NCBI RefSeq assembly: GCF_030345715.1
Contig: NZ_JAUASX010000013.1
Location: 1-64,000, forward strand
Direction: 5' to 3'
DNA length: 64,000 nt
Source of the DNA: Solimonas sp. SE-A11
GTDB lineage: Bacteria; Pseudomonadota; Gammaproteobacteria; Nevskiales; Nevskiaceae
This document shows positions 1-64,000 of the stretch, piece after piece. Positions within the stretch are counted from its first letter, which is position 1, and each line of letters begins with the position of its first letter. The translations under genes were made by a program, and so were the position numbers. Below the pieces are notes generated by a model that made no database searches, was not told where the DNA came from, and saw only the letters and a list, made by a program, of their open reading frames with translations.

Positions 1-2
1 GA

Positions 3-89
3 CCCAAGAAAGCACTCGGCGGGCTGGCGCCCGCCGTCTACGCCAAGCAGCTTGCTGCAAAGGCTATTACCATCAACCCAGGGCTCTAA
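3..89 (+). mobile_element. 3' end of an IS3-family-type transposase (partial)
   Basis: An open frame entering from the left edge ends with TAA at 87-89 and encodes 28 residues beginning PKKALGGLAPAVYAKQL. This matches the usual C-terminal tail of IS3-family OrfB integrases (LGGLTP-like followed by a short tail). The catalytic DDE core would lie outside the window, so the family call rests on the tail only. No terminal inverted repeat could be fixed with confidence. It borders an AT-richer stretch, which fits a mobile-element edge. Confidence 0.5.
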
Positions 90-409
90 ACCAAACCGCT
101 ACTCAAGGCGGGGTAACGTCGCCTGCTTTAGAAAATCAAGCGCAACTTGATAACCGCCACGTTAGTGATGTGGGCGACTTAGGCATGAAAAGGCGATAGC
201 GGCCGCGCCTGTGGACGCTCGAAATATGGCTCCTCATTCCGATGGTGAGGACTGAGCCATCCCTCCGGATGAGCAGATTTGAAGCGTTGCGAACCTGACA
301 GTTAAGTCAGGTTGTCCCATCCGCATGTCCTCTCTATTGTTCGGAAAATGCGTAGACGCTTAGGAGGCGAGGGCCTCCGCGCCCTCGCAATCTATTGGGG
401 GCACTAAGG
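90..409. other. Gene-free stretch at island edge with a hairpin
   Basis: No coding frame is convincing here. Composition is more AT-rich than the rest of the window. Near the right end, GCGAGGGC (367-374) and GCCCTCGC (381-388) form a perfect 8-bp stem with a 6-nt loop. The purine-rich AGGAGG at 362-367 abuts and partly enters the stem. The hairpin may be a remnant terminator of the upstream IS or a structure limiting translation of the next gene. No promoter could be identified reliably. Confidence 0.45.
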
Positions 410-1372
410 ATGAAAGCCGTAGGAGGTATCGAACTTCACTACTATCTGGCGGGCGAGGCCCACTCTATAGACGCCGTTGTGCGTAACCGATGTGAGGCAG
501 AACTCATCGGAATATTTCAAGAGGTTTCCAACGTACTAGGAATTTCTTGCCAGATCGATGCGCAAGCTCTTGCTGAAGGCGGCGTGCGCGAAATATGGAA
601 GTGGATAGGAGAAAACGGCACTCAACTCGGAGTGGTGCTACCAGTCATTGTTGCCCTGTTGGCACTTATGCCACATATGTATGAGTCAGAGGAGGAAGCG
701 CTTAGCAAGGAATTAACCGAGCTTAATATTGAAGAAAAGAAACTTCAGATCGAAAAACTTCAAAAAGAACTCCGGGAGATGAGTGATAAATCAGCAAACT
801 CCGTGAGAGAGCAAGCTATTGAAGTTCTAAAGCGCGATCCGAAAATTGTCGTGAGAAGATCAAATTTTTATAAAAATCTTCTAGGAAAGTCGAACATACA
901 AGGTATCGGACTTTCACCATTGAATTCCAACCTATCTCCCACTCAATCAGAGAGGCGTATCCCTAAAGGAGATTTCGGTCGTTTTGTATTAAGTTCTCAT
1001 AGCGTACGCCCTCTTACGATTGAAGACGCAAAGATTGAAATAGTTAGTCCCGTCTTAAGAGAGGGAAATTACAAATGGAAGGGCATATATAACAACCAAA
1101 CCATTGGCTTCAGCATGCAGGACTTGGCATTCAAGCAGCTTGTCCTGCGAGAGGCGGTTACCTTTCAGCATGGGACATTTTTAGAGTGCGTTCTGAATAT
1201 ACATAGGAAGTTAGATGAGGTCGGAGAGCTTGAAATTACCGACTATGTGGTCGCGACGGTCCTGCAGAAGCACGACGGCAGTCAGTCCATAGAGACAACT
1301 CAGGGAAGAGCATATAAGCACGCAAAAAAGCTACGGGACTCACAGGAAGATCTGTTTAGCGATAAAAGCTAA
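410..1372 (+). CDS. Orphan membrane protein with coiled coil, unknown function
   Basis: This encodes 320 residues from ATG 410; an in-frame TTG at 395 is the alternative. No family was recognised. It has an N-terminal soluble part of about 75 residues, one hydrophobic segment (about residues 78-95, VVLPVIVALLALM), and then a strongly charged helix rich in E, K and L (about 100-130) typical of a coiled coil. The remainder is a mixed alpha/beta C-terminal domain. The gene is clearly more AT-rich than everything downstream and sits beside a transposase remnant, so it is probably transferred. It stands alone with no operon partner in the window. A defence or stress role is possible from context but not supported by any motif. 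Confidence 0.7.
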   Translation: MKAVGGIELHYYLAGEAHSIDAVVRNRCEAELIGIFQEVSNVLGISCQIDAQALAEGGVREIWKWIGENGTQLGVVLPVIVALLALMPHMYESEEEALSKELTELNIEEKKLQIEKLQKELREMSDKSANSVREQAIEVLKRDPKIVVRRSNFYKNLLGKSNIQGIGLSPLNSNLSPTQSERRIPKGDFGRFVLSSHSVRPLTIEDAKIEIVSPVLREGNYKWKGIYNNQTIGFSMQDLAFKQLVLREAVTFQHGTFLECVLNIHRKLDEVGELEITDYVVATVLQKHDGSQSIETTQGRAYKHAKKLRDSQEDLFSDKS

Positions 1373-1392
1373 CTGGGCTGTGAGCCGCATTG

Positions 1393-2010
1393 CTACAACA
1401 ACTTCAACACCATATCCACCAACGTCCTCGTCAGCCGCTCCCGCGACAAATGCGCCGGCCGATGCAGCACCGTCTGCAGCACCGCTGCCCAGGTCATGTT
1501 CATCAGCAGGTAGGTGCTGGCCTCGGGATCTTCAAAGTGAATGACGCGCTGGCTCTTGTATTGGCCTTCCTGGCCGAACTTCTGCAGCGTGCGGGAGAAC
1601 TCGCGCACCTCGGGGATGCTCCAGAAGAAGGGCACTTCGCGTAGTGCCACGCGCAGCAAGTCTTCACGCTCCTCCAGCGCGGCGATCATGCCGCGCATCC
1701 AGTGGTCGATGCCGTCATGCGGTTGATTGGGCAGGGCCAGGGCGGTACGCAGGCTGGCGCCTACCTCATCCATCACCTGGCGCATGGCGCGGGCCAGGGC
1801 GGCGGCGACCAGGGACTGCTTGTGGGGGAAGTACTCGTAGAGCGAGCCGATGCTCACGCCGGCCACTTCGGCCACGCGGTTGGTGGAGACGGCCTCGTAG
1901 CCCTCGTCGATCAGTAGCCGAGTACAGGCGTCCAGCATGGCCTCGACGGAGGCCCTGGCCCGCGCTTGCTGCGGTTTCTTTTTGGGCGTCAGATCAATTG
2001 CCTGCGCCAT
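1393..2010 (-). CDS. TetR/AcrR-family transcriptional regulator
   Basis: This is a 205-residue DNA-binding repressor-type protein. The N-terminal helix-turn-helix spans about residues 18-65 (ASVEAMLDACTRLLIDEGY, then AGVSIGSLYEYFPHK), the classic TetR signature. The rest is the helical ligand and dimer domain. The start at 2010 is supported by a strong AGGAGG about nine bases upstream on the minus strand. It is divergent from the RoxA-like gene at 2255 across a 244-bp gap containing two inverted repeats, so it probably controls that gene and itself. The ligand is unknown. The family call is secure; the target is inferred from position. Confidence 0.9.
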   Translation of the reverse strand: MAQAIDLTPKKKPQQARARASVEAMLDACTRLLIDEGYEAVSTNRVAEVAGVSIGSLYEYFPHKQSLVAAALARAMRQVMDEVGASLRTALALPNQPHDGIDHWMRGMIAALEEREDLLRVALREVPFFWSIPEVREFSRTLQKFGQEGQYKSQRVIHFEDPEASTYLLMNMTWAAVLQTVLHRPAHLSRERLTRTLVDMVLKLL

Positions 2011-2042
2011 CTTTTGTCCCCTCCTGCTCGGTCCCTGTGAGG

Positions 2043-2097
2043 CTCGGTCGAAACCGAGTAGTACCTGAGTCCTGGCTCGGGTTAGCTTAGGCCCGAG
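2043..2097. promoter_or_regulatory. Candidate TetR operator region
   Basis: Two dyads lie in the divergent gap. CTCGGT (2043-2048) pairs with ACCGAG (2053-2058) across CGAA. CTCGGG (76-81 of the 2000s) pairs with CCCGAG (2092-2097) across ten bases. They share the CTCGG/CCGAG half-site, as expected for a regulator binding two sites. They lie 33 bp or more upstream of the TetR start and about 160 bp upstream of the RoxA-like gene. The assignment is positional and has no experimental support. Confidence 0.45.
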
Positions 2098-2144
2098 AGG
2101 GAAGTTCCGGAAGTAGCTTTTGGGGCCGGCTGGCGGTTGGGGGC

Positions 2145-2174
2145 GTTCACCCTTCGACAGGCTCAGGGCGAACG
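2145..2174. repeat. REP-like palindrome half (TTCGACAGGCTCAGGG type)
   Basis: This single copy contains CCTTCGACAGGCTCAGGGCG. The same core recurs near 8341-8412, 21586-21697 and 23506-23613, always between genes. Here it lies in the TetR/RoxA-like gap, upstream of the RoxA-like ribosome site. Confidence 0.75.
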
Positions 2175-2254
2175 AGAGCGGTTCGAGTACTTCCCCCAAT
2201 AAATGGCCAAGCGGCAAAGACCGCGGCCAACGTGCGTGGGGAGGAGAGCCCTAT

Positions 2255-4696
<2,442 letters not shown>

Positions 4697-4715
4697 GCGC
4701 GAGCCGGCCTGGCGG

Positions 4716-4741
4716 CCCCTCTCTCGCATGCGGGAGAGGGG
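4716..4741 (+). terminator. Hairpin downstream of the RoxA-like gene
   Basis: CCCCTCTC (4716-4723) pairs perfectly with GAGAGGGG (4734-4741) across ten bases, 20 bp after the stop codon. A T-run (GTTTTT) appears only about 30 bp later, so this may be a transcript-end stabiliser rather than a textbook intrinsic terminator. The CTCTCCCGC-type sequence also recurs at 10038-10196. Confidence 0.45.
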
Positions 4742-5492
4742 TCCATCAGGGCGGCAGGGGCATGGAGCTAGTTTTTCTGCTTGTCATGCGCAGGGCCTGT
4801 CTCCTAACCTCTGGTCCACGGTATTCGCTCCAGCCAACGGCAGAGAGAATCCAGCTTCAGGTCATGTAGCCCGTCTTCGCGCCGCGAAGGCGGGATTCCA
4901 GATGCAGGGCTCGCCCGGTGCCTTGAGCAAACCAGGGCGGTGCCCTCAGCGGAGTTGTAGGGGGGAGCACATTGCCGTCACGTCCCGCCATAGGGACGGG
5001 CGGCGATTTTTAATGGCTCTTCGTCGAGTTCCAAAATCAAGCCAACACACGACTCGTCATGCCAGCGGAAGCCGGTATTGGGTCGTCTGGCGCAATCATG
5101 TGGCGCAATCATGTCAGGACTGGATGCCGGCTTCCGCCGGCATGGCGATCTCTGGAGCGGGAACGGATAAGTCAGTCTTTTTCCTGCGCATCGATCCGCG
5201 TGCTGTGCGGCAAGACCGTGCTGCCCGATGGCAGCGCCGCCTCCGCAGCAGCATGCCAAGTGCCCCGCGCGCCTCGATACAACTCGCCAAGGCGGGCACC
5301 CGGGATGACCGGCCCTACGTGTATCGAGGCACGCCCCAGGCTCTCGATCCCCGCCGCCCTGTATCCTCCTGGCGCCCGCGCTCCGGGAGAGGCCTTGAAA
5401 TTCAGCAATCGCATCAATGGTTTGCCCAACCCAGGCCCAGCCCTTGCAAGCGCCTCGGCTAGAATGCGCCCCTCTTTAAGGCCCTGACCGCC
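4742..5492. other. Long intergenic region with inverted and direct repeats
   Basis: About 750 bp has no convincing gene; the open frames present have atypical composition and no recognisable domain. At 5055-5078 and 5121-5147 are oppositely oriented copies of a GCCGG(C/T)TTCCGC-type element forming a large dyad. Between them lies a tandem repeat of GGCGCAATCATG (about 5089-5113). TAGAAT at 5460-5465 could be a -10 box for the TerC gene, but no good -35 is seen at the right spacing. Confidence 0.6.
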
Positions 5493-6224
5493 ATGGAATT
5501 CCTGACCTCTCCCGAACTCTGGATCGCCCTGATCACGCTGGCCGCGCTCGAAATTGTGCTCGGCATCGACAACATCATTTTCCTGTCGATTATGGCCAAC
5601 AAGCTGCCGGAGCATCAGCGCGCCCGCGCCCGCACCATCGGCCTGGCCGGTGCCTGCCTCACACGCATCGCGCTGCTGATGTCGCTGGCCTGGGTGGCGC
5701 AGCTGACCCAGCCGCTGTTCCACATCGGTGACTTCGGCGTGTCTGGCCGCGCCATCATCCTGATCGGCGGTGGCCTGTTCCTGCTGGGCAAGAGCGCGCT
5801 GGAGATCCATGAGTCGGTGGAAGGCGACGGCCACGGCCCCGAGGACGTGATCGGCAAGACGGTCAGCATCAGCTTCGCCGCGGTCATCGTGCAGATCATG
5901 ATCCTGGACATCGTGTTCTCGCTGGACTCGGTCATCACCGCCGTGGGCATGACCAACAACATCCCCGTCATGGTGTCCGCCATCGTCATCGCCATCGGCG
6001 TGATGATGTTCTTCGCCGGTGCGGTGGGCCGCTTCGTGGAGCGCCACCCCACGATCAAGATCCTGGCGCTGTCCTTCCTGATCATGATCGGCATGGTGCT
6101 GATCGCCGAGGGCGCGGGCTTCCACGTGCCCAAGGCCTACATCTATGTGGCCATGGCGTTCTCCGTGGCCGTGGAAATGCTCAATATCCGCATGCGCGGC
6201 AAGCTCGACAAGCAGCAGGCCTGA
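5493..6224 (+). CDS. TerC-family integral membrane protein
   Basis: This encodes 243 residues in about seven hydrophobic segments. The family's acidic membrane motifs are present: LGIDNIIF near residue 25 and FSLDSVITAVG near residue 145. TerC relatives (E. coli Alx, YgdQ, YoaE) handle Mn2+ or protect metal-loaded exported proteins. The size and single-domain layout fit the YgdQ type without a CBS domain. The ribosome site is weak (TAAGG about ten bases before ATG). Unlike the UPF0016 gene at 16397, I found no yybP-ykoY element upstream. It is followed 18 bp later by hisC, possibly in one transcript. Confidence 0.9.
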   Translation: MEFLTSPELWIALITLAALEIVLGIDNIIFLSIMANKLPEHQRARARTIGLAGACLTRIALLMSLAWVAQLTQPLFHIGDFGVSGRAIILIGGGLFLLGKSALEIHESVEGDGHGPEDVIGKTVSISFAAVIVQIMILDIVFSLDSVITAVGMTNNIPVMVSAIVIAIGVMMFFAGAVGRFVERHPTIKILALSFLIMIGMVLIAEGAGFHVPKAYIYVAMAFSVAVEMLNIRMRGKLDKQQA

Positions 6225-6242
6225 ATCCGCGAGGGGTAGCAA

Positions 6243-7304
6243 ATGAGCCAGTACTGGAGCGCCGTCGTCCGCGGCCTGACGCCCTATGTCCCGGGCGAGC
6301 AGCCCAAGATTGCGGACCTGATCAAGCTCAACACCAACGAGAACCCCTACCCGCCCTCGCCCCAGGCGATGGCGGCCATGGCCTCCGCGGTGAACGACGC
6401 CCTGCGCCTCTACCCGGACCCGAATGCGGATGGGCTGAAGAGCGCCATCGCCGACTTCCATGGGCTCAAGCCCGCGCAGGTGTTCGTGGGCAACGGCTCC
6501 GACGAGGTGCTGGCCTTCGTGTTCCAGGGCCTGCTCCAGCACGAGCGGCCGATCCTGTTTCCGGACATCACCTACAGCTTCTACCCGGTGTACTGCGGCC
6601 TCTACGGCGTGGAGTTCACCAAGGTGGCGCTGGACGAGTCCTTCCGCATCCGCGTGGCGGACTACGCGCAGCCCAACGGCGGCGTGATCCTGCCCAATCC
6701 CAACGCGCCCACCGGCTGCCTGTTGTCGCTGGCCGAGATCGAGACACTGCTCAAGGCCAACATGGCTTCGGTGGTGGTGATCGACGAGGCCTACGTCGAC
6801 TTCGGCGGCGAGTCCGCCGCGGCGCTGGTGGACCGCTACCCGAACCTGCTGGTGGTGCAGACCCTGAGCAAGTCACGCTCGCTCGCGGGCATGCGCGTGG
6901 GCTATGCGCTGGGGCACCCGGAGCTGATCGACGGACTGGAGCGCATCAAGAACAGCTTCAACTCCTACCCGCTGGACCGCGTCGCCCAGGCCGGCGCCAC
7001 GGCCGCGATGCAGGACCGCGCGTACTTCGACCAGACCCGCCAGGCCGTGATCGCCAGCCGCGAGCGCCTCAACGGCCAGCTCGCCGCGCTAGGTTTCGAG
7101 GTGCTGCCGTCGGCGGCCAACTTCGTCTTCGCCCGCCACCCCGCGCGCGATGCCGCCCAGCTCGCCGCCGCGCTGCGCGAGCGCAAGATCATCGTGCGCC
7201 ACTTCAAGACCGCGCGCATTGACCAGTTCCTGCGCATCACCATCGGCACGGACGAGCAATGCGAGGCGCTGGTGACGGCGCTGAAGGGCATCCTCTCCGC
7301 CTGA
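6243..7304 (+). CDS. hisC: Histidinol-phosphate aminotransferase
   Basis: This is a 353-residue PLP enzyme that converts imidazole-acetol phosphate and glutamate to histidinol phosphate in histidine synthesis. Visible family features are the N-terminal [12 protein letters not shown], the cofactor-binding [15 protein letters not shown], the acidic [11 protein letters not shown], and the lysine region [16 protein letters not shown] that forms the Schiff base. Length is normal. It is separated from the rest of the his operon, so it may be one of several HisC-type aminotransferases in the genome. It starts 18 bp after the TerC gene. Confidence 0.93.
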
Positions 7305-7308
7305 GTGT

Positions 7309-7368
7309 TTCGTAGGAGCGGCCGTTGGCCGCGAACCGTCCATCGCGGCCAACGGCCGCTCCTGCGAA
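7309..7368. repeat. Long perfect inverted repeat after hisC
   Basis: TTCGTAGGAGCGGCCGTTGG and following bases (from 7309) are mirrored by an arm ending at 7368, giving a stem of about 26 bp around an 8-nt loop. This GTAGGAGCGG(C)C...GGCCGCTCCTGC form is a familiar REP/ERIC-like palindrome of high-GC gammaproteobacteria. It could end transcription of hisC but lacks a T-run. Confidence 0.75.
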
Positions 7369-7429
7369 AGCCTGGCACCCGGCGCTATGATCCCCGCGCG
7401 GCACTCCGCCGCGCTCCGGATGCCGTTTC

Positions 7430-7876
7430 ATGTCCGCCGGTTCCGCCCAGGCTACCGCCATCGACGAAGCCCGCCGCATCTATGCCGCGGCGCCCTACAT
7501 CCAGAACCTGGGCGCACAGGTGGTGGAAGCCGGGCCGGGCCGCCTGGTCGCGGAGTTCGCGCTGGCACCGCATCTCACGCAGCACCACGGCCTGCTGCAT
7601 GCCGGCGCCGCGGCGACGCTGGCCGACCACACCGCCGGTGCCGCCGCCACCACGCTGTTGCAGCCGGGCCAGGCGGTGCTGACGGTGGAGTTCAAGATCA
7701 ACATCCTGCGCCCCGGCCGCGCGCCGCGTTACCGCTGCGAGTCCGAGGTGCTCAAGCCCGGCCGCCGCATCAGCGTGGTGGAGTCCTCGGTCTGGGGCGT
7801 CTACGAGGACGGCCGGCGAGAACTGCAGTCCAAGGCCACGGTCACACTGGCCGTGGTGGACGCGGAGGGCATCTGA
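7430..7876 (+). CDS. PaaI-type hot-dog thioesterase
   Basis: This is a 148-residue hot-dog-fold protein. The motif LTQHHGLLHAGAAATLAD (about residues 47-64) matches the PaaI helix with its GxxHGG-like catalytic segment, followed by the beta strand LTVEFKINILRPG. Members hydrolyse acyl-CoA or phenylacetyl-CoA thioesters in the cytosol. The actual substrate is unknown. It lies one base before the alkyltransferase-like gene and is probably cotranscribed with it. Confidence 0.85.
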   Translation: MSAGSAQATAIDEARRIYAAAPYIQNLGAQVVEAGPGRLVAEFALAPHLTQHHGLLHAGAAATLADHTAGAAATTLLQPGQAVLTVEFKINILRPGRAPRYRCESEVLKPGRRISVVESSVWGVYEDGRRELQSKATVTLAVVDAEGI

Positions 7877-7877
7877 C

Positions 7878-8216
7878 ATGGGCAAGCTTCAGGAAGACTT
7901 CGAGAAGATCTGGGGCGTGATCCGCCGCGTGCCGCTGGGCCGCGTCGCCACCTACGGCCAGGTCGCCGCCGAGGCCGGCTTCGTCAAGCGCCCGCGCCTC
8001 ACCGCGCAGGCCCTGGCCCACGTGCCGCCCGGCATGGAGATTCCCTGGCATCGCATCATCAATGCCCAGGGCAAGAGCTCCATGCCCGAAGGCAGCCGCG
8101 GCCACCGCGAGCAGCTCAAGCGCCTGAAGAACGAGGGTGTGAAGATCGTGAAGGGCAAGATCGACCTCGAAGTCTACCGCTGGCGGCCGCGCTCGCTGGC
8201 GCCGTTGCTGGACTAG
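7878..8216 (+). CDS. atl: Alkyltransferase-like protein (ATL)
   Basis: This 112-residue protein has only the DNA-binding fold of O6-alkylguanine-DNA alkyltransferases. The active-site PCHR is replaced by IPWHRI, with Trp57 in the position of the acceptor cysteine. That substitution defines ATLs, which bind O6-alkylguanine and hand it to nucleotide excision repair rather than removing the alkyl group. The N-terminal helix and GRVATYGQVA are typical. UvrD, an NER helicase, is encoded about 2 kb downstream, though not in the same operon. A genuine cysteine-bearing methyltransferase is at 26547. Confidence 0.9.
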   Translation: MGKLQEDFEKIWGVIRRVPLGRVATYGQVAAEAGFVKRPRLTAQALAHVPPGMEIPWHRIINAQGKSSMPEGSRGHREQLKRLKNEGVKIVKGKIDLEVYRWRPRSLAPLLD

Positions 8217-8340
8217 CGCCAGGCCCTGATTGGCGCCCGTGACCGGCTCTTTGGCGCCGGCGCCCTTGCCCGCCGTGCCCGGGCCGTGTCCAATGGCCAC
8301 TCCAACAATCAGGACGGTCGTCCCGTTCGGCGAGTGCCGC

Positions 8341-8412
8341 CGTTCATGGTTCGACAGGCTCACCACGAACGGCTCCCGACCGTTCGCCCTGAGCCTGTCG
8401 AAGGGTGAACGG
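8341..8412. repeat. Paired REP-like palindrome
   Basis: Two inverted copies of the TTCGACAGGCTCA/TGAGCCTGTCGAA element (about 8341-8372 and 8380-8412) face each other across seven bases. The gap 8217-8480 otherwise holds nothing recognisable apart from the GAGGAG ribosome site of the next gene. Confidence 0.8.
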
Positions 8413-8480
8413 TCCGCTCACGGACGTCCGCCAATCGGCCACCCGTCATCGCAGCGGCGTGGCCCGACGAGGAGAGCTTC

Positions 8481-8905
<425 letters not shown>

Positions 8906-8909
<4 letters not shown>

Positions 8910-10030
8910 AAGTCCGTGCCGCCGTGCTGCGCCAGATGGGCCTGCCCGCCCCCTACGCGCAGTCCAAGCCCCTGGTGATCGAGACCGTGGAGCTGGACCC
9001 GCCGGGCCCCGGCGAGATCCTGGTCAAGGTGCTGGCCGCGGGCTTATGCCATTCCGACCTGTCGGTGATCGACGGCTCGCGCCCGCGCGTAATGCCCATG
9101 GTCATGGGCCACGAGGCCGCCGGCGAGGTGGTGCAGGCCGGCGAGGGCGTGACGGACCTCAAGCCCGGTGACCGCGTGGTGTTCTCCTTCGTGCCGGTCT
9201 GTGGCCACTGCCTGCCCTGCGCCAGCGGCCGCCCTGCGCTCTGCGAGCCCGGCGCCAAGGCCAATGTCGCCGGCACGCTGCTGTCCGGCGAGCGTCGCTG
9301 GCATGACGCGGAGCCGCTGAACCATCACCTGGGCGTGTCGGCCTTCGCCGACCACACCGTGGTGTCGGCACGCTCGGCGGTGAAGATCGACCCTGCCCTG
9401 AAGCCCGAGATCGCGGCGCTGTTCGGCTGCGCGGTGATGACCGGCATGGGCGCCGTGGTGAACACCGCCCGCGTGTCCCCCGGCGAGAGCGTGGCGGTGT
9501 TCGGCCTGGGCGGCGTCGGCCTGTCCGCCGTGCTCGGCGCCAAGGCCGCCGGCGCCTATCCGCTGGTGGCGGTGGACGTGGTGCCGCAGAAGCTGGAGCT
9601 CGCCCGCGAATTGGGCGCCACCCACTGCATCCAGGCCGGCCCCGGCGTGGACGTGGCGGCGCTGATCAAGGAAGCCACGGCCGGCGGCGTGCATCACGCC
9701 ATCGAGAGCGTCGGCCACGAGCAGGTGCTGGCCCAGGCCTACGCCGCCACCCGCCGCGGCGGTACCACGATCACCGTGGGCCTGCCGCATCCGTCCAAGC
9801 AGTTCTCCATCTCCGCCGTCAGCCTGGTGGCGGAAGAACGCACGGTGAAGGGCTCGTACCTGGGCTCCTGTGTGCCCACGCGAGACATCCCGCGCTTCAT
9901 CGCCCTGCACCAGGCCGGGCAGCTGCCGGTGGAGAAGCTGCTGACGCAGACCATCCGCCTGGAGGAGATCAACGAGGCCTTCGACAAGCTGGCGGCGGGG
10001 CTGGCGGTGCGGCAGGTGGTGGTGTTCTGA
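8906..10030 (+). CDS. Zinc-dependent alcohol dehydrogenase (MDR superfamily)
   Basis: This encodes 374 residues. The catalytic zinc ligands are in GLCHSDLSV and GHEAAGEV. A structural-zinc loop has spaced cysteines (VCGHCLPCASGRPALC). The Rossmann motif FGLGGVGLSAVLGAKAAGA binds NAD(P). Length and layout match class III-like or benzyl-alcohol-type dehydrogenases that oxidise primary alcohols. It is translationally coupled to the thioesterase gene upstream. The physiological alcohol cannot be read from sequence. Confidence 0.9.
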
Positions 10031-10037
10031 GACTTTC

Positions 10038-10196
10038 TTCCCTCGCCCGCTTGCGGGAGAGGGATAGAGGCGAGGGCATGGATGCCCGAGGTAGGGCAAC
10101 GCACGAAGCAGTTGCCGGGAGAGGGTTTCTGTAGAGCTACGGTGGCGCAGCCTAAGCGGTATTCACAGAATCCCTCTCCCGCAAGCGGGAGAGGGA
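10038..10196. repeat. Flanking inverted repeats (CCCTCTCCCGC...GCGGGAGAGGG)
   Basis: Each flank is itself a palindrome: CCCTCGCCCGCTTGCGGGAG at about 10040 and TCCCTCTCCCGCAAGCGGGA at about 10171. The two are also inverted relative to each other. They enclose about 100 bp of non-coding sequence between the dehydrogenase and uvrD. Confidence 0.75.
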
Positions 10197-10222
10197 AGCC
10201 GGATACGGGCTAAAATACCCAC

Positions 10223-12568
10223 ATGGATTTCCTCCCCCCCACCGATCCCCGCGTCGTCGCCCTCACCCGCGACCTGAATCCCGCCCAGCGTGAGGCGGTG
10301 ACGGCGCCGCCGGAGCATCGGTTGGTGCTGGCCGGCGCCGGCTCGGGCAAGACGCGGGTGCTGACGCACCGCGTGGCCTGGATCATCGCGGTGGAAGGCG
10401 TCTCGCCGCAGTCGGTGCTGGCGGTAACCTTCACCAACAAGGCCGCCAACGAGATGCGCGGCCGCATCGAGCAGCTGATCAACGTGCCGGTGCGCTCGAT
10501 GTGGGTCGGCACCTTCCACGGCATCGCGCACCGCATGCTGCGCCTGCACTGGAAGGAGGCCAAGCTGCCGCAGAACTTCCAGATCCTGGACGCGGACGAC
10601 CAGCAGCGCCTGGTCAAGCGGGTGATCAAGGCTCTGGACCTGGACGAGGACAAATATCCGGCCAAGGTGCTGACCGGCTGGATCAACGCCCGCAAGGAGG
10701 AAGCCGAGCGTCCGGAGCACATCCAGGACACCGGCGACTACGCCATGCGCCAGTTCGTGCGCGTCTACACCGCCTACGAGGAGCAGTGCCGCCGCTCGGG
10801 CCTGGTGGACTTCGCCGAGCTGCTGCTGCGCGCCTACGAGATCTGCCGCGACAACCCGGACATCCAGCGCCACTACCGCACGCGTTTCCGCCACGTGCTG
10901 GTGGACGAGTTCCAGGACACCAACAAGCTGCAGTACGACTGGCTGCGCGTGCTGGCCGGTGACCGCGGCGTGCTGTTCGCGGTGGGTGACGACGACCAGT
11001 CGGTCTACTCCTGGCGCGGCGCGCGCGTGGAGAACATGCTGCACCTGCAGCGGGATTTCCTCGGCACCGAGGTGGTGCGCCTGGAGCAGAACTACCGCTC
11101 CACCGGCACCATCCTGCGCGCGGCCAACGGGCTGATCGCCAAGAACAGCGGGCGCCTGGGCAAGAACCTGTGGACCGACGGTGGCGACGGTGAGCCGATC
11201 CAGCTCTATGCCGCCTTCAACGAATACGACGAGGCGGAGTTCGTCATCAACCGCATCCGCGACGGCGTGGACGGACGCCGCCGCTACAACGATCACGCGG
11301 TCCTATACCGTACCAGCGCGCAGTCGCGCGTGGTGGAAGAAATCCTGATCCGCAACCGCATCCCCTATCGCATCACCGGCGGCCTGAAGTTCTTCGAGCG
11401 CCAGGAAATCAAGGATGCGATGGCCTTCCTGCGGCTGCTGCACAACCGTGACGACGACGCCAGCCTGGAGCGCGCCGTGGGCACGCCGCCGCGCGGCATC
11501 GGCGCCACCACGGTCGAGAAGCTGCGCCTGTGGGCGCGTGAGCAGGACATCTCGATGTGGGCGGCGTCCAAACTGGGCCAGCAGCACCTGGGGCGCTCCG
11601 CCAACGCGGTGAACCAGTTCATGGCGCTGATCGAGGCCATCGCCGAGGAAGGCAAGGACATGCCGCTGTCACAGCTCACCGAGCTGGTGATCGCTCGCAC
11701 CGGCCTGCGTGACCACTACAAGAAGGAAAAGGGCGAGCAGGCCGAGGCACGCCTAGAGAACCTGGATGAACTGGTCAGCGCCGCGCGCGGCTTCGAGCTG
11801 CTGCCCCTGCCGCAGGGCGACGACCAGTTGCCGGAGATGGATCCGCTGACCAACTTCCTGGCGCATGCCTCGCTGGAAGCGGGCGAGCAGCAGGCCGGCC
11901 CCGGCGAGGAGAGCGTGCAGCTGATGACGCTGCACGCCGCCAAGGGCCTGGAGTTCCCGGTGGTGTTCCTGGTGGGCGTGGAGAACGGCCTGTTCCCCAA
12001 CATGCGCTCCATCGAGGAGGGCAACATCGAGGAAGAGCGCCGCCTGTGCTACGTCGGCATCACGCGTGCCCGCGAGCAGCTCTATGTCTCCTACGCCGAG
12101 GTGCGCCGCGTGCACGGCGTGGAGCAGATCGGCAGCCCCTCGCAGTTCCTCAAGGAGATTCCCTCCGAGACCCTGCAGGAGACGCGCCCGCGCGCCCAGG
12201 TGCTGCGCCCGGCCTTCATGCCGCGCGAATCCAGCTACGGCGGCGGCTATTCGCGCGGTGGCGGGAGCGGCGGCAGTGGCTACGGTAGTGGCTATGGCAA
12301 CAGCGGGGGCAGCCGCAGCAGCGACGAGTACCCGCGCGGCGGCTACGCCGGCTACGACCGCCAGAACATGGCGCGGACCCAGCTCAAGGAAAGCAGCTTC
12401 GGGCCCGGCGGCTTCACCCTGGGCCAGCGTGTGAAGCACGCCAAGTTCGGCGAGGGCACCATCCTGAGCTTCGACGGCGATGGCGACCGGGCCCGGGCCG
12501 AGGTCAAATTCAAGACCGCGGGGAACAAGTGGCTGCTGTTGTCGGTCGCAAACCTGCAGGCCCTGTAG
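10223..12568 (+). CDS. uvrD: DNA helicase II, UvrD
   Basis: This 781-residue superfamily 1A helicase serves nucleotide excision and mismatch repair, unwinding 3' to 5'. The order of motifs is complete: the Q-motif region LNPAQREAV, Walker A AGAGSGKT, TFTNKAANEM (Ia), VDEFQDTN (II), GDDDQSVYSWRGA (III), QNYRST (IV), VQLMTLHAAKGLEFP (V) and GITRAREQLYVSYA (VI). A Gly/Ser-rich linker (about 665-705) leads to the C-terminal Tudor-like module that begins GQRVKHAKFGEGTI. No Shine-Dalgarno is seen. TAAAAT at 10211-10216 lies only six bases before ATG, hinting at a leaderless message. Confidence 0.95.
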   Translation: MDFLPPTDPRVVALTRDLNPAQREAVTAPPEHRLVLAGAGSGKTRVLTHRVAWIIAVEGVSPQSVLAVTFTNKAANEMRGRIEQLINVPVRSMWVGTFHGIAHRMLRLHWKEAKLPQNFQILDADDQQRLVKRVIKALDLDEDKYPAKVLTGWINARKEEAERPEHIQDTGDYAMRQFVRVYTAYEEQCRRSGLVDFAELLLRAYEICRDNPDIQRHYRTRFRHVLVDEFQDTNKLQYDWLRVLAGDRGVLFAVGDDDQSVYSWRGARVENMLHLQRDFLGTEVVRLEQNYRSTGTILRAANGLIAKNSGRLGKNLWTDGGDGEPIQLYAAFNEYDEAEFVINRIRDGVDGRRRYNDHAVLYRTSAQSRVVEEILIRNRIPYRITGGLKFFERQEIKDAMAFLRLLHNRDDDASLERAVGTPPRGIGATTVEKLRLWAREQDISMWAASKLGQQHLGRSANAVNQFMALIEAIAEEGKDMPLSQLTELVIARTGLRDHYKKEKGEQAEARLENLDELVSAARGFELLPLPQGDDQLPEMDPLTNFLAHASLEAGEQQAGPGEESVQLMTLHAAKGLEFPVVFLVGVENGLFPNMRSIEEGNIEEERRLCYVGITRAREQLYVSYAEVRRVHGVEQIGSPSQFLKEIPSETLQETRPRAQVLRPAFMPRESSYGGGYSRGGGSGGSGYGSGYGNSGGSRSSDEYPRGGYAGYDRQNMARTQLKESSFGPGGFTLGQRVKHAKFGEGTILSFDGDGDRARAEVKFKTAGNKWLLLSVANLQAL

Positions 12569-12592
12569 CCTGCGAACGAGCGGGAGGATGCC

Positions 12593-12781
12593 ATGGGTGC
12601 TGAATTCTTCTGGGTTGCCGTACTGGTGGTCATCCTGCTGGCCGGGCCCTTCGCGACTCTGCGGGCCGTCTCCGCCTACCGGCTGCGCGTCAGCGAGTCG
12701 GTGAAGAAGCGGCAGAAGGAGATGGAGGCCAAGGAAAAGGCCGAGGAAAACAGTCCCGACAAACCGCGCGGCTTCTGGTGA
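12593..12781 (+). CDS. Small single-span membrane protein
   Basis: This encodes 62 residues: an N-terminal hydrophobic helix (WVAVLVVILLAGPFATL, about 7-23), then a basic and acidic cytoplasmic tail ending DKPRGFW. No family was identified. GGGAGG lies about seven bases upstream of the ATG, and the end overlaps the mtfA start (GTGA), so it is almost certainly translated and coupled to mtfA. It could tether or modulate MtfA, but this is only positional. Confidence 0.75.
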   Translation: MGAEFFWVAVLVVILLAGPFATLRAVSAYRLRVSESVKKRQKEMEAKEKAEENSPDKPRGFW

Positions 12782-13602
12782 GCGACGCGCAGGGGCTGAT
12801 CGGCCTGCTCGTGGTCGCCGGCCTCGCGCTGGCGCTGTGGCGCCTGTTCCGGCCAACGCCGCTGCCGGCGCAGCCCCTGCCCGATCGGTGGCAGGCCCGC
12901 CTGGCGGAGCTCGTGCCGCCCTCCGCCTGGGTGCCGCCGGAACTGCGCGCCCTGTATGAATCCCGTGTCGAGACCTTCCTGAAGACCAAGCGCTTCGTGC
13001 CCTGCGGCGGCCTGGAGCAGGTCGGTGACGAGCAGCGCCTCGCTATCGCCGGCTATGCGGCCCTGCTGTTGCTGCGGCCGGATGCGCAGGTGTTTCCGGA
13101 ACTGCGCAGCGTGCTGCTCTACCCCGATGCCTTCCTGGTGCCGCAGACCGAGCCCGATGAAATGGGCCTAGTACCGGATGAACCCGAGGAGCGGCTGGGC
13201 GAATCCTGGGCAGGCGAGCGCGTGCTGCTGTCCTGGACCGACGTGGAGGCCGCGCAGCAGGGCGACAGCGTCAACGTGGTAGTGCATGAGTTTGCCCACC
13301 AGCTGGACGACGAGGAGCACGGCATGGAGGGCGCGCCGCGCCTGCAGGACTATGGCCGCTGGTCCAAGGTGATGCAGAAGGAATACGCCCGCCTGCAGCG
13401 CCACCGCCGCCCGCCGGTGCTCGACCCCTACGGCGCCGAGAGCCCAGGCGAATTCTTTGGCGTGGTCACGGAGGCGTTCTTCCAGCGGCCGGAGGAACTG
13501 CGGCGGCACCACGCGGAGCTGTATGCGCTGCTGGCGGATTACTACCGGCTGGATCCGGTGGGGATCAGCGCGGGGGAGACGGCGGAGATCGCGTTGTCCT
13601 GA
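12778..13602 (+). CDS. mtfA: M90-family metallopeptidase MtfA
   Basis: This encodes 274 residues with a GTG start overlapping the previous stop. The zinc motif HEFAHQLD is at 170-177, with an acidic loop and a downstream glutamate region EFFGVVTEAFF acting as third ligand. This matches MtfA, which in E. coli binds the Mlc repressor and has aminopeptidase activity, linking it to glucose phosphotransferase control. Here an N-terminal hydrophobic segment (about 6-23) suggests membrane attachment, unlike soluble E. coli MtfA. Substrate and regulation in this organism are unknown. Confidence 0.9.
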   Translation: MSDAQGLIGLLVVAGLALALWRLFRPTPLPAQPLPDRWQARLAELVPPSAWVPPELRALYESRVETFLKTKRFVPCGGLEQVGDEQRLAIAGYAALLLLRPDAQVFPELRSVLLYPDAFLVPQTEPDEMGLVPDEPEERLGESWAGERVLLSWTDVEAAQQGDSVNVVVHEFAHQLDDEEHGMEGAPRLQDYGRWSKVMQKEYARLQRHRRPPVLDPYGAESPGEFFGVVTEAFFQRPEELRRHHAELYALLADYYRLDPVGISAGETAEIALS

Positions 13603-13672
13603 GCGGCCTTGGGTCGCGAGGATGGACGGCGGCTACGCGCGAGCGCCGGATCTTCACGATGCTGGTCTCGTA

Positions 13673-13700
13673 GGGTGGGCGCGCTTCGCTTAGCCCACCC
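13673..13700. terminator. Hairpin between convergent mtfA and SPOR genes
   Basis: GGGTGGGC (13673-13680) pairs with GCCCACCC (13693-13700) around a 12-nt loop. It lies between two converging genes and could serve both, although neither side carries a long T-run. Confidence 0.5.
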
Positions 13701-13711
13701 CTTGTACGGCT

Positions 13712-14329
13712 CTATTTAACTTTTACCACCATCGCCTGGATGCCGTTGTCCTCCAGACGGTTGCTGATGATCTGCACCTTGCCGAAGTCCTTCAGCGGGC
13801 CGACGCGCACGCGGTAGAAGGTCTCGGCGCCGTCGATGGTGACGGTCTCGATGCGCGACTCGATGCCCAGCAGCGCGAGGCTGGCCTTCTGCTTGTCGGC
13901 CTCCTCGCGGTCGCGGTACGAGGCTACCTGGATGACATAGGTGGAGCCGTCGCCGGATGCGGCCGGAGCCTTGGCGGCTTCCTTGTCGCCGCGGGGCACC
14001 ACCACTTCCTCGCTGGGCAGCAGTTCGTAGAAGGTGAAGCGCGCCTTTTCCTTGGGCGGCAGCTTCACCGCTTCCTTGGGTTCCTTCTTCGGCTTGGCGA
14101 CCGGCTCGGCGGCCTGTTCCTCCGCGGCTGCTCCCGCCGTCTGCGCGCTGGGCAGGCCACCGGTGGGACGCTTGATGTACACGAACGCCGCCACGACCAG
14201 GCCGATGGCCAGGCCGAACACCAGCCAGACCCAGCCCGGCATGCCGCCACCACCGCCACCACCGCCGCCACCGCGGCCCTTGGCCTGGCGGCCGCCGCGC
14301 TTCGGCGAGTGTGCGTAATCGCGTGCCAT
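13712..14329 (-). CDS. SPOR-domain protein, FtsN-like
   Basis: This is a 205-residue inner-membrane protein with a short cytoplasmic tail rich in Arg and Gly (a run of ten glycines), one transmembrane helix (WVWLVFGLAIGLVVAAFVYI, about 33-52), and an Ala/Pro/Lys periplasmic linker. The C-terminal SPOR domain begins about residue 130 (STYVIQVASYRDREEADKQ). SPOR domains bind denuded septal peptidoglycan, so a divisome role like FtsN is likely. It lies three bases downstream of argS on the same strand, a pairing conserved in many gammaproteobacteria. Confidence 0.88.
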   Translation of the reverse strand: MARDYAHSPKRGGRQAKGRGGGGGGGGGGMPGWVWLVFGLAIGLVVAAFVYIKRPTGGLPSAQTAGAAAEEQAAEPVAKPKKEPKEAVKLPPKEKARFTFYELLPSEEVVVPRGDKEAAKAPAASGDGSTYVIQVASYRDREEADKQKASLALLGIESRIETVTIDGAETFYRVRVGPLKDFGKVQIISNRLEDNGIQAMVVKVK

Positions 14330-14332
14330 TTC

Positions 14333-16132
14333 TTATTCCTGCGTCTCTTCGCGGTACATCTTTTGGGGAGCGCTGACGCCCAGGATACCCAGCGCGTTGC
14401 GCAGCACCTGCGCTACGGCACTGATCAGCGCCAGGCGGGCGTTCTGCAGCTCGGCGTCGTCTTCCACCAGGAAGCGGTGCACGTTGTAGTAGCTGTGCAG
14501 GCCCTCGGCCAGTTCCTTGAGGAAGAACACCAGCGTGTGCGGCGTGTAGTCCGCGGCGGCGCGACGCAGCGTCTCGGGGTAGCGGTTGAGCAGCGTGAGG
14601 ATGTTCTTCTCGTGCTCGTTGTCCAGGCGCTGCAATGCGGCGAGGCCAGCGGCGGGGTCGAACTTGCCGCCCTTCTCGGCGAGCTGGTCGAACACGCGGC
14701 AGATGCGCGCATGCGCGTACTGCACGTAGAACACCGGGTTGTCGGTAGTCTGCGAGCGCGCGAGGTCGATGTCGAATTCCAGGTGCTGCTCGTGGCCGCG
14801 CATCAGGTAGAAGAAGCGCGTGGCATCGGTGCCGGCCTCGTCGATCAGGTCCTGCAGCGTGACGAAGTTGCCGCTGCGCTTGCCCATGCGGCCGGACGAC
14901 AGCGTGACGAACTGGATCAGCTGGACGTTGAGCGCGTCTTTGCGGCCGGTGAGGGCTTCGATGGCGGCGCGCACGCGGGCGATGTAGCCGTGGTGGTCCG
15001 CGCCCCAGACGTCCATCAGCAGGTTCCAGCCGCGGTCGAGCTTGTCGACGTGGTAGGCCAGGTCGTTGCAGAAGTAGGTGGCGGCGCCGTCGGCCTTTAC
15101 CAGCACGCGGTCCTTCTCGTCGCCGTAGGCCTCGGTCTTCATCCAGACCGCGCCGTCCTTGTCGTAGACCAGGCCCTTCTCGCGCAGCAGGCCGATGGCC
15201 TTCTGCACGAAGCCGCTCTTCACCAGCTCGGCTTCGGAGGACCATTGGTCGAAGCCGACGTTGAAGTCGGACAGCGTCTTGCGGATCACGCCGAGCTGGT
15301 CGTCCAGCGCGATGCGCTGCAGCTGGGCATAGCCCTCGCCCAGCAGGCTGCGCGCGCGCTGGATCAGCGTGTCGGCGTAGGCCTCCTGCTGCAGCTTGAT
15401 CTCGTCCTTCTGCTTGTCCGTGGCACCCTCGGGCACCACCGGCTCGGCGGCCAGGCCGTCGAGCACCGCGGCGGCTTCGCGCTTCAGCGCGTCGCCGTGG
15501 CCGTCCTTCACCTTCTGCGCGGTGCGGCGGATGTAGTCGGCCGGGTAGCCGCGCTTGGGGAAGGGCAGCGTGACGCCGCAGAGTTCCAGGTAGCGCAGCC
15601 ACACCGAGATCGCCAGGATGTCCACCTGGCGGCCGGCGTCGTTGATGTAGTACTCGCGCCACACGGTCCAGCCGGTGGCGGCCAGCAGGTTGCAGATGCT
15701 GTCGCCGTAGGCGGCGCCGCGGCCGTGGCCCACGTGCATCGGGCCGGTGGGGTTGGCGGAGACGAACTCCACCATGATCTTGCCGGCCTTGCCGCTGCGA
15801 TCAGTACCGTAGTCGGCGCCCTGCTTGAGCACCTCCGCGACCACGGCCTGGAAGGCGGACTTGTTCAGGAAGAAGTTGATGAAGCCGGGGCCGGCGATCT
15901 CCACCTTGGCCACCTGGGCCGAGGCCGGCAGCTTCTGCACCAGCTTCTCGGCCACCGCGCGCGGCGGCTGTCCCAGCGGCTTGGCCAGCTGCAGGGCGAG
16001 GTTGGTCTGGAAGTCGCCGAACTTGGCGTCCTTGGTGGCATCCAGCTGGATGGCCGGCTCGGCGTTGACGCCGGCCTCGGCCAGCAGCGCGTCGAGGGCG
16101 GCGCGCAGCAGATCGTGCAAATGGGCTTTCAT
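14333..16132 (-). CDS. argS: Arginyl-tRNA synthetase
   Basis: This 599-residue class I synthetase charges tRNA-Arg. An N-terminal additional domain (about 1-110) is followed by the HIGH-type motif PTGPMHVGHGRGAAYGDS. The ArgRS-typical variant of KMSKS is visible in SSGRMGKRSGNFVTL, and the helical anticodon-binding C-terminal DALR domain follows. Length is as expected. The ATG at 16132 is near the beginning of the natural domain. It heads the argS-SPOR pair. Confidence 0.96.
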   Translation of the reverse strand: MKAHLHDLLRAALDALLAEAGVNAEPAIQLDATKDAKFGDFQTNLALQLAKPLGQPPRAVAEKLVQKLPASAQVAKVEIAGPGFINFFLNKSAFQAVVAEVLKQGADYGTDRSGKAGKIMVEFVSANPTGPMHVGHGRGAAYGDSICNLLAATGWTVWREYYINDAGRQVDILAISVWLRYLELCGVTLPFPKRGYPADYIRRTAQKVKDGHGDALKREAAAVLDGLAAEPVVPEGATDKQKDEIKLQQEAYADTLIQRARSLLGEGYAQLQRIALDDQLGVIRKTLSDFNVGFDQWSSEAELVKSGFVQKAIGLLREKGLVYDKDGAVWMKTEAYGDEKDRVLVKADGAATYFCNDLAYHVDKLDRGWNLLMDVWGADHHGYIARVRAAIEALTGRKDALNVQLIQFVTLSSGRMGKRSGNFVTLQDLIDEAGTDATRFFYLMRGHEQHLEFDIDLARSQTTDNPVFYVQYAHARICRVFDQLAEKGGKFDPAAGLAALQRLDNEHEKNILTLLNRYPETLRRAAADYTPHTLVFFLKELAEGLHSYYNVHRFLVEDDAELQNARLALISAVAQVLRNALGILGVSAPQKMYREETQE

Positions 16133-16221
16133 CAGCGTTGAATCAGGTGTTTAAGGCGCGGATTGTAGCCGGCCCGGGCCCCGGCCATGGGTTTTCGGGG
16201 CGGGTTTGGGTATAGTTGAGG

Positions 16222-16328
16222 CCGTTTTTGGGGAGTAGCGACCTGCCTCGGCAGGGGGATGCGTCAACATACTTGGCCCTCATGGCCATGGTGCATCCAG
16301 CCAATCCGGCATGCGAGACCAAGACAGC
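16222..16328 (+). promoter_or_regulatory. yybP-ykoY manganese riboswitch
   Basis: The conserved core elements appear in order: GGGGAGTAGC (16230-16239), GTCAACATACTTGG (16263-16276) and the closing GCGAGACC (16313-16320). GTTTTTGG at 16224-16231 can pair with CCAAGAC at 16319-16325 as P1. These are the diagnostic loops of the yybP-ykoY class, which senses Mn2+ and turns on exporters. It lies about 70 bp before the UPF0016 exporter gene. The aptamer call is strong. The switching mechanism (translational or transcriptional) is not resolved; no T-run terminator is obvious. Confidence 0.9.
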
Positions 16329-16396
16329 CATGCTGCGCCGCCGGGCGCCTGCGTGGATGTCTTGTGTCCATTTCGCGCCCGGCCGGAGTATTCAAA

Positions 16397-16972
16397 GTGG
16401 AAGCCTTTTTCGTCTCTACCGGCGCCGTGTTCCTCGGCGAGATCGGTGACAAGACCCAGTTGCTCGCCCTGCTGCTCGCCAGCCGTTTCCCCCATCGCCC
16501 CTGGGCGCTGATCGCCGGCATCCTCGTCGCCACCGTGTTCAACCATGCCCTGGCGGGCATCGCCGGCCAGTGGCTGCGCGGCCTGCTGGACCCGGCCTGG
16601 CTGCCGTGGATCGTCGGCTTCTCCTTCATCGCCGTGGGCCTGTGGGCGCTCAAGCCCGACACCGTGGAAGAGGGCGAGGCCCAGCGCGCCGGCCACAGCG
16701 TGTTCTGGATCACCACCGTCTGCTTCTTCCTGGCCGAGATCGGCGACAAGACCCAGATCGCCACCACCGTGCTGGCGGTGAAGTACGACGCGCTGCTGCA
16801 GGTGGTCGCTGGCACCACCACCGGCATGCTGCTGGCCGACGTGCCGGTGGTTTTCCTGGGCGCGGCCCTGGCGGCGAAGCTGCCGCTGAAGCCGATCCGC
16901 TTCGCGGCGGCGGGGCTGTTCGTGGTGCTGGGTGTGCTGACGCTGGTGTTTGGGCGAAGCCTGGCGGGTTAA
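16397..16972 (+). CDS. mneA: UPF0016/GDT1-family manganese exporter
   Basis: This 191-residue membrane protein has six hydrophobic helices in two related halves, each carrying the family motif: LGEIGDKTQLLA near residue 12 and LAEIGDKTQIATT near residue 117. The GTG at 16397 was chosen because GGAG lies eight bases upstream and because a longer open frame upstream would overlap the riboswitch and encode non-family sequence. Family members (MneA in Vibrio, TMEM165/Gdt1 in eukaryotes) export Mn2+ or exchange Ca2+/Mn2+. The upstream yybP-ykoY aptamer agrees with a Mn export role. Confidence 0.9.
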   Translation: MEAFFVSTGAVFLGEIGDKTQLLALLLASRFPHRPWALIAGILVATVFNHALAGIAGQWLRGLLDPAWLPWIVGFSFIAVGLWALKPDTVEEGEAQRAGHSVFWITTVCFFLAEIGDKTQIATTVLAVKYDALLQVVAGTTTGMLLADVPVVFLGAALAAKLPLKPIRFAAAGLFVVLGVLTLVFGRSLAG

Positions 16973-16978
16973 CCCCGA

Positions 16979-17067
16979 ACCGTTCACACCGAGTAGCGCA
17001 GCGTATCGAGGTGCCGTGTGTGCCTCGATACGCCGCTTTACGGCACTCGGCATGAACGGTTCTGGAA
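16979..17067. repeat. Large imperfect palindrome between convergent genes
   Basis: ACCGTTCACACCGAGTAGCG and GCGTATCGAGG on the left are mirrored by CCTCGATACGC, CGGCACTCGG and ATGAACGGTTC on the right. It lies between convergent mneA and priA. It is another intergenic REP-like element of a different family from the TTCGACAGG repeats. Confidence 0.75.
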
Positions 17068-17097
17068 AAGCGGCTAAAAGTCGCTAAAAGTGGAGAG

Positions 17098-19287
17098 CTA
17101 AAACAGGTCCGCCGGATCCACATCCACCGACCACCGCACCTTCCTCGCCTCGGGCAGCCCATCCAGCCGCGTGACGCACGCCGCCAGCAGCTTCTGCAGC
17201 GCGGCGCGGCTGCCGGACTGCATCAGCAACTGGGCCCGGGTGAAGCCGCCGCGTTTTTCCATCAGCGCCGGCACCGGGTCGGACAGCATCACGCCCTCGG
17301 CATGCGGCTCCAGCAGCTCGCGGGCGGCAGCCAGGAAGCGCAACGGCAGGCCGGCGTCCGTGGATTCGGCGCGCAGCAGGGCCAGGTGGGAGTACGGCGG
17401 CAGGCCGGTGGCTTCGCGTTCGGCCAGCAGCAGTTCGGCCAGGGCGGGATAGCCGCCTTGCATCAATTGCTGCAGGGCGGGATGCTCGGGCTCATGGGTC
17501 TGCAGCAGCACTTCGGCGGGCGGGGCGACGTCGCCCTGGATGCCGGCGCTGCGGCCGGCGCGGCCGGCGACCTGGGTGACGAGCTGGCCCATGCGCTCCA
17601 CGGCGCGGAAGTCGGCGCCGTACAGGGCCTGGTCGGCGCTGACGATGCCGACCAGCGACAGGCCGGGGAAGTCGTGGCCCTTGGCCAGGATCTGGGTGCC
17701 CACCAGGATCCGGATGTCGCCGTTGTGAATGCCGGCAAGCAATTGTTCCAGCTCGCCTTTCTTGGTCAGTCGATCGGAATCGAAGCGCTCGGTGCGGACC
17801 ATCGGGAAGCGGTTGCGCAAGGCGTCTTCGATGCGCTCGGTGCCCTCGCCGACCGGCTGCAGGTTCTTGCAGCCGCAGCTGGGGCAGCTGCTGGGCGTGG
17901 GTTGCTGCATGCCGCAGTGGTGGCAGATCAGGCGGCGCCGGCCGCGGTGCAGGGTCATGCGTGCGTCGCAGTGCGTGCAGGGCGCGATCCAGCCGCAGTC
18001 GTGGCAGACCAGCATCGGTGCGTAACCGCGGCGGTTGATGAACAGCAGGGCCTGGCCGCCGGCGTCGAGGTGTTGCTGCACCTTGTCGAGCAGGGGCGTG
18101 GACAGTCCGTGCTGCAGCAATTGGCCGCGCAGGTCCAGCGCGCGCACCTGCGGCGGGGCGCCGCGGCCGACGCGGGCGGCCAGCTCGATGCGACGGTAGC
18201 GGCCGGTCCGGGCGTTGTGCAGCGACTCCAGCGCGGGGGTGGCGCTGCCCAGGATCAGCGGGATGCCCAGGCGCTGGGCGCGCAGCACGGCGACGTCGCG
18301 CGCGGAGTAGCGGAAGCCTTCCTGCTGCTTGTAGGAGGGGTCGTGCTCCTCGTCGATGACGATCAGTTCCAGCCGGGCGAAGGGCAGGAACACGGCGGAG
18401 CGCGTGCCCACCACCACCCGCGCGGCGCCGCTGCGGGCGCGCAGCCAGCTCTTGGTGCGCTCGGTGTCGGTCATGCCGGAGTGGAACGCTGCCACCCCCT
18501 CTCCGAAGCGCTGCTGCAGGCGCGCCACCAGCTGCGGGGTCAGGCCGATCTCCGGGGCCAGCACCAGGGCCTGGCCGCCGCGCTCCAGCACCTCGGCCAC
18601 GCGGCGCAGGTAAAGCTCGGTCTTGCCGCTGCCGGTGACGCCCTGCAGCAGGGCCACGTCGAAACCGGCAGCCTCCTGCAGCATGGCCAATGCTGCGCCT
18701 TGCTCGGGGGTCAGTTCCGGCGGGGTTTCGGCCAGGGCGAACGGCAGGGCGGTGGCCGGTACCGGCTCCACCCAGCCTGATTCCAGGGCGGTGGCCAGGG
18801 CTGGACCGCGCGGCAGGGCCGAGCGCGGCTGTGGGCCGGGGCCCAGGGCCTGCAGCAGGCTGCGCAGGGCTTTCTTGCGAGAGGGCAGTTCGCCCAGGGC
18901 GGCGGCGCCGGAGCGAGTCAGCTGCAGGCCGGGGTCTTCCGGCAGGCGGGCCGGCTGGCCGCGGCGCAGGTTGCCGGGCAGCAGGGCCCAGGCGACCTCG
19001 CCCGGCGGGTGGCGGTAGTAGTCGGCGGCCCAGCGCGCCAGCCCCAGGACCTCGCGGGTCAGCAGGGCTTCCTCGTCCAGCAGCTCCTCGACGTGGCGGT
19101 AGCCGTCGGTGTCCATGCCCGCTTCGCGCGGTGCTTCCAGGGCGATACCCACCAGATGCCGGCGCCCGAAAGGCACCTTGACGCGCATGCCCGCCTGTAG
19201 CCGTCCGCGCAGGCGGGACGGCACCAGGTAGTCGAAGGTTTTGTAGAGCGGGACCGGAACGGCAACCGCCACCAATTCGAGGCTCAC
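17098..19287 (-). CDS. priA: Primosomal protein N' (replication restart helicase PriA)
   Basis: This 729-residue helicase reloads DnaB at stalled forks. The N-terminal DNA-binding domain starts LVAVAVPVPLYKTFDYLVP. Walker A is GVTGSGKTELYLR and the DEAH-type box is VIDEEHDPSYKQQEGFRYSARD. The zinc-binding insert contains spaced cysteine pairs (CHDCGWIAPCTHC, later CHHCG and CPSCGC). The helicase C-domain includes ILVGTQILAKGHDFPG. The GTG at 19287 gives the family length of about 730; the frame is open another 29 codons upstream without homology. No good ribosome site is visible. A perfect DnaA box lies six bases upstream of the start. Confidence 0.95.
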   Translation of the reverse strand: MSLELVAVAVPVPLYKTFDYLVPSRLRGRLQAGMRVKVPFGRRHLVGIALEAPREAGMDTDGYRHVEELLDEEALLTREVLGLARWAADYYRHPPGEVAWALLPGNLRRGQPARLPEDPGLQLTRSGAAALGELPSRKKALRSLLQALGPGPQPRSALPRGPALATALESGWVEPVPATALPFALAETPPELTPEQGAALAMLQEAAGFDVALLQGVTGSGKTELYLRRVAEVLERGGQALVLAPEIGLTPQLVARLQQRFGEGVAAFHSGMTDTERTKSWLRARSGAARVVVGTRSAVFLPFARLELIVIDEEHDPSYKQQEGFRYSARDVAVLRAQRLGIPLILGSATPALESLHNARTGRYRRIELAARVGRGAPPQVRALDLRGQLLQHGLSTPLLDKVQQHLDAGGQALLFINRRGYAPMLVCHDCGWIAPCTHCDARMTLHRGRRRLICHHCGMQQPTPSSCPSCGCKNLQPVGEGTERIEDALRNRFPMVRTERFDSDRLTKKGELEQLLAGIHNGDIRILVGTQILAKGHDFPGLSLVGIVSADQALYGADFRAVERMGQLVTQVAGRAGRSAGIQGDVAPPAEVLLQTHEPEHPALQQLMQGGYPALAELLLAEREATGLPPYSHLALLRAESTDAGLPLRFLAAARELLEPHAEGVMLSDPVPALMEKRGGFTRAQLLMQSGSRAALQKLLAACVTRLDGLPEARKVRWSVDVDPADLF

Positions 19288-19292
19288 GGGCT

Positions 19293-19301
19293 TGTGGATA
19301 A
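19293..19301 (-). promoter_or_regulatory. DnaA box next to the priA start
   Basis: TTATCCACA reads on the minus strand, the perfect consensus DnaA box, immediately 5' of the chosen priA GTG. A weaker relative (TTGGGGATA on the plus strand) follows about five bases further away. A single box occurs by chance at low frequency in a 64-kb window. Its position suggests possible DnaA control of priA. Confidence 0.45.
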
Positions 19302-19574
19302 GTTTGGGGATAGTTCCGGCGGGTATTCCAGGCCTATGTGGGGGCGGGCTAGCGCCATCTTTCCGACTCTGCAAGTTCGAAAATAAGCTTATGCAATTCA
19401 GTGACTTCTACCGACATTGCTGCATTGTGAAGCTGTCAAGGCTTGACCGCGCAGAATCTTGTGACGCACCGCCGTTGTGCATAAGCATGTTGCACTGCAC
19501 CGAAATCCGGGCGGTCAACCGACCGGGCCCTGGCACGTTTTATCTCTCAAGCACACCACCCCGGAGATTGTCCC

Positions 19575-19982
19575 ATGAGAAGCCGAGTATCCGCCGCTTT
19601 CGGCCTGATGGCGCTGGCCCTTTCCGCGACGCCGGCCTTGGCCGACAGCCCGGTGAACGACCGCCTGGACGCCAAGGGCGAACGCATCGAGGAGCGCCTG
19701 GATCGCCGCGGTGATCGTATCAATGACCGCCTGGATGCCAAGGGTGAGCGGATCGAGGACCGGATGGAACGCCGGGCCGACCGCGCCGCCGCCCATGGCA
19801 ACGACCCCCGGTCCGAGCGCCTGGAAAGGAAGGGCGACCGGAGCGAGAACCGCCTGGACCGCCGCGGCGACCGCAAGGACGACCGCCTGGACCGTAAGGG
19901 CGAGCGCGTGGAAAACCGCCTGGACGCCAAGGGTGACCGCATTGAACGCCGCCGTGACCGTAAACACGACGCTGGACAGTAA
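19575..19982 (+). CDS. Secreted, highly charged 11-residue-repeat protein
   Basis: This encodes 135 residues. The N-terminal signal peptide (to about residue 23, ATPALA) precedes near-perfect 11-residue repeats of the form RLDxKGERIEx / RLDRRGDRxxx. About seven to eight units cover residues 28-130, broken once by a short HGNDPRS insert. The repeats are almost all charged residues and should form a long amphipathic or salt-bridged helix in the periplasm. No enzymatic motif is present. It lies ten bases before the sigma-factor gene, so it may be a sensor, a chaperone or the main output of that regulon. The family was not recognised by name. Confidence 0.8.
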   Translation: MRSRVSAAFGLMALALSATPALADSPVNDRLDAKGERIEERLDRRGDRINDRLDAKGERIEDRMERRADRAAAHGNDPRSERLERKGDRSENRLDRRGDRKDDRLDRKGERVENRLDAKGDRIERRRDRKHDAGQ

Positions 19983-19992
19983 ACTCGGCGGG

Positions 19993-20538
19993 GTGAGCAC
20001 CGTCGATCTCCAGACACTCGACGCCTTCCTGGCGTCGGTCGAACGCCGCGCCTTTCGCATGGCGGAGATCGCCACGCGCGACCGCGACGAGGCCCTGGAC
20101 CTGGTGCAGGACGCCATGCTGCAGCTGTCGCGCCGCTATGCCGGCCGCCCCGCCGAGGAGTGGCCGGCGCTGTTCTACCGCATCCTGGAGAATCGCATCC
20201 GCGACTGGCAGCGCCGGCAGACGGTGAAGAACCGCCTATTCTTCTGGCGTGCGCCGGCCCGGGACGAGGAACAGGAAGAAGATCCGATGGCCCTGATCGC
20301 CGAACCCGGCGCCGGGCCGCAGGAGGAGCTGCAGCGTGCCGAGCAGATGCGTCGCCTGGAACGCGCGCTGCATGGGCTGCCGGCGCGCCAGCGCGAGGCC
20401 TTCGAGCTGCGCCTGTGGGAGGGGCTCAGCGTGGAGGAGACGGCGCGCGCCATGGGCTGCAGCGATGGCAGCGTCAAAACACATCTGCACCGCGCGCTGG
20501 CCGCGCTGCGCCAGGAACTGGAGGGGGTCTGGCCATGA
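19993..20538 (+). CDS. ECF-type RNA polymerase sigma factor
   Basis: This encodes 181 residues from GTG 19993. Region 2 runs about 15-80 (FRMAEIATRDRDEALDLVQDAMLQLSRRY, then a WPALFYRILENRIRDWQR-like DNA-melting segment). Region 4 with its helix-turn-helix is at about 120-175 (LPARQREAFELRLWEGLS and CSDGSVKTHLHRALAALR). It matches the sigma factors that sit with DUF3619- and DUF3106-type genes in Xanthomonadales and Pseudomonas relatives. The start codon is uncertain because no clear Shine-Dalgarno is present. It overlaps the next gene by four bases (ATGA). Confidence 0.9.
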   Translation: MSTVDLQTLDAFLASVERRAFRMAEIATRDRDEALDLVQDAMLQLSRRYAGRPAEEWPALFYRILENRIRDWQRRQTVKNRLFFWRAPARDEEQEEDPMALIAEPGAGPQEELQRAEQMRRLERALHGLPARQREAFELRLWEGLSVEETARAMGCSDGSVKTHLHRALAALRQELEGVWP

Positions 20539-20885
20539 ACCACGAACACGACGACCGGATGGACGCGTTGCGCCGCGCGCTGCGCGACAGCGAGCAACTG
20601 GATACGGCGACCCGCGCGAAGCTGCGCGCCGCCCGCGCCCGCGCGATCGATGCCGCCCAGGCACCCGCCCGGCCCTGGCTGTGGGCCGTGCCGGCCACCG
20701 CCATGGCGGTGCTGGTGGCCGCCCTGTGGCTGCCGGGCACGCCGACCACCGCCCCGCTGCCGCAGGTGCCGGGCACCACGGTGGCCTCCGAGGCGCTGGA
20801 CGTGCTGACCGACGAGCAGTCGCCGGAGTTCTACCAGGACCTGGAGCTGTACGAGTGGCTGGACCGGGAGGCGGGCCGTGCTTGA
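20535..20885 (+). CDS. Probable anti-sigma / DUF3619-like membrane protein
   Basis: This encodes 116 residues with a cytosolic N-terminal helix region (RMDALRRALRDSEQLD, then an Arg-rich stretch), a single transmembrane helix (WLWAVPATAMAVLVAALWL, about 47-65), and a short periplasmic tail ending with an acidic EQSPEFYQDLELYEWLDRE. This topology and its coupling to the sigma gene fit a membrane anti-sigma or regulatory partner. Assignment to DUF3619 is by layout and context. Confidence 0.75.
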   Translation: MNHEHDDRMDALRRALRDSEQLDTATRAKLRAARARAIDAAQAPARPWLWAVPATAMAVLVAALWLPGTPTTAPLPQVPGTTVASEALDVLTDEQSPEFYQDLELYEWLDREAGRA

Positions 20886-21075
20886 AGCGCTGATGTTCCT
20901 GGTGGTGGCGGCGCTGCCGCCCAGGCCGGCCGCGCCCAGCGCGGAGCTGCTGGAGTTCCTGGCCGAGTGGCCGGACGAGGCGGCGCAGAGCCTGCTCGAC
21001 GGGCGCGCCGCCGCTCCTGTAAAGGACAAGGACCAGAATGAACGCCAGGAGAAGCCCGATGCGAAGCTTCGCTAG
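20878..21075 (+). CDS. Small protein of the sigma-factor operon
   Basis: This encodes 65 residues from GTG 20878, overlapping the genes on both sides. It has a short hydrophobic N-terminus (LEALMFLVVAALP), then SAELLEFLAEWPDE, a phrase also found in short proteins encoded at this place in related operons, and a charged tail. It is probably a secreted or membrane-associated accessory protein. Codon use continues the local pattern, supporting translation. Function is unknown. Confidence 0.6.
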   Translation: MLEALMFLVVAALPPRPAAPSAELLEFLAEWPDEAAQSLLDGRAAAPVKDKDQNERQEKPDAKLR

Positions 21076-21568
21076 CCTCGTTGCCCTGCTGGGCCTGCTG
21101 CTGCTTGGCCCGGCCGAGGCGGCCACCGAGTGGGACCAGCTCAGCCCCGCCCAGCGCGAAGTGCTGGAGCCGATGCGTGCCGATTGGGCTGGCCTGCCCG
21201 GCGAGAAGCAGGACCGTCTCGCGCGCGGCGCCGAGCGCTGGTCGCAGCTGAGCCCCGAGGAGCGCGACCACGCGCGGCAGCGCCTGGAACGCTGGCGCGG
21301 CATGTCGCCGGACGAGCGCAAGCACCTGCGCGAGAAGCGCGACCGCTTCCGCCGCCTGACGCCGGAAGAGCGTGAGCGGCTGCGCGAGCGTGCCGAGCAG
21401 TTCCGTCGGCTGCCGCCGCAGGAACAGGATCGCATCCGCCAGCGCTTCCACGAGCTGCGCGAACAGCGCCGCGCGCCGGACGCCGAGGATCGCAAGCTGC
21501 TGGGCTGCGCGCCGGACGAGCCCTGCAAGCCGCCCAAGCCGCCGAAGGGCGAGCGGCCGCCGCGCTAG
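21038..21568 (+). CDS. DUF3106-family secreted protein
   Basis: This encodes 176 residues with a signal peptide ending about residue 28 (LGPAEAA). The rest is a helical, Arg/Glu-rich domain built from a repeated LSPEERxxxRQRLERW-like unit of about 17-20 residues. This is the DUF3106 pattern. A conserved C-terminal CAPDEPC pair could form a disulfide. It is the last gene of the sigma-factor operon. The helical repeats resemble periplasmic stress sensors such as CpxP/Spy only in general character. Confidence 0.82.
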   Translation: MNARRSPMRSFASLVALLGLLLLGPAEAATEWDQLSPAQREVLEPMRADWAGLPGEKQDRLARGAERWSQLSPEERDHARQRLERWRGMSPDERKHLREKRDRFRRLTPEERERLRERAEQFRRLPPQEQDRIRQRFHELREQRRAPDAEDRKLLGCAPDEPCKPPKPPKGERPPR

Positions 21569-21585
21569 GAAACCTCCGAAAAATC

Positions 21586-21697
21586 CCTTCGTGCTGATCC
21601 TGAGCCTGTCGAAGGATCGAAGCGCGGGCGGACTTTTCCCCGATGACGGTCAATGAGTTACCGCCCACCCCTCGACAAGCTCAGGGCGAACGGTAAC
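21586..21697. repeat. REP-like element pair (long form)
   Basis: This holds a TGAGCCTGTCGAAGGATCGA arm (from about 21601) and a CCCTCGACAAGCTCAGGGCG arm (from about 21668) with a conserved spacer. The whole 110-bp arrangement is repeated nearly unchanged at 23506-23613, flanking the desaturase/EamA pair on both sides. Confidence 0.8.
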
Positions 21698-21806
21698 TTT
21701 CCCCAGAGTTTCCCCGGGTCGCGTGCCGCCATGCCGGTGAAGGCCTGCATGACGGCACCCCGGATTGCCGGCCGGGGCGCCCGGCCGCGGGTGTAAGCTG
21801 CGCGCC

Positions 21807-22628
21807 ATGACCGAGTTCCTCGCCGCCGCCTATGCCGATCCGCGCTTCGTCTGGGTGGGCATCGCCACCGTCCTGCTCAGCGCCTTCGGCTTCCTGGCGT
21901 TCGCGCTGCCGCTGACGGCGCTGGCGGCGCGCGACCCGGCCTGGGCGCGGCGATGGAAGATCCAGAATCCCCGCGGCGCCGGCACGATGTCGCAGGAGGA
22001 CGCGGAGCGCCGCGGCATCCTCGTGCAGGGCCCGCGCATGGTGCGCGAGTCGCTGTGGGCCTCGGCGCGCAACAACCTCTGCATGCTTGCGCTCACCGCC
22101 GCGGCCTGGCCGCTGATGAGCCTGTCCGGCGTGCACCTGGGGCCGATCCCGGCCAACTGGTGGTGGCTGTTCCCGCTGCAGCTGCTGTTCTGCATCTACC
22201 TGGACGACTTCCTCTACTACTGGATGCACCGCGCCATGCACACGCGCTGGCTGCTGTCCAAGGTGCATGGCCGGCACCACCGCGTGCTGGCGCCCTGGGC
22301 CATCACCGGGCACTACATGCATCCGCTGGAATACGTGCTGACCGGCTCCCTGGCCTTCCTCGGCCCCTCGCTGCTCGGCGCACACGTGGCGCTGCTGTGG
22401 ATCTGGATCCTGTTCCGGCAGTGGGAGGCGGCGGAAGGCCACTGCGGCTACGCCTTCCCCTGGTCACCGACGCGCTGGCTGCCGTTCTCGGACGGCGCGC
22501 TGCACCACGACGCGCACCATGCGCGTGTGCGCGGCAACTACGCCGGCTTCCTCGGGCTCTGGGACCGCCGATTCGGCACCGAGGTGCGCGGCTACGGCGA
22601 GATGCTCAAGGGCTGGAAGGCGCGTTGA
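21807..22628 (+). CDS. Sterol desaturase / fatty acid hydroxylase family protein
   Basis: This is a 273-residue integral membrane di-iron oxygenase. The eight-histidine signature is visible: HRAMH near 146, HGRHH near 158, and HHDAHH near 235. There are four or more hydrophobic helices. Such enzymes insert hydroxyl groups or double bonds in sterols, carotenoids or fatty acids. Substrate is unknown. Its stop overlaps the TTG start of the EamA gene, so the two are cotranslated. The start at 21807 is the ATG after the last in-frame unlikely extension. Confidence 0.88.
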   Translation: MTEFLAAAYADPRFVWVGIATVLLSAFGFLAFALPLTALAARDPAWARRWKIQNPRGAGTMSQEDAERRGILVQGPRMVRESLWASARNNLCMLALTAAAWPLMSLSGVHLGPIPANWWWLFPLQLLFCIYLDDFLYYWMHRAMHTRWLLSKVHGRHHRVLAPWAITGHYMHPLEYVLTGSLAFLGPSLLGAHVALLWIWILFRQWEAAEGHCGYAFPWSPTRWLPFSDGALHHDAHHARVRGNYAGFLGLWDRRFGTEVRGYGEMLKGWKAR

Positions 22629-23491
22629 GCTTCAGGCTGCCGCCGCTGTCGGCCCTGCTGACGGGCGCGACGCTGATCGGCCTGGCGCCGATCTTCGTGC
22701 GCCTGGCGGATGTCGGCCCCACGGCGGTCGCGTTCTGGCGCGTGGCGCTGGCGGCGCCGGTGTTCGCGCTGCTGATGGCGCGCGGCGAGGGCTTCCGCTC
22801 CACGCCGCCCAGGGCCTTGGTCTGGCTGCTGCTGGCGGGCCTGTTCTTCGTCGGCGACCTCGCCGTCTGGCACCAGTCGATCCTGTGGACCTCGGTGGCC
22901 AACTCCACGCTGCTGACCAACCTGGCCCCGGTCTGGGTCACGCTGGCGGCGTGGCTGCTGTGGCAGGAGCGCGTCAGCCCGGCCTTCATCGGCGGGATCC
23001 TGCTGGCGCTGCTCGGCGCGCTACTGCTGATGGCCGACAGCCTGGAGGTGTCGCAGCAGACGCTGCTCGGCGACCTGCTGGCGGTGCTGACCTCGCTGTT
23101 CTACGCCGGCTACCTGCTGGTGCTGAGCCGCCAGCGGCGTTTCCACTCCACGCTGTCGGTGATGTTCTGGACCAGCGCCAGTGCCGCCGTGCTGCTGTTG
23201 CCGCTGGCGTTGCTGCAGGGAGAGGTGCTGTGGCCGCAGTCGGCGCAGGGCTGGTGGGTGCTGGTGGGGTTGGCGCTGCTGTCCCACGTGCTGGGCCAGG
23301 GGCTGATCGCCTATGGTTTCGCGCATCTGCCGGCCTCGTTCTCGTCGGTGAGCCTGCTGCTGCAGCCGCTGGCGGCGGCGGGCTTTGCCTGGCTGCTGCT
23401 GGGCGAGCGCTTCGGCCTGCAGCAGGCGCTGGGTGGCGCGGTGGTGCTGGCGGGCATCCTGTGGTGCCGGCGGGCGATGAAGAGCGACTAG
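22625..23491 (+). CDS. EamA/DMT-family transporter
   Basis: This 288-residue protein has ten predicted hydrophobic helices in two EamA halves. Typical segments are GLAPIFVRLADVGPTAVAFWR at the first half, and FSSVSLLLQPLAAAGFAWLLLGE near the end. TTG 22625 is chosen because it overlaps the upstream TGA and no better start lies before the conserved region. Members export metabolites or amino acids. The substrate is unknown. Confidence 0.87.
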   Translation: MSFRLPPLSALLTGATLIGLAPIFVRLADVGPTAVAFWRVALAAPVFALLMARGEGFRSTPPRALVWLLLAGLFFVGDLAVWHQSILWTSVANSTLLTNLAPVWVTLAAWLLWQERVSPAFIGGILLALLGALLLMADSLEVSQQTLLGDLLAVLTSLFYAGYLLVLSRQRRFHSTLSVMFWTSASAAVLLLPLALLQGEVLWPQSAQGWWVLVGLALLSHVLGQGLIAYGFAHLPASFSSVSLLLQPLAAAGFAWLLLGERFGLQQALGGAVVLAGILWCRRAMKSD

Positions 23492-23505
23492 GAATTCCCG
23501 AAAAG

Positions 23506-23613
23506 TCCCTTCGTGCCGATCCAGAGCCCGTCGAAGGATCGAAGCACCGGCGGAGTGCCCCAACGGAGATCAATCGGTTGCCGCCCCCCTTCGACAAGCT
23601 CAGGGCGAACGGC
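23506..23613. repeat. REP-like element pair (long form, second copy)
   Basis: This near-duplicate of 21586-21697 includes GTCGAAGGATCGAAGC and CTTCGACAAGCTCAGGGCGA with the same spacer phrase GATCAATCGGTTGCCG-like. It lies between the EamA gene and the convergent MFS gene. Confidence 0.8.
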
Positions 23614-23620
23614 AACTCCA

Positions 23621-24988
23621 TCAAGCTTTCCAGGCAGGCACGCAAGCAGAGTCATTGCCGTCCCCTGGTTCCGCGGTTCGCCCCGCCACTACCACGCCCA
23701 CCATCGCGAACCCCGCCGCCAGCAGCAGCCCGGCGGCATAGCCGGCCGATGCCGACTGCGGCAGCAGCGCGGCGAACAAGGCGCCCGAGAGTGCCAGCGC
23801 GGTGGCGGAGAACAGCGAGTCGCTGAGCTGCAACGCGGAGCTGTTGCTACCCTGCTCCGAGGGTGCCGACAGTTCCAGCGTCAGCACCGACAGCGTCGGA
23901 TAGACCACGCCCATGCCCAGGCCCGCGCCGATCCAGCCCAGCACGCCGATGGCCAACGGCACCGCCGGCCACAACAGGGACAGGATCGCGAGGATGCCGA
24001 TGACGATCGCCATCATGCCGCCGCTCAGCAGTACCGCGCGCGACGGCGCTCGCAGCCGGGCCTGCCACCAGGAGCCGGCGGACCAGCCCAGTGCGCCGAC
24101 GGTAAGCACCAGGCCGGCCTGCGTCAGCGATAGCCCGCGTTCGCCGGACAGCAGCAGCGGGATGAAGACCTCGCAGCCGAAGAACGCGGCCGCCACCAGT
24201 CCGCGCAAGGCCACCACGGCAGGCAGGCCTCGGTGGGCGAGCAGCGTGCCGTGCGGCAGCAACTGGCGCGCGGCGATGGCCAGCACCAGCAGCGCCAGCG
24301 CGAGCCAGGGCGCCTGGTGATGCTGGCCGGCCCAGCACAGCCCGCCGGCACTGACGGCGGCGACCAGCGCCCAGGGCAGCCGCGAGGGCGCGGCGGTGGG
24401 TGCGGGCGTGTCCTGCAGTGCGCGTCCGCGCAGTCCGGCTTGCACGAACAGCGCGGCGGGCAGCGCCAGCAGCACCGCGCCGAGGAATACCCAGCGCCAG
24501 CCGACGGTCTCCACGATGAAGCCCGCCAGCGCCGGGCCGACGATCACCGGCACCACCCAGGCCGCGGCGAAGGCGGCGAAGATGCGCGGATGCAGCGCGG
24601 CGGGATAGGCGCGCGCCACCATCACGTACAGCGCTACCGACATCAGGCCGCCGCCGAATCCCTGCACCAGCCGCCCGGCCACCAGCAGCGCCATGGTCGG
24701 GGCCAGGCCTGCCAGCAACAGGCCGAGGGCAAAGGCCGCTACGCCCAGCCACAGCGGCGCGCGCGGGCCGCGGCGGTCGCTCCAGCTGCCGGACAGCACC
24801 ATGCCGATCACGCCCGCGGCCATCGGCCCGCCGAAGGCCAGCGTGTACAGCGGCAGGCCGTCCAGCGCGTGCGCCACTGCGGGCATGGCGGTGGCGATGG
24901 CGAGGTACTCGAAGCCGATCAGCGAGATCAGCGCGACGATGCCGATGGTCAGCGCGCGGTAAGGCCGCGACATCAGGCCTTCGCTCAC
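23621..24988 (-). CDS. MFS efflux transporter
   Basis: This 455-residue permease has 12-14 hydrophobic helices. The first-loop MFS signature is visible in LSGSWSDRRGPRAPLW, with the helix-4/5 region GRLVQGFGGGLMSVALYV typical of drug:H+ antiporters. The GTG at 24988 overlaps the stop of the upstream oxidoreductase gene by four bases, so both are one operon. A SoxR-type promoter drives the operon, which suggests export of redox-cycling compounds, like MdtL/MexGHI-type SoxR targets elsewhere. Confidence 0.88.
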   Translation of the reverse strand: MSEGLMSRPYRALTIGIVALISLIGFEYLAIATAMPAVAHALDGLPLYTLAFGGPMAAGVIGMVLSGSWSDRRGPRAPLWLGVAAFALGLLLAGLAPTMALLVAGRLVQGFGGGLMSVALYVMVARAYPAALHPRIFAAFAAAWVVPVIVGPALAGFIVETVGWRWVFLGAVLLALPAALFVQAGLRGRALQDTPAPTAAPSRLPWALVAAVSAGGLCWAGQHHQAPWLALALLVLAIAARQLLPHGTLLAHRGLPAVVALRGLVAAAFFGCEVFIPLLLSGERGLSLTQAGLVLTVGALGWSAGSWWQARLRAPSRAVLLSGGMMAIVIGILAILSLLWPAVPLAIGVLGWIGAGLGMGVVYPTLSVLTLELSAPSEQGSNSSALQLSDSLFSATALALSGALFAALLPQSASAGYAAGLLLAAGFAMVGVVVAGRTAEPGDGNDSACVPAWKA

Positions 24989-25974
24989 GGCTCGCTCCCG
25001 ACGCGCAGCACCAGCTTGCCGCGCACATGCCCGTCCTCGATCTCGCGATGGGCCGCGGCGGCGTCTTCCAGCGGGTAGCGGCCGGAGACATGCACGCGCA
25101 ACTGGCCGCGGGCCTGCAGCTGCAGCAGCTCGGCCAGGCGTGCGGCGGATTGCTGGCTGCGGATGGCCTGCACGCCGAACAGCTCGGCCTTGATGAACTC
25201 CACCAGCGTGACGATGCGGCGGCGCAGGCGCACCGCTTCCAGCGACACGTACAGCGCCTGGCCGCCGGCGGCGTCCAGCGCCGCGTCGATGCCCTGCGGC
25301 GCCATGTTGCGCAGTCGCTCCAGCAGGCCGGCACCGTACTCCACCGGCTCCGCGCCCAGCACACGCAGGTAGTCGTGGTTGCGCGCGCTGGCGGTGCCGA
25401 TCACGCGCAGGCCGCGGGCCCGCGCCAGTTGCACGGCCATGGTGCCGACGCCGCCGGCGGCGCCGTGTACCAGCAGGGTCTCGCCGCGCTTCAGGTCCAG
25501 GGCTTGCAGCGCGGTGTGCGCGGTCTGCCCGGAGGCGGATAGCGCCGCGGCTTCGTCCCAGGGCAGGATCGAGGGCTTGTGCAGCACTTGCTCCGCCGGC
25601 ACCACGACGTATTCGGCGCAGGCATTGAGCAGCGTCCAGCCCAGCACCGCTTCGCCGACGCGGAAGTGGCCGATGCCCGTGCCCACGCGGTCCGCCACGC
25701 CGGAGAATTCGTTGCCGGGCGTCAGCGGCAGCGTGGAGGCAAAGGCCCCGCCGTGCGCGAAGCAGCCGCGGCGCACGGCCGCATCCACCGGCTGCAGGCC
25801 GGCGGACACCACGCGCACGCGCAGATCGCCGGGGCCGGGTTCCGGCAGCGGACGCTGGCCGATCCTCAGCACCTCCGGGCCGCCGTATTCGTCGAGCAGC
25901 AGCGCCCGCATGGTGGCGGCCGCGGGGCGGCGGGTGCGCAGGGCTTTGGGAACGACGACGACAGGGCTGTTCAT
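24985..25974 (-). CDS. NADP-dependent oxidoreductase, quinone-oxidoreductase type (MDR)
   Basis: This encodes 329 residues. The N-terminal GroES-like domain has no zinc ligands. NAD(P) binding is through VHGAAGGVGTMAVQLARARG (about 150-170). It resembles zeta-crystallin-type quinone reductases that detoxify quinones or enones. ATG 25974 has GAGG about eight bases upstream; a second possible start (MRALLLDEYGG) lies 21 codons further in. It is the first gene behind the SoxR promoter and is coupled to the MFS gene. Confidence 0.88.
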   Translation of the reverse strand: MNSPVVVVPKALRTRRPAAATMRALLLDEYGGPEVLRIGQRPLPEPGPGDLRVRVVSAGLQPVDAAVRRGCFAHGGAFASTLPLTPGNEFSGVADRVGTGIGHFRVGEAVLGWTLLNACAEYVVVPAEQVLHKPSILPWDEAAALSASGQTAHTALQALDLKRGETLLVHGAAGGVGTMAVQLARARGLRVIGTASARNHDYLRVLGAEPVEYGAGLLERLRNMAPQGIDAALDAAGGQALYVSLEAVRLRRRIVTLVEFIKAELFGVQAIRSQQSAARLAELLQLQARGQLRVHVSGRYPLEDAAAAHREIEDGHVRGKLVLRVGSEP

Positions 25975-26012
25975 GCTCAACCTCGGGCTTGACCTCTCAA
26001 GGGCATGGGGCC

Positions 26013-26043
26013 AGCATAGAACCTCAAGTTAAGTTGAGGTCAA
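26013..26043 (-). promoter_or_regulatory. SoxR-controlled promoter with operator dyad
   Basis: On the minus strand, TTGACC (26043-26038) and TATGCT (26018-26013) are spaced by 19 bp, the over-long spacing that SoxR/MerR activators correct. The spacer contains the dyad ACCTCAACTTAACTTGAGGT (26021-26040), essentially the SoxR box CCTCAAGTTAACTTGAGG. It drives the oxidoreductase-MFS operon. The dyad ends six bases before the soxR ATG, so soxR is probably autoregulated as well. Confidence 0.9.
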
Positions 26044-26046
26044 GGC

Positions 26047-26499
26047 ATGCCATCACTCTTCGACGAACTCAGCGTCGGCCAGGTGGCCGAGCGCAGCGGC
26101 GTGGCGGTGTCCACGCTGCATTTCTACGAAAGCCGCGGGCTGATCCGCAGCCGCCGCAATGCCGGCAACCAGCGGCGCTATACGCGCGACACGCTGCGCC
26201 ATGTCGCCATCATCCGCGTGGCGCAGCGCGTGGGCATTCCGCTGGAGACCATCGGCGATGCCCTGTCGCAGTTGCCTGAGGGCCGCCCGCCGACACTGGC
26301 CGACTGGACGCGGCTCTCGCGCAACTGGCGCGCGGAGCTCGATGCGCGCATCGAGCAGCTGACGCGGCTGCGCGACCAGCTCACCGATTGCATCGGCTGC
26401 GGCTGCCTATCGATCGAGCGCTGCCGCCTGCGCAACCCCTCCGACAAGCTGGCCGCCGAAGGCCCCGGGCCGCGGCGCCTGGTGAAGAAGAAGCGCTGA
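26047..26499 (+). CDS. soxR: Redox-sensitive transcriptional activator SoxR
   Basis: This 150-residue MerR-family protein has the helix-turn-helix at residues 8-45 ([20 protein letters not shown]), a dimerisation helix about 85-113, and the [2Fe-2S] cysteine cluster [12 protein letters not shown] with Cys115, 118, 120 and 126 in the SoxR-specific C-X2-C-X-C-X5-C spacing. Redox-cycling agents oxidise the cluster and activate transcription. No soxS is adjacent, so, as in most non-enteric bacteria, SoxR probably controls targets directly, here the divergent oxidoreductase-MFS operon. Confidence 0.96.
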
Positions 26500-26546
26500 G
26501 CAAGAATCGGCAAGTAATCCTCCGCGACCTGCGCCAGACTGCCGCC

Positions 26547-27080
26547 ATGAACCAAGGACTCTGCCTGTTCGACACGCCGATCGGCCGCTGCGGCATCGCC
26601 TGGGGCGAGCACGGCTTGCTGGCCACGCAACTGCCGGAGGCCAGCGACCGTCACACGCTGGCGCGCCTGCGGCGCCGTCGCCCGGAGCTGGAGGAAGCGC
26701 TGCCGCCATCGCCGGTGCAGTCCGCCATCGATGGCATCGTCGCGCTGCTCGGCGGCGCGCCCCGCGACCTGATGGAGATCTCGCTGGACCTGGAAGGTCT
26801 GCGGGATTTCGCGTTGCGAGTCTACGAACTGGCACGCGCGATCCCGCCCGGACAGACCCGGACCTATGGCGAGCTCGCGACGGCGCTGGGCGATCCGGAC
26901 GCGGCGCGTGCCGTGGGCCGGGCGCTGGGCGCCAATCCCTTCCCCATCGTCATCCCCTGCCATCGCATCCTCGGTGCGGGCGAGTGGAGCGGCGGCTTTT
27001 CCGCGCACGGCGGCGTGGAGACCAAGAAGCGCATCCTGCGCATCGAGTCCGGCGGCAGGGGGCAGCAGGAGTTGTTCTAG
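26547..27080 (+). CDS. ogt: Methylated-DNA-protein-cysteine methyltransferase
   Basis: This 177-residue suicide repair protein removes alkyl groups from O6-alkylguanine. The acceptor motif is IPCHRI with Cys138, preceded by the DNA-binding helix TRTYGELATALG and the asparagine hinge GANPFPIVIPCHR. An N-terminal ribonuclease-like domain is present. It contrasts with the cysteine-less homologue at 7878. It starts 48 bp after soxR and may share its transcript. Confidence 0.93.
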   Translation: MNQGLCLFDTPIGRCGIAWGEHGLLATQLPEASDRHTLARLRRRRPELEEALPPSPVQSAIDGIVALLGGAPRDLMEISLDLEGLRDFALRVYELARAIPPGQTRTYGELATALGDPDAARAVGRALGANPFPIVIPCHRILGAGEWSGGFSAHGGVETKKRILRIESGGRGQQELF

Positions 27081-27110
27081 CGCGTTGACCCATCCGACCG
27101 AGAGGCCGGC

Positions 27111-27407
27111 ATTCGACCCTGCACGCTGTTCGGCCCCGGCGTGCAGATCCTGACGCCGCTGCATCCCACCGAGGCGAAGCTGCGCCGCGAGCAGGAGTTC
27201 GGCGCGCCGATCCGGATCGGTTCGGACGTCTGGGTGGGCGGCGGTGCGCTGATCCTGGCGGGCGTCAGCATCGGCTCGCGCAGCATTATCGGCGCCGGCA
27301 GCGTGGTGACGCGCGACATACCCGAGGGTGTTCTTGCCGCGGGCAACCCCTGCCGCGTGATCCGGGCGCTGGAACCGGACGAGACGGCACAGGGTCCGAT
27401 GCCGTAG
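27111..27407 (+). pseudogene. C-terminal remnant of a maltose O-acetyltransferase-type gene
   Basis: The frame encodes only the last third of a left-handed beta-helix acetyltransferase: TLFGPGVQILTPLHPTEAK, IRIGSDVWVGGGALILAGVS and GAGSVVTRDIPEGVLAAGNP are diagnostic. Family members have about 185 residues; here the N-terminal Mac domain and first coils are absent and the frame opens directly after the ogt stop. GTG 27141 could initiate an 88-residue product, but a trimeric enzyme lacking half its helix is unlikely to work. It looks like a deletion remnant. Confidence 0.8.
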
Positions 27408-27410
27408 CGT

Positions 27411-27989
27411 ATGCGCATGAGAACGCCCGTCACCTTCTTCCTGCTGGCCGCGAACATCGCGATCTTCGTGTTGCAGACGCAGGCGCCGGACGGCCTGATC
27501 CCCGGCTTCGCGCTGTGGCCGCTGGGCGAGGGCTTCCAGCCCTGGCAGGTGGTCAGCAGCGCCTTCCTGCATGGCAGCCTGCTGCACCTGGGCGTGAACA
27601 TGCTGGGCATCTGGACCTTCGGCCGCGAGCTGGAATCCGCGATGGGCTCGCTGCGCTATGTCTGGCTGTATGCGGTGAGCGTGCTGGCGGCGGCGGCGAC
27701 GCAGCTGGTGGCGGTGAGCTTCAGTGATCCGGTGCCCACGGTCGGCGCCTCGGGTGGCCTGTTCGGCCTGCTGGCGGCGTACGCGATCCTGTTCCCGCAC
27801 CGCAAGCTGATCCTGCTGTTTCCGCCGATCCGCTTGCCGGCGCCGCTGTTCGTCCTGCTGTATGCGGCCTTCGAACTGTATGCCGGTGTCACCGGCACGC
27901 TGGCGGGCGTGGCGCACTTCGCACACCTGGGCGGCCTGGTCGGCGGCCTGCTGGTGCTGAGCGGGCGTCGGCGCTTCAGCCGACGATGA
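27411..27989 (+). CDS. Rhomboid-family intramembrane serine protease
   Basis: This 192-residue protein has six hydrophobic helices. The catalytic serine is in TVGASGGLFGLLAAY (about residue 115) and the catalytic histidine in VAHFAHLGGLVGG. The L1-loop residues before WQVVSSAFLHGSLLHLGVNM match the HxxxN support motif. Starts at 27411 or 27417 are possible. It cleaves single-span membrane substrates within the bilayer; targets are unknown. Its 3' end overlaps the convergent SnoaL gene by 14 bp. Confidence 0.9.
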   Translation: MRMRTPVTFFLLAANIAIFVLQTQAPDGLIPGFALWPLGEGFQPWQVVSSAFLHGSLLHLGVNMLGIWTFGRELESAMGSLRYVWLYAVSVLAAAATQLVAVSFSDPVPTVGASGGLFGLLAAYAILFPHRKLILLFPPIRLPAPLFVLLYAAFELYAGVTGTLAGVAHFAHLGGLVGGLLVLSGRRRFSRR

Positions 27990-28428
27990 CCTTGGCGCGC
28001 TGCAGCCGGGTGGAGACGATCTTCCAGCCGGTGGCATCGCGCCGGTAGCGGTCGTGGTACCAGCCCCAGCCTTCCAGCGTGAGGAACGGCAGGCGTGCGG
28101 GCGCGTCCGGGCGTAGCCACAGGCGGTCGCTCATCGGCCAGCGTGCCTGGGCTTCGTCGTCCGACAGGAACTCGATCTCGGGCATGAAGCCGAGGTGCAT
28201 CGTGTCCACGCCTTCCAGGATATGGAGCGTGTTCTGCACGAAGGCGTCGGGATCGTGCTGGTGAAAGGCGGGATCGCCGGTGGGCGACTCGGAGCGGAAG
28301 TCGGTCTCGGCACCATCGGCGAAGACCGCGCGCAGCACGGCGGCATCCTTGCAGTCCACGCCGCGGAAGTAGCGTGCCTTCAGCGCCTTGATCTACTCGA
28401 GTGCCAGCAGCCGTTCGGTTGCGGTCAT
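27976..28428 (-). pseudogene. SnoaL-like / NTF2-fold protein interrupted by an in-frame TAG
   Basis: The natural start is ATG 28428 with AAGGAG upstream, encoding MTATERLLALE, followed by TAG at 28395-28393 (codon 12), then IKALKARYFRGVDCKD in the same frame and a normal SnoaL-like body to the stop at 27976. The family reads LLALEEIKALKARYF at this point, so a single GAG-to-TAG change is the simplest explanation. A restart at ATG 28359 would give 127 residues lacking the first helix. It could be a true nonsense mutation or a sequencing error. Nothing suggests amber suppression. Confidence 0.8.
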
Positions 28429-28481
28429 GCGATCTCCTTGCCCCAGGGCTGCCCGACTCTAAGCCCTGTGCGCGGCCCCGC

Positions 28482-29387
28482 TCAATCCTCGCGCAGTGCG
28501 TCGAAACGCTCGCCGAGGAAATCCAGCAGCGCGCGCACCGCCGGCAGCAGTCCGCGCCGCGAGGGATACAGGGCATGGATCACGTGCTTGCGCGGTGCCC
28601 AGCCCTGCAGCACCTGCGCCAGGCGGCCAGCCTGGATTTCCTCGCTCACCACCAGCGTCGGCAACTGCACGATGCCGACGCCGGTGACGGCGGCGGTGCG
28701 CAGCGCAACCATGTCGTCGGTCACCAGGCGCGGGCGGTGGTGGATGGCGGCCTCGGCGCCGTCGGGGCCGATCAGGCGCCAGACGTGGTCGGGGCGTGCA
28801 GGGCCGAGGTCCAGCGTCGGCAAGCGGTTCAGGTCTGGCAGCGTGGTGACCGGCCCCAGCCTCTGCAGCAGTGCCGGGCTGGCCACCAGGCACTGGCTGC
28901 GCTGCGCCAGCACCTTGAGCACGAGATCGCTGTCCTCCAGCGGCGGATAGCGCACGCGAATGGCGATATCCACGCCCTCGGCCACCACGTCGACGCGGCG
29001 GTTGGTAGCCTCCAGGTGGACCTCGACGCGTGGGTTCCCCGCCATGAAGTCGGCCAGCATGGTGCCGACGCGCGCGTGCAGCAGTGCCACCGGGCAACTC
29101 AGCCGGATGACGCCGCAGGGCTCGGAGCGGGTCATCTCCACGGATTCCTGCGCGGCTTCCGCCTGCACCAGCATTGCCTTGCAGTGCGCGTAGTAGTTCT
29201 GGCCGACCTCGGTCACCGAGAAGCGGCGCGAGGAGCGCTGGATCAGGCGTACGCCGAGCCGCTCCTCCAGCAGCGCGACGCGGCGGCTGAGCTTGGACTT
29301 GGGCTGGCCCAGGGCCCGGCCGGCGGGCGCGAAGCCGCCGTGGTCCACCACCTGGGCGTAGAAATAGAGGTCGTTCAGGTCCTGCAT
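28482..29387 (-). CDS. LysR-family transcriptional regulator (divergent from pirin)
   Basis: This encodes 301 residues. The N-terminal winged helix-turn-helix spans about 1-60 (LYFYAQVVDHGGFAPAGRAL, then SKLSRRVALLEERLGVRLIQR). A LysR substrate-binding domain of the CrgA/DsdC-like subgroup follows. It is divergent from the pirin gene with a 126-bp gap and likely controls the pirin-isochorismatase genes. In related bacteria a LysR gene is commonly paired with pirin. The effector is unknown. Confidence 0.9.
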   Translation of the reverse strand: MQDLNDLYFYAQVVDHGGFAPAGRALGQPKSKLSRRVALLEERLGVRLIQRSSRRFSVTEVGQNYYAHCKAMLVQAEAAQESVEMTRSEPCGVIRLSCPVALLHARVGTMLADFMAGNPRVEVHLEATNRRVDVVAEGVDIAIRVRYPPLEDSDLVLKVLAQRSQCLVASPALLQRLGPVTTLPDLNRLPTLDLGPARPDHVWRLIGPDGAEAAIHHRPRLVTDDMVALRTAAVTGVGIVQLPTLVVSEEIQAGRLAQVLQGWAPRKHVIHALYPSRRGLLPAVRALLDFLGERFDALRED

Positions 29388-29513
29388 GGCTAGCTTATCG
29401 TTCCAATAGCAGAACGCTGAGTATAAAAAATGCCGTCTACTGCGGCCATCGTCCTGAATATACCTTCTCCGTCATCGAAAGGACCTCGTCGAGGCCCTGA
29501 AACGGAGAAGGTC

Positions 29514-30389
29514 ATGAAGAAGATTCTTGGCGTCTACAGCACCCCCGGCCGGCACTGGGTCGGCGACGGCTTCCCGGTGCGCTCGCTGTTCTCATACCAG
29601 ACTCATGGCGAGCAGCTGAGCCCCTTCCTGCTGCTGGATTACGCCGGCCCGGCGCCGTTCACCGCCACGCCGCACCGCCGCGGCGTCGGCGAGCATCCGC
29701 ACCGCGGTTTCGAGACCGTGACCATCGTCTACCAGGGCGAGCTGGAGCACCGCGACTCGACCGGCGCGGGCGGCCGCATCGGCCCCGGCGACGTGCAGTG
29801 GATGACGGCGGGCTCCGGAATCCTGCACGAGGAATTCCACTCGGAGGACTTCGCGCGCAGCGGCGGCACGCTGGAGATGGTGCAGCTCTGGGTCAACCTG
29901 CCGGCCAAGGACAAGATGGCCGCGCCGGGTTACCAGACCCTGCTGGATCGCGAGATTCCGGCGGTCGAGATGCCGGACGGTGCGGGCAGGCTGCGGGTGA
30001 TCGCCGGCGAGTACGGCGAAAGCCGGGGCCCGGCCAGGACCTTCAGCCCGATGGACGTCTGGGACCTGCGCCTGAACGCCCGTGGCGTCGTGCGCCTGCC
30101 GGTGGCCGCAGGCCGCACGCTGGCCCTGGTGGTGCTGCGCGGCACGGTGGAGATCAACGGCGCGGAAGTCGCCCGTGAAGGCCGGCTGGTCGTGCTCGAC
30201 CGCGAGGGTGCCGACGTGATGGTGGAGGCCAATAACGAGGCGGCTCTGCTGCTGCTCAGCGGCGAGCCGCTGAACGAGCCGATCCGCGGTTACGGCCCCT
30301 TCGTGATGAACACGGAGGCCCAGATCGCCGAGGCGATCGAGGACTTCAACAGCGGCAGCTTCGGAAGCATCTCGCCGGCAACGGCGTAG
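29514..30389 (+). CDS. Pirin family protein
   Basis: This encodes 291 residues in a bicupin fold. The N-terminal cupin carries the metal-binding histidines in EHPHRGFETVTIVYQGELEHRDS and GSGILHEEF. The C-terminal half (about 170-290) is the pirin C-domain with PIRGYGPFVMNT near the end. Bacterial pirins can have quercetinase activity or modulate metabolic enzymes. ATG 29514 is preceded by GGAGAAGG. It is followed by a terminator-like hairpin and an isochorismatase-type gene. Confidence 0.92.
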   Translation: MKKILGVYSTPGRHWVGDGFPVRSLFSYQTHGEQLSPFLLLDYAGPAPFTATPHRRGVGEHPHRGFETVTIVYQGELEHRDSTGAGGRIGPGDVQWMTAGSGILHEEFHSEDFARSGGTLEMVQLWVNLPAKDKMAAPGYQTLLDREIPAVEMPDGAGRLRVIAGEYGESRGPARTFSPMDVWDLRLNARGVVRLPVAAGRTLALVVLRGTVEINGAEVAREGRLVVLDREGADVMVEANNEAALLLLSGEPLNEPIRGYGPFVMNTEAQIAEAIEDFNSGSFGSISPATA

Positions 30390-30398
30390 TACCGGCCA

Positions 30399-30426
30399 CC
30401 GGGGCCCGACAGGTCCCGGGGCTTTT
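30399..30426 (+). terminator. Intrinsic terminator after the pirin gene
   Basis: CCGGGGCC (30399-30406) pairs with GGTCCCGG (30412-30419) with one G-U pair, and a GGCTTTTCTG T-rich tail follows. It lies 10 bp past the stop codon. Confidence 0.65.
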
Positions 30427-30479
30427 CTGTTTGTCATCGCTACACCCCCTAGACCCACAAAAAATCCAAGGAGTCATCC

Positions 30480-31106
30480 GTGAGCAAACCCTACGTCCGC
30501 CTCGACAAGAACAACGCTGCCGTGCTGCTGGTCGATCACCAAGCTGGCCTGCTGTCCCTGGTGCGCGACATCGACCCGGACAAGTTCAAGAACAACGTGC
30601 TGGCGCTGGCCGACCTCGCCCGCTATTTCCAGTTGCCCACGATCCTCACCACCAGCTTCGAGCACGGCCCCAACGGCCCTCTGGTGCCGGAGCTGAAGGA
30701 GATGTTCCCGGATGCGCCGTACATCGCCCGCCCCGGCAACATCAACGCCTGGGACAACGAGGACTTCGTCAAGGCCGTGAAGGCCACCGGCAAGAAGCAG
30801 CTGATCATCGCCGGCGTGGTCACCGAGGTCTGCGTGGCGTTTCCGGCGCTGTCGGCGCTGGAGGAAGGCCATGAGGTGTTCGTGGTCACCGATGCCTCCG
30901 GCACCTTCAACGAGATCACGCGCCACTCCGCCTGGGACCGCATGTCGCAGGCCGGCGCGCAGCTGATGACCTGGTTCGGCGCGGCCTGCGAGCTGCACCG
31001 CGACTGGCGCAACGACGTGGCTGGACTGGGCGCGCTGTTCTCGGCGCATATCCCGGACTATCGCAACCTCATGACCAGCTACAGCGCGCAGGCTGCGAAG
31101 AAATAA
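30480..31106 (+). CDS. Isochorismatase-family hydrolase, YcaC-like
   Basis: This encodes 208 residues from GTG 30480 with AAGGAG seven bases upstream. The catalytic aspartate is in AVLLVDHQ (Asp19) and the nucleophile in AGVVTEVCVAFPALS (Cys118). The loop ARPGNINAWDNEDFVKAVKA is characteristic of YcaC-type members. The reaction of YcaC homologues is not established; they form octamers and may hydrolyse amides. It lies downstream of pirin, an association seen in other genomes. Confidence 0.9.
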   Translation: MSKPYVRLDKNNAAVLLVDHQAGLLSLVRDIDPDKFKNNVLALADLARYFQLPTILTTSFEHGPNGPLVPELKEMFPDAPYIARPGNINAWDNEDFVKAVKATGKKQLIIAGVVTEVCVAFPALSALEEGHEVFVVTDASGTFNEITRHSAWDRMSQAGAQLMTWFGAACELHRDWRNDVAGLGALFSAHIPDYRNLMTSYSAQAAKK

Positions 31107-31357
31107 GCCGTGTGGCGGGCCGGATGGCGGTGGACGTTCATCGCCGTCCGGCCTGGCCTCCCCATGAACCGGCCCTCGGTCCCAGGGTGGTTCCACCCGC
31201 AGGATCAAGGCATTAGGATGCCGGCCAAGCTGTCGCAGCGCCCGCCGTGGAAAATGCCCGGTGGCGCAACGCCGCTGTAGGCGGGATTTATCATTGCCGC
31301 CCCGGCGACGGCGTACGTATAAGAAGCTTGTTGGGTTGGGTTGGGGAGGGAAAAATC

Positions 31358-31951
31358 ATGACCATGATTCTTGCCGTGGCCACGGTCGTGGCCATCGTGC
31401 TTCTGGTCGCGTTTCTCTGGCGCGAGATCGGCGACATCCGGGACGAGTTTTTCCAGAAGGCCCGCAGCCGCCTGCTGCAGCGCATGGGGATTGCGGCAAC
31501 GGTGGTCTGCCTGCTGGCGTCGGCCGTGATCGTGGCGCAGGCGGCGCTGCTGCAAGGCCAGGCTCAAAGCCAGCGTGCGGCGCGGGCCGAGATCGCCCAG
31601 CTCAAGCTGGACGTTGCCCGGCTGCAGCGTCCGTCGGTGCAGGCCGCCATCAGGCGGCAGGCCCCGGCGGCGGCAGCGCCCGCTCCGGCAGCCGCCGAGG
31701 TCGCCGAGGTGGTTGAAGCTCCCAGGGACGTTGCGGCACCGAAGCGTTCGTCGCATGCCTATATCGCCGCCAACAGCGCGGTGGTGCGGGCCAACCCCGG
31801 CCAGGATCGCCTGTTCACCCTGCAGCGCGGAACCGAGGTGATGCTGCTGGGCGATGCCCGCGAATTCGACGGCCGGGCTTGGCAGGAGATCACCATCGGC
31901 GACGGTCGCCAGGGCTGGGTAGCCGCCTCGCTGCTGGGGCCCGCAACCTGA
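31358..31951 (+). CDS. Membrane protein with SH3b-like domain
   Basis: This encodes 197 residues from ATG 31358, chosen for GGGAGGG about seven bases upstream. Two hydrophobic helices (about 2-20 and 44-66) surround a short charged loop, followed by a coiled region (SQRAARAEIAQLKLDVARLQ), an Ala/Pro linker and a C-terminal bacterial SH3-like module (AYIAANSAVVRANPG to GRQGWVAASLLG). SH3b domains usually bind cell wall. It is probably an envelope protein; the role is unknown. The 250-bp gap upstream shows nothing else recognisable. Confidence 0.7.
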   Translation: MTMILAVATVVAIVLLVAFLWREIGDIRDEFFQKARSRLLQRMGIAATVVCLLASAVIVAQAALLQGQAQSQRAARAEIAQLKLDVARLQRPSVQAAIRRQAPAAAAPAPAAAEVAEVVEAPRDVAAPKRSSHAYIAANSAVVRANPGQDRLFTLQRGTEVMLLGDAREFDGRAWQEITIGDGRQGWVAASLLGPAT

Positions 31952-32026
31952 CGTTGCCCTGAGGCGCGCGTTTCCGCCATGGCCGCTGCCGGCCGGATGC
32001 TTGCGCTTCCACGAAAGAAGAACCAC

Positions 32027-32908
32027 ATGAGTAGCAGATCAGCCCGCGTCGCGCGGTGGACCTTCGGTGGGCTGGCGCTGCTGCTGGCCGCGCTGGTGCT
32101 GCATGTCTACCTGGAAGGCCGACCGACGCAAGGCCGGCCGCAGTACGTGGCCATGGGAAGTTCCTTCGCGGCCGGTCCCGCCATCAGTTCGGCGGCCGAG
32201 AACAGCCCCTGGTTCTGTGCGAGATCCCGCGACAACTACGCGCACCAGTTTGCCCGGCAGCGCGGCCTGTCGCTGGTGGACGTGAGCTGCGGCGGCGCCA
32301 CGACGCACCATATTCTCGAAGGTGGCCAGCTGATGCAGCCGGCGCAGATCGATGCGGTGACGGCCGACACCGAGCTGGTCACGATCACCATCGGCGGCAA
32401 CGACATCGCCTACCTCGGCAACATGATGGCGATGGGTTGCAACGAAGACACGTCCTGGCTGGTGCGCCGCCTTGGTGGCTGTCGCGTGCGCAGCCTCGAG
32501 GAGACCGAGCTGAAGCTGGTTCCGCTACTGGACCGGCTGGGGGCCATCATCGACGAGGTGCGCCGCCGTGCACCGAAGGCCCAGGTGGTGCTGGTGAACT
32601 ACCAGACGCTGTTGCCGGAACAGGGCAGTTGCGAGCGGCTCGGTCTCAGCGAGGAACAAGCCGCGCAGATGCGGCTGATGGCGCAGAAGCTGGCGGACGT
32701 GACCTATGCCGCGGCGGAGGGGCACGGGGCCTTGCTGCTGGATGCCGAGCGCCTGACCCGTGGGCACGATGTCTGTGCGCCGGAGCCCTGGGCCAATGGC
32801 AGGCGCCCGGCCAAGGGCTTGCTGGGCGCGCCGCTGCATCCGACGCTGGAAGGCATGACGGCGATCGCTCGGGGACTCGATGCGTTCCTGGGAGCGGCGC
32901 GGAAATAG
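32027..32908 (+). CDS. SGNH/GDSL-family hydrolase, membrane-anchored
   Basis: This encodes 293 residues. The N-terminal signal anchor (about 10-30) precedes block I YVAMGSSFAAGP with nucleophile Ser46, block II glycine in SCGGATT, block III asparagine in TIGGNDIAYL and block V histidine in LGAPLHPTLEG. Extra cysteines suggest disulfides in the periplasm. It resembles secreted lipases and acetyl esterases of the GDSL type. Substrate is unknown. AAAGAAG acts as a modest ribosome site before ATG. Confidence 0.88.
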   Translation: MSSRSARVARWTFGGLALLLAALVLHVYLEGRPTQGRPQYVAMGSSFAAGPAISSAAENSPWFCARSRDNYAHQFARQRGLSLVDVSCGGATTHHILEGGQLMQPAQIDAVTADTELVTITIGGNDIAYLGNMMAMGCNEDTSWLVRRLGGCRVRSLEETELKLVPLLDRLGAIIDEVRRRAPKAQVVLVNYQTLLPEQGSCERLGLSEEQAAQMRLMAQKLADVTYAAAEGHGALLLDAERLTRGHDVCAPEPWANGRRPAKGLLGAPLHPTLEGMTAIARGLDAFLGAARK

Positions 32909-33035
32909 CACTCCGCCGCGCCGGCCCGCAGCGCCGGCTTGAACGAACGGTACGCGCGCCGCGGGCTTCGGCCCTGGCGACATATAGGCTATGGTTGCGT
33001 CGCCGTTCCTGGCACCGATCGACGAGCAGGCACGC

Positions 33036-34361
33036 ATGAACTCCAACACGCCGACCCAGGCCCCGCGCTACGGATACCTGCTGACGCTGCTGTTCCTCGT
33101 CAATTTCCTCAATTTCTTCGATCGTGCGCTGCCGGCGGTGGTGCTGGAGTCGATCCGCGCCGAGTTCGGCCTGACCGACACCATGCTCGGCGCCCTCGGC
33201 ACGGCCTTCGTGCTGGTCTATGCGTTCGCCGGCATCCCGCTGGGGCGCCTGGCCGATCGCTACCGCCGGCTCTCGGTGCTGGCCATCGGCGTCACCTGCT
33301 GGAGCCTGCTGACCGCCGCGACCGGTGCCACCAAGAACTTCGTGACGCTGACGATGATGCGGCTCGGTGTCGGCGTCGGCGAAGCCTGCTGTGCCCCCGC
33401 GGCGAATTCGCTGATCGGCGACATGTACCCTTCCGATCGACGCTCGCGGCCGATGGGGCTGTTCATGCTGGGGCTGCCGCTGGGAACGCTCGCGGCCTTC
33501 GCCTTCGGTGGCTGGCTGGCACAGCAGTATGGATGGCGCGCACCGTTCTTCTTCGCCGCGGTGCCGGGGCTGATCGTGGCGGTACTGCTGTGGCGCGCAC
33601 GCGAGCCGCTGCGCGGAGCACAGGACCAGGACATGCAGACGGTCAAAATCGACCGGCCGATCTGGAGGCTGCTGTCGATCCCGACGCTGCGCTGGCTGAT
33701 CGTGTCAGGAGCGACGATGAATTTCGCGGCCTATGCCATCAATACCTTCCTGCCGGCGATGCTGGTGCGCTACCACGGCGTGGGCATCGCGACCGCGGGC
33801 GGCATTGCCGCGATCGTGCTGGGCGTCACCGGCATCCTCGGCCTGGCCATCGGCGGCACGCTGGCGGATCGCGCGCATCGGCGCTGGCCGCGTGGCCGCC
33901 TGCTGTTGGGCGCGGCGGCCCTGGCGGTGGCGACACCGCTGCTGGCGCTGGGCCTGATGCAGGCCGCCGGTGCCACGACCGCGCTGACGGTACTGCTGTC
34001 GGTGGGCTGGCTGCTGGTGTTCCTGTACTACGTCACGGTCTATCCGGCGATCCAGGACATCGTGCCGCCGCAGCTGCGTGCCACCGGCATGGCGGTCTAT
34101 TTCTTCTTCATGTACATCCTTGGCGGCGGCCTGGGCAGCATCGCCACCGGCGCGTTGTCGGATGCCCTGGCGGCTGCGGCGATGCACGCGGCCGGCGCCT
34201 CGGAGATGAGCAGCGCCTTCCGGGCGCTGGGCCTGCGTGGGTCGCTGCTGTGGATCATGCCGACGGCCATCGCGTTGACCGCGGTCTCGATCCTGATGGC
34301 GGCGCGGCATTATCCAGCCGACGCACAGCGCTGCCGGGCGGGAACTGCTGCGCAGGGGTAA
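33036..34361 (+). CDS. MFS transporter, Spinster-like
   Basis: This 441-residue permease has twelve hydrophobic helices. NFFDRALPAVVLESIRAEFGL at the first helix and GIPLGRLADRYRRLSVLA in the first loop are typical of the Spinster-type MFS subgroup. An earlier in-frame ATG at 32991 exists; 33036 is chosen because homology begins just after it. The substrate is unknown; it stands alone. Confidence 0.87.
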   Translation: MNSNTPTQAPRYGYLLTLLFLVNFLNFFDRALPAVVLESIRAEFGLTDTMLGALGTAFVLVYAFAGIPLGRLADRYRRLSVLAIGVTCWSLLTAATGATKNFVTLTMMRLGVGVGEACCAPAANSLIGDMYPSDRRSRPMGLFMLGLPLGTLAAFAFGGWLAQQYGWRAPFFFAAVPGLIVAVLLWRAREPLRGAQDQDMQTVKIDRPIWRLLSIPTLRWLIVSGATMNFAAYAINTFLPAMLVRYHGVGIATAGGIAAIVLGVTGILGLAIGGTLADRAHRRWPRGRLLLGAAALAVATPLLALGLMQAAGATTALTVLLSVGWLLVFLYYVTVYPAIQDIVPPQLRATGMAVYFFFMYILGGGLGSIATGALSDALAAAAMHAAGASEMSSAFRALGLRGSLLWIMPTAIALTAVSILMAARHYPADAQRCRAGTAAQG

Positions 34362-34431
34362 AAGCGACTTTATCGCGTAACGCGAAGCCCGCCCTGATCA
34401 GGTGGGTGCAGGCCGGAGTACTGCGACGGAT

Positions 34432-34845
34432 TCATGCGCCGGACCGCCGGACCTGGGGGCTGGATCGCCGCCGGGTGTTCATTCCGCCCCGTGAGAGCGG
34501 CAGGGCCAGCGGCCCCGTCGACACGGTGCCATGCGCCAGCCGCGGCTTGCGCAGCGTGGAAGGCGAGGTGGCGATCTCCAGGATGTGATCGATGCATTCG
34601 TTGAGATTTTCGCGCAGCGCTTCATGATCGGTGCCGGGCGACCACCAGCCCTCTTCGCGCGTCCAGTCGGCCATCAGCGACTGCAACGAGTTCAGTTCCC
34701 GGTGCAGGCGGGATCGGGGATCGTCTTCGCGGAGCTTGTGGCAGATTCCCAGCACCCGCTCCAGCACGGGCAGGCCCTTGTGGGGCTGACCCGCGGCGAT
34801 GCGGTAGAGCTCCAGGCCCATTGCGGTCTTCTCGTGCTGATCCAT
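34432..34845 (-). CDS. Hypothetical cytosolic protein
   Basis: This encodes 137 residues starting at ATG 34845, with GGAGA six bases upstream. Predicted mostly helical (ELYRIAAGQPHKGLPVLERV, then LHRELNSLQSLMADWTRE), with a basic C-terminal tail. No family recognised. The frame remains open further upstream to about 35202, but that part has unlikely composition. It lies alone between convergent and divergent neighbours. It may be a small regulatory or adaptor protein; moderately supported. Confidence 0.55.
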   Translation of the reverse strand: MDQHEKTAMGLELYRIAAGQPHKGLPVLERVLGICHKLREDDPRSRLHRELNSLQSLMADWTREEGWWSPGTDHEALRENLNECIDHILEIATSPSTLRKPRLAHGTVSTGPLALPLSRGGMNTRRRSSPQVRRSGA

Positions 34846-35243
34846 TGCCGATCTCCATGAGGGAACACGCATGAGCAAGGGGCAAGGACCGTTCCAGCTC
34901 CCCGGCATTGTTGTGGCGGGCCGATGGACGGGCAGCCATGACACGCGGGCGATCGGCCGAAAAATACAGTCAATCAAGCAGGTGAATCCGCAAGTTAAGG
35001 TGCTGGGCGGCGGGCCTGTTCCCCGGCGACGATGCCGCCCATTCAGCCGGGCGTCAGATTCCCGTTGGGCAAAGCGCCGGGCTGGCGGAAAGCCGTCCGG
35101 CATCGTGCAAGCTGAGGCGTGACCGCCCACCCTCCCGGCGAGGGCATGAACGTCAACCCCCCCGATGTGGGGATAGGCATGCCGGAGCCCGCTTCCTAGC
35201 ATCGGCCATCACTCTTCCCCAGGCCTCGTGCCGTCGAGAAACC
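34846..35243. other. Intergenic region without a gene
   Basis: About 400 bp with no credible coding frame. One inverted element, CCCCC/GGGG around GATGT (about 35158-35172), sits 70 bp before the next gene and may be an operator. No terminator with T-run or strong sigma-70 promoter could be picked out. Confidence 0.5.
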
Positions 35244-36359
35244 ATGAAGCGTCTTGCCCGGCTGTCCTCCCTCGCCCTCGTGCTGCTCAGCTCCCAGGCC
35301 TTTGCCGAGTCCTGCCTCAACGACAACAAGCAGGGCGGTGCCGGCGATGCGCGTCACTACGACTACGTGGCCTGCAAGCCCTCCGGCGTGGCCGGCGGCC
35401 AGAGCTACAACTCGGTCGGCATCATCGGCGGCCAGATGGCCGACATCATGAGCCGGCGCACGCAGGACAGCAGCTATAGCGACGAGGAGCGCGCGGCGAA
35501 TCGCCGCGCCCTGCAGGCCTTCTCCGCCGACCAGGCCAAGCGCCGCGGCAATGTCCGCTACGGCGCGCTGGTGGAGATCACCAGCGACGCGGCCTTCGTC
35601 GACGGCCTGCGCTATCCGGGCGCAACCATCCCGGCGGAGCAGCAACGCGCCATTCGCCAGCAGATCAGCGCCGCCATTGCGGCGGGCCGCCTGTTGGAGA
35701 CCTACGGCGACCGCGACTACGCCGATGCCGCGACCTGGAACGTCACGGATCCGGTGGAGCGCTGGAAGAACTGCGAGGTGGCGACGCTGCTGAGCCAGGC
35801 CTACCTGACCGGTGAGCTGGCGACCCCGGCCCAGATCGATCGGGAGAAAGGCGCGGCCATCGCCGATGCCGGCACTGTGCAGAAGTGCGGCGGCACGGCC
35901 TACTGGATGGGTCGGGTCTACGAGGAAGGAGACGCCTGGGTGAAGGGCACCGACAAGAAGCTCGGCACGTCTCCCAAGAGCAACATCACCTGGGCCTACG
36001 ACGTTGCCATGATCAACGGCTACTCGCCGGCCTACCAGCGCTCGGCGGAGCTGCTGCGCCTGGGCGGTCCCGAGCGCTACCGCGGCAAGAAGTATCTCGA
36101 GGTCATGGAGATGTCGCGCTACTACTACTGGCTCAAGCGCAGTGGCAGCGACGAGCGCTACGTGACCTTCTTCCAGTACAAGAAGTGCATCGAAGCCGAG
36201 CCCGCCAACCTGGTCTGCGCCAAGGCGCTACGCGACATCTACGCCGAGCAGAAGACCGACATCCTCGATGGCTACAGCAGCTACAACCCCGATCTCGCGG
36301 CGTACTACGACGGCTATGTCAAGGAGCTGGAAAAGCTGCTGGCGCAGGCGGGCCGCTGA
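35244..36359 (+). CDS. Secreted protein of unknown function
   Basis: This encodes 371 residues. A clear signal peptide (MKRLARLSSLALVLLSSQAFA) precedes a mature protein with several cysteines (ESCLNDN, VACKP, NCEVA, QKCGG, KKCIEAE, NLVCAKA) that could pair in the periplasm. The C-terminal half has helix-rich segments (WAYDVAMINGYSPAYQRSAELL) reminiscent of Sel1/TPR repeats, but no repeat consensus is firm. No enzyme motif is visible. It stands immediately upstream of the LysR gene of the Aib-peptide locus, but no shared promoter is evident. Confidence 0.75.
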   Translation: MKRLARLSSLALVLLSSQAFAESCLNDNKQGGAGDARHYDYVACKPSGVAGGQSYNSVGIIGGQMADIMSRRTQDSSYSDEERAANRRALQAFSADQAKRRGNVRYGALVEITSDAAFVDGLRYPGATIPAEQQRAIRQQISAAIAAGRLLETYGDRDYADAATWNVTDPVERWKNCEVATLLSQAYLTGELATPAQIDREKGAAIADAGTVQKCGGTAYWMGRVYEEGDAWVKGTDKKLGTSPKSNITWAYDVAMINGYSPAYQRSAELLRLGGPERYRGKKYLEVMEMSRYYYWLKRSGSDERYVTFFQYKKCIEAEPANLVCAKALRDIYAEQKTDILDGYSSYNPDLAAYYDGYVKELEKLLAQAGR

Positions 36360-36440
36360 GATTGCGCCCAGCTGCGGGCTTGCGTGCCTGAGCATCCGGC
36401 TTGCCCTTCCTGCGCGGAGTCGCGTGACGGAGCTTTCGGT

Positions 36441-36455
36441 ATAAGCTAGATTTAT
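36441..36455. promoter_or_regulatory. 15-bp palindrome in front of the lysR gene
   Basis: ATAAGCTAGATTTAT has the same length and ends as two stronger palindromes at 37378 and 42327. It ends three bases before the lysR GTG, so a bound regulator would block its own expression, as LysR proteins commonly do. It is the weakest of the three sites. Confidence 0.5.
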
Positions 36456-36458
36456 GGC

Positions 36459-37316
36459 GTGAGCACTCGCCTTAACATCGATCTGCTGAGGAATTTCGTC
36501 GCCATCGCGGAGTCGCGCACGATGAGCCGGGCCGCCGACAAGGTCGGCCGGACCCAGGCGGCGCTGAGCCAGCAGGTCAAGCGCCTGGAGATGGAAGTGC
36601 AGCAAACGCTGATGATCCGCAGCGGGCGCGGCATCACGCTGACGGCGCAGGGCGAGCGGCTGTACCTGCATGCGCAGAACATCCTGCGCACGCACGACGA
36701 GGCGGTGGGCGAGCTGCTGGGCGTGAGCCTGGCAGGCGAGTTGCGGGTGGGCTGCCCGGAGGACTATGCGCTGGCCTTCCTGCCGCAACTGCTGCGGGAG
36801 TACTCCAAGCTGCACCCGCAGGTGCTGATCGAGGTGGTCTGCGAGCCGACCACGCGGCTGCTGGAGAAGATCAAGAGCCAGGTCCTGGACATCGCCATTG
36901 TCTCGGAGCCCGACAGTTCACAGCGTGACCGCTTCCTGCGCCGCGAACAGTTCGTCTGGGTGGGGGTCAAGGGCAGTGATGCGCATAACCGCGATCCCGT
37001 GCAGCTGGCGCTGTCGGATCCCGATACCCTGGACTATCAGGCCGCCACTTCGCGGCTGGAGCGTGCGGGGCGCCAGTACCGCATCGCCTATGCCAGCGGC
37101 AGCATGGCCGGCCTGATGGCGGTAGTGCGCTCCGGCCAGGCGATCTCGGTGCTGACGCAGTGCGCGGTCCCGCCCGACCTGTATGCGCTGCCGCCGTCGA
37201 GCCGGCTGCCCAAGCTGCCGTCGATCGGCATTACCGTCAAGACCGGTCGGCACAATTCGTCGCAACTGCTGCGCAGCTTCGAATCACACCTGCGGGCGAT
37301 GCTGCCCACGATCTAG
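36459..37316 (+). CDS. LysR-family regulator of the Aib-peptide locus
   Basis: This encodes 285 residues from GTG 36459. The winged HTH lies at about 5-62 (LLRNFVAIAESRTMSRAADK, QAALSQQVKRLEMEVQQTLM). The effector domain is about 90-285 (LRVGCPEDYALAFLPQLLREY). It is the first gene of the putative catabolic region and reads toward it. A dyad that recurs in front of the hydrolase and TonB-receptor operons lies just before its own start, making it the likely local regulator. The inducer may be a peptide or Aib-derived compound (inference). Confidence 0.9.
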   Translation: MSTRLNIDLLRNFVAIAESRTMSRAADKVGRTQAALSQQVKRLEMEVQQTLMIRSGRGITLTAQGERLYLHAQNILRTHDEAVGELLGVSLAGELRVGCPEDYALAFLPQLLREYSKLHPQVLIEVVCEPTTRLLEKIKSQVLDIAIVSEPDSSQRDRFLRREQFVWVGVKGSDAHNRDPVQLALSDPDTLDYQAATSRLERAGRQYRIAYASGSMAGLMAVVRSGQAISVLTQCAVPPDLYALPPSSRLPKLPSIGITVKTGRHNSSQLLRSFESHLRAMLPTI

Positions 37317-37377
37317 CCCCCCGTGAACACACGCGGCGCGCCAAGGGGCGGGCATGCGGATCGCAGCCCCCTGAACC

Positions 37378-37422
37378 ATAAGAGAATCTTATAACCAGCA
37401 TAAGAAGTATTGGCTTCTTGTG
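37378..37422 (+). promoter_or_regulatory. Conserved promoter block with palindrome, copy 1
   Basis: The palindrome ATAAGAGAATCTTAT (37378-37392) is followed by AGAAGTATTGGCTTC (37403-37417) and GTGA (37420-37423). The same arrangement is found at 42327. The palindrome resembles a LysR recognition site; the following block likely covers the activation site and a -10 (AAGTAT). It lies 149 bp before the chosen start of the ester-hydrolase gene. Confidence 0.75.
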
Positions 37423-37540
37423 AGGTAGGGCTGTGGGCAGAATGGCCGCAGCGCCCCTGGTTTTCCGGCTGACGGCAGTCGTGCAGCGGGTGCTGTGCCG
37501 CCCCTGGGGGCCGGCGCCGGTTCCCCAGCAAGGACGGGTC

Positions 37541-39376
37541 GTGAGCGACATTCCAGAAGATTTCAAGGCCAGGGTGCTCGATCCGGGCTTCAGCGAGCGC
37601 GTCGAGATGATCCCGATGCGCGACGGCGTGAAGCTGAAGACCTATATCTACTTGCCGCAGAACGCGAAGGACGCGGGCACGCTGATCATGCGCACGCCCT
37701 ACAACGCCTCGCTGTTCAGGGCGCGGATGGCGGGCGACAAGTACCTGCTTGCCGGCTACATCCGCGTGATCCAGGACGTGCGCGGCAAGTACGGCTCGGA
37801 GGGCGATTACTACGTCACGCAGGCTACGCGCGGGCCCTGCAACACCACCGACACCGATCACTCGACCGATGCCTGGGACACCATCGATTGGCTGGTGAAG
37901 AACCTGCCGGAGTCCAATGGCCGGGTTGGCATCTTCGGCAACTCCTATGTCGGCTTCACCAGCGCCATGGCGCTGCTGGACCCGCATCCCGCGCTGAAGG
38001 CGGCAGTGCCCTCGGGCCCGCTGATCGACGCTTGGATGGGCGACGACTGGTTCCACTACGGCGCCTTCCGGCAGATGATGCTGGGCTTCGTGCACATGCA
38101 GAGCGGCCAGCGCGGCGCGGGCGTGCTCACGCCCAGCCAGACGCACGACAAGTACGAGGAATTCCTGCGCGCCGGCTCGGCCGGCGACTACATCCGCGAG
38201 TACGGCCTGGATCGCCTGCCCTTCGTGGCGCGCATGATGGAGCACCCGGCCTACGACGCGTACTGGCAGGCCTACGCGGTCGACAAGCGCCTGGTCGAGC
38301 GCCCGTCGACGGTGCCGACGCTGTGGACACAGGGCTTCTGGGACCAGGAGGACAATTGGGGCGCGAACCATGCCTGGCGTGCGCTGAAGCAGGCCGGGCA
38401 CGAGGCCAACAACTGGCTGGTGCTAGGCCCCTGGCACCACAACCAGGTATGGCGCACGGCGCCATCGATCGGGCCCATCCAGTGGCAGATCGACACCGCG
38501 CACCAGTACCACCAGGAGATCATGTTCCCGTTCCTGGACGAGCACCTGCGCGGCGGCCCGCCGGCGAACCTGGCGCGCGTCATGGCCTACAACACCGGCG
38601 AGAAGCGCTGGGAGCGCCTGGCGGACTGGCCCACGGTCTGCGACGAGCCGTACACCGCGGGCCTGCAGCCGCTGTACCTGCAGGCCGGCTCCGCGTTGTC
38701 CTTCAGCCGGCCCTCGCAGAAGGATGGTGGCGACACCTATTGCAGCGATCCGGCCAAGCCGGTCCCCTACCTGCCGCGGCCGGTGGTGGACCCCTTCGCC
38801 GAGCTGGGCACCGGCGTGCTCGGCAAGCCCTACGAGGCCTGGAGCACCAGCCTGGCGCAGGACCAGCGCTTCGTCGACGGCCGGCCGGACGTGCTGACTT
38901 ACGAGACGCCGGTGCTGACCGAGGCGCTGCACGTGCGCGGCATTCCGGTTGCCGATCTGCAGGCCATGACCACGGGCACCGACGGCGATTTCGTGGTGAA
39001 GCTGATCGACGTGTATCCGTCAAAGGATGCGGTCGATCCCGACAGCAGCGGCTACCAGTTGCCGATCGCCATGAACATCTTCCGCGGCCGCTACCGCGAG
39101 AGCTTCGAACAGCCCAGCGCCATTCCGGCCAACGAGCCGCAGCAGTACCGATTCGAGCTGCCCAACGTGAACCACGTGTTCAAGCCGGGGCATCGCATCA
39201 TGGTGCAGATCCAGTCGAGCTGGTTCCCGCTGTACGACCGCAATCCGCAGAGCTTCGTGCCGAACATCTTCGATGCGAAGCCTGGGGACTACCGCAAGGC
39301 GGATGTCACGCTGCTGCGTTCGGCGGAGCGGGCGTCGGCGGTGCTGCTGCCGGTGGTGAAGAAGGGCGCGGCCTGA
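37541..39376 (+). CDS. Alpha-amino-acid ester hydrolase (CocE/NonD superfamily)
   Basis: This encodes 611 residues from GTG 37541 (AAGGACGG upstream); in-frame starts at 37433 and 37442 would add 36 or 33 residues. It closely follows the Xanthomonas enzyme from IPMRDGVKL to the C-terminal jelly-roll. With this start, Ser135 (GIFGNSYVG) is the nucleophile, with Asp268 and His300. Asp169 (WMGDDWF), Glu270 and Asp271 (FWDQEDNW) reproduce the carboxylate cluster that grips a free alpha-amino group. Such enzymes cleave alpha-amino esters and amides, including ampicillin side chains. No signal peptide is convincing, though homologues are exported. It is first in the operon with the quinohaemoprotein. 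Confidence 0.9.
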   Translation: MSDIPEDFKARVLDPGFSERVEMIPMRDGVKLKTYIYLPQNAKDAGTLIMRTPYNASLFRARMAGDKYLLAGYIRVIQDVRGKYGSEGDYYVTQATRGPCNTTDTDHSTDAWDTIDWLVKNLPESNGRVGIFGNSYVGFTSAMALLDPHPALKAAVPSGPLIDAWMGDDWFHYGAFRQMMLGFVHMQSGQRGAGVLTPSQTHDKYEEFLRAGSAGDYIREYGLDRLPFVARMMEHPAYDAYWQAYAVDKRLVERPSTVPTLWTQGFWDQEDNWGANHAWRALKQAGHEANNWLVLGPWHHNQVWRTAPSIGPIQWQIDTAHQYHQEIMFPFLDEHLRGGPPANLARVMAYNTGEKRWERLADWPTVCDEPYTAGLQPLYLQAGSALSFSRPSQKDGGDTYCSDPAKPVPYLPRPVVDPFAELGTGVLGKPYEAWSTSLAQDQRFVDGRPDVLTYETPVLTEALHVRGIPVADLQAMTTGTDGDFVVKLIDVYPSKDAVDPDSSGYQLPIAMNIFRGRYRESFEQPSAIPANEPQQYRFELPNVNHVFKPGHRIMVQIQSSWFPLYDRNPQSFVPNIFDAKPGDYRKADVTLLRSAERASAVLLPVVKKGAA

Positions 39377-39428
39377 TCGGGTCTTGGCGTCAACAAGGGG
39401 TCTCTTCAGTTTTGAGGGTTGTATCGAG

Positions 39429-41669
39429 ATGCGAAACAAAACTTTCATTGTCGGGGCGCTGGCGGTCATCGTTGCCGCCGCGGCATTCTTCGCGCTGGGC
39501 GGCCCGGCGCTGCTCAAGGGCGAGAGGCGCTCGCAGATCGCGGCGGCTGCCGCCAATGGCGACTGGTTGATCGGTGGGCATGACGCGGGCCAAACCTATT
39601 CGTCGCCGCTGAAGAAGATCAACGCGGACAACGTCGGCCAGCTGGGCTTTGCCTGGAGCTATGATCTCAACACCACACACGGCCAGTCCTCGACCCCGGT
39701 GGTGGTGGACGGCGTGATGTACGTGAGCGCGCCCTGGGGCTTCGTGCATGCCCTGGATGCCCGCAGCGGCAAGGCGCTGTGGTCGTTCGACCCGAAGGTG
39801 GACAGCGCGATCACCAGCAAGGTCTGCTGCGGCATCACCAACCGCGGCCTGTCCTTCCACAAGGGCCGGGTATTCGTCGCCTCGATCGACGGCCGCTTGA
39901 TCGCGCTGGATGCCAGGACCGGCAAGATGGCCTGGGAAGTGGACACGATCATCGACCACGAGCGCGGCTACACGATCACCGGTTCCACCTACATCGCGGG
40001 GGACCTGGTGGTGATCGGCAATTCCGGCGCCGAGCTGGATGCGCGCGGCTACGTGACCGCCTACGACACGCAGAGCGGCGAGCAGCGCTGGCGCTTCTTC
40101 ACGGTGCCCAAGAACACTACGGGCCCGTTCGAGAACCCGGAACTGGAGATGGCTGCCAAGACCTGGGACCCGAACTCGTTCTGGGAGGTGGGCTTGGGCG
40201 GCACGGCCTGGGATGGCATGGCCTACGACGCGGAGTTGGGCCTGCTCTACGTCGGCGTGGGCAACTCCGCGCTGTATCCGCGCAAGCTGCGCAGCCCCTC
40301 GGGCGGCGACAACCTGTTCGTGTCCACGATCCTGGCGCTGCATGCCGACACCGGCCGGCTGGCCTGGCACTACCAGACCACGCCGGGCGACCAGTGGGAC
40401 TACACCGCTACGCAGAAGATGATCCTGGCAGACCTGGAGATCGACGGCCGCCAGCGCCAGGTGCTGATGCAGGCGCCGAAGAACGGCTTCTTCTATGTGC
40501 TGGACCGCGCGACCGGCGAGCTGCTGTCCGCCGAGCCCTATGTGCCGGTCACCTGGGCCTCGCACGTGGACATGAAGACAGGGCGCCCGGTGGAGACGGG
40601 TCAGGCCAGCTACTCGGAGGAGCCGCGGCTGGTGTTCCCGGGGCCTTCCGGGGGGCACAACTGGCATCCGATGGCCTTCAATGCGCAGACGCAACTGGTC
40701 TACATCCCTGCCATCGAGTTTCCTGCCATCTACTGGATTCCCAAGGAGCCGTTCAAGTACCAGAAGGGCGGCGTGAACCTGGGGGCGCTGTACACCTTCC
40801 CGATCGACAAGTCGGTTGACTGGGGCCCTTACGCGGAGGGAATGCCGAGTCTCGAAGAGCTGTCCAAGGGGCAGCCTGATACGACGATCCGTGGCTACCT
40901 GCGTGCCTGGGATCCGGTCGCCCACAAAGTGGCCTGGCAGGTGGAGACTTCCGAGCAGTGGGCCGGGCAGATGAATGCCATCTGGAATGGCGGCGGCGTG
41001 ATGACGACGGCCGGCGACCTGGTGTTCCAGGGCCGTTCCACCGGCTACCTCCATGCTTACCGTGCCTCCACGGGTGAACAGCTCGCGAAGGTCAACCTCG
41101 GCGTGAGCATCATGGCAGCGCCGATGACCTATGAGCTGGACGGCGAGCAGTACGTCGCCGTGATGGCGGGCTTCGGCGGCGCCCTCGGTGGCACGCATCC
41201 CGAGGGCACGGCGGCCTATCGCTACGGCAACGCCGGCAAGCTGATCGTGCTGCGCCTGGGTGGCGGCGCCGTGCCGCTGCCGGCCGAGATCAAGCGGGAT
41301 GCGAAGTTCGCCAAGCCGCCGGCCGAACGCCAGGGCACGGCGGAAACGGTGGCCCTGGGCAAGGAACTGTTCATGCGCCACTGCAGCATCTGCCACAAGA
41401 ACAACAGCGCCGGTGGCACGGTGCCGGACCTGCGGCGCATCAATGCCAAGACCTACGGCGAGTTCGAGGACATCGTGCTCGGCGGCATCCGTGCCACGCG
41501 CGGCATGGGTTCCTTCAAGGGCCAGCTGACGGCGCCGGAGGTGGAGGCCATCCGCACCTCCATCATTCATGACGCCTGGCAGGCCTACGAGAGCGAGCAG
41601 GGCCCGGTGGGCTCCGAGTCGCACAAGCCCAACACCCCGGAAGCCGACAAGGCAGGAGCCCAGAAGTGA
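39429..41669 (+). CDS. PQQ-dependent quinohaemoprotein alcohol dehydrogenase (type II)
   Basis: This 746-residue periplasmic dehydrogenase carries an N-terminal signal anchor (about 6-24). Eight-bladed propeller repeats such as GKALWSFDPK recur. The vicinal disulfide Cys133-Cys134 (SKVCCGITNRG) contacts PQQ. GDQWDYTATQ supplies the catalytic aspartate region. A C-terminal cytochrome c domain has CSICH at 652-656 and a candidate axial Met in GMGSF. Such enzymes oxidise primary or secondary alcohols and pass electrons to the respiratory chain. Inside this locus it could oxidise amino-alcohol ends of peptides (inference). No PQQ synthesis genes are in the window. Confidence 0.92.
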   Translation: MRNKTFIVGALAVIVAAAAFFALGGPALLKGERRSQIAAAAANGDWLIGGHDAGQTYSSPLKKINADNVGQLGFAWSYDLNTTHGQSSTPVVVDGVMYVSAPWGFVHALDARSGKALWSFDPKVDSAITSKVCCGITNRGLSFHKGRVFVASIDGRLIALDARTGKMAWEVDTIIDHERGYTITGSTYIAGDLVVIGNSGAELDARGYVTAYDTQSGEQRWRFFTVPKNTTGPFENPELEMAAKTWDPNSFWEVGLGGTAWDGMAYDAELGLLYVGVGNSALYPRKLRSPSGGDNLFVSTILALHADTGRLAWHYQTTPGDQWDYTATQKMILADLEIDGRQRQVLMQAPKNGFFYVLDRATGELLSAEPYVPVTWASHVDMKTGRPVETGQASYSEEPRLVFPGPSGGHNWHPMAFNAQTQLVYIPAIEFPAIYWIPKEPFKYQKGGVNLGALYTFPIDKSVDWGPYAEGMPSLEELSKGQPDTTIRGYLRAWDPVAHKVAWQVETSEQWAGQMNAIWNGGGVMTTAGDLVFQGRSTGYLHAYRASTGEQLAKVNLGVSIMAAPMTYELDGEQYVAVMAGFGGALGGTHPEGTAAYRYGNAGKLIVLRLGGGAVPLPAEIKRDAKFAKPPAERQGTAETVALGKELFMRHCSICHKNNSAGGTVPDLRRINAKTYGEFEDIVLGGIRATRGMGSFKGQLTAPEVEAIRTSIIHDAWQAYESEQGPVGSESHKPNTPEADKAGAQK

Positions 41670-42163
41670 CGATCAAGACCAAAGGGATGAAGGCGGTCCT
41701 ATTCGCCGCGGCCATGGCGGCGATGCCCGCGCAGGCGGCCGAGAAGGGCGGCGACAGCGCGCTGCGCGATGCCGAACGCATGATTGCGCGTTGCCTGGAT
41801 TACGTGGCGGCGCAGAAACTCACGCCGTTCAGCGTCGGCGTTATCGACGTCTCCGGCACGCTGGTGGCCTTCAAGCGCCAGGACGGCGCCTCGGCCGCCA
41901 CGGCGGAAGCCGCGCTGCTGAAGGCGCGGACCGCCCTGCGCCTGAACGCGCCCACGGAGGTGCTGGGGGCGGTGGCCGCGGCGGACGCGCCGACGCGGGA
42001 TGCCTTCCTGGTCATGCAGATGACGTCGCTGCCGGGCGGCATGCCGCTGGCCGACGACCAAGGCCGCGCCGTGGGCGCCGTGGGCGTCTCCGGCGGCACG
42101 GCCGAGCAGGATGCCGAGTGCGCCCGCCGCGCCGCTGCGCCGGCTCCGGCCAAGTCGAAGTAG
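41666..42163 (+). CDS. GlcG/HbpS-family (DUF336) periplasmic protein
   Basis: This encodes 165 residues with a GTG start overlapping the dehydrogenase stop. A signal peptide (KGMKAVLFAAAMAAMPAQA) precedes the DUF336 fold: LRDAERMIARCLDYVAAQK, SVGVIDVSGTLVAFKRQDGA and PGGMPLADDQGRAVGAVGVSG. Family members bind haem or cobalamin-related ligands, and several are encoded next to quinohaemoprotein dehydrogenases, where they probably assist the enzyme. Coupling here supports that role. Confidence 0.88.
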   Translation: MTIKTKGMKAVLFAAAMAAMPAQAAEKGGDSALRDAERMIARCLDYVAAQKLTPFSVGVIDVSGTLVAFKRQDGASAATAEAALLKARTALRLNAPTEVLGAVAAADAPTRDAFLVMQMTSLPGGMPLADDQGRAVGAVGVSGGTAEQDAECARRAAAPAPAKSK

Positions 42164-42213
42164 CGCCTCATCGCCGGGCCGCTCAGGCGCGGCGCTCCAC
42201 GCTTTTCGGGGGA

Positions 42214-42252
42214 GGCGGTCCCGCGGTTTCGCGGGATCGCCGCCGGTGTTTT
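42214..42252 (+). terminator. Intrinsic terminator ending the hydrolase/dehydrogenase operon
   Basis: GGCGGTCCCGCG (42214-42225) pairs along 12 positions with CGCGGGATCGCC (42230-42241), one G-U pair included, around loop GTTT. A GGTGTTTTG tail follows. It separates this operon from the TonB-receptor operon. Confidence 0.75.
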
Positions 42253-42326
42253 GTCCCGGCCTGCGGCAGCCCCTTTACGTGCAAAAAGCCTGTTGGCGCC
42301 TCGCTGCAATCCTCGTGCCCCGGGGC

Positions 42327-42371
42327 ATAAGAAAATCTTATGTTCAGAATTAGAAGTATTAGATTCGCGTG
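42327..42371 (+). promoter_or_regulatory. Conserved promoter block with palindrome, copy 2
   Basis: ATAAGAAAATCTTAT (42327-42341) is a near-perfect dyad, followed by AGAATTAGAAGTATTAGATT and CGTGA. It matches copy 1 at most positions over 45 bp. It lies 162 bp before the TonB-receptor ATG. The shared block suggests both operons respond to one regulator, most likely the LysR protein encoded at 36459. Confidence 0.78.
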
Positions 42372-42503
42372 AATCCGGACATCGTGTAGTTTCGATCCTG
42401 GCTCGCGATTCCTGGTACGGCGCAGCGGGCGGAAGGGGTCTTCCCGGGGCAAGGTGGCAACGGTGCTTCGGGATGGGATTGATCATCTGGACATGCATTC
42501 GAT

Positions 42504-45050
42504 ATGAGCAAACTGACGTTCGCTGGCACTCCCTGGGTACTTCCGTTCCGCCGGAGCGCGCTGTGCCTGGCCCTGTGGGCCTGCTTCGCTTCGGTGGCCA
42601 ACGCGCAGGAGCCTGCCGCCGGAGCAACGGCGGCCCCGGCTGCCGCGGAGGGCGATGCGGACGTCGACGCGGCGCTCGATGAACTGCTGGGCAGCGACTT
42701 CGACAGCCCAGCGCAGGACGCGGCGCCTGCGGCATCCGCCACCAGCGATGAGCCTGCCGCCCCGCAGCAAGCGGCGCAGCCGGCGCCAGCCAATGCCGTA
42801 GCGCAGGATCCCGCGAAGGATTCCTTCGAGGAACTCGACACGATCCCGGTGCTGGCGCGCGAGCCGCAGGTTCCGCAACCCCTTGCTGAACAGCCTCACC
42901 GTGCCCAGATCGAGGAGATCGTGGTCACGGCCACCAAGCGCGAGCAGTCGGTGCGCGAGATCCCCGTCACCATCAACGTGTTGAGTGGCGACAAGCTGGC
43001 CGCGCAGGGTGCCCGTGAGTTGCAGGACTTCGTCGATCAGGTGCCGGGCCTGCAGATGCAGGACGTGGCGGTGACCAGCGCGCGCAAGGTCGTGATCCGC
43101 GGCATCGCCCCCGACAACACCACGAACCAGACCGTGGGCACCGTGCTGGGCGACGTTCCGCTGGGCGATCCCATTGGCAATGCCACGGTCATCGATCCAG
43201 ACACCTTCGATCTCAAGACCGTCGAAGTGCTGAAGGGGCCGCAGGGCACCCTGTTCGGAGCCTCGTCCCTGGCCGGCATCATCCGCTACGTGCCGAACGG
43301 ACCGACGCTGGGGGCCTGGGAGGGCAAGGCCTTTGTCGAGTGGACGTCGATCAAGGATGGCGGTTCCACCCCCACCTTCGGCGGCGCGATCAACATGCCG
43401 GTAGGCGAGACGCTGGCATTCCGCTTGGCTGGCATCAGCGACCATCGTCCGGGCGTGATCGACATCGACAACCCGCGCCGGCAGGAAAAGGATGCTGACG
43501 ACGCACGCAAGTGGGCCGGCCGCGCGATGCTGCGTTGGGAACCGAGCGACGAACTGAGCATCAATGCCTGGTACATGGCCCAGGAGCGGCGTGCCGACGA
43601 GGCCTTCTTCGTGACCAACTTCGAGGCCGACTACACGCGATACGACTCTCCGGAGTCTTCGCCCACGCGCCGTTACTTCGATCTGACGACGTTGGACGTG
43701 CGCTACCGCTTCGACTGGGCGACGCTGGTCTCCCTGACGGCACTCCAGAACAAGGAGAACGAGTTCGACTCCGACACCTCCTACGCGCTGGTCGCTCCAG
43801 CCGGCGAACTCGGCATCGCCGTGGGAAGAAGCAAGCGCATCGCCGACGCCACGGGCTTCATGCAGGAGCTCCGGTTGGTCTCCGAGGGTGACGGCCCCTG
43901 GACCTGGCAGGCCGGTGCATTCTTCAGCAGCTTCGAGGCGGACATCTACTCGGACATCTACGTTCCCCGGACACGACTGCCGGGGCTGAATCTGCTGCCG
44001 GAAGTCCTCCGCAACGCCATCTTCACCGAGCGTGGCCTATCGTTGGGCAACTCCCACCTCAGCCCGCTGGACGCGGAGGAAACCGCCTTGTTCGGCGAAG
44101 TCACGCGGGCCCTGGGCCCCGTGGATGTGACGGTGGGCGGCCGTCTGTACCAGACCCAGGTCAGCGGCACCTCCAGGACAGCCGGCCTGCTGCCCTTCAT
44201 CTCGAACCGCCGGTCGGAAACCATCGAGGACCTGGATGTCGAAGGGAAGGGCTTCAGCCCGAAGTTCTCTCTCGCTTGGCAGGCCACCGACGATGTGCGG
44301 GTTTACGGTACGGTGTCGCGCGGCTTCCAGTACGGCGGCGTGAACGCCATCGCCATTCCCAGCCCCACCTCCACGGCACCCAAGACCTACGAGTCCAGCG
44401 AGCTCTGGACCTATGAGGCAGGCATCCGTACCAACTGGCTTGACGGCAGCCTGCACGCCGATCTGACTGCGTTCTACCAGCAGTGGAGCAATGCACAGGT
44501 CTCGCAGATCGCTCCTCCGGCCGAAGCCTACGTCGATAATGTGGGCGAGGTCGAGGTCGCCGGACTCGAAATGGCGATCCAGTACCTCACTCCAATCGAG
44601 GGCCTGTCGCTGGATCTCAATGGGAGTTACCTCGAGTCCAAGACGGCCGTCGTTTTCGAAGATAGCGAGGGCAACGACATTCCTGAAGGAACGACGATGC
44701 CGAACGCACCGCGCATCCAGGCGGCGGCGGGAATCAACTACTCGCGGGTCTTCGGGGCTTCCTGGGCCACGAACACCGGTCTGCAGTACTCCTACGCCGA
44801 CAAGGCCTGGGGCAACATCGAACACACCGGCAAGCTCGATGCGCGCAATCTTCTCAACTTCAACTTCTCGGTTACCCGCAGCGACCTCGCCTTTGCCCCC
44901 AGCTTGAGCTTGATCGTGAACAACCTCACCGATCAGAGGAAGATCGTCTCCGCGACGAGGACCGAGGATCCGAACTTCATCGAGAATACTCCCGTGGGCT
45001 ACACCCGCCCGCGTACCCTTATTTTGCGCATCGGTGCGGAGTTCAAATGA
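42504..45050 (+). CDS. TonB-dependent outer-membrane receptor
   Basis: This encodes 848 residues. The signal peptide ends at about Ala34. A long Ala/Pro/Asp-rich stretch (35-135), unusual for the family, precedes the TonB box IEEIVVTA (136-143). The plug spans about 145-270 (EIPVTINVLSGDKL to VLKGPQGTLFGASSLAG), then a 22-stranded barrel ending with RPRTLILRIGAEFK. It is of the OAR/iron-independent type common for sugars, peptides and aromatic substrates. It is coupled by ATGA overlap to the acylase lipoprotein gene, as in a paired uptake/processing system. Its ligand is presumably the bulky peptide of this locus. Confidence 0.92.
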   Translation: MSKLTFAGTPWVLPFRRSALCLALWACFASVANAQEPAAGATAAPAAAEGDADVDAALDELLGSDFDSPAQDAAPAASATSDEPAAPQQAAQPAPANAVAQDPAKDSFEELDTIPVLAREPQVPQPLAEQPHRAQIEEIVVTATKREQSVREIPVTINVLSGDKLAAQGARELQDFVDQVPGLQMQDVAVTSARKVVIRGIAPDNTTNQTVGTVLGDVPLGDPIGNATVIDPDTFDLKTVEVLKGPQGTLFGASSLAGIIRYVPNGPTLGAWEGKAFVEWTSIKDGGSTPTFGGAINMPVGETLAFRLAGISDHRPGVIDIDNPRRQEKDADDARKWAGRAMLRWEPSDELSINAWYMAQERRADEAFFVTNFEADYTRYDSPESSPTRRYFDLTTLDVRYRFDWATLVSLTALQNKENEFDSDTSYALVAPAGELGIAVGRSKRIADATGFMQELRLVSEGDGPWTWQAGAFFSSFEADIYSDIYVPRTRLPGLNLLPEVLRNAIFTERGLSLGNSHLSPLDAEETALFGEVTRALGPVDVTVGGRLYQTQVSGTSRTAGLLPFISNRRSETIEDLDVEGKGFSPKFSLAWQATDDVRVYGTVSRGFQYGGVNAIAIPSPTSTAPKTYESSELWTYEAGIRTNWLDGSLHADLTAFYQQWSNAQVSQIAPPAEAYVDNVGEVEVAGLEMAIQYLTPIEGLSLDLNGSYLESKTAVVFEDSEGNDIPEGTTMPNAPRIQAAAGINYSRVFGASWATNTGLQYSYADKAWGNIEHTGKLDARNLLNFNFSVTRSDLAFAPSLSLIVNNLTDQRKIVSATRTEDPNFIENTPVGYTRPRTLILRIGAEFK

Positions 45051-47353
45051 AAATTCCCTTCCTGAATGAATCAGCCCGCCTGCGCCCGCTGCCGTTGCTC
45101 GGCGCAGCCCTTCTCGGCCTTACGGCCTGCGCCAGTGCGCCGAAGCAGGAGACGACGAAGTACGAGGTAAGCATCACGCGCACCCAGTTCGGCATTCCCC
45201 ACATCAAGGCTAACGACTTCCAGAGCCTGGGTTTCGGTGCGGCCTATACGCGCGCCCAGGACAATGTCTGCCTGCTGGCGGACACCTACATGAGTTTCGC
45301 CGGCGAGCGCTCGAAGTACTTCGGCGCCGACGGCGATGCCCTGATCGGCATCCGGCCGGCGAAGAACATCGACAACGACGTCTTCCAGCTGGCGGTGACC
45401 GACAAGGCTGCGCTGCGTGCGGCTTTCCAGAAGGCCTCGCCGGACTACCGGGCACTGGTGGATGGCTGGGTTGCGGGCTACAACCGCTATCTACGCGATC
45501 ATCGTGACAGCCTGCCGGCGGCCTGCGCCGGCAAGCCCTGGGTCCGCGAGATCACGCAGGACGACGTGCTGGTTTCCTTCAACACCTTCTCGATCCTGTC
45601 TTCTTCGGCCCTGTTCGCCAGGCAGATCGCGACCGCGGCGCCTCCGGGCGCGACGGCACGCCAGGACGCGGGTGCCGCGCTCGCCACGGCGGAAGCGTTC
45701 GACGGCATGCCGCTGGGCAGCAATGGCTGGGCCTTCGGCGGTGAAGCGACGGCCAACGGCAAGGGCCTGGTCCTGGCCAATCCGCACTTCCCCTGGATCG
45801 GCCCCGCGCGCTTCTACGAAGTGCACCTGACCATTCCCGGCAAGTTCGACGTGGCCGGCGCGGCGATCATGACCCTGCCTTTCGTGGGCATCGGCTTCAA
45901 CAAGGACGTCGCCTGGACCCATACGTCGGACATGGCGGCGCACATGACGCTGTTCCAGCTCACGCTGGATCCGCAGGATCCGACCGCCTACATCGTGGAC
46001 GGCAAGCGTGAGGCGATGAGCCGCCGCGACATCCAGGTGCAGGACAAGGATGGCCGGACCATCGCCCGGACGATCTACGCCAGCCGCCATGGCCTGCTGA
46101 TCTCGGTGCCGGGGACGGAGTTCGAATGGACGCGGCAGAAGGCTTACGCGGTGGTCGATGCCAACGCGAACAACCTGCGCAGCGGTGACACCTACCTGGA
46201 CATGGCCCGCGCCAGCAGCGTGCAGGATATTCGCCAGACGCTAGGTCGCACGCTGGGCGTGCCGGCCTTCAACACGCTGGCGGCGGATCGCAACGGTGAC
46301 GCGCTCTACGCCGACATCACCCCGGTGCCGAACGTGCCGGGGGATCTCTTCGCCAGCTGCGGCACTGTCCATGATCGCCTGCCGGGCCACCTGCAGGATA
46401 TCTATTTACTCGATGGCAGCCGGGCGGCCTGCGATTGGGCGGAGTCGCCTGGCAACGTGGAGCCCAACCTCCTGCCGGCCTCGCTGCAGGCCGCGCTGGT
46501 CCGCCGCGACTACGTGCAGAACAGCAACGACAGCTATCGCTACTCCAACCCGGCCGAGCCTTTGCAGCTGAGCCCCATCATGGGCCGCGAGCCCGGCCTG
46601 GGCCGCCTGCGTACGCGCTCCGGCGTCGAGGAGATCGGCCGCGTGCTGAAGGGCGGTCGCTTCGATATCGACCTGGCCGCCGAGACGATGCTCGGCAACA
46701 AATTCTTCGCGGCCGGGCTGGCGCTGCCGACGCTGCTGGACCTCTGCAAGCGCAAGAAGGCGCCCACCGAGGCTTGCGCGGCGCTGGCGAAGTGGGATGG
46801 CAAGGCCGAACTCGACAGCCGCGGTGCGATGCTGTTCTCGCTGTTCTGGCCCAAGGTCGAGAACCGCCCCGACGTCTGGAAGGTCGCCTACGACGCCAAC
46901 GACCCCCTCAACACCCCGAGAGGTTTTGCCGCGGCGGGCAAGGCTGCCGACGAGGTACTCGCCGAGTTGGCCGCTGCCGCGGAAAGCATGAAGAAGATGG
47001 GCTTCGCGCCGGACGCCAGGCTGGGAGACGTCCAGTTCGCCTTGCGTGGTGAGGAACGCATTCCTATCTCCGGCTCCTCGACCGGCGGTGTCCTCAACTA
47101 CGCCAAGGGCATGCCGACGCCCAAGGGCTACGTCCTGATGCACGGCGCCAGCTACATGCAGGCGGTGACCTTCGACGACCAGGGCCCGGTGGCCAAGGCC
47201 ATCCTCAGTTACTCGCAGTCCACCGATCCGGCGTCGCCTCACTACGCCGACCAGACGCGCGAATTCTCGAAGAAGAAGCTGCACCGCTACCCGTTCTCCG
47301 CCGAGGAGATCGCCGCGGACGCTATCGCCGAGCCGGTGACGCTGCGGCAGTAG
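45047..47353 (+). CDS. Penicillin-acylase-family (Ntn) lipoprotein
   Basis: This encodes 768 residues with lipobox LGLTAC (Cys28). The alpha/beta precursor is autoprocessed at Gly224-Ser225: FDGMPLGSNGWAFGG makes Ser225 the N-terminal nucleophile. FNTLAADRNGDALYADITP supplies the oxyanion region. The family includes AHL acylases PvdQ/QuiP, aculeacin and penicillin acylases, all removing acyl groups from amides. Being lipid-anchored and coupled to the TonB receptor, it could deacylate or open an N-capped peptide at the envelope. Quorum-signal degradation is an alternative, though the context does not favour it. Confidence 0.9.
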   Translation: MKIPFLNESARLRPLPLLGAALLGLTACASAPKQETTKYEVSITRTQFGIPHIKANDFQSLGFGAAYTRAQDNVCLLADTYMSFAGERSKYFGADGDALIGIRPAKNIDNDVFQLAVTDKAALRAAFQKASPDYRALVDGWVAGYNRYLRDHRDSLPAACAGKPWVREITQDDVLVSFNTFSILSSSALFARQIATAAPPGATARQDAGAALATAEAFDGMPLGSNGWAFGGEATANGKGLVLANPHFPWIGPARFYEVHLTIPGKFDVAGAAIMTLPFVGIGFNKDVAWTHTSDMAAHMTLFQLTLDPQDPTAYIVDGKREAMSRRDIQVQDKDGRTIARTIYASRHGLLISVPGTEFEWTRQKAYAVVDANANNLRSGDTYLDMARASSVQDIRQTLGRTLGVPAFNTLAADRNGDALYADITPVPNVPGDLFASCGTVHDRLPGHLQDIYLLDGSRAACDWAESPGNVEPNLLPASLQAALVRRDYVQNSNDSYRYSNPAEPLQLSPIMGREPGLGRLRTRSGVEEIGRVLKGGRFDIDLAAETMLGNKFFAAGLALPTLLDLCKRKKAPTEACAALAKWDGKAELDSRGAMLFSLFWPKVENRPDVWKVAYDANDPLNTPRGFAAAGKAADEVLAELAAAAESMKKMGFAPDARLGDVQFALRGEERIPISGSSTGGVLNYAKGMPTPKGYVLMHGASYMQAVTFDDQGPVAKAILSYSQSTDPASPHYADQTREFSKKKLHRYPFSAEEIAADAIAEPVTLRQ

Positions 47354-47427
47354 GCCGCGCAGGCTGCATCCCAGATAACCAATGAATTGCGGCGGGTGAC
47401 GCCGCTGTACTCGATACGAGGTCCGCT

Positions 47428-48306
47428 GTGCTCAAACTTCAGAACGTCTGCCACACCTATCCCAACGGCTTCCGCGCGCTGGATGGCGTCACGCTGGATA
47501 TCCCATTGGGCATGTTCGGCCTGTTGGGCCCCAATGGCGCCGGCAAGTCTTCCCTGATGCGCTCCATCGCCACGCTGCAGGTCCCGACCTCCGGCTCCAT
47601 CCAGTTCGGCGAGATCGACGTGCTGGCCGATCCCGAGGCGTTGCGCCGGACCCTTGGCTACCTGCCGCAGGACTTTGGCGTCTATCCGCGAGTGACGGCC
47701 TACGAACTGCTGAACCATATCGCGGTACTGAAAGGTTACGCCGCCCGCGGCGAGCGGCGCGACGTGGTGGAGGCGCTCCTGACCAAGGTGAACCTCTGGA
47801 ACTTCCGCGACAAGGCCGTGGCCGGCTTTTCCGGCGGCATGCGTCAGCGCTGGGGCATCGCCCAGGCGCTGATGGGAGACCCGCGCCTGGTGATCGTGGA
47901 CGAGCCGACGGCCGGCCTGGACCCCGAGGAGAGCAACCGCTTCCTGAACCTGCTGGCGGAGATCGCGGAGAACGTCGTCGTGATCCTCTCCACGCACATC
48001 GTCGAGGACATCTCCAAGCTCTGCCAGAACACCGCGATGCTGATGGGCGGCAAGATCGTCAAGCAGGGCACCCCGCAGGAGCTCGTGGAGCAGGTGCGCG
48101 GCCGTGTCTGGCGCAAGACCATCGGCAAGGACGAGCTCGAGGCGCACCGCGATGCCTATAACGTGATCGCGACCCGGTTGTACGGCGGCCGCACCTACAT
48201 CCACGTACTGGCGGACAGCAATCCGGGCGAGGGCTTCACTGCTGCGGAGGGCAGTCTCGAGGACGCCTACTTCTCGACCCTGATCAGCGGGCGCCGCGCC
48301 GCCTGA
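47428..48306 (+). CDS. ABC transporter ATP-binding protein
   Basis: This encodes 292 residues from GTG 47428 with GAGG seven bases upstream. Walker A is GLLGPNGAGKSS (Lys40), signature FSGGMRQR, Walker B LVIVDEPTAGLD and the switch histidine in STHIVED. It belongs to the ABC-2 exporter type. It lies nine bases before the permease-peptidase fusion gene, with which it forms one transporter. It follows the acylase by 74 bp, possibly in the same transcript. Confidence 0.92.
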   Translation: MLKLQNVCHTYPNGFRALDGVTLDIPLGMFGLLGPNGAGKSSLMRSIATLQVPTSGSIQFGEIDVLADPEALRRTLGYLPQDFGVYPRVTAYELLNHIAVLKGYAARGERRDVVEALLTKVNLWNFRDKAVAGFSGGMRQRWGIAQALMGDPRLVIVDEPTAGLDPEESNRFLNLLAEIAENVVVILSTHIVEDISKLCQNTAMLMGGKIVKQGTPQELVEQVRGRVWRKTIGKDELEAHRDAYNVIATRLYGGRTYIHVLADSNPGEGFTAAEGSLEDAYFSTLISGRRAA

Positions 48307-48315
48307 GATGCCGAC

Positions 48316-51300
48316 ATGCTAAGCCACGTTGCTCGATTCGAGCTGCGGTACCAAGCGACCTCGGCGATCTTCTGGATCACCAGTCTGATCTTCTTTGCGC
48401 TGACCTTCTGGTTCGTCGCCTCTGACAGCCTGCGAGTCGGCTGGGGCGGATATGTCTTCCGCAACTCGCCGTACACGATCGCCCTGAACAGCATGATCAT
48501 GGCGCTGTTCGGAATCTTCATCGTCACCTCGTTCGTCTCCAACGTGATCCTGCGCGATGACGAGACCCGCTTCGGCCAGATCATCCGGGTGACCGGCCTG
48601 ACGCCGTTCGATTACCTGTTCGGACGGTTCCTGGGCGCCTTTGGTGCCAGCGCACTGGTTTTCCTGAGCGTGCCCCTGGGCGCGATAGCCGCGTCGGCGC
48701 TACCGAGCCTCGATCCGGCGACGGTGGGGCCGTTCAATCTCGGTGCCTACGTGCACGCGTACTTCATGCTGTGCCTGCCCACCCTGTTCATCCTGGGAGC
48801 CTGCCTCTTTGCCGTAGCCACGACGACGCGTTCGATGCTGGCACCGTATGTCGCGGCGCTGGTGGCGGTCATGGCTTATCTGCTGTCTTCGCAATACATC
48901 AACCAGGCCGGGGTCAAGGAATGGGCCGCATTGTTCGATCCGTTCGGCCTTGCGGCCTTCAAGCTCGCCACCGAGTACTGGACACCTAGCGAGCGCAACT
49001 CCCAGCTCGCGCCGTTCTCGGGCTCGATGCTGGTGAACCGCGCGCTGTGGCTCTCCATCGCACTGGCGGCACTGGCCTGGACCTGGCGCAGCTTCCTGCG
49101 CGAGGCCAGCGGGCAGGGCAAGCCGGCGAAGGTCGCCGCGGAGCCGACGGCTCCGGAGGTCGCACGGGCCTCGCCGCCCTCGTTGCAGGGGCCGGCTTCG
49201 CGTTCGCTCGGCTGGTCGGCACTGGCAGCCCTGACCCGCTTCGACGTACTGAGCGTGGTGCGCAATCCATCCTTCGTGATCCTGCTCGCGATGGCGATCT
49301 CCAACTCCATCATCGGCCTGTGGTATGCCGGCGACAACTTCGGCATCAACACCCTGCCTGTGACGCGCATCATGATCAATGCGCTGATCGCAGAGTTTCC
49401 GATGATTGCTCTGATCATCGCCGCCTATTACGCCGGCGAACTGGTTTGGCGCGACCGCGAGCGCCGTATCGAGCAGATCATCGATGCAACGCCTGCTCCC
49501 GACTGGGTGTTTGTGCTGCCGAAGATCATCGCCATCGCGCTCGTGCTCGTCGCCATGGTCACGATCAGTGCGTTCACTGCGATCGCCGTCCAGCTGCTCA
49601 AGGGGCATTACCAGCTCGAGCTCTCCAAGTACCTGGTGTGGTACCTGCTGCCCTGGCTGATCACCATGGTGCAGTATGCGGTGCTGGTGGTGTTCATCCA
49701 GCTGCTGGTGCCGAACAAGTACGGCGGCCTGCTGGTCACGGTGCTGATCGTCGCCGCCCAGATCGCCTTCCCCAAGCTTGGCTGGGAAAATCACCTGTAC
49801 CAGTATGCCAGCACCTCGCCCGTGCCGCTCACCGATATGAACGGACAGGGTGAGTACGCAAAGTACGCGGCCTGGTTCCGCGCGTACTGGACGGCCGTGG
49901 CGCTGCTGTTAGTGGTGCTGTCCTACGCCTTGTGGCGGCGTGGCTCGTCCTCGCCCCTCAAGCAGCGGCTCAAGCGCCTGCCTTCGCAGTTGCGCGGAGC
50001 GCCTGGCTGGGTCCTGGCCGTCGCTGTGCTAGCCATGCTGGGCACCGGCGGGTTCGTGCACTACAACACGCATGTTCTTAACGCGTGGCGCACGGGTATC
50101 GACAGCTCCAACTGGTCGGCAGAGTTCGAGCGGCAACTCTTCAAGTACAAGGCCCTCACGCCTCCGCGCATCACGGATGTGAAGCTGGACATCGATCTGT
50201 TCACCGAGGTGCCCAGGGCGGTCATCCGCGGCAGCTATGTCGTGCAGAACAAGAGCGACAAGCCGATCAGCGACGTGCCGGTGTTCTGGGCTCGCCAGCT
50301 CGAGAAGGGGACCTGGCTGGGTACGGACGCCGTCGCCGACCTGAAGCTCAAGTCCTTCGAGCTGGAAGGTGCGCGCATGGTCAAGGAGATCCCGGACCTG
50401 CACTTCCGGATCTACCGCTTCGACATGCCGCTGCAGCCGGGACAGACGGCGATGGTGCGGTTCGAGGCGGTGCGTGAGCAGATCGGATTCCGTAACAACA
50501 ACAACGAGAACCGCATCGTCGAGAACGGCAGCTTCCTGAACAACTGGGAGATCACGCCGGTATTCGGCGTGCACAACATCTACGCGTTGCAGGACCGGAC
50601 CGACCGACGCAAGCATGGCCTGCCGGACGAACTGCGTCCGCCGAAGCTGGATGAGCATGGCGATCGTCGCAACAGCTACTTCCGGCCGGATAGCGACTGG
50701 GTCAACGCCGAGCTGACGATCTCCGCTCCCAAGGACCAGACCGTGGTGGCCCCTGGCTCCCGAGTGGACTCGCGGGTCGAGGGAGAGCGGCGCATCACGC
50801 GCTTCAAGACCACGAGCCCGATCCATCATTTTTTCACCGTCCTTTCGGCCCGCTACGAGCTACGCCAGGAGCAGTGGAACGACGTGTCCCTGGAGGTGTA
50901 CTACCACCCGCCGCATGCCTACAACGTCGAGAAGATGCTGACGGTGATGAGGGAGTCGCTCGACTACTACACCAAGCACTTCAGCCCGTATCAGTTCGGC
51001 GAGCTCCGCATCGTGGAGTTCCCGGCCTACCGCAACTTCGCCCAGGCCTACCCGGGAACCGTGGCCTACTCGGAGGCTGCCGGCTTCCTGCTGGCCCCCC
51101 CGCGCCCGGACCGGCATGACGGCCTGACCTACGTGACCGCCCACGAGATCGGACACCAGTGGTGGGCGCACCAGGTGATCGGTGCGGACATGCAGGGCCA
51201 GACAGTGTTGACGGAAACACTGGCCCAATACTCGGCGCTCATGGTGATGGAGCGCATGTACGGCAAGAACGAGATCCGCCGCTTCCTCAAGTACTCGCTC

Positions 51301-51930
51301 GACGCCTACCTGCGTGCGCGCGGCACCGACACGATCGGGGAGGTACCGCTGCGGGAGGTCGAGGAGCAGGCACACATCCGCTACCTCAAGGGCGGAATGG
51401 TCATGTACCTGCTCAAGGACCGGATGGGCGAGGACGCGGTCAATCGCGCGCTGCGCTCGATGGTCCACGACTATGCGTACAAGACGCCTTATCCGACCTC
51501 GCTTGACCTGATCAAGCGGCTCCGCGCAGAGGCTGGCCCCGAGCACCAGCAGCTGATCACCGACCTGTTCGAGAAGATCACGATGTACGACGTCCGCGTC
51601 GTCGAGGCTCGCAGTAGCCGCCTGACCGATGGTCGCTGGAGCGTGGATCTCGTCCTGGACGCCAGCAAGCGCTATGCCGATGAGAAGGGCAACGAGCATG
51701 AGGCCCCGCTAGATGAGGTGTTCGACATCGGCGTGTTCACGGCCGAGCCCGGAAAGCACGACTTCACCACCGACAGCGTGCTGAGCATGCGGCCGGAACG
51801 TCTGCGCAGCGGCCGCCAGACGGTCACCGTGGTCGTCGACAAGGAGCCCAAGTACGTCGGCGTGGATCCCTACAACAAGTACGTCGACGGCAACTCGGAC
51901 GACAACGTCCTGGCCCTGACTGCCCGCTAA
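48316..51930 (+). CDS. ABC-2 permease fused to an M1-type aminopeptidase
   Basis: This 1204-residue protein has an N-terminal half (about 1-590) with twelve or more hydrophobic helices of an ABC-2 permease in two blocks. The C-terminal half (about 600-1204) is a gluzincin peptidase. HEIGHQWW is at 943-950 and the third zinc ligand is in TVLTETLAQ about 20 residues on. The substrate loop AYPGTVAYSE replaces the classical GxMEN. Such fusions are known in Sphingomonadales and Xanthomonadales but their function is not established. The peptidase domain most likely faces the periplasm. In this locus it could trim peptides during transport (inference). Confidence 0.92.
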   Translation: MLSHVARFELRYQATSAIFWITSLIFFALTFWFVASDSLRVGWGGYVFRNSPYTIALNSMIMALFGIFIVTSFVSNVILRDDETRFGQIIRVTGLTPFDYLFGRFLGAFGASALVFLSVPLGAIAASALPSLDPATVGPFNLGAYVHAYFMLCLPTLFILGACLFAVATTTRSMLAPYVAALVAVMAYLLSSQYINQAGVKEWAALFDPFGLAAFKLATEYWTPSERNSQLAPFSGSMLVNRALWLSIALAALAWTWRSFLREASGQGKPAKVAAEPTAPEVARASPPSLQGPASRSLGWSALAALTRFDVLSVVRNPSFVILLAMAISNSIIGLWYAGDNFGINTLPVTRIMINALIAEFPMIALIIAAYYAGELVWRDRERRIEQIIDATPAPDWVFVLPKIIAIALVLVAMVTISAFTAIAVQLLKGHYQLELSKYLVWYLLPWLITMVQYAVLVVFIQLLVPNKYGGLLVTVLIVAAQIAFPKLGWENHLYQYASTSPVPLTDMNGQGEYAKYAAWFRAYWTAVALLLVVLSYALWRRGSSSPLKQRLKRLPSQLRGAPGWVLAVAVLAMLGTGGFVHYNTHVLNAWRTGIDSSNWSAEFERQLFKYKALTPPRITDVKLDIDLFTEVPRAVIRGSYVVQNKSDKPISDVPVFWARQLEKGTWLGTDAVADLKLKSFELEGARMVKEIPDLHFRIYRFDMPLQPGQTAMVRFEAVREQIGFRNNNNENRIVENGSFLNNWEITPVFGVHNIYALQDRTDRRKHGLPDELRPPKLDEHGDRRNSYFRPDSDWVNAELTISAPKDQTVVAPGSRVDSRVEGERRITRFKTTSPIHHFFTVLSARYELRQEQWNDVSLEVYYHPPHAYNVEKMLTVMRESLDYYTKHFSPYQFGELRIVEFPAYRNFAQAYPGTVAYSEAAGFLLAPPRPDRHDGLTYVTAHEIGHQWWAHQVIGADMQGQTVLTETLAQYSALMVMERMYGKNEIRRFLKYSLDAYLRARGTDTIGEVPLREVEEQAHIRYLKGGMVMYLLKDRMGEDAVNRALRSMVHDYAYKTPYPTSLDLIKRLRAEAGPEHQQLITDLFEKITMYDVRVVEARSSRLTDGRWSVDLVLDASKRYADEKGNEHEAPLDEVFDIGVFTAEPGKHDFTTDSVLSMRPERLRSGRQTVTVVVDKEPKYVGVDPYNKYVDGNSDDNVLALTAR

Positions 51931-51954
51931 CCGCCGTCCGCATCAACAGACAAC

Positions 51955-53331
<1,377 letters not shown>

Positions 53332-53334
53332 ACC

Positions 53335-54480
53335 ATGCTCATCGGCACGCCCAAGGAAATCAAGAATCACGAGTACCGCGTGGGCCTGACGCCCGCCGGC
53401 GTGCGCGAGCTCACCAGCCGCGGCCACCAGGTGATGATCGAGGCGGGGGCGGGCCTGGGCATCGGCATCCCCGACGAGGCCTACCGCAACGCGGGCGCCG
53501 AGCTGGTGGCCACCGCCGGCGAGGTATTCCGCCGCGCCGAGATGATCGTGAAGGTCAAGGAACCGCAGCCGGGCGAGTGCGCCATGCTGCGCGAGGGCCA
53601 GGTGCTGTTCACCTACCTGCACCTGGCGCCGGATCCGGCGCAGACGCGGGCGTTGGTGGATTCCGGCTGCATCGCGATCGCCTACGAGACGGTGACCGAT
53701 GGCCGCGGCGGCCTGCCGCTGCTGGCGCCCATGAGCGAAGTGGCGGGGCGCATGTCGATCCAGGCCGGCGCGCATGCCATCGAGAAGGCGCAGGGCGGCA
53801 ACGGCGTGCTGCTGGGCGGCGTGCCCGGCGTGGCGCCGGCCGACGTGCTGATCATCGGTGGCGGCGTGGTGGGCTACAACGCCGCGCGCATCGCCGTGGG
53901 CATGGGCGCCGACGTGACCATCCTGGACCGCTCCATCGCCCGACTGAACTGGCTGGACAGCAGCTTCGACGGACGCCTGAAGACGCTGTACTCCACCGCC
54001 GACGCGCTGGAAGCCTGCGTGACCAAGGCCGACCTGGTGATCGGCGCCGTGCTGGTGCCGGGCGCCACCGCGCCCAAGCTGGTGACGCGCAAGATGCTCA
54101 AGACCATGAAGCCGGGCGCGGTGATCGTGGACGTGGCCATCGACCAGGGCGGCTGTTTCGAGACCTCCAAGCCGACCACGCACCAGCAGCCGACCTACAC
54201 CGTGGACGGCATCGTGCATTACTGCGTGGCGAACATGCCGGGCGGTGTGGCGCGGACCTCCACCTTCGCGCTGACCAACGCCACCCTGCCCTATGTCATT
54301 GCCCTGGCCGACAAGGGCTACCGGGCAGCGGCGCTGGCCGACAGCAACCTGCGCGAAGGCCTCAACATCCATCTCGGCAAGGTCACCTACAAGGCCGTGG
54401 CGGATGCGCTCGCCTACGACTACTGCCCGGTGAACGACGTGCTCGGTGCGGTGCCGGCGACGCGGCTCGGCACGCACTGA
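53335..54480 (+). CDS. ald: Alanine dehydrogenase
   Basis: This 381-residue enzyme catalyses NAD-dependent L-alanine to pyruvate and ammonia. Arg15 and Lys75 (VKVKEPQ) and His96 (TYLHLAPD) occupy the known catalytic positions, and [22 protein letters not shown] is the Rossmann motif. [16 protein letters not shown] is the family signature. It begins three bases after dgdA, so the two are strongly cotranslated. It returns the alanine made by DgdA to pyruvate, the co-substrate of DgdA, closing a cycle. Confidence 0.96.
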
Positions 54481-54517
54481 ATCCGGCGACGGCCCTAGGG
54501 ACCCAAGGACATCCACG

Positions 54518-56593
54518 ATGAACATGATTTTCCTGGGGGCTGTCTGCCTCGGCCTGCTCGCCGGCTGCGCTGGCACCGGATCGCAGCCGGCGGGCCCGGC
54601 CGGATCGCTCTCGAAACCGCTATCGGGTATCGACATGGCGGCCATCGATGACCAGGTGCGCCCGCAGGACGATCTCTACCGCTACACCAACGGCCGCTGG
54701 CTGGCGACCACGGACATTCCGGCGGATCGCTCCAACTATGCCAAGTACCTGCGCCAGGTCGACATCGTGGAAGGCCAACTGCGCGCCATCATCGAGGAGA
54801 CGGCAGCCAAGGCCGGCAAGGCGCCCGGATCGGATGAGCAGAAGCTGGGCGACCTGTATGCCAGCTACATGGACGAGGCCCGGATCGAGGCGCTGGGCCT
54901 GAAGCCGCTGCAGGCGGAGTTCGCGGCGGTGGATGCCATCGCCCACAAGCGCGAACTGGCCCGTGTGTTCGCCCGCTTCGCGCGGATCGGCGTGCCCTCG
55001 CCGGTGTTCTACGCCATCGGCCAGGACCCCAAGCAGGCGACGCAGTACATCGCCTCCATCGGCCAGGCGGCGCCGTACTTCGGCACGCCCTCCGGCCTGG
55101 GCATGCCGGACCGCGACTACTACCTGTCGGACGATCCCAAGTTCAAGGACCTGCGGGCCCAGTACCTCGCGCACGTCGAGAAGATGCTACGCCTGGCGCA
55201 GATGCCCGACGCCGCGCAGGCGGCGCGCAACATCCTGGCGCTGGAGACCCGCATCGCGCGGATCCAGTGGACGCGCGTGGAAGACCGCGATGACGAGAAG
55301 ACCTACAACAATTACGCATTCAAGGCACTCAGAGGCATCACGGCGGACTTCGACTGGCAGGCCTACCTCGACGAGGTGGGCGCCGGGAAGTCGCCGGGCC
55401 TGATCGTGCGCCAGCCCAGCTACTTCAGGGAGCTGGCGCGGCTGATGCAGCGAGAAAAGCTGGCGACCTGGCGCCAGTACCTGAAATTCCGCTTGCTGGG
55501 CAACGCGGCGCCGCTGCTGGGCAAGGCCTTCGTCGACGAGAGTTTCGCCTTCTACGGCCAGACGCTGGCCGGCACGCAGGAGAACCGCCCGCGCTGGAAG
55601 CGAGCCGTGCAGGCCAGTGAGCAGGCGCTGGGCGAGGTGCTGGGCCAGAGGTACGTGGAGCGGCACTTCCCGCCCGAAGCCAAGCAGCGGCTGACGGTCA
55701 TGGTCGGCCATCTCACCCGGGCCTACGAGCAGAGCATCAAGGACCTGGACTGGATGAGTGCCGAGACCAAGGAGAAAGCGCTGGCCAAGCTGTCGCGCTT
55801 CACGCTGAAGATCGGTTACCCCAACCGCTGGAAGGACTACTCGGCGCTGTCGATCGCGCCGGACGATCTCTACGGCAACCTGGTGCGTTCCACCGAAGTG
55901 GAGTTCGAGCGCGAGCGCGCCAAGCTGGGCGCGCCGATCGACCGGGACGAGTGGCTGCTGACGCCGCAAACCTACAACGCCTACTACAACGCCAGCCTCA
56001 ACGAGATCGTGTTCCCCGCGGCCTTCCTGCAGCCGCCGTTCTTCGACATGGCGGCCGACGATGCCCTGAACTACGGCGGCATCGGCGCGGTGATCGGCCA
56101 TGAGATCGGCCATGGCTTCGACGACCAGGGCTCCAAGTACGACGGCGACGGCAACCTCAAGTCCTGGTGGACGGAGAAGGATCGCCGGGCCTTCGACGCA
56201 CGCGCCAAGGCTCTGATCGCACAGTACGACGGCTATTGCCCGCTGGAAGGCCACTGCGTGAGCGGCGCGCTGACGGTCGGTGAGAACATCGGCGACCTCG
56301 GCGGCTTGTCGATCGCCTACCAGGCCTACCGACTCTCGTTGAAGGGCAAGGAGCCGGCGACGATCGACGGCTTCACCGGCGACCAGCGCTTCTTCTTGGG
56401 CTGGGCGCAGGCCTGGGCCCGCAAGTACCGCGAGCAGGAACTATTGAAGCGCCTGAAGACCGACGCGCACTCGCCGTCTGAGTACCGCGTCAACGGCACC
56501 GTGGTCAACGTGCCGGAGTTCTACCCGGCCTTCGGCGTGACGGCGCAGGACAAGATGTACCTGGCGCCTGATAAGCGCGTGAAGATCTGGTGA
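54518..56593 (+). CDS. M13-family (neprilysin-like) metallopeptidase lipoprotein
   Basis: This encodes 691 residues. ATG 54518 follows AAGGAC. Lipobox LLAGC indicates envelope anchoring. The N-terminal M13 domain starts IDDQVRPQDDLYRYTNGRW. The active site VIGHEIGHGFDDQGSKYD has His528, Glu529 and His532, and GENIGDLGGLSIAY supplies the third ligand Glu. M13 enzymes cut oligopeptides up to about 40 residues on the amino side of hydrophobic residues, well suited to short hydrophobic peptides. It lies 38 bp after ald and directly upstream of two peptide transporters. Confidence 0.94.
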   Translation: MNMIFLGAVCLGLLAGCAGTGSQPAGPAGSLSKPLSGIDMAAIDDQVRPQDDLYRYTNGRWLATTDIPADRSNYAKYLRQVDIVEGQLRAIIEETAAKAGKAPGSDEQKLGDLYASYMDEARIEALGLKPLQAEFAAVDAIAHKRELARVFARFARIGVPSPVFYAIGQDPKQATQYIASIGQAAPYFGTPSGLGMPDRDYYLSDDPKFKDLRAQYLAHVEKMLRLAQMPDAAQAARNILALETRIARIQWTRVEDRDDEKTYNNYAFKALRGITADFDWQAYLDEVGAGKSPGLIVRQPSYFRELARLMQREKLATWRQYLKFRLLGNAAPLLGKAFVDESFAFYGQTLAGTQENRPRWKRAVQASEQALGEVLGQRYVERHFPPEAKQRLTVMVGHLTRAYEQSIKDLDWMSAETKEKALAKLSRFTLKIGYPNRWKDYSALSIAPDDLYGNLVRSTEVEFERERAKLGAPIDRDEWLLTPQTYNAYYNASLNEIVFPAAFLQPPFFDMAADDALNYGGIGAVIGHEIGHGFDDQGSKYDGDGNLKSWWTEKDRRAFDARAKALIAQYDGYCPLEGHCVSGALTVGENIGDLGGLSIAYQAYRLSLKGKEPATIDGFTGDQRFFLGWAQAWARKYREQELLKRLKTDAHSPSEYRVNGTVVNVPEFYPAFGVTAQDKMYLAPDKRVKIW

Positions 56594-56601
56594 GGAATGA
56601 C

Positions 56602-58170
56602 ATGAGTACCGCCCCTGCCAACCGCGACAGCCGCATGCCGGCCGGCATTCCCTACATCATCAGCAACGAATTCGCGGAACGCTTCTGCTTCTACGGGATC
56701 AACGCGATCCTGTCGATCTACATGGTGCAGTTCCTGCACGTGGGCGAGGCACAGGCCACTACCTGGCAGTCGCTGTTCAAGTCCGGTGCGTACTTCTTCC
56801 CACTGGTCGGCGCCATCGTCTCGGACGTGTTCTGGGGCAAGTTCCGAACCATCATCACCTTCTCCATCGCCTACTCGATCGGCTGCGCAGTGCTGGCGCT
56901 GACTAGCGATACCACCGGTCTGGCCATCGGCCTGTTCCTGATCGCGTTCGGCACCGGCGGCATCAAGCCGTGCGTCTCCACCGACGTGGGCGACCAGTTC
57001 ACCTCGCGGAACCAGCACCTGATCGAGCGTGCCTTCTCCTGGTTCTATCTTTCGATCAACGCGGGCGCGCTGATCTCGATCCTGCTCTGCCCCTGGCTGC
57101 TGCAGACCAGCGGGCCGCGCTGGGCCTTTGGCATTCCCGCCGTCGCCATGGCACTGGCCACGCTGGTGTTCTGGCTGGGCCGCGACCGGTTCGCCGTTGT
57201 GCCGCCGGCCGGCCGGCAGTGGCTGCGCGAGGTGTTCAGCGCCGAGGGCGCGCAGCTGATCGGCCGCCTGGGCATCATCTACCTGTTCCTGGCCGTGTTC
57301 TGGTCGCTGTTCGAGCAGGCCAATGGCACGACCTGGACCTTGCAGGCCCAGTCCTCGCTGATGGACAAGCACCTGGGGTTCGGCATCGAGCTGCTGCCGG
57401 CGCAAATCCAGTTCTTCAACCCGCTGTTCATCCTGCTGCTGGTGCCGCTGTTCTCCTACGTGATCTATCCCTGGCTGGGCAAGGTCTGGACGGTGACGCC
57501 GCTGCGCAAGATCGGCATCGGCTTCTTCGTGGGCGCGCTGTCCTTCGTGCTGATCGCCTGGATCGAGAACCGCATCCAGAACGGAATCGTCACGAGCATG
57601 TGGTGGCAGATCCTGGCCTACGCCATCCTGACCTCGGGCGAGGTGCTGGTGTCGGTCACGGCGCTGGAGTACAGCTACAAGCAGGCGCCGCTGCGCATCA
57701 AGAGCTTCATCATGGCGCTGTACCTGCTGTCGCTGAGCGTCGGCAACCTACTGACCGCCGGTGTCGCCAGCAACATGGTCGAGCCGCTGCAGGGTGTGGA
57801 GGTCCGAACCGGAGCGCAGACCGTGCTGACGCTGCCGGCCGGATCGAAGTTCGTGCCCGGCCAGAAGATCGACTTCCGTGGCGACAACGGCGTGACGGTG
57901 CAGCAAGCCGGCGGCAAGGCCGCGCCGCTGGGCGGCACCTACATCGTCGGCGAAATCCGGGAGGGGCAGGCGCTGCTGCTGGACGTGGTGAACCGCCAGC
58001 CCGTGGCGGCCAGCGGTGACTTCAAGGCCGGCTCCAGTGTGTCGACCTACAAGCTGGTAGGCCCGCAGTTCTTCATGTTCTTCTGCTACCTCATGCTAGG
58101 CACCGGCATTCTGTGGATCTTCGTGGCGACGCGCGTGAAGGAGCAGACGTTCGTGCGCCAGGACGCCTGA
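56602..58170 (+). CDS. POT-family proton-coupled peptide transporter, copy 1
   Basis: This encodes 522 residues with ATG chosen for GAGGA seven bases upstream. EFAERFCFYG retains the ExxER proton-coupling motif, and LIAFGTGGIKPCVSTDVGDQF the second signature. A soluble insert of about 95 residues (393-488, VEVRTGAQTVLTLPAGSKFV onward) lies before the last helix and should be periplasmic. Family members import di- and tripeptides across the inner membrane. It directly follows the M13 peptidase gene, consistent with uptake of its products. Confidence 0.93.
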   Translation: MSTAPANRDSRMPAGIPYIISNEFAERFCFYGINAILSIYMVQFLHVGEAQATTWQSLFKSGAYFFPLVGAIVSDVFWGKFRTIITFSIAYSIGCAVLALTSDTTGLAIGLFLIAFGTGGIKPCVSTDVGDQFTSRNQHLIERAFSWFYLSINAGALISILLCPWLLQTSGPRWAFGIPAVAMALATLVFWLGRDRFAVVPPAGRQWLREVFSAEGAQLIGRLGIIYLFLAVFWSLFEQANGTTWTLQAQSSLMDKHLGFGIELLPAQIQFFNPLFILLLVPLFSYVIYPWLGKVWTVTPLRKIGIGFFVGALSFVLIAWIENRIQNGIVTSMWWQILAYAILTSGEVLVSVTALEYSYKQAPLRIKSFIMALYLLSLSVGNLLTAGVASNMVEPLQGVEVRTGAQTVLTLPAGSKFVPGQKIDFRGDNGVTVQQAGGKAAPLGGTYIVGEIREGQALLLDVVNRQPVAASGDFKAGSSVSTYKLVGPQFFMFFCYLMLGTGILWIFVATRVKEQTFVRQDA

Positions 58171-58178
58171 GGCCCCAC

Positions 58179-59747
58179 ATGAGTACTGCCACGGCCGCCG
58201 GTGGCGGCCGCATGCCGGCTGGTGTCCCCTACATCATCAGCAGCGAGTTCGGGGAGCGCTTCTGCAACAACGGGATCAACGCGATCCTGGCGGTGTACAT
58301 GGTGCAGTTCCTGCAAGTGGGCGAGGCCCAGGCTACCACCTGGCAGGCACTGTTCAAGTCCGGCGCCTTCTTGCTCCCGCTGCTGGGTGCGGTGCTGTCC
58401 GACGTACTGTGGGGCAAGTTCCGCACCATCCTCGGGTTCTCGGTGGCCTACGTCGCGGGCTGTGCGGTGCTGGCGCTGTCGAGCGGCACGCAGGGCCTGG
58501 CCATCGGCCTGTTCCTGATCGCCTTCGGCACCGGCGGCATCAAGCCCTGCGTCTCCACCAACATGGGAGACCAGTTCGCCGACAGAAACCAGCATCTCAT
58601 CGGGCGCGCATTCTCGTGGTTGTATCTCACCGCCAACGCAGGCGCGTTGCTCTCGATGCTGCTCTGCCCCTGGCTACTCGCACACAGCGGCCCGCGCTGG
58701 GCCTTCGGAATTCCCGCCATCGTCATGGCCGCGGCCACGCTGCGGCTGTGGCTGGGGCGTGCCCGCTTCGTCGTGTTGCCACCCGCGGGCCGGCAATGGC
58801 TGCGCGACGTGTTCAGCGCGGAAGGCGCGCGACTGGTCGGGCGCTTGGCGGTGGTCTATTGCTTCACCGCGATCTTCTGGTCGCTGCTGGACCAGTCCAT
58901 CGGTGTTACCTGGGCGCTGCAGGCGCAGTCGGTGCTGATGGACAAGGAACTGGGCCTGGGCATCACGCTGCTGCCCGGCCAGATCTCCTTCGTCAACGCG
59001 CTGTTCATCCTGCTGCTGGTGCCACTGTTCACCTACGTGGTCTATCCGCGGCTGGGCCGGTACGTCGAGGTGACAGCCCCGCGCAAGATCGGCGTGGGCC
59101 TGCTGTTCGCCGCCGCCTCCTACATGGTCGTCGCCTGGATCGAGGGCCGTATCCAGCAGGGCATCGTCACCAGCGTGTGGTGGCAGATACTGGCTTACGC
59201 GATCCTCACCGCAGGCGAGGTGCTGGTATCGATCACGGCGCTGGAGTACAGCTACCGCCAGGCCCCGCTGCGCATGAAGAGTTTCGTCATGGCGCTCTAC
59301 CTGCTGTCGATCAGCACCGGCAACCTGATCACCGCCGCGGTCTCGCACAGCATGGTGGAGCCGGTGCGGGGCGTGCAGGTTCGCGCAGGCCAGCAGACCA
59401 CGCTGGTTCTGCCGGCAGATGGTGGCTTCGTGCCGGGCCAGAAGATCGACTTCAGCGGCGACACCGGCATCACGCAGCAACTGCCCACCGGCAAGAGCCG
59501 GCCCCTGGGTGGTACCTACATCGTCGGCGCCATCCACAACGGCCAAGCGCCGCTGCTCGACGTCGTCGCGCGCCAGCCGGTGACCGCGGCGGGTCAACTC
59601 AGACCCTTGGCGCGGGTCTCGACCTATCGGCTGGTCGGGCCGGAGTTCTTCCTGTTCTTCAGCTACCTGATGCTGGGGGCCGCGGTGTTGTGGGTGTTCG
59701 TAGCGATGCGGATCAGGGAACAGACTTTCGTGAGGCAGGATGCCTGA
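58179..59747 (+). CDS. POT-family proton-coupled peptide transporter, copy 2
   Basis: This encodes 522 residues and is a tandem duplicate of the previous gene, starting eight bases after it and similar throughout, including the periplasmic insert. The ExxER motif is kept in EFGERFCNNG, but the aromatic FYG after it is NNG, at a site that contacts substrate in POT transporters. The two may therefore differ in peptide preference. Loss of the aromatic pair could also reduce transport. Confidence 0.93.
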   Translation: MSTATAAGGGRMPAGVPYIISSEFGERFCNNGINAILAVYMVQFLQVGEAQATTWQALFKSGAFLLPLLGAVLSDVLWGKFRTILGFSVAYVAGCAVLALSSGTQGLAIGLFLIAFGTGGIKPCVSTNMGDQFADRNQHLIGRAFSWLYLTANAGALLSMLLCPWLLAHSGPRWAFGIPAIVMAAATLRLWLGRARFVVLPPAGRQWLRDVFSAEGARLVGRLAVVYCFTAIFWSLLDQSIGVTWALQAQSVLMDKELGLGITLLPGQISFVNALFILLLVPLFTYVVYPRLGRYVEVTAPRKIGVGLLFAAASYMVVAWIEGRIQQGIVTSVWWQILAYAILTAGEVLVSITALEYSYRQAPLRMKSFVMALYLLSISTGNLITAAVSHSMVEPVRGVQVRAGQQTTLVLPADGGFVPGQKIDFSGDTGITQQLPTGKSRPLGGTYIVGAIHNGQAPLLDVVARQPVTAAGQLRPLARVSTYRLVGPEFFLFFSYLMLGAAVLWVFVAMRIREQTFVRQDA

Positions 59748-59771
59748 GATGCTTGCCAACCAGAGGAGCCG

Positions 59772-60395
59772 TTGCCGCGGGATGCGCGTTACCCGGCCCC
59801 AGGAGTGTGTCCGTTGCAACTAGGTAGCTCATCCGCAGTGGCCAATCTGCGGGGCCATGGACCCGCGGCGTTCGAGTGCAACATCAAGACGATCCTGCAG
59901 GGCTACCTGTGGAACTCGCCGGAGGCCCTGGTGTTCTTCGACCACCGTGGGGCGTTGCTCTACCAGAGCGCCCAGGGAGAGCTGCAGTTCAAGCGCTGGA
60001 ATCGCACGCTGGCCCACGGACAGGAATCCATGAGCCTGCCGGCGGCGCTGTTTCCGGTCCTGAAGGATGGCAAGGGACCGACGCAACTACAGCATCCGGC
60101 GCTGTCCGGCCTGAGCGCAAACCTGGAACCCACGCCGGGAGGATTCGTGCTGCGCATCCTGAGCGATCAGCTGCAGGACGGGCCCGAGCCGCTGTCGGCT
60201 CAGGCCCTGGCCGCGCTGCAGAAGCTGTCCCGATCCGAGCAGCGTGTGGCGCGCCTGGTGGTCAAGGGCCTGCGCAACGACCAGATCGCCGAGCGGCTGT
60301 GCCGCTCCACGCGCACCGTGGAGTACCAGCTGAACAGCGCGTTCCGGAAGCTGGGCGTACGCAACCGCGTGCAGTTGTCGCTGCTGATCAGTTAA
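59772..60395 (+). CDS. LuxR-type transcriptional regulator
   Basis: This encodes 207 residues. The C-terminal LuxR helix-turn-helix spans about 147-205 (LSRSEQRVARLVVKGLRNDQ, then STRTVEYQLNSAFRKLGVRN). The N-terminal portion (about 40-140) resembles a PAS-like sensor (SPEALVFFDHRGALLYQSA). TTG 59772 follows GAGGAG closely; later TTG/GTG starts at 59814 or 59837 are possible. It ends the row of peptide-metabolism genes, 24 bp after the second POT gene, and may be a second regulator of the locus. Confidence 0.85.
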   Translation: MPRDARYPAPGVCPLQLGSSSAVANLRGHGPAAFECNIKTILQGYLWNSPEALVFFDHRGALLYQSAQGELQFKRWNRTLAHGQESMSLPAALFPVLKDGKGPTQLQHPALSGLSANLEPTPGGFVLRILSDQLQDGPEPLSAQALAALQKLSRSEQRVARLVVKGLRNDQIAERLCRSTRTVEYQLNSAFRKLGVRNRVQLSLLIS

Positions 60396-60661
60396 GAGGA
60401 GCGGGTTACGCGCCGCGCACCTCCTGCGAGCCCTATGCGTCCGACAACAAGGCACGCATCTTGCGGTCAACCTGTCCAGGCGCGGAGCCCAGCCTTGCAA
60501 GGGGTCGGCTCTCCCTGCAATGAAAGAGAAATGGCTCAAGCGTCATTGCAGAGTGCATGTGGACAGGGCCGGCAACGGCTATTCCGTCATCACGGCCTGG
60601 AGCTTCGGGCCTGCATCGCGGAGACGCGGTGTCCGTCAAGGAAGACTTAAGGAGCATACAC

Positions 60662-61282
60662 ATGACCGCGAAAACCAAGACCTCGTCCAAGCCACGCTCG
60701 ACCCGCCGCGCCGCCTCATCCACCCGCCGCCCCGTTCGCGCCATATCCCACCGTCGCGCGCCCATGGACGCCATCCAGCTTCTGAAGAGCGACCATGCCA
60801 AGGTCGATGCCCTGTTCAAGCAGTATGAGAAGGCAAGAGCCCCCCAAAAGGAAAAGCTGGTTCAGACCATCTGCCAGGAGCTGAAGGTGCACACGCAGAT
60901 CGAAGAGGAGATCTTCTATCCTGCGCTCCGCTCCGCTGCCACGCAGAGGGACGATGCCGGCGACCTGCTGGACGAGGCCTCGGTGGAGCACAACAGCGCC
61001 AAGCAGCTGATCTCCGAACTGGAGGCCGGCTCGCCGGGCGATGAACTGTTCGACGCCAAGGTGAAGGTACTGGGCGAGTACATCCGCCACCATGTGAAAG
61101 AGGAGCATCGCGACATCTTCCCGCTGGCGCGCAAGCGCCTGGACGTCAAGGCTCTGGGAGCGCAGTTGGCTCAGCGCAAGACCGAGCTCATGGAGACCAT
61201 GGACAGCGGGGTCGCCATCGGCGGCAAGGGCCTGCTGAAGTCCCTGGGCGATCGCCTGTCGCCTAGCGCTCTACACCATTAA
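60662..61282 (+). CDS. Hemerythrin-domain protein
   Basis: This encodes 206 residues; ATG 60662 has AAGGAG eight bases upstream, and longer in-frame starts upstream lack support. A basic Ser/Arg/Lys N-terminus (about 1-35) is followed by a four-helix hemerythrin-like domain. Metal ligands are visible in LLKSDHAKVDALF, VHTQIEEEIFYPAL, VEHNSAKQ and HHVKEEHRDIFPLA. Such proteins bind di-iron and sense or store oxygen or NO, or take part in stress responses. The basic tail could bind nucleic acid. It is monocistronic with its own terminator. The 266-bp gap before it shows no gene. Confidence 0.9.
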   Translation: MTAKTKTSSKPRSTRRAASSTRRPVRAISHRRAPMDAIQLLKSDHAKVDALFKQYEKARAPQKEKLVQTICQELKVHTQIEEEIFYPALRSAATQRDDAGDLLDEASVEHNSAKQLISELEAGSPGDELFDAKVKVLGEYIRHHVKEEHRDIFPLARKRLDVKALGAQLAQRKTELMETMDSGVAIGGKGLLKSLGDRLSPSALHH

Positions 61283-61331
61283 CCGCGGGGGAGCGCTGGC
61301 TCCATCACCTCGCCGATGACGATGGACTCAA

Positions 61332-61357
61332 GGACCCGCGAAAGCGGGTCCCTTTTT
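61332..61357 (+). terminator. Intrinsic terminator after the hemerythrin gene
   Basis: GGACCCGC (61332-61339), loop GAAA and GCGGGTCC (61344-61351) form a perfect 8-bp stem with a GNRA tetraloop, followed by CTTTTT. This is the clearest rho-independent terminator of the window. Confidence 0.93.
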
Positions 61358-61429
61358 GGATAGAGGGTAGCGTGCCTACCGGATCGCCATCCGCTGCGGT
61401 ACCCGGAGAGGGTCAATCCCTGACGTCCT

Positions 61430-62170
61430 TCAGCGCTTGTTCACGCCCTCATCCCTGAGCGAGAACGGCGTGAAGTCTGTGTTGGTGTCGAAGGTATCCA
61501 CGCCCTCGGCCTTCTTCAGCCGGTTGACGACGAAGTAGGTCAACGGCGTCATCGCCACCTCCACGCCGAGCTTGAACACGAAGTTGAAACCGATGACCGC
61601 CAGCAGGGCGTCGTTGGTCCAGACGCCGTAGAACGCCAGCGGGTAGAAGATCAGGGAGTCCACGCCCTGACCGCAGAAAGTGCTGCCGATGGTGCGCATC
61701 CACAGGTGGCGGCCGCCAGTCATGACCTTCATGCGTGCCATGACGTAGGAGTTGACGAAGTCACCGGCCCAGTAGGCCAGCATGCTCGCGCAGACGATGC
61801 GCCAGGTATTGCCGAAGACCACTTCCAGCGCCGGCTGCAAGGTGGCGTTCCAGGGCTCGTTAGGGCTCGGTGTCATGCCGACGACGATGGCGGCCATCAG
61901 CGTGGCGAACAGCATGGCACCGAAACCGGCCCAGATGGCGCGGCGCGCGCGGGCGTAGCCATAGACCTCGGTGAGCACGTCGCCGAAGATGTAGCCGATG
62001 GGGAAGAACAGGTTGCCGGCGCCAAAGGCGAACTCGCCGAAGTAGGGCAGCGTCACCGTGCAGACCTTGCCGGGGCCGATCAGGTTGGAGCACAGCAGCA
62101 CCGCTACCATGCCGCCGAGCAGGAAGTCGTAGTACTTGAAGCCCTGTCCCGGCGCGGCCTGCGTGTTCAT
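61430..62170 (-). CDS. yhhQ: Queuosine precursor transporter (YhhQ/VUT family)
   Basis: This 246-residue membrane protein has six or seven hydrophobic helices. Family phrases are FFPIGYIFGDVLTEVYGYAR near residue 55, AYWAGDFVNSYVMARMK, and GQGVDSLIFYPLAFYG. YhhQ imports preQ0/preQ1 for queuosine modification of tRNA. It is convergent with the hemerythrin gene. The 91-bp region upstream shows no recognisable preQ1 riboswitch. Confidence 0.92.
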   Translation of the reverse strand: MNTQAAPGQGFKYYDFLLGGMVAVLLCSNLIGPGKVCTVTLPYFGEFAFGAGNLFFPIGYIFGDVLTEVYGYARARRAIWAGFGAMLFATLMAAIVVGMTPSPNEPWNATLQPALEVVFGNTWRIVCASMLAYWAGDFVNSYVMARMKVMTGGRHLWMRTIGSTFCGQGVDSLIFYPLAFYGVWTNDALLAVIGFNFVFKLGVEVAMTPLTYFVVNRLKKAEGVDTFDTNTDFTPFSLRDEGVNKR

Positions 62171-62261
62171 CGTCGTCCCTTGAGTCAGTCAGGGTTCAGC
62201 TTACACCGGGATGCTATGAGACCCCAGAAGGCGCGGCGCCGTTGCCCGCTACACTCCGCCG

Positions 62262-63296
62262 ATGACCGACGCCTCCCCATCTGCCGCCCCGTTGCCGACC
62301 GCCCCCTGGCTGGAGCGCTGGCTGTGGCGCTGCCGGCGCTGGTGGGCTCCGGCGAACTTCGCCCTGGGTGTGGGCAGCTTCTTCCTGATCAACCGCCAGG
62401 AGGTCATGGGCCTGTGGCTGGCCGGCTTCCTGGTGGTGGGCTGGCTGATGATCCTGGCGGAGGGCACGCTGGGTCAGTGGCTGGGCCGGCTGCGGCCGCA
62501 ATGGGCCAGTGCCTCGCCCTGGCTGCTGCGCTTCGTCACCCAGGGCATCCACCAGGAAACCTTCTTCTTCTCCCTGCCCTTCCTGCTGCACACCACCACC
62601 TGGGCTTCGGCGCAGGCGCTGTTCACGGTGGCGGTGGGCCTGGCGGCGCTGGCGTCCTGCTGGGACCCGGTCTACCACCGGCAGATGACCGGGCGCCCGG
62701 CGATGTTCCTGGCCTACCACGCGCTGTCGGTCTACGTAGCCACGCTGATCCTGCTGCCGACCTTCGTGCACCTGACCACCACCGAGACGCTGGCCTGGGC
62801 GGCGCTGGCGGTGGCGGTGCTGGCGGTCCCCAGCCTGGCCCAGCTCGCGCAGCAGCGTAAGCTGCGTCACTGGTTCGCATCCTTCGCCGGTGCGGCCGGA
62901 CTGGGCGTGCTGGCCTGGCTCTACGGCCCATGGGTGCCGCCGGTGACCTTGTGGATCAACCAGGGCGTGATCAGCCAGCAGGTGGACGAGGCGGCGCGGA
63001 CTCCCGGCACCAACCTGCGCGAGATTAGCTCGGCCGATCTCAGCGCGCGTGGTCTCTACGCCTACAGCGCCATCCGCGCACCACGCGGCCTGCGCGAGCA
63101 GGTGTTCCACCGCTGGACGCACGAGGGCAAGGAAGTGGACCGCATCCCGCTGCACATCGAGGGCGGGCGCGATCAGGGCTATCGCGCCTGGACGCGTAAG
63201 ACCGGCTTCCCGGCGGACAGCCGCGGCGACTGGAAGGTGCAGGTCATCACCGACGGCGGCCAGCTGATCGGCGAGATGCGCTTCCGGGTGAAGTGA
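62262..63296 (+). CDS. Membrane protein with DUF5924-like and DUF2914-like domains
   Basis: This encodes 344 residues. The N-terminal 230 residues hold six to seven hydrophobic helices ([17 protein letters not shown] and later). The C-terminal 90 residues form a soluble beta-rich domain ending [20 protein letters not shown] with a conserved [17 protein letters not shown], the DUF2914 pattern. The function of both families is unknown. The soluble domain lies after the last helix and probably faces the periplasm. It is divergently oriented to yhhQ. Confidence 0.82.
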
Positions 63297-63320
63297 CCGG
63301 AGGCGCATCCTGCCGACGGG

Positions 63321-64000
63321 TCAGGGGCTGAGCCGCAGCTCCACCTGTAGCGCATGGCTGAAACTGCCGCCGCCGGCGTAACCGCTGTCGGGGCCGTCGC
63401 GCCCGCTGCTGCCGCAGATCATCGACAGAACGTGTTTGCCTGGCCCGAGGCGGCCACTGCGGGGGCCGCGTTCCTCTCCCCCGAGGCTGGAACGCACGAA
63501 TTCGAACAGGCTGCGTGCCGGGCCGCCGAACTGGATGCTGACGGTGGAGCCGGCCAGCACCGGCAGGCCGGGGGCCTCCGCGGTCACGCCGGACACGGCC
63601 AGCGTATAGGCCATGCCGGCCTCGCCCTCGATCGTGAAATCCACGCTGGCGGTGCTGCGGGCGCTGGCTTCGCCGACGTGCCGGGCCGTGTCTTCACGCC
63701 CCGCGCCGAAGCTCCCGCTGCCATTGCAGCGCAGCACCATCCCCTGTGCGGTACCGTCGGAGCGGTCCAGCAACACGCGCGCGCCGCCGCTGGCGCTGCC
63801 CTGGGCCTCGCCGGCGGACTGCTGCGCGCTGGCGTCGGTCTGCAGGTTGCTGTTGAAACCGGTGTCGCGCGAGTTCACCCGCTCGTCCTGTCGCGAGGAG
63901 CCCCGGAATATGCATTCGGGATCCGGCGTGGTGGCGCAGGCCGTGGCGCCAGCCGCGGTCCGGTTGCTGACCACATCCAGGCGAGCCACCGAGGCCGCGC
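63321..64000 (-). CDS. Secreted protein of unknown function (5' end beyond window)
   Basis: The frame remains open to the window edge, so the N-terminus is missing; GTG 63989 is unlikely to be the true start because the residues before it (AAS) look like a signal-peptide end. At least 226 residues are visible. Features are a cysteine-containing N-terminal part (ATACATTPDPECIF), a Ser/Gly/Gln-rich low-complexity linker (NLQTDASAQQSAGEAQGSAS), then a beta-rich domain with GSTVSIQFGGPARSLFEFV. No family is recognised. Codon use fits the host. Confidence 0.65.
   Translation of the reverse strand, partial: AASVARLDVVSNRTAAGATACATTPDPECIFRGSSRQDERVNSRDTGFNSNLQTDASAQQSAGEAQGSASGGARVLLDRSDGTAQGMVLRCNGSGSFGAGREDTARHVGEASARSTASVDFTIEGEAGMAYTLAVSGVTAEAPGLPVLAGSTVSIQFGGPARSLFEFVRSSLGGEERGPRSGRLGPGKHVLSMICGSSGRDGPDSGYAGGGSFSHALQVELRLSP

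Follow-up and report, generated by a model that had tools for sequence, protein, structure and literature searches.

The TonB-dependent receptor and the adjoining acylase lipoprotein probably head an operon that is controlled by Aib and serves the use of N-acylated Aib peptides, among which fungal peptaibols are the likeliest substrates. What is unusual about the pair is its surroundings, a run of 14 plus-strand genes extending from 36459 to 60395 (Table 1). These positions refer to the window, by which we mean the whole stretch of DNA that was analysed, 64,000 nucleotides from Solimonas sp. SE-A11. We also lean slightly towards the wider view that the block is a dedicated peptaibol utilization locus, in which a DgdR-type regulator sensing released Aib would switch on uptake by the receptor, N-deacylation by an acylase with an altered pocket, oxidation of the C-terminal alcohol, peptidases, symporters and Aib catabolism. 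The basis is provided by gene families, synteny in two species, a DgdR orthologue and predicted operators at two promoters, and from these we infer the peptide ligand, the order of the steps, their locations and the regulation.

Table 1. Genes and predicted operators of the cluster, with their positions in the window.
Feature	Position	Strand	Details
LysR-type regulator, DgdR orthologue	36459..37316	+	opens the cluster
Predicted DgdR operator before the S15/AEH-like gene	37374..37422	+	score 22.6, second in the window
S15 / alpha-amino acid ester hydrolase (AEH)-like enzyme	37538..39376	+	708.6 bits to 2b4k; start inferred
Type II quinohaemoprotein alcohol dehydrogenase with C-terminal cytochrome c domain	39429..41669	+	614.9 bits to 1kv9
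HbpS-like protein	41666..42163	+	PF03928, 87.8 bits
Predicted DgdR operator before the receptor	42323..42371	+	score 24.8, best in the window; ends 133 bases before the receptor
TonB-dependent receptor	42504..45050	+	848 aa; PF00593, 118.6 bits; PF07715, 57.1 bits
Ntn (penicillin amidase family) acylase lipoprotein, PvdQ-like, with changed acyl pocket	45047..47353	+	768 aa; PF01804, 435.2 bits
ABC transporter ATPase	47428..48306	+	PF00005
ABC-2 type permease fused to M1 aminopeptidase domain	48316..51930	+	PF01433, 47.2 bits; HEIGH
2,2-dialkylglycine decarboxylase (DGD)	52027..53331	+	615.4 bits to DGD 1d7r
Alanine dehydrogenase	53335..54480	+	TIGR00518, 549.9 bits (cut-off 391.85)
M13 (neprilysin/PepO-like) peptidase	54521..56593	+	PF05649, PF01431; lipobox LAGC; HEIGH; start inferred
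POT family proton-oligopeptide symporter 1	56590..58170	+	PF00854, 258.6 bits
POT family proton-oligopeptide symporter 2	58113..59747	+	PF00854, 228.4 bits; start unrefined
LuxR-type regulator, right edge of the conserved block	59772..60395	+	PF00196, 47.0 bits

The stop codon of the receptor and the start codon of the acylase, both on the plus strand, share the four bases ATGA (45047–45050), as the preliminary description had read them, and GGAG lies immediately 5' of the acylase ATG. Translational coupling of the two genes is therefore plausible from the sequence and would be nothing special. Since other four-base overlaps occur in the window (8906–8909, 41666–41669 and 56590–56593), the ATGA is not distinctive of this pair. 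In Solimonas sp. BWSM_106 the acylase starts either at a GTG in the same place, so that the shared bases are GTGA, or at an ATG 15 bases downstream. Across the two Solimonas the tightness of the junction is kept, while the ATGA itself is not. Two features of the acylase pointed out earlier are borne out, a lipobox (L-T-A-C) ending at Cys28 and an autoprocessing site at Gly224-Ser225, where Ser225 corresponds in the alignment to the first residue of the PvdQ β chain. A membrane-anchored acylase is ordinary in this family, because 15 of the 22 other acylase rows also contain a lipobox-like motif. Structure predictions from two-sequence alignments gave a mean pLDDT of 28.8 for the acylase and 27.1 for the receptor.

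The acylase scores above the cut-off of the penicillin amidase/Ntn hydrolase family PF01804, with its Gly-Ser site, His β23 and Asn β269, and falls outside the curated PvdQ equivalog NF051460 (648.2 bits, cut-off 950). PvdQ is its closest solved structure by sequence, at 40% identity. The catalytic positions are retained and several residues of the pocket are changed. In a comparison of 46 rows, the acylase has Phe at β187 (Val in 43 rows), Ser at β70 (Val in 44), Tyr at β162 (Phe or Trp in 44, Tyr in 2) and Phe at α146 (Leu in 39), where the α-chain numbering takes what we assume to be a 23-residue signal. At β186 it has Ala, and Trp is found there in 45 of the 46 rows, or in 42 of 43 distinct rows when the same-gene pairs L010/L090, L011/L091 and L013/L088 are each counted once; only L001, a paralogue from the same genome, departs from this and carries Pro. 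L004 (no frame found) and L008 (the same gene as L087) had been left out of the comparison beforehand. Passages of PMC5474475 name Val β70 as an oxyanion-hole residue and Trp β162 and Trp β187 as lining of the acyl pocket; the second pocket Trp falls at β186 in the present numbering. The pocket changes would fit a different acyl group or leaving group. A homoserine-lactone role of the acylase seems less likely, because the acyl-pocket residues changed here are near-invariant in its relatives.

The receptor carries a TonB-box-like EEIVVTA at residue 137 and has many relatives of 40–50% identity in genomes without DGD. Its dN/dS of 0.27 is the highest of the 13 genes tested between the two Solimonas, and its identity is 66% (L044 492–3065), compared with 83–99% for most neighbours and 77% for the ABC-M1 fusion. 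The receptor may be adapting to different ligands in the two species.

Among the other products, the assignment of DGD is firm, with a score to the solved 1d7r far above the 198 bits of the next class III aminotransferase family. The S15 protein, aligned to 2b4k, conserves Ser205, Asp239, Asp338, Glu340, Asp341 and the catalytic His (A. turbidans numbering). According to passages of PMC3890990, AEH has a Ser-Asp-His triad and a carboxylate cluster of three acidic residues that bind the free amino group of the substrate. The hydrolase is probably cytoplasmic, since no obvious signal peptide is seen from its inferred start. An in-frame TGA in four AEH homologues was set aside; it lies outside the tblastn alignment and is probably a normal stop. 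The alcohol dehydrogenase is of type II, with 573.4 bits to TIGR03075 (cut-off 480) and a CSICH motif. The permease-M1 fusion matches ABC2_membrane_3 at 30.0 bits, below the cut-off of 31.6, and the M13 peptidase is a probable lipoprotein by its lipobox.

The regulator that opens the cluster is 53–56% identical to six LysR proteins, all encoded divergently beside DGD, from four Rhizobiales, Burkholderia arboris (55%) and Caballeronia, and 27% identical to the sole unrelated LysR found in 32 DGD loci searched; the stretches covered for the remaining loci contained no LysR protein of this kind. We take the repressor of B. cepacia DGD to be a LysR-type protein called DgdR. The existence of a repressor gene for that DGD is given by the title of a reference cited in PMC10169451. 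A two-part site in one register is common to the six outside DGD intergenic regions. An ungapped 49-base matrix was made from these six outside promoters only. When both strands of the window are scanned with it, the top two matches are the predicted operators before the receptor and the S15/AEH-like gene, in the same register as in the DGD promoters. The third-ranked match in the 64 kb scores 10.9 and overlaps the second. As controls, the best score is 13.4 in 30 Markov windows, 19.2 in 18 acylase loci (607 kb with both strands included) and 9.6 with the reversed matrix; one of 200 column-permuted matrices exceeds the real one (36.1) and the next reaches 19.7. The equivalent sites in the second Solimonas score 34.9 (hydrolase) and 31.8 (receptor). 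That genome also has a third, weaker operator-like site (14.7, L074 7619–7667), which lies outside the shared block and adjoins a PhyH-domain gene (7693–8409).

LysR boxes have the form T-N11-A, and the upstream halves of the sites, for example ATAAGAGAATCTTAT, agree with it. The 18-letter pattern ATNAGAASTATTNGNTTC, a consensus composed after the window sites had been inspected, has exact matches at only two places per genome in both Solimonas, all within the cluster, and none in eight relatives. With up to two mismatches it is found at four places in each Solimonas genome (0 and 1 for the reversed control) and in four of the eight relatives, there at about the frequency of the control. No operator-like site lies directly before the window DGD, so control of DGD would need read-through from the receptor promoter, and this must pass a GC-rich hairpin of 11 pairs (51955–51982) between the ABC-M1 gene and DGD. 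The hairpin is a possible attenuator or processing site; a counterpart was not seen by eye in the second Solimonas. No sigma-70 promoters were found in 36300–53000, a result that is uninformative. If control by read-through is right, the main operon of the Aib regulon would begin with the receptor gene.

Solimonas sp. BWSM_106 (G323; loci L044, L074 and L075) has the whole 14-gene block with its order unchanged, and the pair of receptor and acylase, whose conservation the preliminary description had proposed as a check, is thus kept in a second Solimonas. Protein identities are 97% for the LysR regulator, 92% for the hydrolase, 83% each for the alcohol dehydrogenase and HbpS, 89% for the acylase, 93% for the ABC ATPase, 99% for DGD, 95% for alanine dehydrogenase, 89% for M13, 89 and 87% for the two POT symporters and 70% for the LuxR-type regulator. 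Thirteen of the 14 block genes were tested for dN/dS between the window and BWSM_106, with values of 0.04–0.27. BWSM_106 has an extra gene of the S9 prolyl oligopeptidase family between M13 and POT1 (L044 14600–16693) which is absent from the window. The cluster is known from two genomes of one genus. DGD occurs in 2 of 58 family genomes (E up to 1e-100), and the same two are the ones with an acylase of this kind (90% identity); any acylase match occurs in 33 of the 58 (E up to 1e-80), the others being 37–42% identical. Across 398 phylum genomes, our own included, the acylase finds five others at 40–47% identity (E up to 1e-150), and in plasmids 109 records, all below 60% identity, with a best covering match of 44%.

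The 29 other DGD loci, with flanks of up to 10 kb that in several cases were much shorter, were searched by tblastn using 16 window proteins. In none of the 29 did a relative of the receptor, the acylase, the hydrolase, the alcohol dehydrogenase, M13 or POT reach 90 bits, and ten loci were additionally inspected by eye from frame starts. A receptor beside the acylase as a general pattern was considered and rejected: when five receptors served as tblastn queries (E up to 0.001), all 24 loci examined around other acylases were without a receptor in flanks of 5.5–10.3 kb a side (2.3 and 3.5 kb for L087). These loci are a selected subset of the acylase places, and a very distant receptor could escape such a search. 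The same search detected 11 of 11 known receptor loci. With one receptor as query, none was found in 18 of 18 and 5 of 5 other acylase loci. Pfam scanning of 37 frames of at least 550 aa, some of them antisense, in 17 of 19 acylase loci gave no receptor family among the 25 of 51 families listed.

Because the pair clusters with DGD, the Aib enzyme, behind a predicted DgdR operator, import and uncapping of an N-acylated Aib peptide is its best reading. To this extent the import-and-uncapping unit suggested in the preliminary description stands, but not as a compact two-gene device, since receptor and acylase belong to the 14-gene block. A direct hand-over of the ligand from the receptor to the anchored acylase, also put forward there, gains no support here. 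The receptor would bring the capped peptide across the outer membrane, the lipoprotein acylase would take off the N-acyl cap, and oxidation of the amino alcohol at the C terminus would fall to the quinohaemoprotein alcohol dehydrogenase. Cleavage of the chain by the M13 endopeptidase and the M1 domain would follow, the two POT symporters would take in short peptides, and the AEH-like hydrolase would free residues from free N termini. DGD would convert Aib (and isovaline) to ketone and CO2 with formation of alanine, which alanine dehydrogenase would convert back to pyruvate, the compound that takes up the amino group in the DGD reaction; acetone would pass to acetone carboxylase, encoded elsewhere in the genome. 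The gamma subunit of this carboxylase was found in all four genus genomes searched, with or without DGD. Free Aib or isovaline would lift the repression by DgdR. The alcohol dehydrogenase step is weakened because a PqqC search gave no match in either cluster-bearing genome, the control genomes being equally silent. It may also be that this dehydrogenase and the HbpS-like protein act on other alcohols.

The peptidases and POT symporters have general functions, and it could be argued that the block is a general oligopeptide-use cluster with an inserted DGD-DgdR pair, with Aib peptides not the main substrate. The additional S9 peptidase in the second Solimonas and the faster divergence of the receptor (66% against 77–99% for its neighbours) are in keeping with this. 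However, the predicted DgdR operators precede the receptor and hydrolase genes, with none directly ahead of DGD, and therefore the peptide genes appear to be under the Aib signal; we consider this alternative unlikely. It is less probable still that the acylase is a quorum-quenching or siderophore-maturing relative of PvdQ and the receptor a siderophore receptor, both chance neighbours of amino-acid genes. PvdQ is indeed the closest solved structure, with 648.2 bits to NF051460, TonB-siderophor is the NCBIfam model that the receptor matches best (135.9 bits, cut-off 223.5), and a haem-related HbpS-like gene lies directly upstream. But the cut-offs of both models are missed widely, the pocket is changed (β186 Trp to Ala, β70 Val to Ser), the pair is syntenic with DGD in two species with a DgdR-type operator before the receptor, and the families found in the cluster include none related to iron other than that of the HbpS-like gene.

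The alpha-amino acid ester hydrolases are the nearest relatives of the S15 protein, and the acylase is in PF01804; together the two resemble hydrolases of β-lactam side chains, which could suggest a cluster that scavenges β-lactam-like or other amides. We regard this as very improbable, as it leaves the DGD, DgdR, M13, M1 and POT genes and the operators unexplained.

Peptaibols end in an amino alcohol, usually with an N-acyl cap. Their protease resistance is due to Aib and the capped ends, an account that draws in part on passages of PMC10169451. In the biosphere Aib is found in fungal peptide antibiotics and is consumed by DGD, as parts of PMC7782822 and PMC10169451 state, and the abstract of PMC12192607 mentions C-terminal alcohol groups on peptaibols. 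Among the matches listed from the open-licence literature (titles and abstract openings, with subscription journals mostly outside this scope) there was no bacterial gene set for dismantling peptaibols. The N-acylated Aib peptide reading supplies candidate genes for each step of peptaibol breakdown, together with a regulator and a predicted operator, and includes enzymes possibly able to strip both the N-acyl and the C-terminal alcohol caps. If true, a fungal membrane antibiotic would be turned into bacterial food.

The locus resembles several known systems in part. With the DGD-DgdR system of Burkholderia cepacia, whose genes we take to be dgdA and dgdR, it shares the decarboxylase, a regulator with 55% identity to the B. 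arboris LysR and an operator-like sequence in the same register. In the six compared DGD loci, regulator and DGD are divergent neighbours, whereas in the window the two are separated by 14.7 kb of genes for uptake and hydrolysis, and it is these genes that the operators precede. The acylase is like PvdQ-type N-acylases in its Ntn fold family, N-terminal Ser, His β23, Asn β269 and 40% identity, but it is a predicted lipoprotein, is changed at β70, β162, β186 and β187, and adjoins a TonB receptor. Bacterial Aib catabolism is also described in parts of PMC7782822 for AibH1H2 of Rhodococcus wratislaviensis, there by a monooxygenase route acting on free Aib and not by DGD. For yeast DGD1-DGD2, Aib use is proposed in passages of PMC10169451 as a response to peptaibols; this system is eukaryotic, and the pair of genes characterised there encodes the decarboxylase and its regulator, without uptake or uncapping genes. 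The analogy to SusCD-like pairs drawn in the preliminary description holds for the logic of polysaccharide utilization loci, with an outer-membrane receptor, hydrolases, an inner-membrane importer and a regulator together, but not for kinship: the receptor scores 28.9 bits against the SusC/RagA model TIGR04056 (cut-off 368), no SusD family was found in Pfam scans of the cluster, and the genes are for peptides, not glycans. The locus would thus work like a utilization locus built on an Aib regulon, with an acylase that its sequence places in the penicillin amidase family and outside the PvdQ equivalog.
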